From assembly GCA_018389105.1 (NCBI GenBank), contig JACATO010000066.1:1-64000 (forward strand): a stretch of DNA of 64,000 bases, read 5' to 3'. This stretch comes from Nautilus pompilius. Lineage: Eukaryota; Mollusca; Cephalopoda; Nautilida; Nautilidae. Positions 1-64,000 of the stretch are shown piece after piece. The notes under the pieces are model-generated. The model was not told the origin of the DNA, made no database searches, and saw nothing but the letters and a program-made list of their open reading frames with translations. The translations under genes were made by a program, and so were the position numbers. Each line of letters starts with the position of its first letter. Within the stretch, counting starts at the first letter, position 1.

Positions 1-2149
1 TGCCATAACTAAAAAAAACGTGAGTTTGAACAAAACAGACTTTAGGTTTGAAATCAGCGTGCGAAATACTACACAGTAAGCAAGATAGTGTTCCGGTGGC
101 AAAATCATTGTTGTCCAGTGTTATAGATGTGAGCAGTCAATGTTCAGCAATACGCAGAACCAGGCAGATGCTGACAGCCCATGAACAGGATAACTTTTGA
201 AAAATTGTTGTTATTTGTCTCAATGACCTTCCTGATAATTTATCGAAGAGGTGGTGGTAGTCAGAATAACCATTCTCGTATTCCAGCAATTCCAGCTGAT
301 AGATAAATGACGACTTGTATCGGTGATTTCTAACATTAATTACTTTTGATCCACGGTCTTCTCCCTATATACCAATACCAATCCTTCATCAGAATACTTT
401 CTGAACTGTGGTATATATGAAGTCTATTTTTGAACGGTCTTTCATAATCTGAAGAGAATGCATGTCTTTGCATTCTGGTCAAAATTTCTTCCCGTAGAGT
501 CACTTAAATACTTCTAACACCCTGATCTATGAGCTGAATGGCAAAATCTGCACTTAATGAGACTTTCATCAGGACTGCAACTGCCTGCCACAGGATGGAC
601 CAGTGCAATGTCCATGGAAATTACTTTTATTAGAATATTGTGGATGGCATGAAGTTGGTAAAAAATATGTTCAGTTCACCCATCCACTGCATTCGTTTTG
701 TTACACCACAGCACTGATGTTCACATTTGGAAAACATGATTATCTGATACAGTTAACCTCGTATCTTTCCGCAGCAATGACATGTTCCAACATGTGTCTT
801 TACTCTGCTTCTTTATATAACCACCAAAGGAAGCTGGCAATGAGATCCACCTCTAATGTAGCAATGTGTCTTGTAAACAACACGTGTGCAATTGGAAAAG
901 TCTTGCAATAACGAGGCACTAATGTTATAATGGCATTTCTCTTTTCTTCAACCATCTATTTTTATTTTGTCAGCAACAGATGAAACCAGACTCATTTGGT
1001 TTCCTGACAGATGCATGCAAACAAATGTCCGAAAAGTCATTTGAAATCAACTACAAGACCAGCCAGTGTCCATTGACTATGCGAAACAGCTACAGATCCT
1101 GATTACCTCTTGTAATTGTATTTGTGCAACTTATCAGCTTGACTAGTTTAAGTTGGTTTGCTGTTTGTCTACCAAACATCATCTTATAATATCTGCATTA
1201 TCGTTCCCAAGCAAGACAGGAAACTGAACCCTTAAGGGCCCAAAATCTCAACACACCACCATCTATTAAAACCTTCTCCCTGCTGTCCTTTCAATAATTT
1301 TCAATCTGCAATAAAAGAAGTTCACTTGTGCCAAAGTTTTTGCAGATATGGAAATCAAGAAGAACAACATTCATGTTTTTTTTTAACTTGTATCTGATGA
1401 CATTTTGAAGAATAATAGCAAATTAGCAGAGCAAAATTTTTCCCTGAAATAAAATTGCAACTTGACTTTTTATTTTCTTTTAAATGACCAGCTCTACCAA
1501 CTGGAAATGTTATCAATTTATCATTTTTTCCTGATATTTACCTTATTTTATATTTTTAAAAAGTGGATATTTTAGAACTGCTACATAATAGTAACAAATT
1601 TTGTGAATACCAACATAAATTTGAAGAAACAAAGAGTCACATATTCATGAAAACCTAAACAAAGCAGATGTTTGTAAATTCTGGCATTTATGTGTATTAA
1701 ATTAAATTAGAAAGTTTAATGTTAAACAATATTAATGAACAACGGAAAATGTTAACAGTGAAAGGGCCACCATAAATTTGTTCCAAGTAGAAGAGTTTAA
1801 CTAAAGTGAAAGGGAAACAGAAACATTTCGGCAATAAACAGAATATTATCTTCAGCTTAATAAGACTTAGGTGGAGTGACACAGGGTTCTCTCTTCTTTC
1901 CTGCCTTGTTTTCAGTTTCCATTTATGATGTTAATATTAAGAACTTTTCAGATGGTATTAAAATTTAATCTAAAGCAAATTCCAAATAAAAATCTTTAGA
2001 TGAATCTGAATAATCTAATTGATTAGTCAGTAAAAGTAAAAAGAAGAGAGTTTTGTACTAACAGCGAGTGGGGGGATACAACTAAGCACCAATAATTCAC
2101 CAAACTTTCTTAGGATAGACTACGTTTGTTCTTTTTTTATTAAATTTCT

Positions 2150-3500
2150 CAATGGAAGCAAAAGGTGATATCTCCTCGCGAGCTGTTACTTCGATATATC
2201 GGCCGAGTCGCCTCTCGTAATGCATCGATCAATCGATGGTGAACGAACCGCAATCGCCCCCCACCGATTATAAAGATGAACACTGGCGGTGACAGAGCCG
2301 GTGAAGCTGCTGGTACTGGCAGGGAAAACGAGGAGGGTATTGCGGCGAACACGCTGCCATGTCTCCCGCCGATATATTTCTAAGGCTGGGTGGAGTCAGC
2401 TTTGCCCTGTTTCTGTGCCGGTATAACATCAATACCGATCAGACGGTAGCACACCTGCAGGATGAAGCTGACCTGCTCCTACTCCGCTGTATCCCAGAGC
2501 TCCACCACCGGGTCTTTCCGTGGAAGTGAAGGGAGACAACTGCATCCGAGTAAACAGCCGGTAAACCCCGCACGGCTACTGCCGCTGGCTGGTTCCCAAT
2601 TCCGGAATAGGGATCCGTTAAGATTTTGCTATCAGGGCAGCGAATAATGATGGCGTTACCTAGCAACGGGATTCCGCCATTTAGGCGGCTTTTCGGTAAG
2701 TCTCTGGCCAGCACCGCGTCTCTAAGAGTCTTAGAAATACTCCGACCAGGAACCATTCGGCGTCGTCTGCCTCTTGTCACGATTATTAATTATAATTTCA
2801 GGGAATTCGATGAACGGATAGCAGCTCCTCCCGGACCGTACTTCTGCCAGATTAGGTAGACAGAGACAGTCGTCGGGTGTGGCGTGTGTTTGGTGTAAAG
2901 CACCGGCCATCAATTCCTGTGTGGAACCGACCGCCCGCCGCCGCCTGGACCTTGTTTCTGCGACACTCAGCCCAGGGGAGGAGAGGAACCCGCCCTCCTG
3001 GTCCCGTGGGGAGGGAAGAGGTAATGCTGCTGAATTCCGCCTGTCACAATGGTTCACTACACACCCACTCCCCTCAACTGTAGACTGCGATACCATTTAT
3101 TTCTTCAAAGGTAAATCTCGCCACAAATGAGTTTTGTATGTCACCTGCCAGGTATTCTTCCGCCTTGACTACGGTCTTGCATGGTGCCGTTGGACGATGA
3201 ATGAAGCACAAGGGGCAAGAATGAGCTGTGACCGTGTTAACGGTAAGTACGGATTAAACCACAGGACAAGACAGGTAAAGTGAGAATTCTCTGCGACCAT
3301 GAATGGGGATAGGAACTCGACTGTGGAGACAATATTACCTGATGTAACAATCTTGCTAGAGTTATTCCCCCTGGGTCGCATACATGTCTCTCTTGTAGTT
3401 TCTCCTTATTTTGTGCTAAATATCACCAGTGTTCCAGACGATTCTGGGGATGGCGGTTGGTACATTTTCAAAGCTGAGACGGCAAAGAAAGGAATATAAA
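2150..3500. promoter_or_regulatory. CpG-rich promoter-like core, copy 1
   Basis: This is a GC- and CpG-rich island in otherwise AT-rich DNA. It contains good splice-donor strings on the plus strand, such as GTAAGT after 2693 and at about 3242, and others on the minus strand. Its inverted counterpart at 51250-52600 lies immediately upstream of the SLC16-like coding exons. A bidirectional promoter with several alternative first exons would explain the features. No core promoter element was identified with certainty, and promoter function is an inference. Confidence 0.5.
2359..2529 (+). CDS. Candidate 56-codon ORF in the CpG core, copy 1 (function unknown)
   Basis: The reading frame starts at an ATG (MSPADIFLRL...) and encodes 56 residues with a Leu-rich segment (DEADLLLLRCIPEL) and a PWK end. 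The same frame is kept in all three CpG-rich copies. The two differences I found between this copy and copy 3 are both silent (GTC/GTT and ATC/ATA). A possible donor (GTGAAG) overlaps the last codon, so it could be a first coding exon instead of a whole gene. I do not recognise the protein. It could also be a chance ORF in GC-rich DNA. Confidence 0.35.
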   Translation: MSPADIFLRLGGVSFALFLCRYNINTDQTVAHLQDEADLLLLRCIPELHHRVFPWK

Positions 3501-3598
3501 GTAGGTTGTGGGGCACAGCAGGTGTATTAATCTGTATTTTATTGGACACTTTATTATATTGTCTTCTCTCATTGTCATCTCTCTTGTAATATTCTCAC

Positions 3599-3722
3599 CA
3601 AATCTGTCATGGAAAATAACAGACAGGAAGGATTTCAAAGGAGTCAGCTGACGTCGTGGCAGAGCTGATTCTACACCGACTCTCTGGGGGCGCAGCTGTC
3701 TCTTCAGCGGAGGATCTGACAT
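3599..3722 (-). CDS. Exon-like ORF starting MSDPPLKRQL, copy 1
   Basis: The ATG is followed by 41 codons rich in Arg, Pro and Leu (…LRPQRVG…, …LTPLKSFL…) and ends at a good donor (G|GTGAGA) in phase 1. A possible acceptor further along (…CCGTCTCAG) would continue the frame for about 19 more residues. GC content is higher than in the flanks. The product is unrecognised. The upstream frame is broken in this copy but open in copies 2 and 3. Confidence 0.3.
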
Positions 3723-6700
3723 TTTGCAAAGGTTGTTTTTTTTTATAAGCTCTTTTTATTAAAACAAACTGGGAAGGTGCTGTAAGTGCAGTCTTCTGAA
3801 GTGTCAGACAATACCTGCCTGTAGGGGAGGATCAAGGAGACAGGCTTTCATGTTTCATTTCAATTACTCGCATTCAGTGGAGTGCAGAAACACATCGTGG
3901 ATACATGGCGCAGTGCCGGTGGAAACTGCACAAAGAGCTGGTCTCCTGTGTGAAGGGTCTGCACTATATAGAAGGGTATCTAAAAAAAGGGGCACCGTAT
4001 TCATCATTATTTACATAAATATTTGCATGTACATACAAAGACATTGTTTACTGAAGGTAAATATAAGTACAGAGATCTTGAAAGTAGCATTACCAATGTC
4101 ACAGCATCTCTTGCCAATGTCTATTTGTGCAGCCAGCTAGCATAACATTGAGGATGGAGAAGACTTGACTTTGAGAAAATTGGTATGGAAACTGGTTTTC
4201 TAGTTCCATGGTTATTTGTTGACCAGTCTGCAGACCCTGGTATTGGCATTGTTATTCTATTTTGCTGATATTGTTTGTTTTCGAAATAATAATTTTTTTA
4301 GCAGTTATATTTTTTGTTGTTTGTTTCTCTCCCAAGTGCTTTGAAGGTAAGGGTTTGATGTTATTAAAATTTCATAACAAATGAGTTGTGACCATAGCCA
4401 ACCATATTTTCATCTTCTATGGACTTGATGGAATATTGTGGATTAGCATGGTAGTATTGTGATATTGGCTAGTGTGGTTTGGTTCCTGGCGAATTCTGTC
4501 TGTGTTTTGCATCTAGGTGTTAAAGAAGAAGGTCTTTCTGGCTTTTAATTGTAAGTAGAAGATTTTAAGTAGGTTCCTTCATCGTTGAAGAAGAAATAGC
4601 TGAATGAATGTTAGGGGTTTTATGTCTTAATTAGTGCAAACACAATCACTTTTCTCCCACTGGGAGGCATGTGTAAATACCCTATAAAGTCTCTATCACA
4701 CATCATCATCCATTAAGGACTCTGTGAACTGCAAAGGGTTTCAGTGGTTGGACAAGGGATTGTTGAAGAAAGGAGAAGGACAGTTTGACAAATTTCACTG
4801 TTATCTGTAGTGAGACACCATTAGTTCCTCCATAAGTTACTTACAGACAGGTCTGATCCCAGGTTCATTATGAGCTTGCTTTTCTTCGAAAGCAATAATT
4901 TGTAAAAAGTTGTTTAGGATGACTGAGGATAAAACTGTATTAAACTGAAACAATGTTGCCGTTTTCCTTTGTCACTGAACTCAGTTTTGTGCAATGTTCA
5001 GAAACATTGTTCATTGTCATCGTCCTGCAGACAGATTAAGAGTTCACAAGCAGAAAACCAGCCACAAACACATCAGGATAAAGAGACCAGTTGTTTCATT
5101 TGATAAGTTTTAAAAAACTTTATTTTCTTTAACAGTTCAAATAAAATTTACATAAATTATTGAACTTCTGTCACAATAGAAACAACAACAAAGACATAGA
5201 TGCTTCAAAAGTGAAAAAGAAATGAAAATTATTCTGTAGTGTAAAGTGAAACGTGAAAAATAACTGATAATGCTAAGCTGCTGTTTTGAATTTGTTAGTG
5301 AGGTTGTAGGAATCTACTTAAATTTGCCTTCATTATATTAACAAATACATAAAGTCAGAATATGTTTAGAAAAGAAACCCTTTCCTTAGTTTTATTTAAT
5401 TAATGCCTTTCTGTTAACACAATGGCCTTTCCTCTAAACTTCACTGCATGGCTAACATTGTGTAGAAATATCTTCCAGTTGACAAACCTGTCTGGCTTCC
5501 TTCCCAAGGAAGATGTAGCAAATGTCTCTGATTACTTTAAATCCAAAACACTTGGGCTCTATCATGCATTTATGAGCACAGGATATTGGAGCCCCAATGT
5601 TGATAACCTTAAAACCTCCATCCATCATCCAGACATCGTGAATTCGACAAAACGGGCACATCACCATTCATGATGGTGGCCTGTGGCGCTGAAAAACCTG
5701 AAAATAAATCATTCTGATCAATTAATATGGTAAAAATGCAGATGAAATGGAAACCTAAAGCTGCTACTTGAGATTTGTCAAAACCTCTAAAGGTAGAATA
5801 ATTGTAGTATTTAAACAGGTAAACATGATATGGTCGTTCTTGACTTGTCATACCTGCAGATAATTAATATAATGGCAGGTTGATGTTTCACTTTTATTTA
5901 CAAATTCGTCAGTTTGTTGTCCACTATATCAATTATAATTGTACTTGGTCACAGTATTTACAACCAATTATTGGCAGACTATTCCAATTAATCAGAACAC
6001 AACTAAATAGGTATAATACTGTTCATTGCTGTTTTTCTTGATGATCAAAATTCCTTCAGATATCTGATGTATCTTGATTCTCAATCAGAAAGTAAAATGG
6101 CTACCACTTCCTTCAAATGATGATGATACAGTATTAAAGCCTTAATTAAGGAACCTAATTCAATAAGTTGTAATAACAAAAACGAATTAAGATGACAAAG
6201 AAACATGCTACAACTATTAAATTAAATAAATAATTAATAAAGACCATTGAAAAAGATAAACCACCTATTTGTGTTTTAGTGATTTTAGATATAATGAGCA
6301 GACAGTCATCCTAGAACCTGGCAGGTGCTGGCAGCCCATGAGAAGGCTTGTTTTTCTTTTAATCCTTATGATTTGTCTCAAAGACCATCCTGATAATTTT
6401 ATCCAAGAGGCTGAGTGAGGTAAGCACAATAATCTGTCATTTGTGAGCCATTCCTGCAATCTCAGCTGATAGATAAATGATGAGTTGCCTGAGAGATGAC
6501 TTTCATCAATTACTTTGACCTATGCTGTCTTTTCTCTGCACACCAATTCTTTAGCAGAGTAGATGGATGTCCTAATTTCCAGGCCTAGACTTTAATATAG
6601 ATGGAATCTATTATTGGAGGATCATTTATAATCTGTATGAAGAAAATGCTTATTTTACTGCAGTATGGTCCAAAATTGTTTCCATAAGATCAGTTGAATA

Positions 6701-6758
6701 TCTCTAACACCCGGATCTATGGACTGAAGAGGAAAATCAGCCACTATCAAGACTTTCA

Positions 6759-6908
6759 TCAGAACTTGAAATATCTGGCTTTGGATGGGCCGGTGCAGTG
6801 TCCATTAAAATTGATTTTATTGGTGGATTGTGATGGCATGAAGTTGGTAAAGATGTTCACTTCTCCCATGCACCAGGTAGATTTTGTTACAACAGAGCAA
6901 ACATGGAA
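6759..6908 (-). other. Possible hidden exon in the E-type block (arm 1)
   Basis: This is the minus-strand equivalent of 38367-38516. It encodes 49 residues with three Cys, ending HCTGPSKARYFKF before a TGA. The stop is also present at the equivalent place in 1-920 and 8203-9115, although those copies carry an upstream frameshift. The ending recalls the last strand of a galactose-binding lectin fold, but the match is too short to assign. Confidence 0.2.
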
Positions 6909-7070
6909 CTAAGCCTAGAGACAGCTGATAAAAGGGCTGGCTTGGTAACTTGAAGAATTTACAAGCTAAATTTTTTTATATTCAACTAAGGTTGATATAA
7001 ATTTATGTTTTAAGTATTGTCAAAACTGTGAAGACATCTAAAAGAGGCCAATATGCAAAATATCAGAAAG

Positions 7071-7104
7071 TCTGTCTGTCTGTCTGTGTGTGTGTGTGTG
7101 TGTA
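7071..7104. repeat. TCTG/TG microsatellite
   Basis: TCTG units run into a TG run. The inverted arm at about 38162-38207 holds the complementary CA/GA-rich tract with a different length and composition, which shows independent slippage since duplication. Confidence 0.9.
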
Positions 7105-7802
7105 TTTTCACTATGCACAAAATAGGCTTGCAAGCAATACCTGAGTACACAGTTAACTACTAATGAAGTTACCTTCTGGACTTTTCAGTTTATTTTATTA
7201 TTTCTGCAACCTGACACCCAAAGTGTAATGAGTTCAGAAGGTCTAAGGGTTTTAAAAAGTCGTCTGACAAGTTATAGCTGTTTTCTTGTCCCATATATGA
7301 TATTACAGACAAACCAGGGTAGATGATGTTAATATTACTCTTGGTGGCCAAGATGTTGCTGGTGTCCATTTCTCTCTATTTCTATGGCCATGGAGAAAGA
7401 AATGCTGTCAGCAGAGACAGTAAAGTTGACAGCTGGGAAGGGGGAGGGGTAGGTAAAATATCTTTATTTGCATACAGCCATTGTAGTTACTTAAGGAAAT
7501 AATATTTTGTCTTAAGTGTGAATTAAATGTATTCATTATTTCATGGGTTTGTTTTTTTTTTTGGATATTTCCTCAATTTGTAGAATGTCATCTATAAATA
7601 CTCACTGTCTGCATAATAATCAACTTCTTGAAAACCATTGTTAGTCTTGGTATAAACAGACAAAACCAAGAGTTTCACATTGTTCGTAAACACCAGCAGG
7701 AACTCTCAGGTGCTCCATTTATCACCATTACTGTAAGGCTTCAGTGGGAACTGAATTATTCGCTAATTGTCGTCTAAGTACTTGACAATTTTCATAAGTC
7801 GA

Positions 7803-8202
7803 GTTTGATATGAAGTGGTGGAAGGTAGACATTCTGATGGTCTACCAATGGCATATGATGCACATTGTACCTGCCAACTATAGGTTCCTGTCGCATAGGC
7901 CAGTCTTTTTGTGTGTAATGGTTGGCATCATCACAGTTGTTTCAAAGACACAAAAAACACGTTTTGTGTACCCTAGCTGCAATCTGAGGAGGAGAAAAAT
8001 AACTTTGAGATCACCACAAATTTTCCATTTATGATCCGAATAACTTGTCACTTTCAAAAGAAGTTCCATTGACTCATATATGTCTTTCAAACCAACTGCA
8101 TGAGCTATAGGAACTGAAGGTTTTTGGTTACCATGATGTAACAGCACAGCTTTAAGGCTTAGTTTGCTATAGTCTGTGAATAACTTCCATTCATCAGTCA
8201 CA
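7803..8202 (-). pseudogene. Fragment of a multicopy, probably transposon-borne ORF
   Basis: The minus-strand frame from 8201 reads WKLFTDYSKLSLKAVLLHHG, then a segment with PIAHAVGLK and KICGDLKV, and then LQLGYTK. After a frameshift it continues as LPPLHIKLDL near 7805-7843. I recall this order from a protein family found in many copies in arthropod, hydra and mollusc genomes and thought to be mobile-element derived. The fragment stops at the boundary of tandem copy 2, lies just upstream of pseudogene A exon 3 and lacks the Cys pair I expect after GYTK. Confidence 0.5.
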
Positions 8203-10433
8203 TGCCATAACTAAAAAAAACGTGAGTTTGAACAAAACAGACTTTAGGTTTGAAATCAGCGTGCGAAATACTACACAGTAAGCAAGATAGTGTTCCGGTG
8301 GCAAAATCATTGTTTCCAGTGTTATAGATGTGAGCAGTCAATGTTCAGCAATACGCAGAACCAGGCAGATGCTGACAGCCCATGAACAGGATAACTTTTG
8401 AAAAATTGTTGTTATTTGTCTCAATGACCTTCCTGATAATTTATCGAAGAGGTGGTGGTAGTCAGAATAACCATTCTCGTATTCCAGCAATTCCAGCTGA
8501 TAGATAAATGACGACTTGTATCGGTGATTTCTAACATTAATTACTTTTGATCCACGGTCTTCTCCCTATATACCAATCCTTCATCAGAATACTTTCTGAA
8601 CTGTGGTATATATGAAGTCTATTTTTGAACGGTCTTTCATAATCTGAAGAGAATGCATGTCTTTGCATTCTGGTCAAAATTTCTTCCCGTAGAGTCACTT
8701 AAATACTTCTAACACCCTGATCTATGAGCTGAATGGCAAAATCTGCACTTAATGAGACTTTCATCAGGACTGCAACTGCCTGCCACAGGATGGACCAGTG
8801 CAATGTCCATGGAAATTACTTTTATTAGAATATTGTGGATGGCATGAAGTTGGTAAAAAATATGTTCAGTTCACCCATCCACTGCATTCGTTTTGTTACA
8901 CCACAGCACTGATGTTCACATTTGGAAAACATGATTATCTGATACAGTTAACCTCGTATCTTTCCGCAGCAATGACATGTTCCAACATGTGTCTTTACTC
9001 TGCTTCTTTATATAACCACCAAAGGAAGCTGGCAATGAGATCCACCTCTAATGTAGCAATGTGTCTTGTAAACAACACGTGTGCAATTGGAAAAGTCTTG
9101 CAATAACGAGGCACTAATGTTATAATGGCATTTCTCTTTTCTTCAACCATCTATTTTTATTTTGTCAGCAACAGATGAAACCAGACTCATTTGGTTTCCT
9201 GACAGATGCATGCAAACAAATGTCCGAAAAGTCATTTGAAATCAATCAACAAGAGACCAGCCAGTGTCCATTGACTATGCGAAACAGCTACAGATCCTGA
9301 TTACCTCTTGTAATTGTATTTGTGCAACTTATCAGCTTGACTAGTTTAAGTTGGTTTGCTGTTTGTCTACCAAACATCATCTTATAATATCTGCATTATC
9401 GTTCCCTCTGCCATATATTTGGTATCATCTAAAACTTTTATAATATTGGTAAAGACTCCAGCAGCATCATCATCATTTATATATGCATCTAAAAAGCAAG
9501 ACAGGAAACTGAACCCTTAAGGGCCCAAAATCTCAACACACCACCATCTATTAAAACCTTCTCCCTGCTGTCCTTTCAATAATTTTCAATCTGCAATAAA
9601 AGAAGTTCACTTGTGCCAAAGTTTTTGCAGATATGGAAATCAAGAAGAACAACATTCATGTTTTTTTTTAACTTGTATCTGATGACATTTTGAAGAATAA
9701 TAGCAAATTAGCAGAGCAAAATTTTTCCATGAAATAAAATTGCAACTTGACTTTTTATTTTCTTTTAAATGACCAGCTCTACCAACTGGAAATGTTATCA
9801 ATTTATCATTTTTTCCTGATATTTACCTTATTTTATATTTTTAAAAAGTGGATATTTTAGAACTGCTACATAATAGTAACAAATTTTGTGAATACCAACA
9901 TAAATTTGAAGAAACAAAGAGTCACATATTCATGAAAACCTAAACAAAGCAGATGTTTGTAAATTCTGGCATTTATGTGTATTAAATTAAATTAGAAAGT
10001 TTAATGTTAAACAATATTAATGAACAACGGAAAATGTTAACAGTGAAAGGGCCACCATAAATTTGTTCCAAGTAGAAGAGTTTAATTTGAGTGAAAGGGA
10101 AACAGAAACATTTGGCAATAAACAGAATATTATCTTCAGCTTAATAAGACTTAGGTGGAGTGACACAGGGTTCTCTCTTCTTTCCTGCCTTGTTTTCAGT
10201 TTCCATTTATGATGTTAATATTAAGAACTTTTCAGATGGTATTAAAATTTAATCTAAAGCAAATTCCAAATAAAAATCTTTAGATGAATCTGAATAATCT
10301 AATTGATTAGTCAGTAAAAGTAAAAAGAAGAGAGTTTTGTACTAACAGCGAGTGGGGGGATACAACTAAGCACCAATAATTCACCAAACTTTCTTAGGAT
10401 AGACTACGTTTGTTCTTTTTTTATTAAATTTCT

Positions 10434-11780
10434 CAATGGAAGCAAAAGGTGATATCTCCTCGCGAGCTGTTACTTCGATATATCGGCCGAGTCGCCTCTC
10501 GTAATGCATCGATCAATCGATGGTGAACGAACCGCAATCGCCCCCCACCGATTATAAAGATGAACACTGGCGGTGACAGAGCCGGTGAAGCTGCTGGTAC
10601 TGGCAGGGAAAACGAGGAGGGTATTGCGGCGAACACGCTGCCATGTCTCCCGCCGATATATTTCTAAGGCTGGGTGGAGTCAGCTTTGCCCTGTTTCTGT
10701 GCCGGTATAACATCAATACCGATCAGACGGTAGCACACCTGCAGGATGAAGCTGACCTGCTCCTACTCCGCTGTATCCCAGAGCTCCACCACCGGGTCTT
10801 TCCGTGGAAGTGAAGGGAGACAACTGCATCCGAGTAAACAGCCGGTAAACCCCGCACGGCTACTGCCGCTGGCTGGTTCCCAATTCCGGAATAGGGATCC
10901 GTTAAGATTTTGCTATCAGGGCAGCGAATAATGATGGCGTTACCTAGCAACGGGATTCCGCCATTTAGGCGGCTTTTCGGTAAGTCTCTGGCCAGCACCG
11001 CGTCTCTAAGAGTCTTAGAAATACTCCGACCAGGAACCATTCGGCGTCGTCTGCCTCTTGTCACGATTATTAATTATAATTTCAGGGAATTCGATGAACG
11101 GATAGCAGCTCCCTCCCGGACCGTACTTCTGCCAGATTAGGTAGACAGAGACAGTCGTCGGGTGTGGCGTGTGTTTGGTGTAAAGCACCGGCCATCAATT
11201 CCTGTGTGGAACCGACCGCCGCCGCCGCCTGGACTTTTTTCTGCGACACTCAGCCCAGGGGAGAGGAACCCGCCCTCCTGGTCCTGTGGGGAGGGAAGAG
11301 GTAATGCTGCTGAATTCCGCCTGTCACAATGGTTCACTACACACCCACTCCCCTCAACTGTAGACTGCGATACCATTTATTTCTTCAAAGGTAAATCTCG
11401 CCACAAATGAGTTTTGTATGTCACCTGCCAGGTATTCTTCCGCCTTGACTACGGTCTTGCATGGTGCCGTTGGACGATGAATGAAGCACAAGGGGCAAGA
11501 ATGAGCTGTGACCGTGTTAACGGTAAGTACGGATTAAACCACAGGACAAGACAGGTAAAGTGAGAATTCTCTGCGACCATGAATGGGGATAGGAACTCGA
11601 CTGTGGAGACAATATTACCTGATGTAACAATCTTGCTAGAGTTATTCCCCCTGGGTCGCATACATGTCTCTCTTGTAGTTTCTCCTTATTTTGTGCTAAA
11701 TATCACCAGTGTTCCAGACGATTCTGGGGATGGCGGTTGGTACATTTTCAAAGCTGAGACGGCAAAGAAAGGAATATAAA
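10434..11780. promoter_or_regulatory. CpG-rich promoter-like core, copy 2
   Basis: This is a near-identical copy of 2150-3500, with small length changes in the GCC-rich part near 11217-11275. Unlike copy 3 it has no transporter exon beside it: the equivalent of 52611-54082 is replaced by about 240 bp. If it is an active promoter, it has lost its original target gene. Confidence 0.5.
10643..10813 (+). CDS. Candidate 56-codon ORF in the CpG core, copy 2
   Basis: This is the same frame and length as 2359-2529, starting MSPADIFLRL and ending FPWK-stop, within the second CpG core. It is intact. The coding interpretation rests only on conservation between copies. Confidence 0.33.
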   Translation: MSPADIFLRLGGVSFALFLCRYNINTDQTVAHLQDEADLLLLRCIPELHHRVFPWK

Positions 11781-11878
11781 GTAGGTTGTGGGGCACAGCA
11801 GGTGTATTAATCTGTATTTTATTGGACACTTTATTATATTGTCTTCTCTCATTGTCATCTCTCTTGTAATATTCTCAC

Positions 11879-12002
11879 CAAATCTGTCATGGAAAATAAC
11901 AGACAGGAAGGATTTCAAAGGAGTCAGCTGACGTCGTGGCAGAGCTGATTCTACACCGACTCTCTGGGGGCGCAGCTGTCTCTTCAGCGGAGGATCTGAC
12001 AT
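11879..12002 (-). CDS. Exon-like ORF starting MSDPPLKRQL, copy 2
   Basis: This is the copy-2 version of 3599-3722, with the same phase-1 GTGAGA donor. The frame is also open upstream to an ATG at 12116, which would add 38 residues. The function is unknown, and the evidence is the ATG, the donor and preservation in three copies. Confidence 0.3.
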
Positions 12003-13674
12003 TTTGCAAAGGTTGTTTTTTTTTATAAGCTCCCTTTTTATTAAACAAACTGGGAAGGTGCTGTAAGTGCAGTCTTCTGAAGTGTCAGACAATACCTGCC
12101 TGTAGGGGAGGATCAAGGAGACAGGTTTTCATGTTTCATTTCAATTACTCGCATTCAGTGGAGTGCAGAAACACATCGTGGATACATGGCGCAGTGCCGG
12201 TGGAAACTGCACAAAGAGCTGGTCTCCTGTGTGAAGGGTCTGCACTATATAGAAGGGTATCTAAAAAAAGGGGCACCGTATTCATCATTATTTACATAAA
12301 TATTTGCATGTACATACAAAGACATTGTTTACTGAAGGTAAATATAAGTACAGAGATCTTGAAAGTAGCATTAACAATGTCACAGCATCTCTTGCCAATG
12401 TCTATTTGTGCAGCCAGCTAGCATAACATTGAGGATGGAGAAGACTTGACTTTGAGAAAATTGGTATGGAAACTGGTTTTCTAGTTCCATGGTTATTTGT
12501 TGACCAGTCTGCAGACCCTGGTATTGGCATTGTTATTCTATTTTGCTGATATTGTTTGTTTTCGAAATAATAATTTTTTTAGCAGTTATATTTTTTGTTG
12601 TTTGTTTCTCTCCCAAGTGCTTTGAAGGTAAGGGGTTTGATGTTATTAAAATTTCATAACAAATGAGTTGTGACCACAGCCAACCATATTTTCATCTTCT
12701 ATGGACTTGATGGAATATTGTGGATTAGCATGGTAGTATTGTGATATTGGCTAGTGTGGTTTGGTTCCTGGCGAATTCTGTCTGTGTTTTGCATCTAGGT
12801 GTTAAAGAAGAAGGTCTTTCTGGCTTTTAATTGTAAGTAGAAGATTTTAAGTAGGTTCCTTCATCGTTGAAGAAGAAATAGCTGAATGAATGTTAGGGGT
12901 TTTATGTCTTAATTAGTGCAAACACAATCACTTTTCTCCCACTGGGAGGCATGTGTAAATACCCTATAAAGTCTCTATCACACATCATCATCCATTAAGG
13001 ACTCTGTGAACTGCAAAGGGTTTCAGTGGTTGGACAAGGGATTGTTGAAGAAAGGAGGAGGGGAGTTTGACAAATTTCACTGTTATCTGTAGTGAGACAC
13101 CATTAGTTCCTCCATAAGTTACTTACAGACAGGTCTGATCCCAGGTTCATTATGAGCTTGCTTTTCTTCGAAAGCAATAATTTGTAAAAAGTTGTTTAGG
13201 ATGACTGAGGATAAAACTGTATTAAACTGAAACAATGTTGCCGTTTTCCTTTGTCACTGAACTCAGTTTTGTGCAATGTTCAGAAACATTGTTCATTGTC
13301 ATCGTCCTGCAGACAGATTAAGAGTTCACAAGCAGAAAACCAGCCACAAACACATCAGGATAAAGAGACCAGTTGTTTCATTTGATAAGTTTTAAAAAAC
13401 TTTTTTTCTTTTTTAACAGTTCAAATAAAATTTACATAAATTATTGAACTTCTGTCACAATAGAAACAACAACAAAGACATAGATGCTTCAAAAGTGAAA
13501 AAGAAATGAAAATTATTCTGTAGTGTAAAGTGAAACGTGAAAAATAACTGATAATGCTAAGCTGCTGTTTTGAATTTGTTAGTGAGGTTGTAGGAATCTA
13601 CTTAAATTTGCCTTCATTATATTAACAAATACATAAAGTCAGAATATGTTTAGAAAAGAAACCCTTTCCTTAGT

Positions 13675-13680
13675 TTTATT
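13675..13680 (-). terminator. Likely polyadenylation signal of gene B
   Basis: AATAAA on the minus strand, 56 bp past the stop codon. The same signal occurs at the matching place after gene D. Confidence 0.45.
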
Positions 13681-13735
13681 TAATTAATGCCTTTCTGTTA
13701 ACACAATGGCCTTTCCTCTAAACTTCACTGCATGG

Positions 13736-13980
13736 CTAACATTGTGTAGAAATATCTTCCAGTTGACAAACCTGTCTGGCTTCCTTCCCAAGGAAGATGT
13801 AGCAAATGTCTCTGATTACTTTAAATCCAAAACACTTGGGCTCTATCATGCATTTATGAGCACAGGATATTGGAGCCCCAATGTTGATAACCTTAAACTC
13901 TCCATCCATCATCCAGACATCGTGAATTCGACAAACGGGCACATCACCATTCATGATGGTGGCCTGTGGCGCTGAAAAAC
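13736..13980 (-). CDS. Gene B exon 4, PAN/apple domain
   Basis: The exon starts after a CCAG acceptor in phase 1 and ends at TAG. Seven Cys are spaced as in a PAN/apple fold (…PVC…PISCAHKC…EPKC…RDIC…RQVC…TQC). PAN domains are small disulphide-rich modules that bind proteins or sugars. This copy is in frame; the near-identical copy at 5452-5697 is not. Confidence 0.88.
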
Positions 13981-16900
13981 CTGGAAATAAATTCATTCTG
14001 ATCAATTATATGGTAAAAATGGCAGATGAGAATGGAAACCTAAAGCTGCTGATAGGCTTTTTATTCGTGTATGTACATAATAAATTTGCTGATTTTGGTT
14101 TTGTTTTTTGTATAAAAGTTATTTGATACATAGGAAATGAAATGTTTTAAAGGTTAATTATTATAAAAACAGATTGTAATGTATTGATAAGTTCATCATT
14201 GAATTCTCCCTATCCTTTGGTATTTTAGATTAAGGTTGAGTGTTTTCATTCTTGAAAGTCAAGAAAACTGATTAACAAAAATGAAAGGAAATGAATTGAT
14301 GCTGGCCTTTCACCTGAGCCACATCACAGGTATATTCATTCAGAAGAGTCACCAGCATAAAATCAGAGATAATAGATTAAAAGTTAATTTGTATGTAATT
14401 ACAATGAATGATGGGTAAGTTTCCTTTTAACCAGGATTCTTTGTATAACAAAATTAATTTTTTTTACATATACAAAAGAGAATTTTTGGGTTTAATTTTA
14501 AACATATATTTCCATCATTTATACCATGTGGTTGGTAGTTTCCTTAAAACAAAAGGCTTTTGAAAAGTTGGCATGGAATGGAGCTATTTACAGTAAATAG
14601 ATAAAAGTTTGGATGATAGTTTGCTGCCATTTGTGTTTCTTTTATTCATGTTTCATAGTATTGTAGGACTGTTTCCACAAAGAGACAAGCTTTCTTCCTA
14701 CCATTAACAGCCTCATTTACTATGCTATGAAACTTAGACATTGAGTGATAATCTGAAAGTTACCCAAAGAGTGATATCCAGACTGTGGATGAGAAGGTCA
14801 TTAACAGTGACCTCAGAGTGGTGAGCTACAGTCCACAGTCACACAGGAGGACTGTTGTCTTGGTTACCCAGCCAGCAGGAATTGTTTTGTGGATGCTATC
14901 AGTTTGAAAACAGCAATTCAATTAGGAAACCAGTTTTTATCCAGAAACTACATGGAAACTGATGCATAATATAATGCAAATAAAGAACTTGTTAACTTCA
15001 TATGTAGTTTGACTATGATGTTATAGACAAACCAGGATATTTGTGATTTTAAGATTGCATTTGATGGAAAACATCATTGGTGTCCATTTCTTTCTCTGGA
15101 TTTCATTGGCCCTGGAGAAAGAAATGCTGTCTGCAGAGACAGTGAACAGTGACAGCTTGGGAAGAGGGCATCTGTTTACATGGATGAACAGATTTGTAGG
15201 TCATTGAGAACAGATTAATGACAACTGTTTGTTACTGTTGGGATTTTCTCTATATCCTTTGACACTGCTGATCCTTTAAGTTTTGTGTTCTGTTTCTTCT
15301 TTGGTCCGTAAAATATCTCTCTTTGCATACAGTGATTGTAGTTACATAAGGAAATAATATTTTTTGTCAAAGCCAGCAAAAAGGTATTCATTTCTTCTTG
15401 GGTTTTGTTTGGATATTTCCTCAATTTGTAGAATATCATCTATAGATACTCACTGTCTGCATAATATGCCACTTCCTGGAACCCATTGTAATTCTTGGTA
15501 TAAATAGACAAAACCAAGAGTTTCACATTGTTTGTAATTACAGGCTTCAAGTTGAAGATGTTCCATTTATCATCATTACTGTAAGGCTTCAGTTGGAACT
15601 GAATTAGTAAAGGAATATAATTTTAAAATATTAAACAGGGTTAACGAAGTATACTTACATTATTACACTTTTATGGTAACATTGATTAGTACTACAGTTT
15701 AAGACAGAAGTTTCCCTGCTCAATCACTGAATTTTACACAAGTAGCCAAAATTATCCCACCTCTTTGCTTATTAACAGGACACCAAGATTTGTGTTACAG
15801 AGTGAAAGACAGTTAACCACTGCTGTTGGTAATGATGGGGTCTCTGTACTATACGTCTTTAATGTGGACATTTCTTGTTTAGTTATACAGAAGGAAAGTT
15901 CAGTAAATGCCCACTTTGCAGGAATATTTTGAGTATAGAACATCTGGATAGTTAACAAATTAATCAGTTATTTGGAATGACACAATAACTTGTACCAACA
16001 GTGGGAGCTAATCAGGGGTAATTATTTAATAAATGTATTAAAATAATTATGTCCAGATAAATGTTGTGGTGCCTGGTTTGTGGATTCTGTAATAAGGAAA
16101 TGTTCCCACAGCACAGTATTTGGAAAGCCTACCTCTCCAATGTAAACAGGGCTCAGTCTTAGTTTTATGCCAAGGGAATATAAATATTATATCAAATGTA
16201 GGATCCCTGGATCAATTCTGGAATGTTCTATTAAAGCTGAACAGCACATAGGTATTGATATTATCAACAATAAAGTCAACACTAACTTACTGTCAGATGC
16301 AAGAATAGGAACTATATTTGGGATGGACATGATGGTGTTGATGGAGTGGACCCTGGGAACTACAGATGTGATGATAATTCTGATTAAAAAAGAAGATTGG
16401 GGAGACTGAGTTCATGCTTAGGTGAGTGGTGGGTTCTCTATTTTCAGCACATTGCATTGTGGGAATTCTTTCCAAACTACTTTAAGGCTTCAGTCACTCA
16501 TCTATTTTTATGTATTATTTTAAATAATGAAATACAATTCGTATAAAGAAAGAATAAAACCAATCTGCCCTTTCTCTTTTTTCTGGGAAGATAGGTACCA
16601 GTGGCATAGACATTTAATGTTAATCACTATCACACAATTATGAAGTAACAGGACAGTGAGCTCTTCAGCAGACCTGAGTTGGTCCCTGTGGTCATCTGTT
16701 CTGTTAGCAGTTGACCTTCTGAAGAGTTTCTGGAACAACTGAATTTAGTCTGTGTGGGCTCCCCACCAGAACACTATGTCATAATCAGTTCTAATCTTTC
16801 AGCAAATTTCTGCTTCAATGTCATGGTTATGTCTAAGTGGCTTGGAATAATGATAAATTGGGGAAATATTTTATAATATGTTTTACCTGTTGCTTTGATC

Positions 16901-17613
16901 CATCACTGAATGAAATTTCAATGTCTTTGTTTTGACCTCCAGAATATCGTTGAGCCATTTTTGCTTCTATCATCAGGTAGCTGGCATTAAAACTGATGTT
17001 AATCCAGGAACCTACTGCTTCACCTTGTGTTGTCCAAAAGTATCTCGTCAACATTCCATCTATGGCTACGCTGCATCTGTATTTGATAGAATATTCTGAT
17101 GATGCTCCTACACACCTGCCTCCATTCTTGGACTGAGCCACATTGAGCAAATCTATAAAAATATGTTTGGTAATCACTGGTTATGACAAAGAAAACAGAT
17201 GACAGATTCTGAAATTGGTGCTGAGAATAGCTATAGAATCCAATCTGTTTGGAGTCTCTACTTCTGTATAGCTTTTCTGTTACTGTGACTGGTTTGAAAG
17301 ATTCCAATAGACTGGCTGGTTGGGAATGAGAGGATTATTCATTTGACCTGCAGTATATTATTGGGAGGAATTTTAACGATACTTGGATATTAGTTTCTTA
17401 AAATTCTTTTTTTCATTAATAGTTACTTTCTCTTATTTTTTTCTACTTTTCCTCTGTCAGACAAAGAAATTGTATTTTGTGTATCTCATTTATATTATAA
17501 ATAATTCCATGGAAACACATTGTGATAGTAAATAATACTACTATTACATTTAAATGCAAACAAACTTTATCTAAATTAAAAATAACAAATTTTCCATTAT
17601 TATTATTATTATA

Positions 17614-17671
<58 letters not shown>

Positions 17672-18590
17672 TTTGGTTTATTTAGTTGGCAGTAAGATGA
17701 ATTCAGCTGGTCTGGAATGATGGGCACTTGTCTGGAGAGAAAGTCTTCTTCCCCTCAGCTGGCTGCTGAAAGCTCCAGTGTAGAAACTTTATGGTATTCC
17801 CTGACACCCTTAAGAGCTGATAACTTGTTTGTACAGGTCATCATCTGGATCTGTCATATGCAATAGCAAGCACCTGGATCATTAAGGAAAAAAAATCTTT
17901 AAACCTTAATTTGGTATTAGAAAAGCAGAGCTTGTCAATATTACTTGAAAACTATGAAAAACATGAATGATATAAAATTGTCTGCTATATTCTAACATTA
18001 TTCTGACCAGTTATTTTTATAGGATTTAAAATATCTCTCTGCAGCTGCTAGTTTTCCAGAAAAGGTGAAAAGTCATTCTACTAAAATTATTAACCAAAGA
18101 TGCAGCTCCATTTGCTCAAATTAGATAGGAACAGTTGAAGGAAATAAGGAAATAAATATCTACATTTTGTACAAGAGACCAGTGAAGTCATTTGTTGAAA
18201 AATTCCTATTGTGGGGAATATTTATCAACGATAATAATTCTCAATAAAGTTTAGATTCTCCTGGGGAAGGTTGGTTGGCAGAGTGGTTTGCCATGTAATT
18301 AAACCAACAAAGGCAGATTGAAAGTTGTCTGCTCTTCTGCTTTGTCACCAATAAGAGTTCAGTACCTGCTACATGCTAGTCAGTATCAGAATTTATTAGG
18401 AATCTTCGTATGAATGTTGTTTTAAATGCCATGGTTCAGGTGTCTTGACATAAAGAAAAAGAAGATACATGTAGACAGGTAGGGCTTGTCAATTTCCTGT
18501 AGGTCTGTTCTTACCTGCAAATGTTGAAGAAAACAAAAATCCAAAACAGGAAAAACAAGTCCAGATTGTAGCATGAACTTTCTTCAGCAT
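13736..18590 (-). CDS. Gene B: secreted galactose-binding-like + PAN/apple domain protein, 4 exons
   Basis: The exons are 18515-18590, 16887-17152, 15454-15598 and 13736-13980. All introns are GT-AG and phases agree (1, 0, 1), giving 732 nt and 243 aa. Order: hydrophobic signal peptide (residues 1-25, MLKK...); a galactose-binding-like domain (about 26-163) with the marks CVGASSEYS, AIDG, GEAVGSWINISF, QNKDIEISFSDGSKQQ and, in exon 3, FQLKPYSNDDKWNIFNLKPV; then a PAN/apple domain (about 163-243) with seven Cys. The family role is probably secreted carbohydrate or protein recognition; the ligand is unknown. The 3' end lies within tandem copy 2. An AATAAA lies 56 bp past the stop. B is the minus-strand paralogue of gene D. 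Confidence 0.85.
15454..15598 (-). CDS. Gene B exon 3, galactose-binding-like domain, last part
   Basis: The 145-nt exon starts after AATTCAG and ends before GTGAGT. It encodes FQLKPYSNDDKWNIFNLKPV and then VKLLVLSIYTKNYNGFQEVA, the usual ending of this domain type. The same length is found in genes A, D and E, but A and E have a TGA here. Confidence 0.88.
16887..17152 (-). CDS. Gene B exon 2, galactose-binding-like domain, first part
   Basis: The exon runs from a TATAG acceptor to ACAG|GTAAAAC. It encodes LLNVAQSKNGGRCVGASSEY and the conserved WT/A..GEAVGSWI and DIEISFSDGS stretches. It is 266 nt against 275 nt in gene D, a difference of three whole codons. Confidence 0.88.
17597..17671. 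repeat. ATT microsatellite in intron 1 of gene B
   Basis: This is a run of about 25 ATT units with one interruption. It creates a spurious poly-isoleucine reading frame on the minus strand. Confidence 0.95.
18267..18372 (+). repeat. Possible tRNA-derived SINE remnant
   Basis: The stretch TTGGCAGAGTGGTTTGCC fits the Pol III A-box consensus. A weak B-box-like GAGTTCAGTACC lies about 75 bp on. No poly-A tail or target duplication was seen, so this is tentative. Confidence 0.25.
18515..18590 (-). CDS. Gene B exon 1, signal peptide
   Basis: The ATG is followed by two Lys and a hydrophobic core rich in Phe, Cys and Leu, ending in SSTFA before a GTAAG donor in phase 1. The exon is 76 nt, exactly the length of the matching gene D exon, which supports the start. 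It is too short to be seen as an ORF on its own. Confidence 0.85.
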
Positions 18591-20006
18591 TATCTGTAAT
18601 AATAATAATAATTATCACTACCATTATTATCATAATAAGGATAAGGTATGTGTGTGTTTGCTACAATTCTTTGTCTCACTAAAATACTCTAATTGTTACC
18701 TAGGTAATGTGTTTACCTCTAGACATTGATCATCAGTCATTGATTATTTTATAAAGGAGCCAAAGTAAAAAGGTAGCATCATTTTACTGGATCATCACAG
18801 GTAACCAGCTCACACTATTACATCATTTGAAATACTAATTATCTGAAGGACTGAGTTTTTGCTAGTTAAGATCAACATTATCATGGAATCAAGCTACTAA
18901 AGTACACATTTAGCAGTTTATCATATTTGTTTCTTAAAATGGTACACTTAGTGATATCAGTAAATATGAATCCGGTTTTCAGTTTTCCTGATTACATTTC
19001 CTAGTTACCTATTTGTTAAATTGCCTGTATTATTTAAGTTACTAGTGCAGATAAGTTTATTGCTTTCTGACAACAAGAACGTTTCTGAACTTTCACAAGT
19101 GCATTTGCCTATTTGATGGATTCTGGTGGCTCTAAGATTACTATTAATTCTTGGAAGCACTCCTGCCCTCTCCTACCTACCTTTCTATGTAAATGCTGTA
19201 GGTGCATCTTCTCCCTCCTGATCTCCCTTGTTTTCTGCTTTCCATAGAAATCAAGAAGAATTGGCTCATACAAAATTCCTCAAAATTGTGCAGGCTTGGT
19301 TAGGTATAATTAGCTGTAAAAGTATTTAAAACTCATGGGCCCAAAAAGTACTACAGAGTTCATGTATAGTAGTCTTCCTGTTACACATTAACACTGCAGT
19401 ATGAGTTGACAAATTACAGTGCTCCCTCACCTATTGCAGTTAATGCGTTCCAGACCCACCCGCGATAGTGAAAATCTGCGAAGTAGAAACCACATATTTA
19501 TTTAATTAAATATATTTAAACACATTTTAAACATATTTTAAACCATTATACAGCATCCACACACTCTTATTAACCTTCCCCACACACATTTAATCAGTTA
19601 TTTTAAAAAAAAAATTTTTTAATTTTCATTGGAAATGTGACTTCATGGGGCTGCAAAGCCTAAGACCAAAAATAATTTTAAAAATACTATACTATAAAAT
19701 ATAAAAAAAAATGTATTATGGGTACTGACCTATGAAGATATGACGATGATGATAGCTGTGCAGTACTGATGACGAAGATGACAATGATGAGATGAATGTA
19801 GTACTGCACAGCCAAGAAGAGCATTAAATCTCTTCTACTGGAGGTGCCTCTTCATCAGGCGCTTCGTCAGGTGATGGTTGTGGTGCATCATCTGGTTCCG
19901 CTTCCACTTCTGCTGGAGGCGTAGGCAAAGGCGTAGACGTGACCTCTTTTTTTGATTTTACGAGGAACATAGTTATGGGGAGTTTGCTGGTTCTGCTTCT
20001 TCTGGG

Positions 20007-21707
20007 CTAGCAGACGGACATTAACCCATCAAGCCCATTTCTGAATTGCAATGACCGCATCATCTGTGGGTCCCACTCTTGAATGACCTGTTCAAGCTCC
20101 TTGCCCATTCTGACTATCGTTGCAAGACGATCGAGTGTTAGACCAACCTCCTCTTCTTCAGCCCCCGGTTCATCTTGTTCCTCTTCCTCGCTCGCAGACT
20201 TCGTCAGATCTTCCACTGTCAGTGGTTGCGAGTGGGCATCGATCAGGTCATTGATGTCGTCGGAGGTCATATCTTCGAAGCCTTCTCCTTGCAGCAATTT
20301 TGCCAGCTTCACGGCCTTATCCACAGCTGAGTGGTTTCTCTCTTCAGGCGTGAATCCCTTGTAGACGTTTGCCACTTCTGGCCATAATCTTTTCCAGCTG
20401 GCATTAATTGTCTCGGGTTTCATGTCTTGGATGGCCTTCTGTATGTTGATGAGACAGGTAGCGATTGTGTAGTCTCGCCAATACGCCTTCAGCGAGAAGT
20501 CTTTGTCCGCGTCCATAGATTCAACCAGGTGTTGAAGGGTGTGTCTTGTGTAAAGCGCCTTAAATGCACGAATAACGCCTTGGTACATGGGTTGGATGAG
20601 TGATGTGGTGTTCGGTGGCAGGAACTCTACTTTCACACCTTCATACGACAGGTCAATGGCGTGACCTCCTGCATTATCCATAATCAGAAGCACGTTGAAA
20701 TCGAGGCCTTTCCCTGATAGATAACGCTGGACCTCTGGGATAAAGCACTGATGGAACCAATCAGAAGTGAGGACTTTTGTGATCCACGCCTTCTGATTGT
20801 GCATCCAATACACAGGCAAGACGTTCTTATTCTTATTTTTCAAAGCCCTTGGGTTTTTGGATTTGTAAGTAAGGCCGGGCTTTATCATAAAGCCCGCAGC
20901 ATTCCCACACATGATGGGAGTCACACGATCTTTCTGGGTTTTAAAGCCCCGGACTTTGGCTTCGTCCTTCATAATGAAGGTACAAGACGGCATCCTTTTC
21001 CAGAATAAGCCCGTCTCGTCCATATTAAAGACTTGTTCGGGCTTATAGCCACTGCCTTCTATAATTTCTCTGAACGTCTCGCTTACGTAATGGTCGGCAG
21101 CAACTTTATCGGCAGAGGCGGCTTCTCCATGCAACGAAACGCTTCGAATTCCATAGCGCCTCTGGAATTTGTCAAACCAACCCTTGCTGGCAGTGAATGG
21201 GGTTGCTTTCTTGGGAGAACCTGGACCTGCTTCGTCGTCGTCGTCGATGTCCATCTCATCTTCCACGTGTTCGTCGGCGCCGCGATCTTGAGCAAGTTGA
21301 GTGTACATATCATACAGAGACTTCGTCTTTGTGCGGATTGTGTTGCTATCCAGCGCGATATTCTTTTTTCTGCAATCACTGATCCAGAGAGACAATGCAG
21401 ATTCCATCCTAACCATCATCACCTTATTGCGCGACGTTACAACCCTCTTGGCGGTTTTATTGAAAGAAACAGCTGCCGTCGATCTTATATTCTTCTCATC
21501 CTCCTTAATATAACGTACTGTAGACTCATTGAGGCCAAAGTGGCGCCCTACAGCCGCGTACGTTCTCCCTCCCTTAAGCATGTCGAGAAGTTTCACCTTT
21601 TCGACGATGGGTAGAGTCTTCCTTGAGGGCTTGGATTCAGGTTCAGAAGACTTGGAAGATGCAGGACGCTTGTTGGGTGGCATTGCAGGGATTGAAATAA
21701 AGTTCAA
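20007..21707 (-). CDS. Tigger-type (pogo/CENP-B-like) transposase, catalytic residue altered
   Basis: The 566-aa uninterrupted frame has a pogo-type helix-turn-helix at about residues 33-75 (KVKLLDMLKGG, ESTVRYIK), a CENP-B-type DNA-binding region at about 95-190 (ALSLWI…KGWFDKFQRRYG) and a DDE integrase-like domain at about 220-400. The first two catalytic aspartates are visible: D230 in FNMDETGLFWKRMP and D344 in LLIMDNAGGH. At the third position the usual QPMDQGVI reads QPMYQGVI, with Tyr375 encoded by TAC at 20583-20585. The acidic C-terminal region is typical of Tigger proteins. A second Met at residue 9 (MPPNKRPASS) may be the true start. It would act in the nucleus to move the element, but loss of the third acid residue should abolish cleavage. 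Confidence 0.93.
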   Translation of the reverse strand: MNFISIPAMPPNKRPASSKSSEPESKPSRKTLPIVEKVKLLDMLKGGRTYAAVGRHFGLNESTVRYIKEDEKNIRSTAAVSFNKTAKRVVTSRNKVMMVRMESALSLWISDCRKKNIALDSNTIRTKTKSLYDMYTQLAQDRGADEHVEDEMDIDDDDEAGPGSPKKATPFTASKGWFDKFQRRYGIRSVSLHGEAASADKVAADHYVSETFREIIEGSGYKPEQVFNMDETGLFWKRMPSCTFIMKDEAKVRGFKTQKDRVTPIMCGNAAGFMIKPGLTYKSKNPRALKNKNKNVLPVYWMHNQKAWITKVLTSDWFHQCFIPEVQRYLSGKGLDFNVLLIMDNAGGHAIDLSYEGVKVEFLPPNTTSLIQPMYQGVIRAFKALYTRHTLQHLVESMDADKDFSLKAYWRDYTIATCLINIQKAIQDMKPETINASWKRLWPEVANVYKGFTPEERNHSAVDKAVKLAKLLQGEGFEDMTSDDINDLIDAHSQPLTVEDLTKSASEEEEQDEPGAEEEEVGLTLDRLATIVRMGKELEQVIQEWDPQMMRSLQFRNGLDGLMSVC

Positions 21708-22074
21708 ACTTTAACGTAAAACACAAAGCACAGCACCACAGAGAACCGCTACACGCAGCGAGACGTGAAGCCGAGATGCGGGATGCTTCTACAGGGGACA
21801 ACAGCGCCACAGATGCTGCTGTCACTGAGCCATTCAGCGTCCGGGATACAAAACACCATGCTCTGATTGGCCGCCTCCCAACCATCAGCCAATAACGTGC
21901 CGAGTACGATCTCACCTGGGCAGAAGCAGCTGCAGTTGTACTCCGTTTTCCATGCGCTAGCGCCTCGCTTTTATACAAGCCCGCTACGCCACTTTGTTTT
22001 TTAGTACAAGCCACTTTGTTACTTAGTTTTGTTATAATTTCTATTTTGATTTAATTTCTTTTATAATGTACACA

Positions 22075-22091
22075 TATATATATATATATAC
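22075..22091. repeat. Short TA run inside the Tigger element
   Basis: Alternating TA in the AT-rich non-coding 5' part of the transposon. Confidence 0.8.
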
Positions 22092-22699
22092 TTTATTTTA
22101 TTTTTTTTTTTTTACTATATTTATAATGTATATTTTATAATTATTTTATATATTTACTTAAAAATAATTAAAATATAAATTTTGAAAATTTTATATTTTT
22201 CGAAAAACCGCGATATAAAATTAGATGTGTATGATTTGAAAACCCGCGATGTAGTGAAGCCGCGAAAAGTGAACCGCGATATATCGAGGGGGCACTGTAC
22301 TGTGAATTCTGGTCAGCATGAGACTAAAAATCAGTAAAATATGAGTCAATCACTGGTAACGAAGTAGTCAGTCAGTCCAAACATTTTGATAGAAAGGAAC
22401 AATAAAAACTTTCAAACAGAATATAAACGAATACAGATTGTAGATTATTTTAAGAATTTAATCTATCAGAACAATTTCCAGTGAAGATCAGTTGTTTTTA
22501 TCATCATATCATGCAAATGCCACTTTTTCAAATCAAGAATTTAAAGAATTATCATCTAAGGGAAAGTTGCTTCTGCCATATCATTTTAAAAGTCTTTAAA
22601 AGTTAATGTGGTTTTCTTCATTTCCTATTTGTTACAAACCATTGTTTACCTTGTTATTGATTTACCATATACAAAGCTCAGGTGCATGAACGACGAAAA

Positions 22700-23170
22700 A
22701 ATTATCTTTCCAGTTCAGATTACACTTTCTGATGTCCGACATGAATCATGGCAGAATGCAGAGCTACCGTCGTGCACATCTCTGCTCTACGATCTGAATA
22801 TTAAACTATCAATTATCATTCTTGAATGCATTCGAAAGTACATGACTGGTAATTTGAGCACTGAAAATGAATTATAAATGACAGTAATACTGTTACTGAA
22901 TTGTCTATTCACCATTTTACTCACCTGATCTCTGGTGGTAATTACGTACATATACCATGAAATGATTTTCTATGTAATTTATTATTTTTGTGGTTCCTTA
23001 AAATAGTGGAATTTTTTCAATGATAAAAAACTTTGAACATTTTGATAAATCAAATACATTCTAATGATATTTGCTGTAGCTGGAGTTCTTACCTGGTTGT
23101 GGCTCGTCCTGTTTACATACCAAGTGATTATCACTAAAGGATGGATGCTTGTAATAAGGTTGAAATAAAT
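22700..23170 (-). pseudogene. Degenerate exon-like sequences upstream of gene B, paired with 39760-40260
   Basis: On the minus strand 23093-23160 reads PYYKHPSFSDNHLVCKQDEP and ends at a good donor (CCAG|GTAAG). The matching plus-strand copy at about 39768-39849 ends alike. Here the upstream acceptor AG is replaced by CA, so the exon is probably dead. A second matching stretch lies at 22700-22850. The product is unrecognised. The position suggests the tail of the next family member along the cluster. Confidence 0.35.
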
Positions 23171-23499
23171 CAATTTAGAAGTACATCTTGTTGTTAGAAT
23201 CAATAAGCACTCCGGGAAATGTATATATAAGGAGTGGAAACAGGTACAAATGTATAGAATAAATTTATCAGTTATTAATGACAAAAACTGGTCATGCTTT
23301 GAAGTTCATTGATTTTTTCTTTTGCAATATGATAAGCATTAGAGAGTGGATAGCTGTAGTATTGAGGTAGGTTTGAAGTTATTGAAACATTTATGGCTTT
23401 CTAACATCACAAGGAATAAAAGTACAAAGCATTCTAAAATAATGTCTATTTGCTGAATCAATCAATGCTTCCAGAGTTGTGCAAGTGAATGAAAAGCTG

Positions 23500-24340
23500 C
23501 AAATGAAAATGGTATATTTACTAAGAATTAGTGATGTATATTTATTACCCTTTAAAGTTCAGCAATTTACTCTTTTGACATATCTAATGTTTGTTTGAGA
23601 TAAATTTAATTCTACCTATGGTCAAATCTACTTGGAATTTGTTAAAAGTATAAAAGGTGGAATAAATGTAGTATTTAAACTGGTTTTCTGATAACAAAAT
23701 CATTCCATAATATATGGTTGGTCTTGACATGTCATATCTACAGTTGATTAAAATGTATAGTACTGTTTATGCTATTTATTAGTCTCTCAAGATAAATATT
23801 AATTCTGATACGTGATGTATCTGGATTCACAATCAGAAAGAAAATGGCTACCACATCCTTCAAATGATGATGATGACGATACAGTACCGATACCTTTCTT
23901 AAAGAACCTTGAATAAGTTGTAGTGACAAAAATGAAATAAGATGACAAAGAAACATGCTACAACTTCTTTAGTAATCAAATAAAGAATAGAAGATCATTG
24001 AAAAAGAATTACAGTACATTTGTGTTTTAGTTATTACAGATATAATACGAGCAGATGATGAACAATGTCAGAATCTGGGAGATGGTGAAGGTCCATGAGG
24101 AGGCTCATTGTTTTTAGCCTCAGCATTTTTCTCAATGACCTCCAGATAATTTTATCCAAGAAGCTGTTGAAACTTGGATATCAATGTAATATGTTAGCCA
24201 TTCCTGCAATCTCAACAGATACGTAAATGATGAATCACATTGGTGATGCCTTTTATCAATTACTATTTTTGCACATTGTCTTATCAGAGTACATGGCTAC
24301 ACTGATTTCCAAGCCAGAACTTTAATATAGATGGAATCTA
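23500..24340. repeat. Older diverged copy of the E-type block (5766-6620)
   Basis: The order of sequence follows 5766-6620 with moderate divergence, including the motif region around CAATCAGAAAG…ATGGCTACCAC and the ATAAATGATGA… stretch. It is the B-side counterpart of 38680-39560 on the D side. Confidence 0.75.
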
Positions 24341-24386
24341 TTATTATTATTATTATTATATTATTATTATTATTATTATTATTATT
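24340..24386. repeat. ATT microsatellite
   Basis: About 15 ATT units with one interruption, at the end of the diverged E-type block. Confidence 0.95.
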
Positions 24387-25014
24387 GCAAAAGCTAAAAT
24401 TTTGGTTATCACCCAGGTTTTATGAAATCATGTAATATAAATCAGTATCCAGATATTCCCAAATTCAGTTGTGCTTCTTGTTCATTGATTGTGTTTTTGT
24501 GGTGTCAGATTTGTATTTGGATTGAGGTGGTCAAGAATAACTGGTAGGAAGTAGAAGATTGATAATCTCTCATCTTGTTGGCAACTGGAAACTTTGTTTC
24601 CCATGGCCAGCAAAGCACAATTTTGTATGATACACTAGGAATGAGGATAGAGTCATCTGTTAACTGTGCTTTGTTTGCACACCTGCAATGGATGCAGACT
24701 GGTCCAATGGAAATGAGATTCTTCAGTGGCACATAAAGTCAAAGAAGTGCAGGAATGAAGCCAATAGGTTTGAAGCATTCACATGTGTAGGTGTTGGAAG
24801 ACAACAATCAGCTTATCAGGATCAGAGAATAAATTAACTAATAATGCAAACTCTGTAGTAGATTGTCTAAATCCTTTTTCATTGTGGACGAAATTATGCA
24901 GCACTAAGAGGAAGGCTCCAGACCAATGGAAAGACTCGCATTACGCCATTTGTTTGGACCTAGTAGCAAAAAAACACCTGGATTTAAAAATATGGAATGC
25001 GTAGTACACATTGA

Positions 25015-25200
25015 CAAAAATTCAGAATGAGTTGATAAATCTGATAGGTCTACAAATTAAAAACAATATTTTGCACAAGATAAAGTAGTAAGATTTTTCA
25101 GCTTGGTTGCAGATGGGGCCAAAGATATTTCCACAAAAGAGGATATCCTTGCAATGAGATATGATCAAATTGGAAATGGACCTGTAGAACTGTGAGATTT
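25015..25200 (+). pseudogene. hAT-family transposase fragment (ZMYM1-like)
   Basis: The plus strand reads KIQNELINLIGLQIKNNILH. After a frameshift with stops at 25086-25091 it continues FFSLVADGAKDISTKEDILA. This order (IQNELI..IG..I…, then FFS..ADE..DISTKEQ) is characteristic of the RNase-H-like core of hAT transposases related to ZMYM1 proteins. Here Gly-Ala replaces the usual Glu-Thr after the core Asp. It is a decayed scrap; sequence from 25200 to 25860 does not continue recognisably. Confidence 0.6.
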
Positions 25201-26179
25201 TCTTTAGTTCCTGATAGCCAGAACTACTTTTGCAGTGACTAATTTTTTGGGTATTGAAATAATCTGCACTATGAAGAAAATTTCAGAATTTGGCAGTAAT
25301 GATGAAAGATTGCTATTTTCTATTACTAAGTTTGATTTCCTTGTCAGATTGGTGTATAAGGTACATTCTGGGATTTGCTGGAACCTTTGCACTTGTTCCT
25401 GCAACTTGAGATATTGATTTGTTTGAAGAATATGAAGCAGCAGATGTTGAAATTGAGGTATTGAGATGCTTGAGGGAGGATGGAAAGACAAGATTTTATG
25501 CATTAAATGATGAGGTTAGATTTCTAGCAAATTGAAAATTAGTTGTATAATGTATACCAAGGATATATGAGGCATACAACCTCAGAAACCTTATATAAGT
25601 ACATCAAATGCTTTAAATTATCTTCTGATGTCCTTCCTGGACCATGTATTTGTTGAGCTGTTGCAAATTACATGTTGCCCATATTTGCTTGCTAAGTATT
25701 TGCTGCCACATATGGTGCATGTTGTGTACACTACTGGCAAGGTGACTGCTGCAGACGTTGGATACAACGGTAGCCCTCCCTCCAGCCTGGAAAGCTTTCA
25801 AGCAGAATGGACAAATCAAAAACAAAGCTGGTCTCTGTCCCAGATGAGGAAAATCTAAGCAGTATTCTCTCTCTACATTATCTCATATAAAATATCCATT
25901 TTACCCAGAGCAAGAATGCATGTAATAATTTCAGAACTGTTAATATATTTCTTGCATTTTCTGTACTATCATAAATTTCTGGCAGCAAAACAGGTAACTT
26001 TAGTTTATAATAACCAACTTGGCCAATCAGCTGCTGGTACCTTAGCTAAAGAGATTGAAATATCTTCAATTATAGACTTCCTTAAAAGCCTAGATCCCAA
26101 GTATTGCAAAAATCAATACAAATTCTATAAGTCACCCAAATATGAAAAAAATTATAAGGATAACACGTGGAAAAAATAA

Positions 26180-27544
26180 CCCAACATTACTTTTTTTAGA
26201 ATTTAGGTGGTCTTCCTTGGTGGTATCCTGCCAATTTTCAGAATGCCAAGCAAGTACAGTTCCCCTGTCTACAATAATGCACTAACCCTCACAGAATAGA
26301 AGTCTTCTCACTAATTACCTATGTGCTTTGAATAAAACAACATCTCCAACACAACCATTGTTGAGAATTGCCATTAAATGCTGCATTCTTTAATTTTTAT
26401 GTTTGAAAATAAATATCAGAATGTTTATCAGAAACTAGTGGTCAGGAATATGCTAATTAGTGTTTGTACATAACTCATAAACATACAGCACAGCACAAAA
26501 TAGCAAGTGTCCATTAACAGAAATTCTTTTGGGAATCAGTGTCTGGATATCCTATCCACCTTGTTATCAGACTCACTTCAAATTAATACTTGACACAAAC
26601 TATGGATAGGTTAGAAGCAGCAAAGATTGGAACTAGGTGCCTCAGCTGGTCAAACTTTAGCTTTTTTAATGTACAATGCAAACAACTTTCTCTTTGTGCA
26701 AGCATGCCTTCAATAGAAGGAAATTATCTTTGGGTACCTATTTAAGAACATGCTGATTGGATTTGAGAGTGACATTAATGGATGTGAGGTAGATGATGGT
26801 AAATAGTGATTCAGGGCATCTCAGAATGTACATTCTAGGTAGATAGAACCAACAGAGGCAATAAAAGTTGAAAGGTCATGAAAGAATATTTGTTCTCCTA
26901 TTATTTAATTACTATTCACACTGTACAATGACTGCATGAGTGTGGTGATACCCAACGTGTTCATAATTTTCTTTTAGCTCGGCCATGTTACCAACCATTA
27001 CCCATTAACATTTGAAGAAGAATGTGGATACATCTACACACTACACTAATAATGAATAATGAATTATATTCTTGGCACATGACAATGTCAAGAGCAGAGA
27101 GCTACACAGCACAACTCGCAAACATTTTTATAGAAAGGGTAAGTGGGTGAGTGGATAATGAAGTAAATTGTTATCAATTGGGTCCAAAGGGTTGGCAGAC
27201 ATTTTTGGGTAGTTTCTTCCCAGATGCTGGAGAAAATATAATAATAAATGGTATTATAGTTGATATCTTTCCTATATTAACTGAAAAATCCATGTAAAAT
27301 CTCTGCTTGAAAAGGGGTGTGTAAGAATCTTATACTCCCAAGGAAAGACACAAATGTCTGATTTGGTTGGAGGTCCAATTTTTCATATGGATTAATTTAA
27401 CAGCTGTCAGTCAAATTAAAACAAGTTCTTATCTTGCACCAACTCTGAAAAGCAGCAATTTCTTTGAAAATGGCTTCTACTTTTTTTTTTACAAGTACAG
27501 CACAGTTAGCTTTTTACCCTGGAGCTTGGCATCCACAGTATTCA
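26180..27544. other. No recognisable gene
   Basis: This is AT-rich sequence without an ORF I can identify, without clear repeats within the window and without splice-linked frames that resemble the gene family. Confidence 0.6.
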
Positions 27545-27549
27545 AGTAT

Positions 27550-28390
27550 GCTGTAAGTCTGGCAGTATTTATGTTTTTTGTTGAGAATTTGTTTGGTTTT
27601 CAATGATCTATTTCTTTCAAACTATTTATGTCAATTTAGATATCTGAATCAGTTTGTGTCTCTGTCCTGTCCCCATCTCTCTATCTGTGCACAGGTCTGT
27701 GTGCTTCCATTTGGTTTCCTAATTTTCTTTGATATTTACTGTTTGCGACCAAGTTCTGTTTCCTGCTAATTCCATTATACTAAAGTCTGACCACAAAATA
27801 GAATGTTTCAAACTAATATTTATGATATAATTATTAGAAGAGACAGAAGGCCTTTCACTTTTATTCCACATGATTTCAACAAGTAATTTACTGCCCTGGT
27901 GACCTGTGACAGACTCTTGTTGTTTCTAAATTCTACATTTTGTTGCTTCACTATTTGGTTTAAGAGTCGACTAAATGTTTACTACAAAAGAATCTGGAAA
28001 ATTACAATTCTTTCTGTCAGTAAAGTCACAAACCTCTTCCTATATGCTTTTCTGCATCTTTTTGTCACTGCACAGATGTTCTGCAGTTTTTACCAAGATG
28101 ACAATCAGAGTCCCACAGCCTTAGTCATTTAACAACACAGCCTGTGCATGGGAAGTTAGGATAGCATCACTGACCTGTTCTCTACAGATGAAAGGTAAAT
28201 AAACACATCACCTGTAATTGAAAATAATGTATGGTGGAAGAACTACCAAAGGTAGAGCTTTTGTGTTGGTATCTTCAGTCAAATGTGATCAACTATATGA
28301 GAAGCTGGAGATGACTTTGCTTTGAAATAATTGGCATGGAAACCAGATTTTCTAGTTCCATGATAATTTGTTAGACCAGTTTTCAGACCT
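27550..28390. repeat. Inverted repeat arm downstream of pseudogene C
   Basis: The reverse complement matches 47995-48765 at high identity, apart from an indel of about 18 bp near 27995. Both arms lie at the same place, downstream of a PAN-type gene. The flanking PAN exons of C and D are much more diverged than these arms. Confidence 0.88.
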
Positions 28391-29135
28391 TGATCTGGAT
28401 ATAGTAAATAACTTCTGTTTTATTGATATTGTGTGTTTGTGTGTGTTTGCAAAGACACTTTTTTAATATATTTTTTTTATAAAATTTACTTTTTATCTTT
28501 AGTAAATGATATATTTTTAGCAGTTTTTTTTTTTTGTTACCATTACTTCCTCCATAAGTAAGTTACAGACGGGTCTGGTCTCGAGTTCACTATGAATTTT
28601 CTTTTCTACTGAAGCAATAATTTGTAAAAATGATGGGTGACTGAGGATGAAACTGTATCGAACTGAGACAACGTTGCTGTTGTTCATTGTTTCTGAACTC
28701 ATTTGTGTGCAATGATAAAGAAAGGTTGTTTGTTGTCATGGTCCTGCAGACAGATTAAGAGTTCACTCCAATAGTAGAGCAGAGAACCAGCCACAAACAG
28801 ATCAGGATAAAGTGACCAATTGTGTTTCTTTTAATAAGTTTAAAAATTTTATTTTATTTAGCAAATGAAATAAAATTTACATAAATTATTGAACTTCTGT
28901 CTCAATAGAAACAACAGGAAAGACACAGATGCTTGAAAAGTGAAAAAGAACAGAAAATGATTCTGTTGTATGAAGGGAAACATGATAGTGCTAAGTTGCT
29001 GTCATGAATTGGTTAACAAGGTTGTAGAAATCTACTTGCATTTGCTTTATTAAGATAAATAATTACATCATATCAGAATATGTTTATAAATGAAACATTC
29101 TCTTAGTTTATTTAATTAATGAATTTTTGTTAACA

Positions 29136-31387
29136 CAGTGGCCTTTGCTCTAAAATTCACTGTATATGTAACATTGTGCAGAAATGTCCTCCAGTCCACA
29201 CACCTGTCTGGCTTCCTTCTCATGAAAGATTTAGCAGATGCCTCTGATTACTTTAAACTCAATACACCTGCTCTCTCTTGGCAGGAAGTACTGTTCCAGT
29301 TCTACTTCAGCTGGAAGACATTTACCTATTTGCATGCACCTTGTGGTTATATGTGACAGTGGTGTTTTGTATAAAGTCAGCGCAAAATGTATTATTAATT
29401 TATGGTCTCTCTCTTATTTGCTCACTTTGTAGAACATCGACCATAATAATTAGTCTGTGTAATACTACATTTCATGGAAACCATCGTTAAGTTTGCTATA
29501 AACTGAAAGAACTGAGATTCACAGTGTTTGTTAAAACACCCTGCAACATGAAGCTGCTCCATTTATCATCTCTTACTGTTAGTATTCAGCTAAAGAAAAA
29601 ATTAGAAAAAAAATTTTAAAATATTAAAGGATAATGAAATATGGTTACATTGTTTTATTTCTATGGAATCTACTAAAGTTTAAGATGGATGTCCGCCTTT
29701 GCAGCCTCACCGATTTTTACAGAAACAGACTTAGTCAGTCCATCACTTTGTTTAATGACAAAATGCTGAGAGTTCTGTTATAGTGTGAAAGGTAATTAAG
29801 ACAATTAACCAATACTGTCGATATTCATAGGTTTATATTGAATGGAAATGCTCCCACAGCACAATACTATAGAGTCTACCTTCAAAGTAATCAGGGACCA
29901 GTCTTAGCTTACTGTTATTTATATATTATAGCAACTGTAGGATCTATGGATCAATTCAAGCGGGTTCTGTTAAAGCTGAACAGTACATCAATTTTTGCAT
30001 TGTGACACTCAAAGAAACTTTAATCATCAATGACAATAGAAAATCTTTTAACAGCCTTAAAACAGATTAGAATAATTAATATATTTATTGTTTGGCTGAT
30101 AATAAATTGGCTGCCATTTGAATTCAGTGTTGTTTTGATAATTTACCTGCTTATTCTTTTAAAATAAACTTTAGTATGAACAACAGCCCTACATGGAAGT
30201 CGGTGCAATGTTCAGTGATTGAGTGAGGAGTCAGAGCTGTCATTTCCATAAATTGTACGTGATTTTATCTAAAGTTAGATGTATACTGACTTCAGGCTTT
30301 TGGTCATGGACATTTTATAAAAAAAATTAACAAACAAATAAATAACAAAATAGAAACAAGATCATGAAGACTCACCATAGAGGGAGAATAAACACTTATT
30401 TAATTTGCACTTCAACTTTACCAATGAATACTTCATTATCATCCTTAATGTTACCAACCATAATCTTAATCTTAATAAAGTAAACTAACTTTCTGATAGA
30501 GGCAGCAATAAGAGCCATATTTGGGATATAGATGCTGGTGTTGATGGTTGCAGATTCTTGGTAACACAAATGTGATGATAATTCTGATTATAAAAGTAAA
30601 CAGAGTACCTGTTCATCCTTGGTTAAGTGGAGGGGAGCTCAACTTTCAGCACATTGCATTGTGGGAATTCTTTCCAAATCACTAGCTGTGTTTCAGGCTT
30701 CATTCACCCATAAAATTTTATGTATTATTTTAAATGTTAAAATATGATTCAGTTAAAGAGAGAAAAAATCAACAAAGCTGCCCTTTCTTTGTTTCCTAGA
30801 AGTATGGGTGCCAGTGGTTTAGACTGTTAATGTTAAGCACTAACACAATTATGATTATCAGGAGAACCTGCCACAGAAGACCTGAGCTGGTCCCTCAGGA
30901 CATTTGTTCTGACTGCAGTTCACCCCATGGAGAGTTCCCAGGACAACTGAACTCAGTCTTTCTCTTCCTCCTGAAAAAACTCAGGTGAAGTGATTTCTAC
31001 CCCATCAGCAAATTTTTGTTTCAAGTCAGTTCTTCCATCTAAAGGGCTTGGAATGATGTTAAATTACTCTGAATTCTCTTTTTTGACAAGGTGAGAAATA
31101 TTCAAGAAAAATATTTAACATTTTGTTTTTCATCCATCACTGAATGAAGTTCAATATCTTTGTTTTAATCTGTAGAATGTATTCATTGTACCATTCTGGC
31201 TTCTACAACAGGAAGCTGGCATTGAAATTGATGTCAATCCAGGAAGCTACCCCTTCACTATCTGTTGCCCAATCATTTTGATTCAACATTCCATCTATGG
31301 TAAAGCTACAAGTGTGGCTGCTTGAATGTTCTGATGATGCTCCTACACACCTTCTTCCATGCTTTGACTGAGCTACATTGAGCAAAT
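29136..31387 (-). pseudogene. Gene C: decayed member of the galactose-binding-like/PAN family
   Basis: Three family exons are visible. Exon 2 (about 31140-31387) starts LLNVAQSKHGRRCVGASSEH but has a TAG after SFLL and a frameshift. Exon 3 (about 29451-29594) has lost a base near its start and its donor. The PAN exon (about 29136-29275) keeps only the C-terminal half, with a stop in place of the Tyr of ICYIF. The signal-peptide exon is missing: intron 1 is fused to the decayed core at about 31605. Introns 2 and 3 still match those of gene B in order. Confidence 0.8.
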
Positions 31388-31606
31388 CTAGAACAAATGT
31401 GTTTGGTAATTATTATTGGTTATGACAGAAAGAAAGGATGGTATATCTAAAATTGGTGCCAAAAATAGCTAAACAATCCAATCTTTTTGGAGTCTGTAAA
31501 GATGCATAGCTTTTCAGTTGCTTTGACTGGTTTGAAAGGATTTCAATAGACTGGCTCCTTGGGAATGAGTGTAATTCATTTGACCTGAACTATATTATTG
31601 GGTCAG

Positions 31607-32290
31607 GTGTGTTGTGTGTTTGATGTAAAGCACGGCTCACAGTCATCAATTCGTGTGTGGAACTAAACGACCATCATCACTTGGATCTTGTTTCTGCGAA
31701 TTTGATCATATTTTTGTTTACACTCAGCTCAGTAAAGAAGAAGAACTTGTCTTCCACTCACTGCTTGTTATCCTATGGGGAGAGAAAAAATAATACTGCT
31801 GAAATTACCTGTAGCATCTGCTGAATTTCATTTACAGAGTCACCCTCTGTCACCAGGTTACAATACTTCACTACACACAGACTCCCCTAAACTGTAGACT
31901 TCGTTATAATTTTACCTTTTATTAGCTTTCAGCAAAACATTTCATTTATTTCTTCTCCTTTTTAAAGATAAATCTCACCACAAATGAGTTTTGTATGTCA
32001 CTTGCCAGGTATTCTTCTGCCTTGATTACAGTCTTGCATGGTGCCATTGGAGGATGAAGCACCAGGAGCAAGAATGACCTGTGACCATGTTAACAGTAAG
32101 TATGGATTAAACCACAGGATAAGACAGGTAAAGTGAGAATTCTCTGCGACCATGAATGGGGATAGGAACTGGAGTGTTGAAATGTATTATGATATATCAA
32201 CCTTGTTAAAGTTATTCCTCCCCAACACCTTTCTATTATTCTTTCAAGGATGATTTTGAAGAAAAGCTATATAAAGTAAGTTATGATGTG
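31607..32290. repeat. Decayed, CpG-depleted fourth copy of the core
   Basis: The order of sequence blocks follows about 2875-3490 (copy 1, same orientation), but many CG dinucleotides have become TG or CA, and indels have accumulated. It is fused directly to sequence from intron 1 of pseudogene C at about 31605. It therefore represents an older duplication whose promoter-like character has been lost. Confidence 0.75.
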
Positions 32291-32524
32291 CTATTAGGAT
32301 GATTTGGAATACTGGGAGATCAGAAAGAACAGCTGGTGGATCTGGGTCCTTGCCCAGATATTTTGTTGCCAGTTTGTCTGGGTTTATCGATTGATATCAT
32401 TTGTACTGTTAACTTTTGAAAAAATATTGGCTGGTCTATAAATCTGTGCATTCTATTGGACAAGTTTGTCATATCCAGGAATGGAAATGGGTTTACGAAC
32501 AAGGTACACACTTGGGGAAAGCAG

Positions 32525-32577
32525 CAAAGTCTCTCTCTCACTCACTCACTCATGCACACATACACACACACACACCA
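32525..32577. repeat. CT/CACT/CA low-complexity tract
   Basis: Short runs of TC, CACT and CA units. Confidence 0.85.
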
Positions 32578-32740
32578 GTAACTTTCAGTGAAATTAAATA
32601 TCTTAATAGATTAGATGTGAATGTACATTAAATAAATATGCATAATAATAATAGCATACAGTTTACAACTTTACATATATACGGTATACATATGATGATC
32701 ATACAATATATAAGTACATTCTACAATTTCTACTTATTCA

Positions 32741-33229
32741 TTAATGAACAAATGGAGCAGTCAAATGTATTAGACTCAGTACAGAATGTCTCATAAGGAT
32801 ATATGTATATATATAATCATTTTTTCTGTCACCTCTTTCTTTCTGCCCGCCTTCTGCCACCAAGAAGCCATGTCTTCCCATATTCTTCAGGTTGAATTTT
32901 GACAGAGGAGGTCCCAATAAGTTGATAAAGAGAAGAGTTGAAAGATGATCAATTTCAAGTTGTGCATGTTGTGGTGGCATGCATAAATTCATTCCACTGA
33001 AGCTGCTTTCACATTTTGTTGTTGACACTGGAATTGTACTTATAGTCATTAGCAGCTGCTGAAGATGTGCAGAAACTACCTTTCTTTTAGAGTCCTTAAA
33101 TTTTCTGTAGGCTCTGATACATAGCCCACCATTTAAGCCAAACTGTTTTGCCATTTCTTCGATATCATTATTCCCAAAGGTAAAAATTGAATCTTCTAGA
33201 ATATTGTTAATATCTAAATATTTTGACAA
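32741..33229 (-). pseudogene. hAT-type C-terminal dimerisation region (KIAA1586-like fragment)
   Basis: The 162-residue frame contains LLMTISTIPVSTTKCESSFS, GMNLCMPPQHAQLEI, then LSTLLFINLLGPPLSKF. This is the order of the hAT C-terminal dimerisation region as found in KIAA1586-like proteins. No matching N-terminal part lies upstream: the frame meets a LINE fragment at 33225. It is a truncated relic and not a complete gene. Confidence 0.7.
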
Positions 33230-33366
33230 TAAAATGTGTGGAAGTGTGTCTATCTAAGGGCCAACCTACCTCTATATTACTGACCATATCCTCTCTTTTG
33301 CTGAAAACTAAATCTAGTATATCCTTTCCATGTGTAGCTTCTTGAACATGTTGATGGAGGAAATCT
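33225..33366 (-). mobile_element. LINE endonuclease-domain fragment
   Basis: The minus-strand frame with no stop over about 47 codons includes FLHQHVQEATHGKDILDLVF and SNIEVGWPLDRHTSTHFIV. This matches the end of the apurinic endonuclease domain of jockey/CR1-like LINEs, where the family has FLxQxVxEPTRGxNxLDLVF and VxxPLGxSDHxxI. The SDH of the active site reads HTSTH here, so the fragment is dead. It overlaps the end of the hAT relic by a few bases. Confidence 0.6.
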
Positions 33367-33949
33367 TTGTATTTTTATAATTGCAGAAAACACCTAATTT
33401 TTATCGTTACAGGGTCATTAAGCGGAAAGTCATACATAATATATATCATTTATAATTACTAGCTGTTGCATTATCTATTCTAATATCTACCAATAGAAAG
33501 TCCTAGTGCCTTAATCGACATTCACTGCCGACACATAATCAAGGGCTCTTCCAGTTTTCTTAATTTGTTGTGATAAGGTCGTTAGGTCATAATGTGGTTA
33601 TTATTAGGCCCGTTTCAATATAAACGATAGGCCTTCTATTGCTAATTATGAATGGTTTTATAGTTAGAAGTTTAAACCTGATCTCTTTTATGATCACTTC
33701 TTCTTAAGGAATATACATTACTGACCATATTCTATCTGTTGCTGTAAACTAAAACTCCTGAAATTGAACATAAAAAAAAACAAGTAGGTACTCGCCCTGT
33801 ACCCCACCATTTTCATCACTGCAGCTACCACACTTACTTTCACCATTACCTTGAGGAAAAGTGAGTTTGCCAAAACCTCGGTAGCCAAATGGTTGGACAC
33901 ATAATTCACGGACATCTTTTAAGGGTGTTAAAAAATTCAAATTAGTACC

Positions 33950-34870
33950 TATAAAGTCTCATTAAGTGCAGATTTTGCCATTCAGCTCATAGGTCAGGGT
34001 GTTAGAAGTATTTAAGTTACTCTACAGGAAGAAATTTTGACCAGAGTCCAAGATGACATGCATTTTCTTCTTACAGATTATGAAAGATCTTTCAAAAATA
34101 GACTTCATATATACAACAGTTCAGAAAGTATTCAGATGAAGGATTGGTATATAAAGAGAAAACACCATGGATCAAAAGTAATTAATGTTAGAAATCACCA
34201 ATACAAGTCGTCATTTATCTATCAGCTGGAATTGCAGGAATATGACAATGATTATTCTGGCTACCACCACCTCTTGGATAAGTTATCAGGAAGGTCATTG
34301 AGACAAATAATAACAATTTTTCAAAAGTGATCCTGCTCATGGGCTGTCAGCATCTGCCTGGTTCTGCATATTGCTGAACACTGGTTGCTCATATCTATAA
34401 TCACTAAAACACAAACTTACTGTAAAGCTTTTTTAACTGTCTTCTAATCTTTATTCAAACATAAAATAGGTGTAGCGTGTTTTTTTCTCATCATAATTCA
34501 ATTGTGTTATTACAACTTATTGAAATAGGTTCTTTAAATAAGTTTCTACAGGGTGTTCGGAAAGTCACTGTGCACTTTTCTAATCATATTTTTTTTATAT
34601 ATTTCAGATTTTGCTCCCAATATGGTTTTAACAACTGAAGAACCTGTATTGATGCTAATGGGGGTCACTTTCAACATTGTTTATAATTGTCATTCATATT
34701 TACCTCCTGTATTCTATATTGAAACATATCTGTTAATAAATATATAAGTGCACAGTGACTTTCCGAACACCCTGTAGTACAGAATGGTCCTCATCATCAT
34801 TTAAAGTGGACAGTAGTCTTGCATCTTTCTGTTATGAATTCAGCGCACACCTTTAAGAATTTCGATCTTG
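33950..34870. repeat. Inverted E-type block interrupted by a MITE
   Basis: The first 500 bases are the reverse complement of about 100-565, with divergence. Sequence on either side of the MITE (to 34546 and from 34777) matches 39010-39160 and 6110-6240. The 97-residue frame at 34037-34330 comes from this repeat and has no recognised product. Confidence 0.78.
34549..34774. mobile_element. MITE with long terminal inverted repeats
   Basis: The element is 226 bp, flanked by TA (34547-34548 and 34775-34776). Terminal inverted repeats of about 28 bp begin CAGGGTGTTCGGAAAGTCAC and are matched perfectly at the other end. TA targets and the CAGGGTG start are usual for mariner/IS630-type elements. The AT-rich centre has no transposase, so it would depend on an enzyme made elsewhere. 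Perfect ends suggest recent insertion. Confidence 0.93.
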
Positions 34871-35582
34871 ATAGATTAAAAAAACCATGACTGAACCATA
34901 CTTGCCAACTTTTCAAAATTCTAAAGGAGTGAGATTTTGTGCGACTCGCAGCAAATGAAGCAATTTTACAAGCAAAGCTGATTTAAAGCCCATCATTTTG
35001 CAAATACCTTGCATTGCTTGATTCCTTGATTTTGTCATTTGTTTTCAATTCTGCAGGTCTCAAGATATCATAAACTTCAGACTTAATCTTAAAGCAATTT
35101 TGTTTTTTCACTTCCAGAAAATAGGGCTGAGGCACCAATATATATATATATTGTATATAATACCAGTGAGGGAGTAATTTCTTTGGCTGTCCTTTTTTAT
35201 AGTTTTACTTATAGTAAGTTGGTGAATTAGCATAAATATGTATTTGTTTTCTTTCTGAAGACCTTACACATCATCTTGAAATATTGTCTTCAATTGCAAA
35301 ATATGTTGTTCAATTTCCTATGTTGATTGGAAATATTAAATAGACGAGTAAAAAAATAGTTATATCAAGTTTTATCGTATTGACAGACACTATTTAGTAA
35401 ACTATATGATTAGATTTCAATCACAAATACTGAATATTTGAAAATAATTTACTATAACAATCACAAATGAAAGAGAAAGATAACTAGCAAAAATAGCACA
35501 CACAGCTACTATTTAAATTAGCACATGCATTGTCATTAATAACCATTTAGCTACTATTCACAGTTCTCTCAAAATAGTATCA

Positions 35583-37265
35583 CTAATCTCTCTGAGTGGC
35601 ATCTGCAAAACTATTCTTCAAAAAGTCTAATTCCCTACAGGCACTCTTTAACACTGTTGCAGAAGGCTTAAAACACTCCTCACCTCTGTTGATCTTGGTT
35701 CGCAATAAAGCCTTTAATGCCGTTATGTCCAGTAGGGATCTCTGGTCAGTCTGAATCTTTCTGACCATGGAGAAGAATTGTCCACATTCTGCATTACTGT
35801 TAGGAATGGAACACATGGTACTAGCCAATTTATTCAGATAAGAGAATCTCTACTGTTTGGTGATGGGGTCTTTCATTTTCCTGACATCTGCCCAGAATAC
35901 ATCAACTCAGGTATCTGCTGGTAGAAAATCACTGTCATGGCAAAGCTGAAAGTCTCTAAATTCCTACTCTACAGCCTGATGGTCAACTACTGGAACAATA
36001 GAATGGAATCTCTCACACAGACCAATGGTTTGTGCTGGGTTTGTCTATTCTCTGTTCTGGCAAAAGGAAACCACGATAGTTCACCACAGGATCTTTAAAC
36101 AGGATCTTGGCCAGCATCTTGTCAACAACAACAGTATAGAAATGTCTGATCACCTTAAAGGATCTGTCCATCATGGATGACCTCAGTTCATCTTCATGAG
36201 ATGCTATGGAGCACCTGGCAGACCTACCAACAGCCAAGAAATCATCATCCAGGTACTGTGTAGTATCCCTACAAAGAATAGTGGAGTGGTGATGTATTTT
36301 GTACTGTGGATGACCCTGGTGTTGATGAACTTCCAAAGCAACTTCTTTGATAGATCTCGGATGGTACTACCCAACATGCCAACCCTGGACTCATCTACCT
36401 GAAAAATGGTATTAAAGTTAACTAAAAATGGGAAGATGTAGCTGAGGAAGCAAAAGTATAGTTGCATATCATGGTTTGCAAGGCTGTCTGCCACCCTCTT
36501 CACTCTCCCAGGTCTCTCTAAATCGTCATGGGACAGAAAATAAGAATGAAGGGCTGGCCAGTGGTATAATAGTTGTTGAACTGCCCTCTGAAAGCTCAAC
36601 CATCTTGTTGAACAATGATTCAGGATCTTTAGTGGTTCTATCTCGGAAAGTCAAGAAATTCCTGGTACTGTTCTTTACTCTTAGAACTGTGCTGGAAGTG
36701 ATAAAACATCTATCAAGAGATCTTCTACAGCCACTGGTAGACACTTGACATCAGCAAGTACACGAAGGCTGGCTAGATGACATACACATCCCAAGTCGAA
36801 AAGATCTGGACAAATCTCTCTAATCCCACTAATTACAGAACTATGCCCCCCAGTCATCACACTACAATTGTCTGACATGAAAGACAAAAGGTTGGTTCAG
36901 GGAATATCATACGTAAGAAAAACTCCCTGAATGTGCTGAAAGATGTTTTCACCTGTTCCAATGTTGCAAATGGGAATGGCAAGGAATCTAGTAGTAGCTG
37001 CTGCCTTAGTAAAATATCTCACAAGAATGGCAAGAGTCTTCTCTGAGTTGGTGTCCTTACTCTCTTCACAAGCTAGGAAAAATGCTTCCTTCCTACAGTG
37101 ATCCACGACTTCATTGTGCATGGTTGGAGCTAACGATCTCTTGACCACATGTGTTGTCTTTGCATGACCACAGTGAAACTTATGAGCTATCTTTGAGTCA
37201 GGAAACATCATCTTACAAAAGTTTGGCAAACTGGTCAGCACCATTGAAGGCTATGTTGTGCTCTG
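35583..37265 (-). pseudogene. Decayed hAT-family transposase
   Basis: Pieces in several frames follow the order of one hAT family on the minus strand: AEHNIAFNGADQFAKLL, MMFPDSKIA, a TRFL..P.CN..TGENIF segment, FMSDNCSVMTGGHSSVISGI, DLGCVCHLASLRVLADVKCL, a YHWPALHSYF..HDD..R..RVKRV segment, and near the end NSNAECGQFFSMVRKIQTDQ (35760-35790) from the dimerisation region. Several frameshifts and stops separate them. The 5' end abuts intron 2 sequence of gene E at about 37290. Confidence 0.75.
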
Positions 37266-37294
37266 CAATGTAGTTGCTGAACAGAACCCCTGCT

Positions 37295-37659
37295 CTAATG
37301 TTAACTGTCTTTCACCCTGTAACACACAACACTTGGCATCCTGTTAATAAGCAAAGAGACGGGATAATTTTTGTGTAAAAATCAGTGATTGAACAGGGAA
37401 ACATCTGTCTTAAACTTCGTTAGACTAATCCATGTCACCATAAGGAAGTAATAATGCAATTATACTTCATTAAACCTGTTTAATATTTTAAATTAATTCT
37501 TTAAAATAATTCAGTTCCCACTGAAGCCTTACAGAAATGGCAATAAATGGTGCACCTGAGAGTTCCTGCTGGTGTTTACAAACAATGTGAAACTCTTGGT
37601 TTTGTCTGTTTATACCAAGACTAACAATGGTTTTCAGGAAGTTGATTATTATGCAAACA
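37295..37659 (+). pseudogene. Gene E: partial family member (intron 2 end plus exon 3)
   Basis: Sequence from about 37295 matches intron 2 of genes B and D. Exon 3 (37515-37659, 145 nt) keeps its TTCAG acceptor and a GTGAGT donor, but it has TGA at codon 15, shared with gene A. Exons 1 and 2 are absent, replaced on the left by the hAT relic. Since A and E share the stop, the nonsense codon predates the copying of this unit. Confidence 0.75.
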
Positions 37660-39505
37660 GTGAGTATTTATAGATGACATTCTACAAATTGAGGAAATAT
37701 CCAAAAAAAACAAACCCATGAAATAATGAATACATTTATTTCATGCTTAAGACAAAATATTATTTCCTTATGTAACTACAATGGCTGTATGCAAATAAAG
37801 ATATTTTACCTACCCCTCCCCCTTCCCAGCTGTCAACTTTACTGTCTCTGCTGACAGCATTTCTTTCTCCATGGCCATAGAAATAGAGAGAGAGAAATGG
37901 ACACCAGCAACATCTTGGCCACCAAGAGTAATATTAACATCATCTACCCTGGTTTGTCTGTAATATCATACATGGGACAAGAAAACAGCTATAACTTGTC
38001 AGACGACTTTTTAAAACCCTTAGACCTTCTGAACTCATTACACTTTGGGTGTCAGGTTGCAGAAATAATAAAATAAACTGAAAAGTCCAGAAGGTAACTT
38101 CATTAGTAGTTAACTGTGTACTCAGGTATTGTTTGCAAGCCTATTTTGTGCATAGTGAAAATACACACACAACACACAGAGAGAGAGAGAGACAGACAGA
38201 GAGACTTTCTGATATTTTGCATATTGGCCTCTTTTAGATGTCTTCACAGTTTTGAGAATACTTAAAACATAAATTTATATCAACCTTAGTTGAATATAAG
38301 AAAATTTAGCTTGTAAATTCTTCAAGTTACCAAGCCAGCCCTTTTATCAGCTGTCTCTAGGCTTAGTTCCATGTTTGCTCTGTTGTAACAAAATCTACCT
38401 GGTGCATGGGAGATGTGAACATCTTTACCAACTTCATGCCATCACAATCCACCAATAAAATCAATTTTAATGGACACTGCACCGGCCCATCCAAAGCCAG
38501 ATATTTCAAGTTTTGATGAAAGTCTTGATAGTGGCTGATTTTCCTCTTCAGTCCATAGATCCGGGTGTTAGAGATATTCAACTGATCTTATGGAAACAAT
38601 TTTGGAACATACTGCAGTAAAATAAGCATTTTCTTCATACAGATTATAAATGATCCTCCAATAATAGATTCCATCTATATTAAAGTCTATGCCTGGAAAT
38701 TAGGACATCCATCTACTCTGCTAAAGAATTGTTGTGCAGAGAAAAGACAGCATAGGTCAAAGTAATTGATGAAAGTCATCTCTCAGGCAACTCATCATTT
38801 ATCTATCAGCTGAGATTGCAGGAATGGCTCACAAATGACAGATTATTGTGCTTACCTCACTCAGCCTCTTGGATAAAATTATCAGGATGGTCTTTGAGAC
38901 AAATCATAAGGATTAAAAGAAAAACAAGCCTTCTCATGGGCTGCCAGCACCTGCCAGATTCTAGGATGACTGTCTGCTCATTATATCTAAAATCACTAAA
39001 ACACAAATAGGTGGTTTATCTTTTTCAATGGTCTTTATTAATTATTTATTTAATTTAATAGTTGTAGCATGTTTCTTTGTCATCTTAATTCGTTTTTGTT
39101 ATTACAACTTATTGAATTAGGTTCCTTAATTAAGGCTTTAATACTGTATCATCATCATTTGAAGGAAGTGGTAGCCATTTTACTTTCTGATTGAGAATCA
39201 AGATACATCAGATATCTGAAGGAATTTTGATCATCAAGAAAAACAGCAATGAACAGTATTATACCTATTTAGTTGTGTTCTGATTAATTGGAATAGTCTG
39301 CCAATAATTGGTTGTAAATACTGTGACCAAGTACAATTATAATTGATATAGTGGACAACAAACTGACGAATTTGTAAATAAAAGTGAAACATCAACCTGC
39401 CATTATATTAATTATCTGCAGGTATGACAAGTCAAGACCGACCATATCATGTTTACCTGTTTAAATACTACAATTATTCTACCTTTAGAGGTTTTGACAA
39501 ATCTC
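37490..39505. repeat. E-type unit, arm 2 of the near-identical inverted repeat
   Basis: This is the reverse complement of 5766-7790. It continues past 39505 into sequence that also matches the B side (23170-23640), which shows that this arm holds the unbroken version of the unit. Confidence 0.9.
38367..38516 (+). other. Possible hidden exon in the E-type block (arm 2)
   Basis: After a TTAG the frame reads 49 codons to TGA, with CSVV, WCMGDVNIF and HCTGPSKARYFKF. The related block at 603-911 (minus) is the same apart from a 3-nt insertion and one frameshift. Three Cys and the aromatic ARYFKF ending are reminiscent of lectin folds, but there is no clear upstream exon. Confidence 0.22.
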
Positions 39506-39759
39506 AAGTAGATTTGACTTTAGATAAAATTAAGCTAATTTCAACTGAACATTAGGGATGTCAAAAGAGTAAATTGATGAACTTCCAAACATAATCAATT
39601 TTCATCACTAATACATAGCAAGTATACCATTTGCATTTGCACCTCTTTGTTCACTGGTATACATACACCTGACGGAACGTTTATTGATCCTAAAAATAGA
39701 TATTATTCTACAAAGCCAACACCTTCAGTCATTGTGATGTTTATATGCATGTTTCATTA

Positions 39760-40260
39760 ACTTTAGCTCCTCCTTATTACTACAGCCATCCATTGCCTTT
39801 ACTGCGAATAATTTAGAAACTAAACAGGATGAGCCACAACCAGGTAAGATCTACGGCTATAGGAAATATCATTAGAATGTATCTAATTGACCAAAATGTT
39901 TAAATTTCATAGCATTGGCAAGATTCAAGTTTTTAATGAACCACATAAAATAATACATTATATTTAAAAGTTGATTTCCTGGTGTTTGTACTATATCACC
40001 ATGAAGGAGCAGGAAGTAAAATAGCAAATAAAAGTCAGTTTACATGTTTAACATTATTACTGTTATTTATGCTTGATTTTCAGTGGTAAAATTATCAATC
40101 GTAGTTTACCAAATGCACTCGACGATGATATTCATACTGTAGAGCAGGGATTTACTCACGTTGGATATCCAGAGGTTTCTATACCTTTTTAAACTGCACC
40201 AAAGTACAAAAGATGGCGCTGACTTCAGCCATGATTCATGTCAGGCATTAATAAGTGGAA
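39760..40260 (+). pseudogene. Degenerate exon-like pair upstream of gene D
   Basis: An AACTTTAG acceptor is followed by PYYYSHPLP. A one-base shift later the frame reads NLETKQDEPQP before CAG|GTAAG. A second stretch near 40086-40192 follows a TTTTCAG and reads DIHTVEQGFTHVGYPEVSIP then F and a stop, but its phase does not fit the first exon. It is homologous to 22700-23170. The product is unrecognised. Confidence 0.35.
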
Positions 40261-41534
40261 TGGAAACTGAAATATGATGATTTCCTCGCTGTTCATGCTG
40301 CTGAAGTTTGTACTTAGAAATAAATTAAAAAGTGCACAAGGTTCATTAACGAATTAACGAAGAGAAAATGAAGAAAATCACAGTCACCTTGAAAGCCTTT
40401 TGAAATGATTCAGCAGCAACATCTTTGGGTTTGTGGTAAAATTTTCATCCTTCATGTGAAAAAGAAGACAAAATTTTACAACCAAAGAAAAAGTCTCATC
40501 CCCTGTAGCACAGTTTTTGTTGACATTTTCAATAAGCACAGGAACAAGTTAAACCTTGCAGCTGATAGGTTCCTGAGAGAATCTATTTGAAAATGGTATT
40601 CATATTTATCTTTTCCTCAGAATGTTAGGCCTAACAACTTTCTTGAAGATAAATTTGTACTCAGTTCAGATTTCTTGAACATTTGTTGCCCCACTGTTTC
40701 CCACATAATGCCCTGGGCAACTGTAGTCAGCCAAGGCCATAACCAGGCAGGGGCTACACCCATTTTGCATTAATAGGCAAAGTGCATAACTCATGAAGCC
40801 CATTTGAACCTGTTCACATTTAACAGAATGTTCTTTACCACATCTAACTGAAGGGAAAAATCTCAATTTAAGATCTCAATACAGAGAAGCAGGTACTTTG
40901 TCATGTGGCAAGACAGCAGAAAACAAGGTAGATCAAGGGTCGAGAAGCTGCCCCTACAACATATAAACAGAGGAAACGGAAGGGGTGCTCCAATTTTCAT
41001 TACACCAGAAAAACCAAGAATTATCAATAGTTTTGGAGCCATCAGGTTTCATGATAGAGGCCAATGCTCTTGGGAATGTTCAGAAGGCTTGCTGATATCT
41101 GAAGGCAATAAACTCACCAGCACTAATAACTTAAATAATACCAGCAATTAAAAACCCTTAAGTTAGACTGAGAGTAAGATATTGCTGGCTGTTATAAATG
41201 TAGTAAGGAAAGCAGAGAAGAAGAGTGATATTTACCGATAAACTGTTAACTGAGACTTTAGTCACACGATTACATCATAGTACAGTTCTTAATTGGCAAC
41301 ACTTGGTCAGTCAGAGAGTTAATATTACAAATGATGTAATAGAGCAGCCGGTTACCTTTTATGGTCCCATCACCTTAAATTACCCATTTAACTTTAGCAT
41401 ATTTATAAAATAATCACTTACTGGTGATCAATGCCAAGAGGTAAGCACATTTTCTAGTCAACATGTAGTGTTTAAGTAAAATAGCTGTATAACACACATA
41501 CACACGTTTTATGATAATGATGGTGCTAATAGTT

Positions 41535-41571
41535 ATTATTATTATTATTATTATTATATTATTATTATTAG
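41535..41571. repeat. ATT microsatellite just upstream of the gene D start
   Basis: This ATT run ends four bases before the gene D ATG. A shorter AAT run lies at the same place beside gene B (18597-18612), so the repeat was part of the ancestral 5' region. Confidence 0.9.
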
Positions 41572-41574
41572 ATA

Positions 41575-41650
41575 ATGCTGAAGAAATTTTGTGCTGCAAT
41601 CTGGACTTGTTTTTGCTGTTTTGGATTTTTGTTTTCTTCATCCTCTGCAG
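41575..41650 (+). CDS. Gene D exon 1, signal peptide
   Basis: MLKK is followed by a hydrophobic stretch rich in Cys and Phe ending SSSSA, then CAG|GTAAGT in phase 1. Length (76 nt) and sequence match gene B exon 1. Confidence 0.87.
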
Positions 41651-44600
41651 GTAAGTAAAGAACTGCAGGGATTTGACAAGTTCTACCTGTCTACATGTAT
41701 TTTCTTTTTCTTCATTTCAAGGCACCTGAACCAAAGCTTTTGAAATGACACTCATAGAAACGTTCCAAATGAACTCTTATACTGACCTACAACATTAAAC
41801 ATGTAGCAGATTCTGAACTCTTATTAATGACAATGCAAAAGAGCCAGCAACTCTCCATGCATCGTCAGTTTACTTGCATGTTACATCACCCACTCATCTC
41901 TCCAAGGAGAGTCAACACTCTCTTGAGAATTCTTATCACAGATAAAAAATTTTCAAAAACAAAGGTATTTCTCACTGGGTTCTTGGACCCAATGCACTGT
42001 TATTTCCTCCAACTGCTCCTACCTATTTTGATCAAATAGCTGCCTCCTTGGTCAATAATTTTAGTAGAAAGACATTCTACCTTCTGTCATGGAAAAATAC
42101 TAGCTGCAGTGTTCAGGATCATGGTAGAGATGTTTTAAATTCCATAAAATCACTGGTTAGAATAATGCAAGAACTTAGCAGACAGCCATGTTTCCCGGAG
42201 TTTCAGCTGGATAATATCCACTGCAACTATATTCTATTTTAAATATTCTAGCAGTTTATTATTAGATAAAGTCTGCCAGACTATGCATAAAATGCTTTAA
42301 AACAGGGAATGAGCTTTCAGCTGTCTAGATTAGAACATCATTAATTTTTGGGAACATTTTTGTTTTGTAAGATCTTAGTGAGAGGTGTTCATGTCAAATT
42401 TGAGGTCAGGAATAAGGTTTGCAGACAGCAGCAGCCAGTGAGTGAATTATGAATTTTAATGTTTCAGTTGTTGGATCTGTGAATTTTTCTTTGCTTTCCA
42501 GGAGAAACCAGGATACCTTTTGGGTGATCCGTGGGATATGAATGAAGAAATTCATATGAATTCACCTTTCAGCTGCATGACATTGTAATAGCTGACAATT
42601 AATGTTGGTAATTTATTCTGCTTGCATCATTTTTTGGTAAAATACAAATACAGTTCTCATCAAAATTATTTGACTGGTGTAAAGAATGTGGTTTCTGTTT
42701 GATTAGTGAAGTGACCCTTAATTTTTAATTACTTACCTACTAATACAAACAACTCTGTGGTTGTGAAATATTTTTCTGAGAAAATAATTAGGTACTTCAT
42801 GGAAACTGATAGGGTATGTGATCAAAGTCAGCAATGAAGAATTAGCATTTTGGCCATTACTGCAGCTCAGCCTGGCATAGCGTCTGTAACCTGCTGGTAT
42901 TGTCTGAGTCTCCCACAGAGATGTGCACAGTATGGATCCATCAGTGACAGCCACATCTTCTTTCTCTTCTGTGTCTAAGTGGTCTTGAATATCAGATCAG
43001 GGTTCATGTCAGCCCATCGCTGTTGAAGCATCTTCCATGCAGTCCCAGTCTGCCAGCACCTGCACCAATTGAAAGTATTTTGTATCATTACAATTTTATA
43101 TCTTGCATGTTTTTCAAAGTTTTCCAGTAATTCTGACAAGCTCTATATGCTTTTTAAATGATAAATTAATGCTTAAAGATTTTTTTCTTAATTTGATTGA
43201 CTTGGACTTGATGTGTTTTGACTGATCGTTTTCGTTTGAGAATGCTTGTTTGATCACTGAATTTGTGGAGTGTGTGAATGTTCGAGCTTTGATTTGAGCT
43301 GCCAGCTGAGGTGAAGAAAAGAAAATAAAGGCTTTTTCTCCAGACAGGTGCCCGTTATTCCAGACCAACTGAATTCAATTTTCTGCTTTAAACACTAAAT
43401 AAACCATACAACATAGTAATAATAATAATTTTCATTTTAGAAATGTTTGTAAACACATTTTAAATTGAATAGCAGTATTATTACTTCTGCAACTTGTTTC
43501 CATGGAAACTGGTGATTTATATTCAAAATTAACTACACAGAATACAATATAAATGTCTGACAGTTGAAAAGTAGATAAAATTAAGTGACAGTCACTATTA
43601 AATATAAAACAAATTTAAAGAAACAAGAAATTTTTTTACAAATATCTTTAAGATACCTCTCAACAATATAGTTCATGCCACATTAATAACCCATTCATGC
43701 CCAATCAGCCAGTCTATTGGAATCCTTTCAAACCAGTCACAGCAACAGGAAAGCTGTGCATCATTACAGACTCCAATCAGAATATATTCTTTAGCTATTC
43801 TCAGCACCAATTTTAAATCTGCCATCTGTTTTCTTTATCATAACCAGTGATTACCAAACATATTTTTTTTTTAGATTTGCTCAATGTAGCTCAGTCCAAG
43901 CATGGAGGCAGGTGTGTAGGAGCATCATCAGAATATTCTAATAACCACAGATGCAGCATAGCCATAGATGGAGAGTTAAATGAAAATCTAATTTCTTGGG
44001 CAACACAAGGTGAAGGAGTAGGTTCCTGGATTGACATCGGTTTCAATGCCAGCTACCTACTGATAAAAGCTAAAATGGTACAACGAAAGCAAGGTGTTGA
44101 ACAAAACAAAAAGATTGAACTTTCATTCAGTGATGGGTCAAAACAACAGGTAAAACATTTTCTAGATTATTTCTCAACCTGTCAAAAAAGAATATTTAGA
44201 ATAATTTATCCTCATTCCAAGCTATTTAGTCAGAACAACTGACTTGAAACAGAAATTTGCTGATGGGGGTGATAGTTTTTTTCAGGAAGATGAAACAGAG
44301 ACTGAGTTCAGTTGTCCTGGGAACTCTCCATGAGGTGAACTGCAGTCAGAACAAATGTCCTGAGGGACCAGCTCAGGTCTGCTGAACTGGCAGGTTCTCC
44401 TGATAATTCATAATTGTGTTAGTGCTTAACATTAACAGTCTAAACCACTGGCACTCATACTTCTAGGAAACAAAGAAAGGGCAGCTTTGTTGATTTTTTC
44501 TCTCTTTAACTGAATCATATTTTTAACATTTAAAATAATACATAAAAATTGATGGGTGAATGAAGCCTGAAACACAGCTAGTGATTTGGAAAGAATTCCC

Positions 44601-47208
44601 ACAATGCAATGTGCTGAAAGTTGAGCTCCCCTCCACTTAACCAAGGATTAACAGGTACTCTGTTTACTTTTATAATCAGAATTATCATCACATTAGTGTT
44701 ACCAAGGATCTTCCTCATCAACACTAGCAGGTCCACCCCAAATATGGCTCTTATTGCTACCTCTATCAGAAAGTTAGTGTTTACTTTATAAAGAGTAAGA
44801 TTATCATTGGTAACAAAGTAAATAAATAAACAGAAGAAATGCTAATTTTTCATTAAAGCTGTAAAGGGAGTTTCTGTCTTTCATATCCATGACTTAAGAT
44901 GGCCTGAATGCCACAATACAAAAATTTTGTACTGGTCAGCTTTAAGAGACCCCCCCCCCAAGGTTGATTACATCTATCCTACACCCGCTATAATGTGTAG
45001 CATTATAATGGCAGAAAGGTAAGACCGATGCCTGTTGACTTTGGAGATAGGATTTAAGGGTACTGTGCTGTGGGAACATTTCCGTAAAACAGAATCCACA
45101 AACCAGGCACAACCTCATTTATTTTCACATCAATATTTTAATAAATATCTTAAACAATTACACTTATGTACACAACCCTGTTGGTACATATTTGCAATAC
45201 AGGGGTGGCCAAAAATATTATATCATCCTGCTTTATTGGTACAACTACCCCAATGTTCTTTAATTAGATTGTTACTTCAAAGAAGAAATTTATTGAAGTT
45301 TTATAACTGCACAAGAAATGTCCACATTAAGGATGTTTATTACAGACACCCCCATCAATACCGATAGCAGTGGTTAATTGTCTTTCACTCTGTAACACAC
45401 AACTCTCAGTATCTTGTGAATAAGCAAAGAGATGGGATAATTTTGTCTGCTTCTGTAAAAATCAGGGAGGTTGAGAAGTGAAGCTTCTCTCTTACACTTA
45501 AGATGATTAGCAAATATTAGCTATAAAAATATAATAGTCCACTAATTTCAATAGGCCTGATTAATATTTAAAATTTTTCTTATTAATTCAGTTCCAGCTG
45601 AAGAAATACAGTGACATGGATAAATGGAGCACCTTCAACTTGAAGCCTGTAATTACAAACAATGTGAATCTCTCAGTTTTGTCAGTTTACTCCAAAATTA
45701 ACAATGGATTCAAGGAAATAGAGTATTATGCAGTCAGTGAGTATTTATGTGTGATATTTGGGAAGAAATATGAACTGTATTGCCTTACTGATAATGGCTG
45801 CTGTTATAAGCAAGGTGCTATTGTAAGAGAGATGCCGTTATAAGGGTGGAGCTGTTATAAGTGATGTGCCATTATAAGGGAGATTCCTTTATAAGGGAAA
45901 TGGCATTATAAGGAAGATTCCACAGTAAACAAGTTTCTGCTATAAGTGAAATAGATTTTTTTGTCTGGAGCGAGTCCAATTTTTTGTAGTGGAGCAACCA
46001 ATTCCTCAGACTTTGGCTTCTGTCACCCAATACATGTTGTTTGCGTAAAATCGAAGTTTTCAAACATAGCCTCTGGTGATGATGTTGAGTTGATCAAGTC
46101 AGTTTCTGAGTGTAAGAGTGGCTCTGATGACGAGATTGCTCCTGCTGAAGGAGGTGAAGCTGACATCTTCACCTCAGCTAAATATCTAAGGTCAATGTCT
46201 GTGTACCCTAGTGAGAGTGGGTAGGCTGGGGAAACAGTCTAAAAAACGTTTTTCTCATCAAGGAAACAGACTGACAAGAGCATGAAAGAAGAGTAAAATA
46301 AATGCAAACTGGGCAAAACTGTCATCCCTACTTTTACCTTTTAACTATTAATAGTCATTCCATGCCAACTTTCCAAAAACCATCTGCTTAAGGAAATTAC
46401 CAACTACATGGTTCAACTGACGAAAAGATTTTGTTTATAATTAAATCCAAAAAATCCATTTTTCATATTTAATTTAAATTGAATTAAATTACACACACAA
46501 TTTTCAGTAAATGCAGACCTGCACATCAATCAAAATAATTACATAAAAACTGACATTTTATCTATTGTTACTGTTTTTGTACCAGTAGAACCTGTCAATC
46601 AATATACCTGTGATGTGGCTCAGATGAAAGACCAGTATCAATTCATTTCCTATTATTTCTGCTAATCACCTCTCTGAAACTTTCAAGAGTGAAAAAACCC
46701 AGCATCAATCTAAAAATAATAAGGACAGGGATAAATAAAATGTTGAGCTGACCAATATTTTAAATGTTTTATAAAATTTCAACTATAGCAGTTACTTTTC
46801 TATGTATAAATAGCCTTTGTAGAAAATCAGAAAAATAGCAATTTTGTTGTCCATTGAAACAAATAAAAAGCCTATAGGCAGCTTTGGTTTCCTTCTTCAT
46901 TTGCCAATTTTACTGTATAAGCATTAAGAATGAATTTCTTTCCAGGTTTTTCAGCACCACAGGCCTCAACCATGAATGGTGATGAATTTGTTTGTCAAGT
47001 TCATGACCTCTGGGAAACAAATGCTAAATTTAAGATTGTCAACTCTGGGGACCCAATATCCTGTGCTCAGAAATGCTTGATAAGGCCAAAGTGTTCTGGA
47101 TTTAAAGTAATCAGAGACATCTGCTACATCTTCCTTGGGGAGGAAGCCAGACAGGCCTGTCAACTGGATGACATTTATGCACAATGCCAGACATGCAGTG
47201 AATTTTAG
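41575..47208 (+). CDS. Gene D: secreted galactose-binding-like + PAN/apple domain protein, 4 exons
   Basis: The exons are 41575-41650, 43875-44149, 45592-45736 and 46946-47208. All junctions are GT-AG with consistent phases (1, 0, 1), giving 759 nt and 252 aa. Order: signal peptide (1-25, MLKKFCAAIW…); galactose-binding-like domain (about 26-165) with CVGASSEYS, AIDGELNENLISWATQGEGV, EQNKKIELSFSDGSKQQ, FQLKKYSDMDKWSTFNLKPV and SVYSKINNGFKEIEYY; PAN/apple domain (about 168-252) with eight Cys and a C-terminal QTCSEF tail absent from gene B. Probably extracellular recognition of sugars or proteins; the ligand is unknown. No damage was found. Intron 3 contains a decayed transposon (45770-46224). 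Confidence 0.87.
43875..44149 (+). CDS. Gene D exon 2, galactose-binding-like domain, first part
   Basis: A polypyrimidine tract and TTAG precede LLNVAQSKHGGRCVGASSEY. The exon ends ACAG|GTAAAAC at a codon boundary. The VGSWIDIGFNASYLLIKAKM segment and the NKKIELSFSDGS segment are the clearest family marks. Confidence 0.9.
45592..45736 (+). CDS. Gene D exon 3, galactose-binding-like domain, last part
   Basis: The 145-nt exon after AATTCAG ends before GTGAGT in phase 1. It encodes the DKWSTFNLKPV…VLSVYSKINNGFKEIEYY ending. Codon 15 is TTC (Phe); it is TGA in genes A and E. Confidence 0.9.
45770..46224 (+). mobile_element. Decayed pogo/jerky-type transposon remnant in intron 3 of gene D
   Basis: From 45791 to 45945 a degenerate short repeat built on GTTATAAG/ATTATAAGG recurs about every 15-20 bases, as in the subterminal regions of pogo-type elements. 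Next to it, 45961-46224 encodes an acidic tail (GDDVELIKSVSECKSGSDDE, then EADIFTSAKYLRSMS) like the C-terminus of such transposases. The main domain is absent. Confidence 0.35.
46946..47208 (+). CDS. Gene D exon 4, PAN/apple domain
   Basis: After TTTCCAG in phase 1 the exon encodes a PAN/apple module: VCQVHDLW…, PISCAQKCLIRPKCSGFKVI, RDICYIFLGEEARQACQLDD, then QCQTCSEF and TAG. Two Cys lie in the C-terminal tail. Confidence 0.9.
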
Positions 47209-47245
47209 AGTAAAGGCCATTGTGTTAACAGAAATTCATCTACTA

Positions 47246-47251
47246 AATAAA
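47246..47251 (+). terminator. Likely polyadenylation signal of gene D
   Basis: AATAAA, about 38 bp past the stop, at the place matching the gene B signal. Confidence 0.45.
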
Positions 47252-47994
47252 ACCAAGGAATAATTTGTTTCTTTTCAAAACAAATTCTGATGAATATAGA
47301 TGATTATTTATTCAAGTTATAGAAGCAAATGTAAGTAGATTTCTACAACCTTGTTAACCAATTTATACAGCACTTTAGAATAATCAGTTATTTTTCATTT
47401 CCCCTTACACAGTAGAATCATTTTCTTCTGTTATTCATTTTATAGACTATTGTATTTTTATTGTTGTTTTTTTCTATTGTGACAGTTTTTATTTCTTCTA
47501 TTTTGTTTAACAATTGAAATAAATTTACATAAATCATTGAACTATGTCATTGGCTGGTTCTCTACTCTACTCTAGCAATGAATACTTAACCTGCCTGCAC
47601 AATATTACCAACGAACAACTTTTTCTTATCATTGCACAAAAATTAGTTCCACAACAATGAACAACAGAAACATTGTTTCAGTTTAATATACTTTCATCCT
47701 CAGTCATCCTAAACATCTTTTCACAAAATATTGCTTTCTGAAGAAAAGCAAGCTCCTAGCAAACATGAGACCAGACTTGTCTGTAATTACTTATGGAGGA
47801 ACTAATGGTGTCTAACTACAGGTAACAGGGGAATCTGGACTTTTTATCAATTATTGCATACTAAAATATGACAATCACTTTCTCTTCTGACTTCAAATAA
47901 CTGCTTTCACAAACACACATTAATGGTAAAAGATTAAAAAAAATAGCAGTATGTAGATCAGGGTTTTAAAACTTGTCAAGAAAATTATCATGGA

Positions 47995-48765
47995 ACTAGA
48001 AAATCTGGTTTCCATGCCAATTGTTTCAAAGCAAAGTCATCTCAAGCTTCTCATATAGTTGATCACATTTGACTGAAGATACCAACACAAAAGCTCTACC
48101 TTTGGTAGTTCTTCCACCATACATTGTTTTCAATTACAGGTGATGTTTATTTACCTTTCACCTGTAGAGAACAGGTCAGTGATGCTATCCTAACTTCCCA
48201 TGCACAGGCTGTGTTGTTAAATGACTAAGGCTGTGGGACTCTGATTGTCATCTTGGTAAAAACTGCAGAACATCTGTGCAGTGACAAAAAGATGCAGAAA
48301 AGCATATAGGAAGAGGTTTGTGACTTTACTGACAGATTCTTTTGTAGTAAAGTTTTCAGTCAACTCTTAAACCAAATAATGAAGCAACAAAATGTAGAAT
48401 TTAGAAACAACAAGAGTCTGTCACAGGTCACCAGGGCAGTAAATTACTTGTTGAAATCATGTGGAATAAAAGTGAAAGGCCTTCTGTCTCTTCTAATAAT
48501 TATATCATAAATATTAGTTTGAAACATTCTATTTTGTGGTCAGACTTTAGTATAATGGAATTAGCAGGAAACAGAACTTGGTCGCAAACAGTAAATATCA
48601 AAGAAAATTAGGAAACCAAATGGAACCACACAGACCTGTGCACAGATAGAGAGATGGGGACAGGACAGAGACACAAACTGATTCAGATATCTAAATCTAC
48701 ATAAAAATTGTTTGGAAGAAAAAAATCATTGAAAACCAAGCAGAGTCTCAATATAAGAAATACAA
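47995..48765. repeat. Inverted repeat arm downstream of gene D
   Basis: This is the reverse complement of 27550-28390, with high identity and an 18-bp deletion relative to it. It lies 0.8 kb past the gene D stop. No ORF of note was found in it. Confidence 0.88.
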
Positions 48766-50211
48766 TTGTTTAGTTTTTATTGTTTTTCTTACTCTAGTCC
48801 ACACCAACTGCACTAAAATGGTAGCCAAACTGAATTGTCAACCAATGAATTACTTATCTTCAGTGGCAGAAGAGCCTAATGGAACTCCTTTGATTTGTAG
48901 TATTGACAACACAGAATGAAGCTGATATGGGAAAGCAAGAGAAACTATTGATAACCAAACCAAACCCATAACCACTAAATAAACACACTAGTACTGATTA
49001 CACCACTATCGTGTTCCACTGGTAAGAAAATCTTATTGCTTCCTGCTAAAATTTGTATCATCCATAAACCAGTTCTGCATTTTATCTTTGCAGACCAAAT
49101 GCTTTCAGAAAATCTCAAAACAGTTTATAATGAAATCACCTGTCTGGTTATGTCTGAGATTCTGTGTGTTTTTTGATAGTTTTGAGAAGCAAGCAAGGGG
49201 ATGCCAAAATATGCTACGTTTCCATATATTTGACAAACTTATCTTCCATCTTATCCCAATGATTAAACTCCCAGAAAAAATTCACCTGAATTTGGTTTCT
49301 ACCCTCTATTAATTTAGCAAAATCTTTTAACAATGCAAAACTACAAAACTTCATGTTTTGGAAAATATCTGCCAATCTTGAAAAGGAGATCCAAGGTTGA
49401 TTTTTCAGTCTGTCCGTCTGATTTATTTCTTGGCTGACTTTCTTTAGAGTCACCTGTTTTAGCAAAGTTTAGTTTCATTTGTGCATTTTGCTTCATCTGC
49501 TCCATCGATGTAGTAGATAAGCATTCAGAATTAATAGATGAGGGATTGTCTACCCACATCAGATGAACATATCTTGTGTGGCTCCCTAATTCACAGGAAA
49601 AAATTATACAATATGTGTATTTATTACGAATAAGAAAGAAAAAACTACTGTATTTATTCCTCATCAGGTTCAGACTGATGTTGATATAAAAATCACTTTT
49701 CTTAAAAACAACGAATGACCTGAATTTAACATCTTACTGCTCACATTGTAACCATGGTCTTGAGAATGTCACACCTCACAGATGTGACAAGATCATGTGC
49801 AAGCCTTTTTTTTTTCTTCACATGCAATACCAGAACTCTATGGAAGCAGTGATCATGGTATTGTTTCCTGCTTAGAAGCTATTAATTTTATCATAATTTG
49901 AAACAATGACACGGCCAAGAAACTCAACTATTTCGGGAAGAATGCAGATGGAGTTTGTATACCAAGGTCTATTGATCCTTTGAGCCTTATGTCATAAGGT
50001 TATTCTTTCATGTACTACTATTATTCCTTAGTCACTTTAAAACAAAACATGGATAACAGGGATGTTGTTGATAGAGCTGAACATTTGAAATCATCTGTTG
50101 TGTTTTTCCAAAACTCCAAAGGAAAGTTACATAGCTCCATTGCACATTGTAGAAAAAGGTAATCATTAAACAAATGCCATTTTTGGAAAGAAAGTCTTTT
50201 TGCAATGATCC
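48766..50211. other. Unique stretch between two duplicated blocks
   Basis: No homology to other parts of the window was seen. Minus-strand frames at 49214-49664 and 50021-50290 are open for 80-107 codons but not recognised. The one ending at 50021 runs across the edge of copy 3 at 50212, so it is unlikely to be an old conserved gene. An inserted mobile element is possible. Confidence 0.4.
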
Positions 50212-51027
50212 AAAGACCTTCTTCTTTAACACCTAGATGCAAAACACAGACAGAATTCGCCAGGAACCAAACCACACTAGCTAATATCACAATACTACCA
50301 TGCTAATCCACAATATTCCATCAAGTCCATAGAAGATGAAAATATGGTTGGCTATGGTCACAACTCATTTGTTATGAAATTTTATTAACATCAAAACCCT
50401 TACCTTCAAAGCACTTGGGAGAGAAACAAACAACAAAAAATATAACTGCTAAAAAAATTATTATTTCGAAAACAAACAATATGAGCAAAATAAAATAACA
50501 ATGCCAATACCAGGGTCTGCAGACTGGTCAACAAATAACCATGGAACTAGAAAACCAGTTTCCATACCAATTTTCTCAAAGTCAAGTCTTCTCCATCCTC
50601 AATGTTATGCTAGCTGGCTGCACAAATAGACATTGGCAAGAGATGCTGTGACATTGTTAATGCTACTTTCAAGATCTCTGTACTTATATTTACCTTCAGT
50701 AAACAATGTCTTTGTATGTACATGCAAATATTTATGTAAATAATGATGAATACGGTGCCCCTCTTTTAGATACCCTTCTATATAGTGCAGACCCTTCACA
50801 CAGGAGACCAGCTCTTTGTGCAGTTTCCACCGGCACTGCGCCATGTATCCACGATGTGTTTCTGCACTCCACTGAATGCGAGTAATTGAAATGAAACATG
50901 AAAGCCTGTCTCCTTGATCCTCCCCTACAGGCAGGTATTGTCTGACACTTCAGAAGACTGCACTTACAGCACCTTCACAGTTTGTTTAATAAAAAGGGAG
51001 CTTATAAAAAAAAACAACCTTTGCAAA

Positions 51028-51151
51028 ATGTCAGATCCTCCGCTGAAGAGACAGCTGCGCCCCCAGAGAGTCGGTGTAGAATCAGCTCTGCCACGACGTC
51101 AGCTGACTCCTTTGAAATCCTTCCTGTCTGTTATTTTCCATGACAGATTTG
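51028..51151 (+). CDS. Exon-like ORF starting MSDPPLKRQL, copy 3
   Basis: This is the plus-strand copy of the candidate exon, running toward the SLC16-like gene. It ends in phase 1 before GTGAGA, whereas the first transporter coding exon (acceptor at 53106/53107) needs phase 2. It therefore cannot be joined directly to that exon in frame. It may be a separate short transcript or an untranslated leader. Confidence 0.3.
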
Positions 51152-51249
51152 GTGAGAATATTACAAGAGAGATGACAATGAGAGAAGACAATATAATAAA
51201 GTGTCCAATAAAATACAGATTAATACACCTGCTGTGCCCCACAACCTAC

Positions 51250-52600
51250 TTTATATTCCTTTCTTTGCCGTCTCAGCTTTGAAAATGTACCAACCGCCAT
51301 CCCCAGAATCGTCTGGAACACTGGTGATATTTAGCACAAAATAAGGAGAAACTACAAGAGAGACATGTATGCGACCCAGGGGGAATAACTCTAGCAAGAT
51401 TGTTACATCAGGTAATATTGTCTCCACAGTCGAGTTCCTATCCCCATTCATGGTCGCAGAGAATTCTCACTTTACCTGTCTTGTCCTGTGGTTTAATCCG
51501 TACTTTCCGTTAACACGGTCACAGCTCATTCTTGCCCCTTGTGCTTCATTCATCGTCCAACGGCACCATGCAAGACCGTAGTCAAGGCGGAAGAATACCT
51601 GGCAGGTGACATACAAAACTCATTTGTGGCGAGATTTACCTTTGAAGAAATAAATGGTATCGCAGTCTACAGTTGAGGGGAGTGGGTGTGTAGTGAACCA
51701 TTGTGACAGGCGGAATTCAGCAGCATTACCTCTTCCCTCCCCACAGGACCAGGAGGGCGGGTTCCTCTCCTCCCCTGGGCTGAGTGTCGCAGAAACAAGG
51801 TCCAGGCGGCGGTCGGGCGGTCGGTTCCACAGAGGAATTGATGGCCGGTGCTTTACACCAAACACACGCCACACCCGACGACTGTCTCTGTCTACCTAAT
51901 CTGGCAGAAGTACGGTCCGGGAGGGAGCTGCTATCCGTTCATCGAATTCCCTGAAATTATAATTAATAATCGTGACAAGAGGCAGACGACGCCGAATGGT
52001 TCCTGGTCGGAGTATTTCTAAGACTCTTAGAGACGCGGTGCTGGCCAGAGACTTACCGAAAAGCCGCCTAAATGGCGGAATCCCGTTGCTAGGTAACGCC
52101 ATCATTATTCGCTGCCCTGATAGCAAAATCCTAACGGATCCCTATTCCGGAATTGGGAACCAGCCAGCGGCAGTAGTCGTGCGGGGTTTACCGGCTGTTT
52201 ACTCGGATGCAGTTGTCTCCCTTCACTTCCACGGAAAGACCCGGTGGTGGAGCTCTGGTATACAGCGGAGTAGGAGCAGGTCAGCTTCATCCTGCAGGTG
52301 TGCTACCGTCTGATCGGTATTGATGTTATACCGGCACAGAAACAGGGCAAAGCTAACTCCACCCAGCCTTAGAAATATATCGGCGGGAGACATGGCAGCG
52401 TGTTCGCCGCAATACCCTCCTCGTTTTCCCTGCCAGTACTAGCAGCTTCACCGGCTCTGTCACCGCCAGTGTTCATCTCTATAATCGGTGGGGGGCGATT
52501 GCGGTTCGTTCACCATCGATTGATCGATGCATTACGAGAGGCGACTCGGCCGATATATCGAAGTAACAGCTCGCGAGGAGTCGAACTGAAGATATCACCC
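51250..52600. promoter_or_regulatory. CpG-rich promoter-like core, copy 3, beside the SLC16-like gene
   Basis: This is the inverted copy of the cores at 2150-3500 and 10434-11780. It lies about 0.5 kb upstream of the acceptor of the first transporter coding exon (53107), so it is the best candidate for that gene's promoter and untranslated first exon. Candidate plus-strand donors are near 51412, 52092, 52299 and 52613. Which one is used cannot be decided from sequence alone. Confidence 0.55.
52223..52393 (-). CDS. Candidate 56-codon ORF in the CpG core, copy 3
   Basis: This is the minus-strand counterpart of 2359-2529. Two third-position changes relative to copy 1 leave the protein unchanged. 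It is divergent from the SLC16-like gene, so if it is real the core would act as a bidirectional promoter. Confidence 0.35.
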   Translation of the reverse strand: MSPADIFLRLGGVSFALFLCRYNINTDQTVAHLQDEADLLLLRCIPELHHRVFPWK

Positions 52601-52610
52601 CTTCCATAAA

Positions 52611-52870
52611 CTCAGGTGCTGTATAACCCCTTCTCACCTGTGATCTTTCTAACCTCTCTATGTCCTAAACAAGAGTTGTATACCGGAAGTCGTGGCTCTC
52701 TCTCCTATTCTCGTATTTTACCAGTGATATCTACAGTTCTAGAATAAACAAGTGTTCCTTCAATATTTATTGTATCTATTTACTTTAGCCAAGCCCTTTT
52801 TTTTATTTTAGCTAATATTTTATTTTAAGTTAATACTACAATAAAAGTTTTGCTTTTTTCACCAAAAAAG

Positions 52871-52904
<34 letters not shown>

Positions 52905-53106
52905 GGACCACAATCTTCTGTCCCTTTGGGCTTTTAAAAATTCTAGATTCATTTATAACCCATAACCTTTCTTTTTAAATACATTTTTCAACAATTTATT
53001 ATAGTTTTTTTTTTCTTTTTTTCCCCCCCCTTTAGGTTGTTATGATTACATGGGCTCTGTTTCTGTAGCATATATCCCCACTTTACCCTTTTACCATTTC
53101 TTTTAG
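52611..53106 (+). other. Leader or intron upstream of the SLC16-like coding exons
   Basis: This AT-rich stretch contains an AT microsatellite (52872-52901), a poly-T/C tract (53004-53033) and a TTTCTTTTAG acceptor at 53106. It is missing from duplicated copies 1 and 2. Confidence 0.55.
52872..52901. repeat. AT microsatellite
   Basis: Fifteen AT units. Confidence 0.95.
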
Positions 53107-53125
53107 ATTTTGGACCAAAAAGGGT

Positions 53126-53339
53126 ATGCAAAGGGAGCGCAGGTGTTCATCGGATCCTGCTGTCGATGGTCGATGGGGCTGGGTAGTGACAGCTGCATCC
53201 TTTGTCAACCAGCTTATATGTGCTGGATTTTCGTTTTCAATTGGAGTGTATAACATAGAATTCATGTCTTATTATGGAGGATCATCTGCTGCTGTATCTT
53301 TGGTTGGATCCATCAACATTGGGTTTCTTTTGGGTTCAG
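53126..53339 (+). CDS. SLC16-like gene, first coding exon (segments 1-2)
   Basis: It encodes MQRERRCSSDPAVDGRWGWV and the first two membrane helices up to GFLLGS, then TCAG|GTACAG. The exon begins at 53107 after TTTTAG. It is the piece missing from the tandem copies at 1-5764 and 8203-14048. Confidence 0.88.
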
Positions 53340-56300
53340 GTACAGTGAATTAGGAAGTTTTCATTTTTATCTACTTTAGTAATTACAGAGAAATATCATT
53401 TGTTTTCCAAGTGCAATTTTGTGCTTTTTGTTTTACTTTGTTACCTTTGCATTAGCATCAGTATCTTATTAGGAATTAGGTGGAGTGCCTATTTTTTTCT
53501 GAGCACAGGGGCAGTTCTAATTCTCTTTATTTTCTTTGCTTCCATTTAAAAATATCAAAACAAACAAATATAATCTATCTTAAGAAAGTTTTGTAGTTGT
53601 ATTATAATGGAGACACCAGTAGTACAAACAGAAGTTAGTTCTCGGAGAGGGTTGATGCATCTTGTGAATACTCCTCTATTTTATGATTGTGGTGTTGTAC
53701 CACATTATTATCATATAAGCATAGGTCACACTGTTTTAAATTCTGCTATGTTATGTTTAAAAACATTGGCTTCCTTGCATTATTTGCATTTACCAATGGC
53801 TAAAAGCTGTCACCTTAGTTTGCGATATATTTGTGTATAAAATGGTTATTTTCCAAATGAGTATCTGATCATTAAATTTATTAAATGGAAAATTTTTAAA
53901 ATTTGGATAGGCTTTTTCTAATTGCAGTAATTTTAAAGCCAGATAGCTTTGGTTTCTAGGTTGCAGGAAGCTACCATCAAAGCCAGGTAACCAGGGAAGA
54001 GAAATATTTAAAAACTACTCACTGTTAACTTCACTGGCCTGGAGCTGGTGTCTGAACCAACTTGTAATTATAACTAAAAAACGACAGGAAAGAAGAGGTC
54101 ACTCCATCTAAGACTTATTAACCTGAAGATAATTTTCATTTTATTGCTGAATGTTTCTGTCTTCCTTTTATGTTTCTTAAACTCTTCTCCTTGGAACAAA
54201 TTTATGGTGGCCCTTTCACTGTTAACATTTCCCATTGCTCATTAATATTGTTTAACATAAAACTTTCTCATTTAATTCAATACATATATACATTTTAACC
54301 TGCAAACATCTTACTTGTTTAGGTTTTTATGAATATTTGACTGTTTCTTTCTTCAAATTTATGTTGGTATTCACAAAATTGATCAGTTTTTTACCTTGTA
54401 GCTCCAAAACATCAAACATTTTTTTTATAAGGTAAATTTCAGAAACAAAAGCTAAATTGGTCACACTTCCAGTTGGTAGAACTGGTCATTTACAGGAAAA
54501 ATTCTGCATCATTAATTTACTATTTTTGAAAACGCCATCAGATGTAGGTAAACAAAAACTAAATGTTATTCTTCTTGATTTATATATCTGCTAAAACTTT
54601 GGCACAGGTGAACTTCTTTTATCACTGATTGAGAATTATTGAAATGACAGCGGTGAGAGGGGTTTTTAATAGATGGTGGCGTGTTGAGGTTTTGGACCCT
54701 TAAAGGCTCGGTTTCCTGCCTTGCTTTTTTTTGTTGTTTTTTTAAATACATATATAAATGACGATGCTTCTGAAATCTTTACCAATATTATAAAAGTTTT
54801 AGAAGTTACCAAAGTATATGGCAGAGGTAATGATAATGTAAATATGAGATGATGTTTTGGTGGACATACAACAAATGAACTTAAAATAGTCAGGCTGAAA
54901 TAAGTTGTGCTATTTGCCCTGGGCTGCGCTACAATAGCTGTGGTGACTGGCAGGTGATTGAGGTGTAATAGTAGACAATACCTTGTAAGGCCAAGAACTA
55001 TGACAGTGCCTCTCTAAGCTGTCATACATTGCATAGTGAAGCTTGGTAAGTCCCTTTTGGAATATGCTGTCAGGTACAGAGGCTGTATTATACAATGAAT
55101 ATTGACAAACTACTAGAATGACTGATAATAAACATAATTTTAGTTATCAGGAAAGATTAAAGAGGCTTTGGTTACCTACTTTGGTCTGCGACTATTTCTG
55201 TGGTAATACATCTGATGTTCTAGAAAAAAATTTCCTGAGGAAGAATGCATTAGTTTAGACAGAATTTTTAATACTAATTACAGTTTTAAAATTTTTCAGA
55301 CTTTCTACATCTAATTCACTTACATGTAATGAAACCTTTTTACAGGTCCGCTGATCAGTCACCTGGTGTCTAAGTTTGGCTACCAGTCAGTGACAGCAGC
55401 TGGAGGTCTGCTCAGCTCACTAGGACTGTTCCTGTCTCCATTCTGTGCAACATTAAATCAGTTGAATTGGACATTTGGAGTTCTAACAGGTATAGGTTTA
55501 ATTTGACTTGCTAGTGATAGTGACAAACAATACATTTGAGAGGCTGTAAATAATTTTGTTTTTTTCAAATATTAAGTTTCCAAGACAAGCAATTCATTGC
55601 ATTTCTTATTAGCGTCTTTCCATGCTGGGTCCTTTTCTAGATCATAAATTCATTAAAACAGCAGAGAGGTAAAAGCCATGATGCATTAAACTTTATCAAG
55701 AAAAAAATTATTACACTTTTTAAAGACTTTTCATGTTGGACAAAAAAATGAATACCAGATATGAAGAGAAATGTTGGTAGATGGTCTCCAAGTGCAGACT
55801 GTTAAGGACAGCTCCATTTCATTTTTCTGTATAGAAGCATTTTTTTAAAGCACCTTTTACTTCAGTCATCATCCATATACAAATTCCATTTAATTTTCTT
55901 TTGTCTTTCCAGTAACATTATGATCATGATTATTAATTTAATGAAGTATAGAGGGTACATTTTCCTGTGCTTCTTTTCTATGAAAATCAGACTTGCCTCA
56001 AAAATTACATTGTTTCTAAACTTACACAATTAGTTGATCCCTTTTCAGGTTTTGGACTAGGTGCTGGATATCTTCCAGGTGCAATTTTGTGTGGATTATA
56101 TTTTAAGAAATACTGTAGCCTTGCCACTGGCATTGCCTCCAGTGGTATAGGTGTAGGAATTTTGATCTTCCCATTGCTGCTCACTTACTTCATTGAGACG
56201 TACACTTGGAAGGGATCCTTGTGGATTGTATCTGGTATTTGCTTGAATGTGTGTGTTACTGCTGGATTACTGAGGCCGCTGAAGTTTGGGGGTGGTAACA

Positions 56301-58057
56301 CGGAAACCATAAATCCTACTTCACAGCATCCATTCCTTACTGTTTTAAGAAATTCCAAGTTTATCATCTATCTCTTGAACAACATTCTGTGGAATTTTGG
56401 CACAGTCATTCTATTGATACAAGGAATAGAATACTTGCACATTTGTGCAGGATTAAGCAAATCAGATACAGCATCAGTTGTGACTTCAGTTGGCCTGGGT
56501 AACATCATTGGTGGGGTTCTAGCTGGTGCATTTGGCAACATTCCAAAGTGTAACAGAGTTCTGCTATACATATTCTTTCACTTCGTCAGTGGACTGACCT
56601 GTATCTCGGTGTTCTATGCCCAGACATATACCTTGTTTTTAATTCTTGGAGTCACTTTTGGTTTGTCCCTTGGAGTCATTGTAGGATTGCTGTATGTCAT
56701 CACAAAAGATTTGGTTCCACTGTATCAAGTTGGACCTGCGATTGGGTATTTGATGGCATGCAATGGAATTGGTTGCTTGCTAGGACCACCAATAGCAGGT
56801 ATGGAAACCCAAAACCTGTCTTTACAAAACTTTAAAGCTAAGATTTCACGATACAAAATAAGTATAGGTGATTTTTTAGTATCTTTCTGTTCAAAGACAA
56901 AACCCACATTCTGAACATTTGGAATAATCTGAGAAAGTGTTTGTGTGTCTTGTGTGAGTAAATGGAAGAAAATTTATTTCTTCACATGTTGAACTTTTGC
57001 ATAGATTCTGTGGCTTCAACTAGTCAGCTGCTCTATGACAGGCAGGTGATGCCATACTGATGAGTTTGAGACATATGAAGAAACTGATTCCCTAACACAG
57101 TAAACTAACAATAATCACAAATTTTTTTGGTTATTTTCTTTCTCTTTTGGTAAAAACACTCCTTTTTCAAGCCGTATTTAGACTTTCCTTGAAGATTGCG
57201 AAAGAAATTTTTACGTTCTATATAATACCTTGTCAAAATTTTATTGCGGTGGTTTCGCTCTACAGACAGGAAGATTTAATTTTAGAATTTTTTTGAAAGG
57301 ATGGGATCAGAAGAGATCAATGTAAGATTATCAGCTTGCTGTACGCCTAATTCAAGTAGATTTGGGGCTGTCAATTATGTCTTGTTCTCCACATAGGATT
57401 TGCAAAGATCTTTCAGGTTACATTTCTTAATGCCTGCTCATTATTACTTATAGTTCATCCACATCTTCTAATAATGAGCATACACCTTGGGTCTTGTCTT
57501 TCAGAATACAACAAGTTTTCAGATTTTAGCACAGTTTCAAACTAAAGAAATTACACAAGTCAGGAACTACATTTCTTAAAAAAGCTTTAGTTAAAACTTC
57601 AACATCTTTTACTTATTAGCAAATGTCTGACAAAAATTGCAGAGACAAGTAGAGAGTTCAATCCAGAGTTGATTGTGTGTGGGATGGGTGGATCCACACT
57701 TCCACAGCTGACAGTGAACTGTCACAAAAAAATCATCCTAGGTCTGTTCTATCCCACTAGGCTAGACAGAGTCTAAAAGGATTACACCATGAGATTTTTA
57801 AGTAAAAAAAAAAACAACAACTACTTTGCAATTAAAATTACTCATATATTGTGCCTGCCTGATTGTGTGTTGTTAAGCATCACCTTGTTTTTGTTTTTTT
57901 CACAGGTTGGATACTTGACATAACCGGAAATTATTTTTTCTGTTTCATGCTAAGTGGCAGCACCGTCATTGCGGCTGGCATTCTGATGTTTGTGTCAAAA
58001 CTGAAATGTCCATCTTCCAGTAAGCCTACCGTGGAAGATAGAGAAATCAATCAATAA
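53126..58057 (+). CDS. SLC16/monocarboxylate-transporter-like membrane protein, 4 coding exons
   Basis: The exons are 53126-53339, 55346-55489, 56049-56798 and 57906-58057. All introns are GT-AG and phase 1, giving 1260 nt and 419 aa. Twelve membrane segments can be drawn, with a short loop between 6 and 7. The N-terminal family motif appears as DGRWGWVV (usually DGGWGW), the second as YFKKYCSLATGIASSG. In segment 8, where proton-linked members have an Asp and an Arg (GxxDxxxR), this protein has GLGNIIGG, so it is probably not a classical proton-lactate carrier; the substrate is unknown. The frame is open upstream to the acceptor at 53107, so a longer N-terminus is possible, but the length before DGRWGW fits the ATG chosen. 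Intron 1 contains a duplicated block. Confidence 0.9.
54083..54912. repeat. Inverted, diverged copy of about 9325-10195 inside the transporter intron
   Basis: The reverse complement of this part of intron 1 of the SLC16-like gene matches about 9325-10195 in copy 2 and the equivalent part of copy 1, with moderate divergence. It includes the stretch that copy 1 lacks, so the 89-bp difference is a deletion in copy 1. Together with copy 3 it shows that the tandem units carry both flanks of the transporter's first coding exon but not the exon itself. Confidence 0.85.
55346..55489 (+). CDS. SLC16-like gene, second coding exon (segments 2-4)
   Basis: After TTACAG the exon encodes PLISHLVSKFGYQSVTAAGG and the third helix, ending WTFGVLT before GTATAG. 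The 48 codons keep phase 1 at both ends. Confidence 0.9.
56049..56798 (+). CDS. SLC16-like gene, third coding exon (segments 4-11)
   Basis: The 750-nt exon starts after TTTTCAG with GFGLGAGYLPGAILCGLYFK and ends GCLLGPPIAG before GTATGG. A longer ORF reads through the donor to 56914 but is intron sequence. Confidence 0.92.
57906..58057 (+). CDS. SLC16-like gene, last coding exon (segment 12 and tail)
   Basis: After TTTTTTCACAG the exon encodes WILDITGNYFFCFMLSGSTV and a short polar tail ending VEDREINQ, then TAA. The tail is short for the family. Confidence 0.9.
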
Positions 58058-61000
58058 CCGCTGAGTGGCTATCCTCAGACTCGTGCATAAACTTATGAAG
58101 ACAACCAACAATACTTGCCCAACAAATGAAGAGAAACAGGAGTAGGTAGCTCAATGAAAAATTCCCCTAACAACCAAACCAGGGAGCACTGAAGTCATAC
58201 CTAGCCAGTTGTTGTTTTAACATTTTAAACTATGTAGCTTAGTAAGGTGTTTGAGTTGGGAAACCTCCAACCATTTAAGGAATCTCTGCATATTATCAAA
58301 CTTTTAAAATATGTTCAATAGTTAAATAATCCCACGAATATTATTCTGTTTGCATAAGTAGAGTATCCATTTGTCCTTCTGTGTTATTCATCAGTTAGTT
58401 ATGAATCTCAAAAGAAATATTATTTTATAGTAAACATTTATGTAGATTAGAAATATAATTTAAGTTTATTTAAATTGGAAAAGGAAAAAAATGTACTGTT
58501 AAGCAGTCCTTGTTTTATTATTATTTTGGACCTCTTTTTTATAAATGTAAATCTTCAGCAAGAGAGGTAATCGTGCGCAATACATACCATACTGCAGGAT
58601 TTCATTTAAAACTAATTTAGAATCCCATAAAAAAAAATTTCTAAGTTAAGTAAATTTGAATTTTTAATATTCCCATTTGTAATGCAATCATAATTAGACA
58701 AAAAACAAACTTCACATGCGTATTTATAGAAGAATCTACATGGCAAATGTTTAGGAACAAATTTCTGTTTATGTAGCAAATTGAGATGGCAGACTATTCT
58801 GTATTAAGAATTAACTGAATGTGATTCCACATCTCTGTTTGGAAACAGATAAATATTAAAATAACAGAATACACAATGTAATTATTGCAAGCAGAAGATG
58901 CTAAATTTTTTTCTTAAATACTGATTGCTTTTTATTCTCATTTGCTTTCAGTGATTTACCTTTCTCTCTCACATTTCCTTTCATTTGGTTTATATCAGAT
59001 ACCAGACAAACATCATGGCTCAGGATTTAGATTGTTTGTATTTTAGTCTTTCAGATTTTGCATCTTAATTATTGTTATTTTATTAACTACGTCCATAACA
59101 TCTCGTTTTTTCAAGAATACCCGTGCACAAAAAAGAATGGTCTTGGTCTTAAATGCTTTTTCTTTTCTCATCGTTCTAGCAAATATCAAGTTTATTTTTA
59201 TCAGGAAGGAACCAACAGTCGATGACTGAGACTTTCCTGAATAGTTGTCTGATACCAGGTGGTGTTTAGCATTTTTATCTCAATTAAACTCAACTCTTTC
59301 AAGAGGTGTTTCAATCTCTTAGCAACAAAGTGAAGGCAGAGTTTGATTTGATTGTCTTCCAATTTCTCACTGATCCAGTGCATGTAAAATGATACACAGA
59401 CCCTAGCTCTCCTTTCAGACAAGAAAGAATTGCTAAGTTAAAGTCAATTCGGCTCAACATTGTAACATTTTATTTTCAGTGCAGCAACTTCCTTGTGTCG
59501 TCTTTTTTAAACATACCCGTGTTATTCCATTCTGATAGTCCCATGAACTCTAATAGCTCCACTTACATGGTTGCAAATTACCTCACAAGCCACCACAGAG
59601 TAGGAAATCCTCTTTTGATGTTAGTTTGAGAAGTCAAGCAGCAACAGCTCTGCAACAAAGCCGCTTTTGATAATATTTACAGGGAATCACACAAAATTTA
59701 ATAAAGTTTTTTCTTTTGTTCTTTTAAGTACTATTAGGAAAACTAAAAGATGCCACAAGAATGATAAAATTCAAGTTTTTAAAGTGTTAAAGGATTGTGT
59801 AGACAACAAAAAAGAAAACACACACATGGGTGGATACCGCTGTTACAAAAACGCAATTTTAAGCCAGATCTCATTTGGACGTCTCTAATATGTAACCAAA
59901 AACCCTGCTAAGAAACAGTTGACTTATTAAAAGTACATGAATACATTATAATAATAAATTAGGTGGCCATAATTTATATAAATGTGCAAATTAACAGCCT
60001 TGAGGACATGCATAATTATCTCTCTTGCAGAAAAGTTGAAATTAGAATGGATTAATGTTCAACTTTTTTTTTGAAAACTGTGTTCAACACAAACACAAAT
60101 ATGTGCTCTGTAAATGTAATAATCCCATCATATTTTGTGTGTGTGTATGTGTGTGTTCTGAGAAGTAATAGACAGAATCTTTTTGTATTTTTAAAGCTTT
60201 TACAGAAGCCTATTGTACTATATGATGATGTACTATTGTTACCATCTATCTGAACTGTTTATATACATTTGTGACTGTTTTTACAGTTTGTTCTACATTT
60301 TTCCCCAAATAGCCCTTTCTCCCAACTCCTTGCATTTCTGACTTTACAAAAATACATTCCACTTTCTTCCCAAAAGTCACTTGAAGCTATTTACTACTAA
60401 GTTTTGGGCAGCAGGCATGCTAGATCAGGTACAATACACCTTGAAACTGCTGAGTCTTAATCTGTTTTCCTCTGGTAGTTGGTTCAATTTACAAGTCCGG
60501 TTTCTACTACATCAATAAAATTAAAAATGCGGCTCCAACCCTGGTTGCCTCAGAAGCATAGATTGAATTAAAGAAACACTGAAGTTTGTCAATAAGCAGA
60601 ATATTTACTTCCTTATCCAAAAAAAAGAGAGGAGATTTAACCACATTAATTGCAAGGGAACTTCTGTGCAAATTTATGGTTTTCGATACTTTCAGAGAAG
60701 TCGTGGATGGTGCCTGTCTTTGACCATCAGCTTCAAAAGAACTGAGGGATGATGCATCCAAACAAACAATGGAAATACTTAATTGATTTATTCGATAATC
60801 TGTTAGCACAGAAACCAAATCAAGAAGAAAAAAAAAAAAGAAGAAAGGGTATAAATAGGCAGATTTTGCCTTGTTTGTTATATTTTGAGAAAAGCATGCG
60901 CAATTAATGTGAGCGGATTATTTAGGTTTTTTTACATTTTTATGTTTCCCCATTCCTCCACTCTAGGACCAGCTCTTCACAGATAATTAATTTTGTTTAG

Positions 61001-61954
61001 CCCAAGTTATTTTCCTTCAGACCTTGGAGAAGCAGATTCAAATGTGCACAACTGTGATGATGATGAGCCATAACTCTGAAATGTAATCAGTGGCATAAAA
61101 GGTGAAACTCAAAATTCTTAATGAGCTTATTGTTTTTATTAAACACCCTTTTTTCTTATGCTCAAGGAGAAAAAAAGGAGTCGGTAACTAAAGTATCTCA
61201 GTCTGTTTTCTTTGTTCCTGTACATAAGACACTCAATCTCAGTGTACTACAATGTTTGTCTGAATACTTTAAGAATCTGAACAAAGTCTTTTTTTTATCT
61301 ATTAAATGTGGTGTTTGCTTTTTGTTTCCTCTGTTAAGGTCTGCCTGCATTGGCAGGGTGGGAGCTGCTATATGCCAGCCAAAATTTATTCTACTTTTAA
61401 TTGGCTTAAAATAAGTGATTTTAGCTTTGATTTCTCATCACCCTACAGTTTGATTGGTGAATAGATTTTAACTGTTTCAGGGATTTCTGACATGAAGCAC
61501 TGGCAAACCAGTTCAAAAGCTAATCAACCAAAAAGCCCTTTTTCTTGACCAGGGTGGGTAGTATGGTGTTGTAATAACTGAAACTTAACATCAACATAAA
61601 GAAGCCAAAGTTGAGACGTAAATGGCCAGGCTTCAAAATTCCAAAATATTATGCCCATGTTCTCTCATTCCCCAAAAAGATGGGGATGTTTTTGTTTGCT
61701 TTTTTTTCATGGTTATATAGTTTTATTTGCCCAAATAGTAGTTTTAATATAAATTAAAAATTAATGGGACATCACTATGTCTGTGCCAAAACCAAATGTT
61801 ACAGATTTTTGTGAAAGACAAATTTTGTCTGTAAGCTGCCTGAAGTTCAAACATAAGCTTTAGAAGAAAATTATGAAGGCTATGACTGTCAGATTTTATT
61901 TTAAATTATAAGAGGATTGACATAGTCAGCATTGGAGGATGATGTTCTGAAACT

Positions 61955-62060
61955 AAGTGCCGGACCATTCACTTTATCAGGGCAACCAGCAGGCTAATGG
62001 TTAGACTTAAACTGCTGTATTTGAAGGCCCAGCTTTGATTTCCAGTAGGGACCAGCTCTG
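61955..62060 (+). repeat. Possible tRNA-like SINE remnant
   Basis: The stretch GGCTAATGGTTAGACTTAAA followed by CAGCTTTGATTTCCAG resembles degenerate A and B boxes of a tRNA-derived SINE. No tail or target duplication was seen. Confidence 0.22.
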
Positions 62061-63445
62061 CCTGGTTTATCCTCCTCGGCATGGCTTCTTTCTCTCATTC
62101 ACCAGCTGGACATCTGAGTTTTCTTCCACAGCTAAAAATGAAGAGTTCTAGTAAGCTCTTTCCCACTCGCTCAGCAACAACAAGTGCCGTGTGGTGGGCT
62201 TCAGAAACCAAGATATCAGTTGCAGAGGAGAGAGGGTCATTACTTCAGGTTTGTACCCATTATTTTCCTGTCACTTACCTGCAACTAGTTCATCTCACCC
62301 AACACTGCTTACCATTCCTAGATTGATGTCATGCCCAGATTAGGAGGTTCCTGGGCCTGTCTTATGCATCTATGAGAAATGCTTAGTGGGTGAAAGATCT
62401 GGGGATCTGACTGTGGTAGTGTAGTTAGCACTAAGGAATGCATTGAGAATCCAAATCCTGTGCAGTGTCTTCATGAAACCTGAAGCACAGTACTAGTTGT
62501 TGAAAATAAAGGCAGGAAACCTTTAACAATGACAAGGATGTCTCCAACACCATAGTGTTGTCACTATAACGACCATACTGCACAACACTGGCAGAGGTAG
62601 AGAGCTCCTTGAAGATACCATACGCATTTGAGAAATCCAAAAAACTACCAGACTTTCTTCAAAAAAAAAATGTCACTTGCTGCCATTGGACACTTCTAAT
62701 GTTGCATGGTAGAGATGGTTTGCTTGGATATCTGAGGAGTCCTATGGATCTGTTCCATGGGGCCATTTCTATGATTTTTTTTTTTTTAATTGCTCATTTG
62801 TACAAAGGGTCTGTAACTACTCCCTGGTCCATCATTAACATCACAAGTCTGGTGGACGAACAGTGCATCTCGCAGTAATGTTGCCAGAGTCTCATCACAT
62901 GGCGACATTGTGCATTTTATTGTACAAAGGTCGATACATCTTTCACACATTTTTGAAATTCATGTTTCACAAATAATCTGTTACAGTGAGGAAGGAGAAG
63001 CAGGCATTTATTGTTAGAAAAATCATATGCTGGCTTTGTTTTCAGGTTTTCCTACAACATTGGCGACTTTCCCGTTTAATAATAATGCTGTTTTTTTTTT
63101 TTTTTGGAAAAAATGCACCCTTAACTCCAATATCCCTTGTTTTTTTTTGGTTTTTTTGTACCCAGCATAGATAAGTAACTTTGGATAAACCCAGTCAAGA
63201 TAAAAGAGGAGGGAGCTGAGTTTTGGGGCTAATAACCCACAAACAACAACTACTAGAAATATTTTATTTGTGTAGTTATAATTATTAAATTTCTATTTTG
63301 AAACTCGACCAAGAATATGCTGCTTGCAAACTACAGTTTGGGCATGTGAACTTATCTGCACATGGGAACAAGATTTCCAAATGTGAGTGCAATTTTAAAG
63401 ATATGATCATTTAATCATTTGTACTTCCTGTTCCAGGGAAGGGGG

Positions 63446-63468
63446 GAGTGAGTGAGTGAGTGAGTGAA
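63446..63468. repeat. GAGT microsatellite
   Basis: About five GAGT units next to the start of the hAT element. Confidence 0.9.
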
Positions 63469-63484
63469 GGGTTATATGTAGTAC

Positions 63485-64000
63485 CAGTGGCGCACAGCCA
63501 GCAGGGGGCCCCCCCAAAAAAATTTCTGACAATTTTTTGACTGATTTTTTGTGCAGTTTACATTGCACAAAATTCACACTGCCGTACTCGGTTTATTGGT
63601 TTCAAAGCAGTCACCGGTGTCTTATGCTACATGCAGTCCTTTACACTGTTGTGCTGTGCATGTTTATTTGACCCATCTACGTCCTTTTACCAATCAATTT
63701 GTTGTTTCAAGCAGATTGTTTTGTTTTCAGCTATGTCTGACAAATGAAACAAACCATCAAGTTCTTCTCAATTGGGCATTGAGCCATATTTTGTAAAGAG
63801 GCCGAAGGCTGATGCAGCTATGATGAAGGCAATATCTGGTGGATCAGTAGAAGTACTGCGTGAACTTCCTGATGCACCTGAACCACTTCTATCAACTGAT
63901 GCTCTTCAACCTTTGCCAAATGATATAGGAGCATATATAGGTGCAACTGTCACTGATGAAAAACGATATAAGTTACTGGAAAGTCCATGGATGCCTTCTG
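63485..64000 (+). mobile_element. 5' end of a hAT transposon, cut by the window edge
   Basis: The start CAGTGGCGCACAGCCAGCAG followed by GGGGCCCCCCC is typical of hAT terminal repeats (CAGTGGCG…AGGGGGGCC). A transposase N-terminus follows on the same strand. The right end and target duplication lie outside the window. Confidence 0.7.
63733..64000 (+). pseudogene. N-terminus of a hAT transposase (ZMYM/TTF type), partial
   Basis: The ATG gives MSDK, then TGA at 63745-63747. After this stop the same frame is open to the window end and reads LGIEPYFVKRPKADAAMMKA … LPNDIGAYIGATVTDEKRYK, LLESPWMPS. The order NDIG.YIG…TDE.RYKLL..PW is the segment just before the TTF-type zinc finger in ZMYM1-like hAT proteins. 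The early stop suggests an inactive copy, or initiation further downstream. Confidence 0.65.

Follow-up and report, generated by a model that had tools for sequence, protein, structure and literature searches.

Do the two sets of short exons on opposite strands of the window, the 64,000-nucleotide stretch of Nautilus pompilius DNA that was analysed, encode working proteins, and what might such proteins bind? The initial annotation had described two in-frame four-exon genes for a secreted, recognition-type protein. The four exons of gene A (minus strand, 13736-18590) splice in frame into 732 nt encoding 243 aa, and those of gene B (plus strand, 41575-47208) into 759 nt encoding 252 aa. All 6 introns, three per gene, are GT-AG, and their phases are 1, 0, 1 in each gene. 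The exons are as follows.

Gene A, exon 1: 18590-18515 (76 nt), minus strand; begins at the start codon and encodes a signal-peptide-like segment (codons 1-25 and 1 further base), from translation, splice sites and hydropathy.
Gene A, exon 2: 17152-16887 (266 nt), minus strand; 5' portion of the DUF7402/discoidin-like domain, from the Pfam match on the spliced protein.
Gene A, exon 3: 15598-15454 (145 nt), minus strand; remaining portion of the DUF7402/discoidin-like domain.
Gene A, exon 4: 13980-13736 (245 nt), minus strand; PAN-like domain and stop codon, from a profile-profile match to the PAN domains of this genome.
Gene B, exon 1: 41575-41650 (76 nt), plus strand; start codon and signal-peptide-like segment.
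Gene B, exon 2: 43875-44149 (275 nt), plus strand; 5' portion of the DUF7402/discoidin-like domain, from Pfam on the spliced protein and an exon-level match in the genome search.
Gene B, exon 3: 45592-45736 (145 nt), plus strand; remaining portion of the DUF7402/discoidin-like domain.
Gene B, exon 4: 46946-47208 (263 nt), plus strand; PAN-like domain and stop codon, from the profile-profile match.

Exon lengths and phases had been reported as conserved, with insertions and deletions of whole codons. This holds inside the coding sequence, the C-terminal difference being an earlier stop in A. Because the sequence flanking exons 2 and 4 is also 75-82% alike between A and B, the open frames alone are weak proof. 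Comparison of the two coding sequences gave a dN of 0.165 and a dS of 0.362 (dN/dS 0.46), with N below S at p=0.0002. Selection on A and B is purifying on balance, and on these values chance open frames are rejected. Contig C624 holds a separate cluster with the same exon set in the same phases, and together with the deficit of non-synonymous change this indicates that A and B are more than chance. It could also be that they are decaying copies, open by accident: relics surround them, and their introns are nearly as alike as their exons. However, that deficit, the retention of splice sites, phases and cysteines, and the architecture shared with the C624 copies make this very improbable.

The N-terminus of both proteins is hydrophobic, as judged by hydropathy only, and no strongly hydrophobic 19-mer occurs further on. 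The first exon, already annotated as encoding a signal peptide, thus holds a candidate signal segment, from which we infer secretion.

A galactose-binding-like domain had been proposed downstream, and the profile search suggested for it bears this out. On the spliced proteins, DUF7402 (PF24135) scored 27.2 bits in A, 41.4 in B and 49.7 in copy 2 of the C624 cluster, for a Pfam curated cut-off of 27. The F5/8C profile fared less evenly: F5_F8_type_C (PF00754, cut-off 28.2) scored 28.9 in B and 28.7 in C624 copy 2, but 26.2 in A, which is below the cut-off for this model and only just over that for DUF7402. When the Protein Data Bank was searched with a profile of the domain, the best matches, 4zz5 and 2rva, had E values of 0.18-0.19 and were aligned via the DG motif; with a single protein only a chance match was obtained. 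Residues 44-150 of B matched NCBIfam model NF047619 (NADase-type glycan-binding discoidin) at 29.4 bits, under its cut-off of 38. A PHROGs search gave no match at E≤0.01, an Rfam search none at gathering thresholds, and one literature search on the name DUF7402 found no paper in the collection it covered.

The PAN domain attributed to exon 4 proved partly tenable. For exon 4, Pfam PAN models gave no match in either gene at E≤10, but hhalign aligned a profile of the exon with a set of seven PAN_1 domains from this genome at a score of 34.0 and a probability of 88.7%. This is above all shuffled controls, among which the highest score was 17.4 for 100 column shuffles and 25.2 for 100 shuffles with the cysteines kept fixed. 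With A and B alone the score was 32.3 (86.2%). On contig C914, moreover, a related exon adjoins a kringle exon; it scored 15.7 bits with PAN_1, under the cut-off of 21.4. Searching the Protein Data Bank with the PAN profile gave no match, and AlphaFold2, run on exon 4 with two sequences only, yielded no usable model (mean pLDDT 39.8).

Local amplification, with three broken relatives nearby, had also been claimed. Duplicates and broken copies do lie around A and B in the window, at 5452-7750, 31387-29150 and 37515-37659, each with stops and/or frame changes.

Relic exon 4: 5697-5452, minus strand; 98.8% identical to exon 4 of A, with a frame change.
Relic exon 3: 7750-7606, minus strand; in-frame stop.
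Relic copy C, exon 2: 31387-31127, minus strand; a stop and frame changes.
Relic copy C, exon 3: 29591-29453, minus strand; part of the broken set 31387-29150, which has stops and frame changes.
Relic copy C, exon 4, 3' part: 29276-29150, minus strand; part of the same broken set.
Relic copy D, exon 3 alone: 37515-37659, plus strand; in-frame stop in common with the relic exon 3 at 7750-7606.
Tandem duplication: 1-5765 versus 8203-14050 (span 1-14050); identity about 99%; the duplicated sequence includes the fourth exon of A and the relic of that exon.

In a further 200 kb of contig C66 outside the window, no relative of the family was found. A search of the 727.6-Mb genome revealed one further cluster, on C624, with two tandem copies; its exon 2 matched that of A at E 7.3e-23 with 51% identity. 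A COX1 fragment on contig C112 stays open when translated with genetic code 5, as is likely for an invertebrate. Four full or nearly full genes were found altogether. Amplification is thus real, as duplicates and relics attest, but the family is small and has undergone no large expansion.

Divergence between the two C624 copies is bounded by the exons. These differ at 62 of 694 sites (exon 2, 23/269; exon 3, 10/159; exon 4, 29/266), compared with 44 of 3566 in the sampled introns and flanks, and the six 60-nt flanks together hold 7 substitutions. The candidate signal exon 1 is identical between the copies, whereas the mature exons differ. Exon 3 of copy 1 is frame-shifted. Within the exons dN was 0.113 and dS 0.037 (dN/dS 3.06; N above S, p=0.0043); non-synonymous change exceeded that of the introns at p=3e-24, and a codon bootstrap gave dN-dS≤0 in 0.05% of cases. 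Synonymous change in these exons was slightly above the introns too (p=0.04). The exon excess and dN>dS concern this one pair, A and B not showing dN>dS. Diversifying selection on loops predicted to be exposed is supported for the C624 pair, and the annotation of a recognition-type protein is strengthened by it.

Rather than recent positive selection, gene conversion could have homogenised the C624 introns while older exon differences persisted. Patches of this kind are visible in the window, where part of intron 2 differs by 3-4% between B and relic C, and exon 2 with its 5' flank by about 17%, a mosaic that points to gene conversion. In C624 itself, dS of exon 4 (0.077) is above the intron divergence. 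Controls on the relics were mixed. The relic exon 4 differs from that of A at 2 of 245 sites, versus 19/4304 outside the exon; the pair of relic exons 3, both with the stop, differs at 7/145 versus 17/1848, the changes clustering at the tract edge; relic C and B differ at 48/260 in exon 2 versus 91/874 outside. Conversion patches and mixed controls count against too simple a diversification reading. Yet divergence in C624 stops at the borders of all three exons, and dN exceeds dS within them, so that homogenisation of the introns is an unlikely explanation of the contrast. Exons held distinct against conversion would, besides, themselves imply selection for difference.

The sites that change are partly the same in the two pairs. 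In domain 1, 13 of 132 columns vary both between A and B and within the C624 pair, for 5.7 expected, and none of 131 rotations reached this number. The PAN exon gave a weak signal: 12 shared variable columns for 7.7 expected, a number reached in 3 of 88 rotations. At the A/B variable columns synonymous change, too, is elevated (7.7 of 10.2 sites); alignment or segment replacement may therefore account for some of the loop signal. Mapped by hand, the variable stretches flank the AIDG/AVDG motif on both sides and follow a QR motif. They fall at offsets from the DG motif like those of CDR1, CDR2 and CDR4 in F-type lectins, as described in PMC5712786, and the variable residues would by analogy lie near loops like those lining the sugar pocket of these lectins.

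F-type lectins carry, according to the same source, a fucose motif, HX24RXDX4(R/K), and a cation motif, h2DGx, with x being N, D or S (PMC5712786). The fucose motif matched none of A, B and C624 copy 2. Their cation segments read AIDGM, AIDGE and AVDGK, respectively, in which h2DG is present and x is not N, D or S. C624 copy 1 has DGN there. A and B are therefore not F-type lectins proper.

What, then, might the family do? The sequence itself establishes four-exon genes with a DUF7402 domain, a family and a signature of selection. Building on these, we propose that A and B are two functional genes of a small family that encodes soluble, predicted-secreted proteins. Each protein would consist of a signal peptide, a DUF7402 beta-sandwich of the discoidin/F5-8C type encoded by exon 2 together with exon 3, and a PAN-like module with cysteines encoded by exon 4. 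Most likely a glycan, or some other ligand on a surface, is bound by loops at one end of the sandwich, in the manner of F-type lectins and CBM32 domains; a second contact, probably to protein or glycan, may be made by the PAN module. Duplication and diversifying selection on exposed loops, direct in the C624 pair, would alter the ligand. Since loop diversification would change the ligand, the protein is most likely a recognition molecule in conflict with a changing partner, either microbes or gametes of the opposite sex. For the full proposal we consider this probable, though well short of certain; secretion, glycan binding and the role of A and B are predictions.

An innate immune or mucosal role, with loops changing because microbes change, is one of several readings. 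Predicted secretion, a sugar-binding-type fold, local duplication and diversifying selection would all suit it, but the family is small and its sequence does not separate an immune from a reproductive reading; it is possible, if on balance doubtful. Gamete or seminal recognition, with loops changing as the surfaces of sperm and egg evolve in pursuit of one another, has a precedent in oyster sperm bindin, an F-type lectin under positive selection around the sugar pocket, whose general fold class and kind of selected sites are those seen here (PMC5712786). A small family with divergence restricted to exons fits as well. However, no acrosomal or egg-coat context was seen, A, B and C624 copy 2 lack the F-type-lectin motif, and bindin has tandem F-lectin repeats where this family has a single domain plus PAN. 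We regard this role as rather unlikely. A search of the genome for Egg_lysin found no match, but its control likewise matched nowhere, so the result does not show absence. A glandular secretion (saliva, mucus glue or a venom-like component) with changing targets or prey is distinctly improbable. Leech salivary proteins do include F5/8C and PAN proteins, but the portion of that text available handles them under separate headings (PMC7191736); snake venom proteins are described as having rapidly changing exons (PMC2711939).

Returning to a recognition molecule in conflict, we tentatively suggest, with less than even confidence, an undescribed family of animal recognition proteins combining DUF7402 with a PAN exon common to a kringle gene, its loops rebuilt one by one under strong positive selection, with introns hardly altered, in a lectin arms race of gamete or self/non-self recognition. 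A literature search, with subscription papers mostly outside its scope, found no paper describing a two-domain architecture of DUF7402 type and PAN-like type. The C624 sister genes are about 7 times more different in exons than in introns, at what would be lectin-like binding loops. Their variable sites may point to the ligand-touching residues, and predict a rapidly changing partner. With a gamete or a microbe as that partner, the family would join the few invertebrate recognition systems with traceable binding-loop evolution. The function of DUF7402 being unassigned, divergence of the C624 type offers a concrete, testable lead, and if true a first functional handle.

As regards known systems, DUF7402 is the only large domain in A and B, which are small predicted-secreted proteins with a PAN-like tail. 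The best solved-structure matches, 4zz5 and 2rva, which we take to be CBM32-type discoidin domains of bacterial glucanase/chitosanase, are modules of bacterial enzymes, and the match is not significant by sequence; NF047619, too, belongs to the NCBI bacterial and archaeal annotation set. Exon 4 shares with PAN/apple domains (PF00024, PF14295) the core C-x3-C-x5-C-x2-F, yet scores below the Pfam cut-offs. With F-type lectins, oyster sperm bindin in particular, as described in PMC5712786, the family has in common the jellyroll fold class, [AV][IV]DG where those lectins have the cation motif, and positive selection.

The eukaryotic genome searched comprises 727.6 Mb in 2558 contigs, one of which, C66 (532 kb), begins with the window. 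The two four-exon models on opposite strands proposed in the initial annotation were borne out: all introns are GT-AG, with phases 1, 0, 1 in each gene, and the broken relatives reported nearby are indeed present in the window.

18590-18515, 17152-16887, 15598-15454, 13980-13736, reverse strand: exons 1 to 4 of gene A (243 aa)
41575-41650, 43875-44149, 45592-45736, 46946-47208, forward strand: exons 1 to 4 of gene B (252 aa)

The mature proteins are about 69-71% identical (154/216, or 71%, at the exon level: 66/88 residues in exon 2, 33/48 in exon 3 and 55/80 in exon 4); with the signal included, 68 of 243 aligned residues differ. A and B lie in opposite orientations inside an old inverted duplication, in which 13452-14676 matches 47485-46262, and 18323-18922 matches 41852-41237. 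Their divergence is 18% in non-coding sequence versus 15% in the exon near exon 2, and 25% versus 19% near exon 4. Codon counts on the mature proteins gave dN 0.165 and dS 0.362 (N<S, p=0.0002), and net selection on them is purifying. The third intron of gene B holds a 17-base minisatellite of about 7 copies (45800-45922).

Dense recent segmental duplication covers 1-14050, 37505-39511 and 50212-52580: the units of a tandem 8.2-8.3-kb repeat are about 99% identical, and copies in inverted orientation measure 2.4 kb (99%) and 2.0 kb (98%). An open frame of 567 codons at 20007-21710 (reverse strand; DDE_1 122.7 bits, with HTH_Tnp_Tc5) encodes an apparently recent transposase of the pogo/Tigger type; a hAT-type transposase dimerisation fragment lies at 32741-33253 (reverse strand; 22.6 bits, cut-off 21.4). 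A large major facilitator transporter exon, perhaps of monocarboxylate type, is found at 55952-56914 (forward strand; MFS_1 73.5 bits). Elsewhere in the genome, a COX1 profile gave 117 matches over many contigs (for example C1801, C314 and C191), many breaking at common profile positions 196, 283 and 346; these seem to be mitochondrial insertions multiplied as a repeat family. One COX1 fragment, on C112 within a 1.18-Mb contig, is open under mitochondrial code 5, with AGA at sites that normally carry serine, which makes an invertebrate source likely.

With protein B as query, 17 exon matches were listed, of which the window held 12, C624 (a contig bearing a sister cluster) 3 and C914 2. With C624 copy 2 as query there were 13, eight of them from C624 itself and the other five from the window, and Pfam DUF7402 matched three exons, 2 on C624 and 1 in gene B. 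Because the genome search scores the best candidates alone, these counts hold among the matches listed. There may be additional copies, since the window cluster lies at a contig end. On C624, a tandem pair of copies is spaced by about 23 kb. Both have exons 2, 3 and 4, and a broken exon-2 piece precedes each; exon 3 of copy 1 has a frame shift. About 0.9 kb upstream, the two copies have a candidate signal exon of identical sequence.

The domains proposed initially were supported in part. DUF7402 (cut-off 27) scored 27.2 bits in A, just over, 41.4 bits in B, and 49.7 bits in C624 copy 2 spliced without its candidate signal exon. F5_F8_type_C (cut-off 28.2) was passed by B (28.9 bits) and not by A (26.2 bits), and Pfam PAN models had no match to exon 4 of A or B at E<=10. 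Exon 4 is nevertheless best read, from sequence, as a divergent PAN module, because of three observations. The core pattern C-x3-C-x5-C-x2-F of this exon is conserved, along with a fourth cysteine of the core, in 6/6 aligned family members. In a profile-profile comparison with PAN_1 domains of the same genome (7 distinct domains from 8 loci, among 109 matches listed), it scored 34.0 (88.7%), above all controls (100 column shuffles, <=17.4; 100 cysteine-fixed shuffles, <=25.2). A related exon on C914 (34% identity; PAN_1 15.7 bits, under the cut-off of 21.4) begins in equal phase about 0.65 kb after a kringle-domain exon (64.9 bits). The latter two exons occupy 1507-1758 and 592-852 on the reverse strand of C914:450367-453606; a second PAN-like exon of this kringle-PAN gene lies at C914:447.0k, and a frame resembling histone H3, recognised by eye, starts at 1471 on the reverse strand of C914:453600-457600.

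The C624 copies differ at 62/694 exon sites (8.9%; 23/269 in exon 2, 10/159 in exon 3, 29/266 in exon 4) and at 44/3566 sites (1.2%) in the introns and flanks sampled. The six 60-nt exon flanks hold 7 substitutions in total, and the densest 269-nt non-exon window at the exon-2 locus holds 10, versus 23 in the exon. In-frame codons, with exon 3 included up to the frame shift only, gave Sd 5.2 for 143.7 sites and Nd 52.8 for 504.3 sites, that is dS 0.037, dN 0.113 and a ratio of 3.06 (N>S, p=0.0043); dN-dS was <=0 in 0.05% of codon bootstraps. Compared with introns, p was 3e-24 for N and 0.04 for S. A neutral relic cannot show exon change seven times that of its introns.

This is the only gene pair for which change confined to exons, with dN>dS, is shown, and three results count against a simple reading. 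A/B synonymous change is also high at C624-variable columns (7.7/10.2 sites), so that alignment of gapped loops or segment replacement contributes to the A/B signal there. Gene conversion is visible within the window cluster: in part of intron 2, gene B and the broken copy relic C are almost alike and A is 20% apart, while exon 2 and its 5' flank show similar divergence among all three. Relic C (29453-31600) and gene B (43661-44815) form a mosaic of near-identical and diverged stretches, a sign of gene conversion. Finally, relic controls are mixed: 2/245 versus 19/4304 outside for an exon 4 relic, 7/145 versus 17/1848 for a relic exon 3 pair, and 48/260 versus 91/874 for exon 2 of relic C against B.

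Among 132 comparable columns of domain 1, encoded by exons 2 and 3, A and B differ at 34 and the C624 pair at 22. Thirteen vary in both pairs, versus 5.7 expected (p=0.0003; 0/131 rotations reach 13). Over 89 columns of the PAN exon, 12 are shared versus 7.7 expected (p=0.025; 3/88 rotations as high). Common variable stretches flank the AIDG/AVDG motif on either side, and a third follows the QR motif. In F-type lectins, the sugar is surrounded by residues 26-27 at the apex of CDR1, a cation motif at about 36-40, residues 45-46 of CDR2 and residues 79-86 of CDR4 (PMC5712786). By an offset from the DG motif, placed by hand, the three stretches fall at CDR1, CDR2 and CDR4 or no more than a few residues away, a lead rather than structural proof.

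These proteins would be secreted, two-domain molecules that attach to a glycan, or to another ligand on a surface, through their discoidin-type loops, the PAN module providing a second contact; duplicates would diverge in the loops, selected by a changing partner. Their role may be in gametes, immunity or a gland. A motif scan of A, B and C624 copy 2 did not find the F-type lectin fucose motif, therefore any sugar binding would not be through the fucose site. Both domain kinds are already known, and F5/8C and PAN proteins occur in leech saliva (PMC7191736). The secreted DUF7402-PAN pairing with this selection signature was not found in the literature searched. In mode of evolution, the closest known parallel is oyster sperm bindin (PMC5712786).
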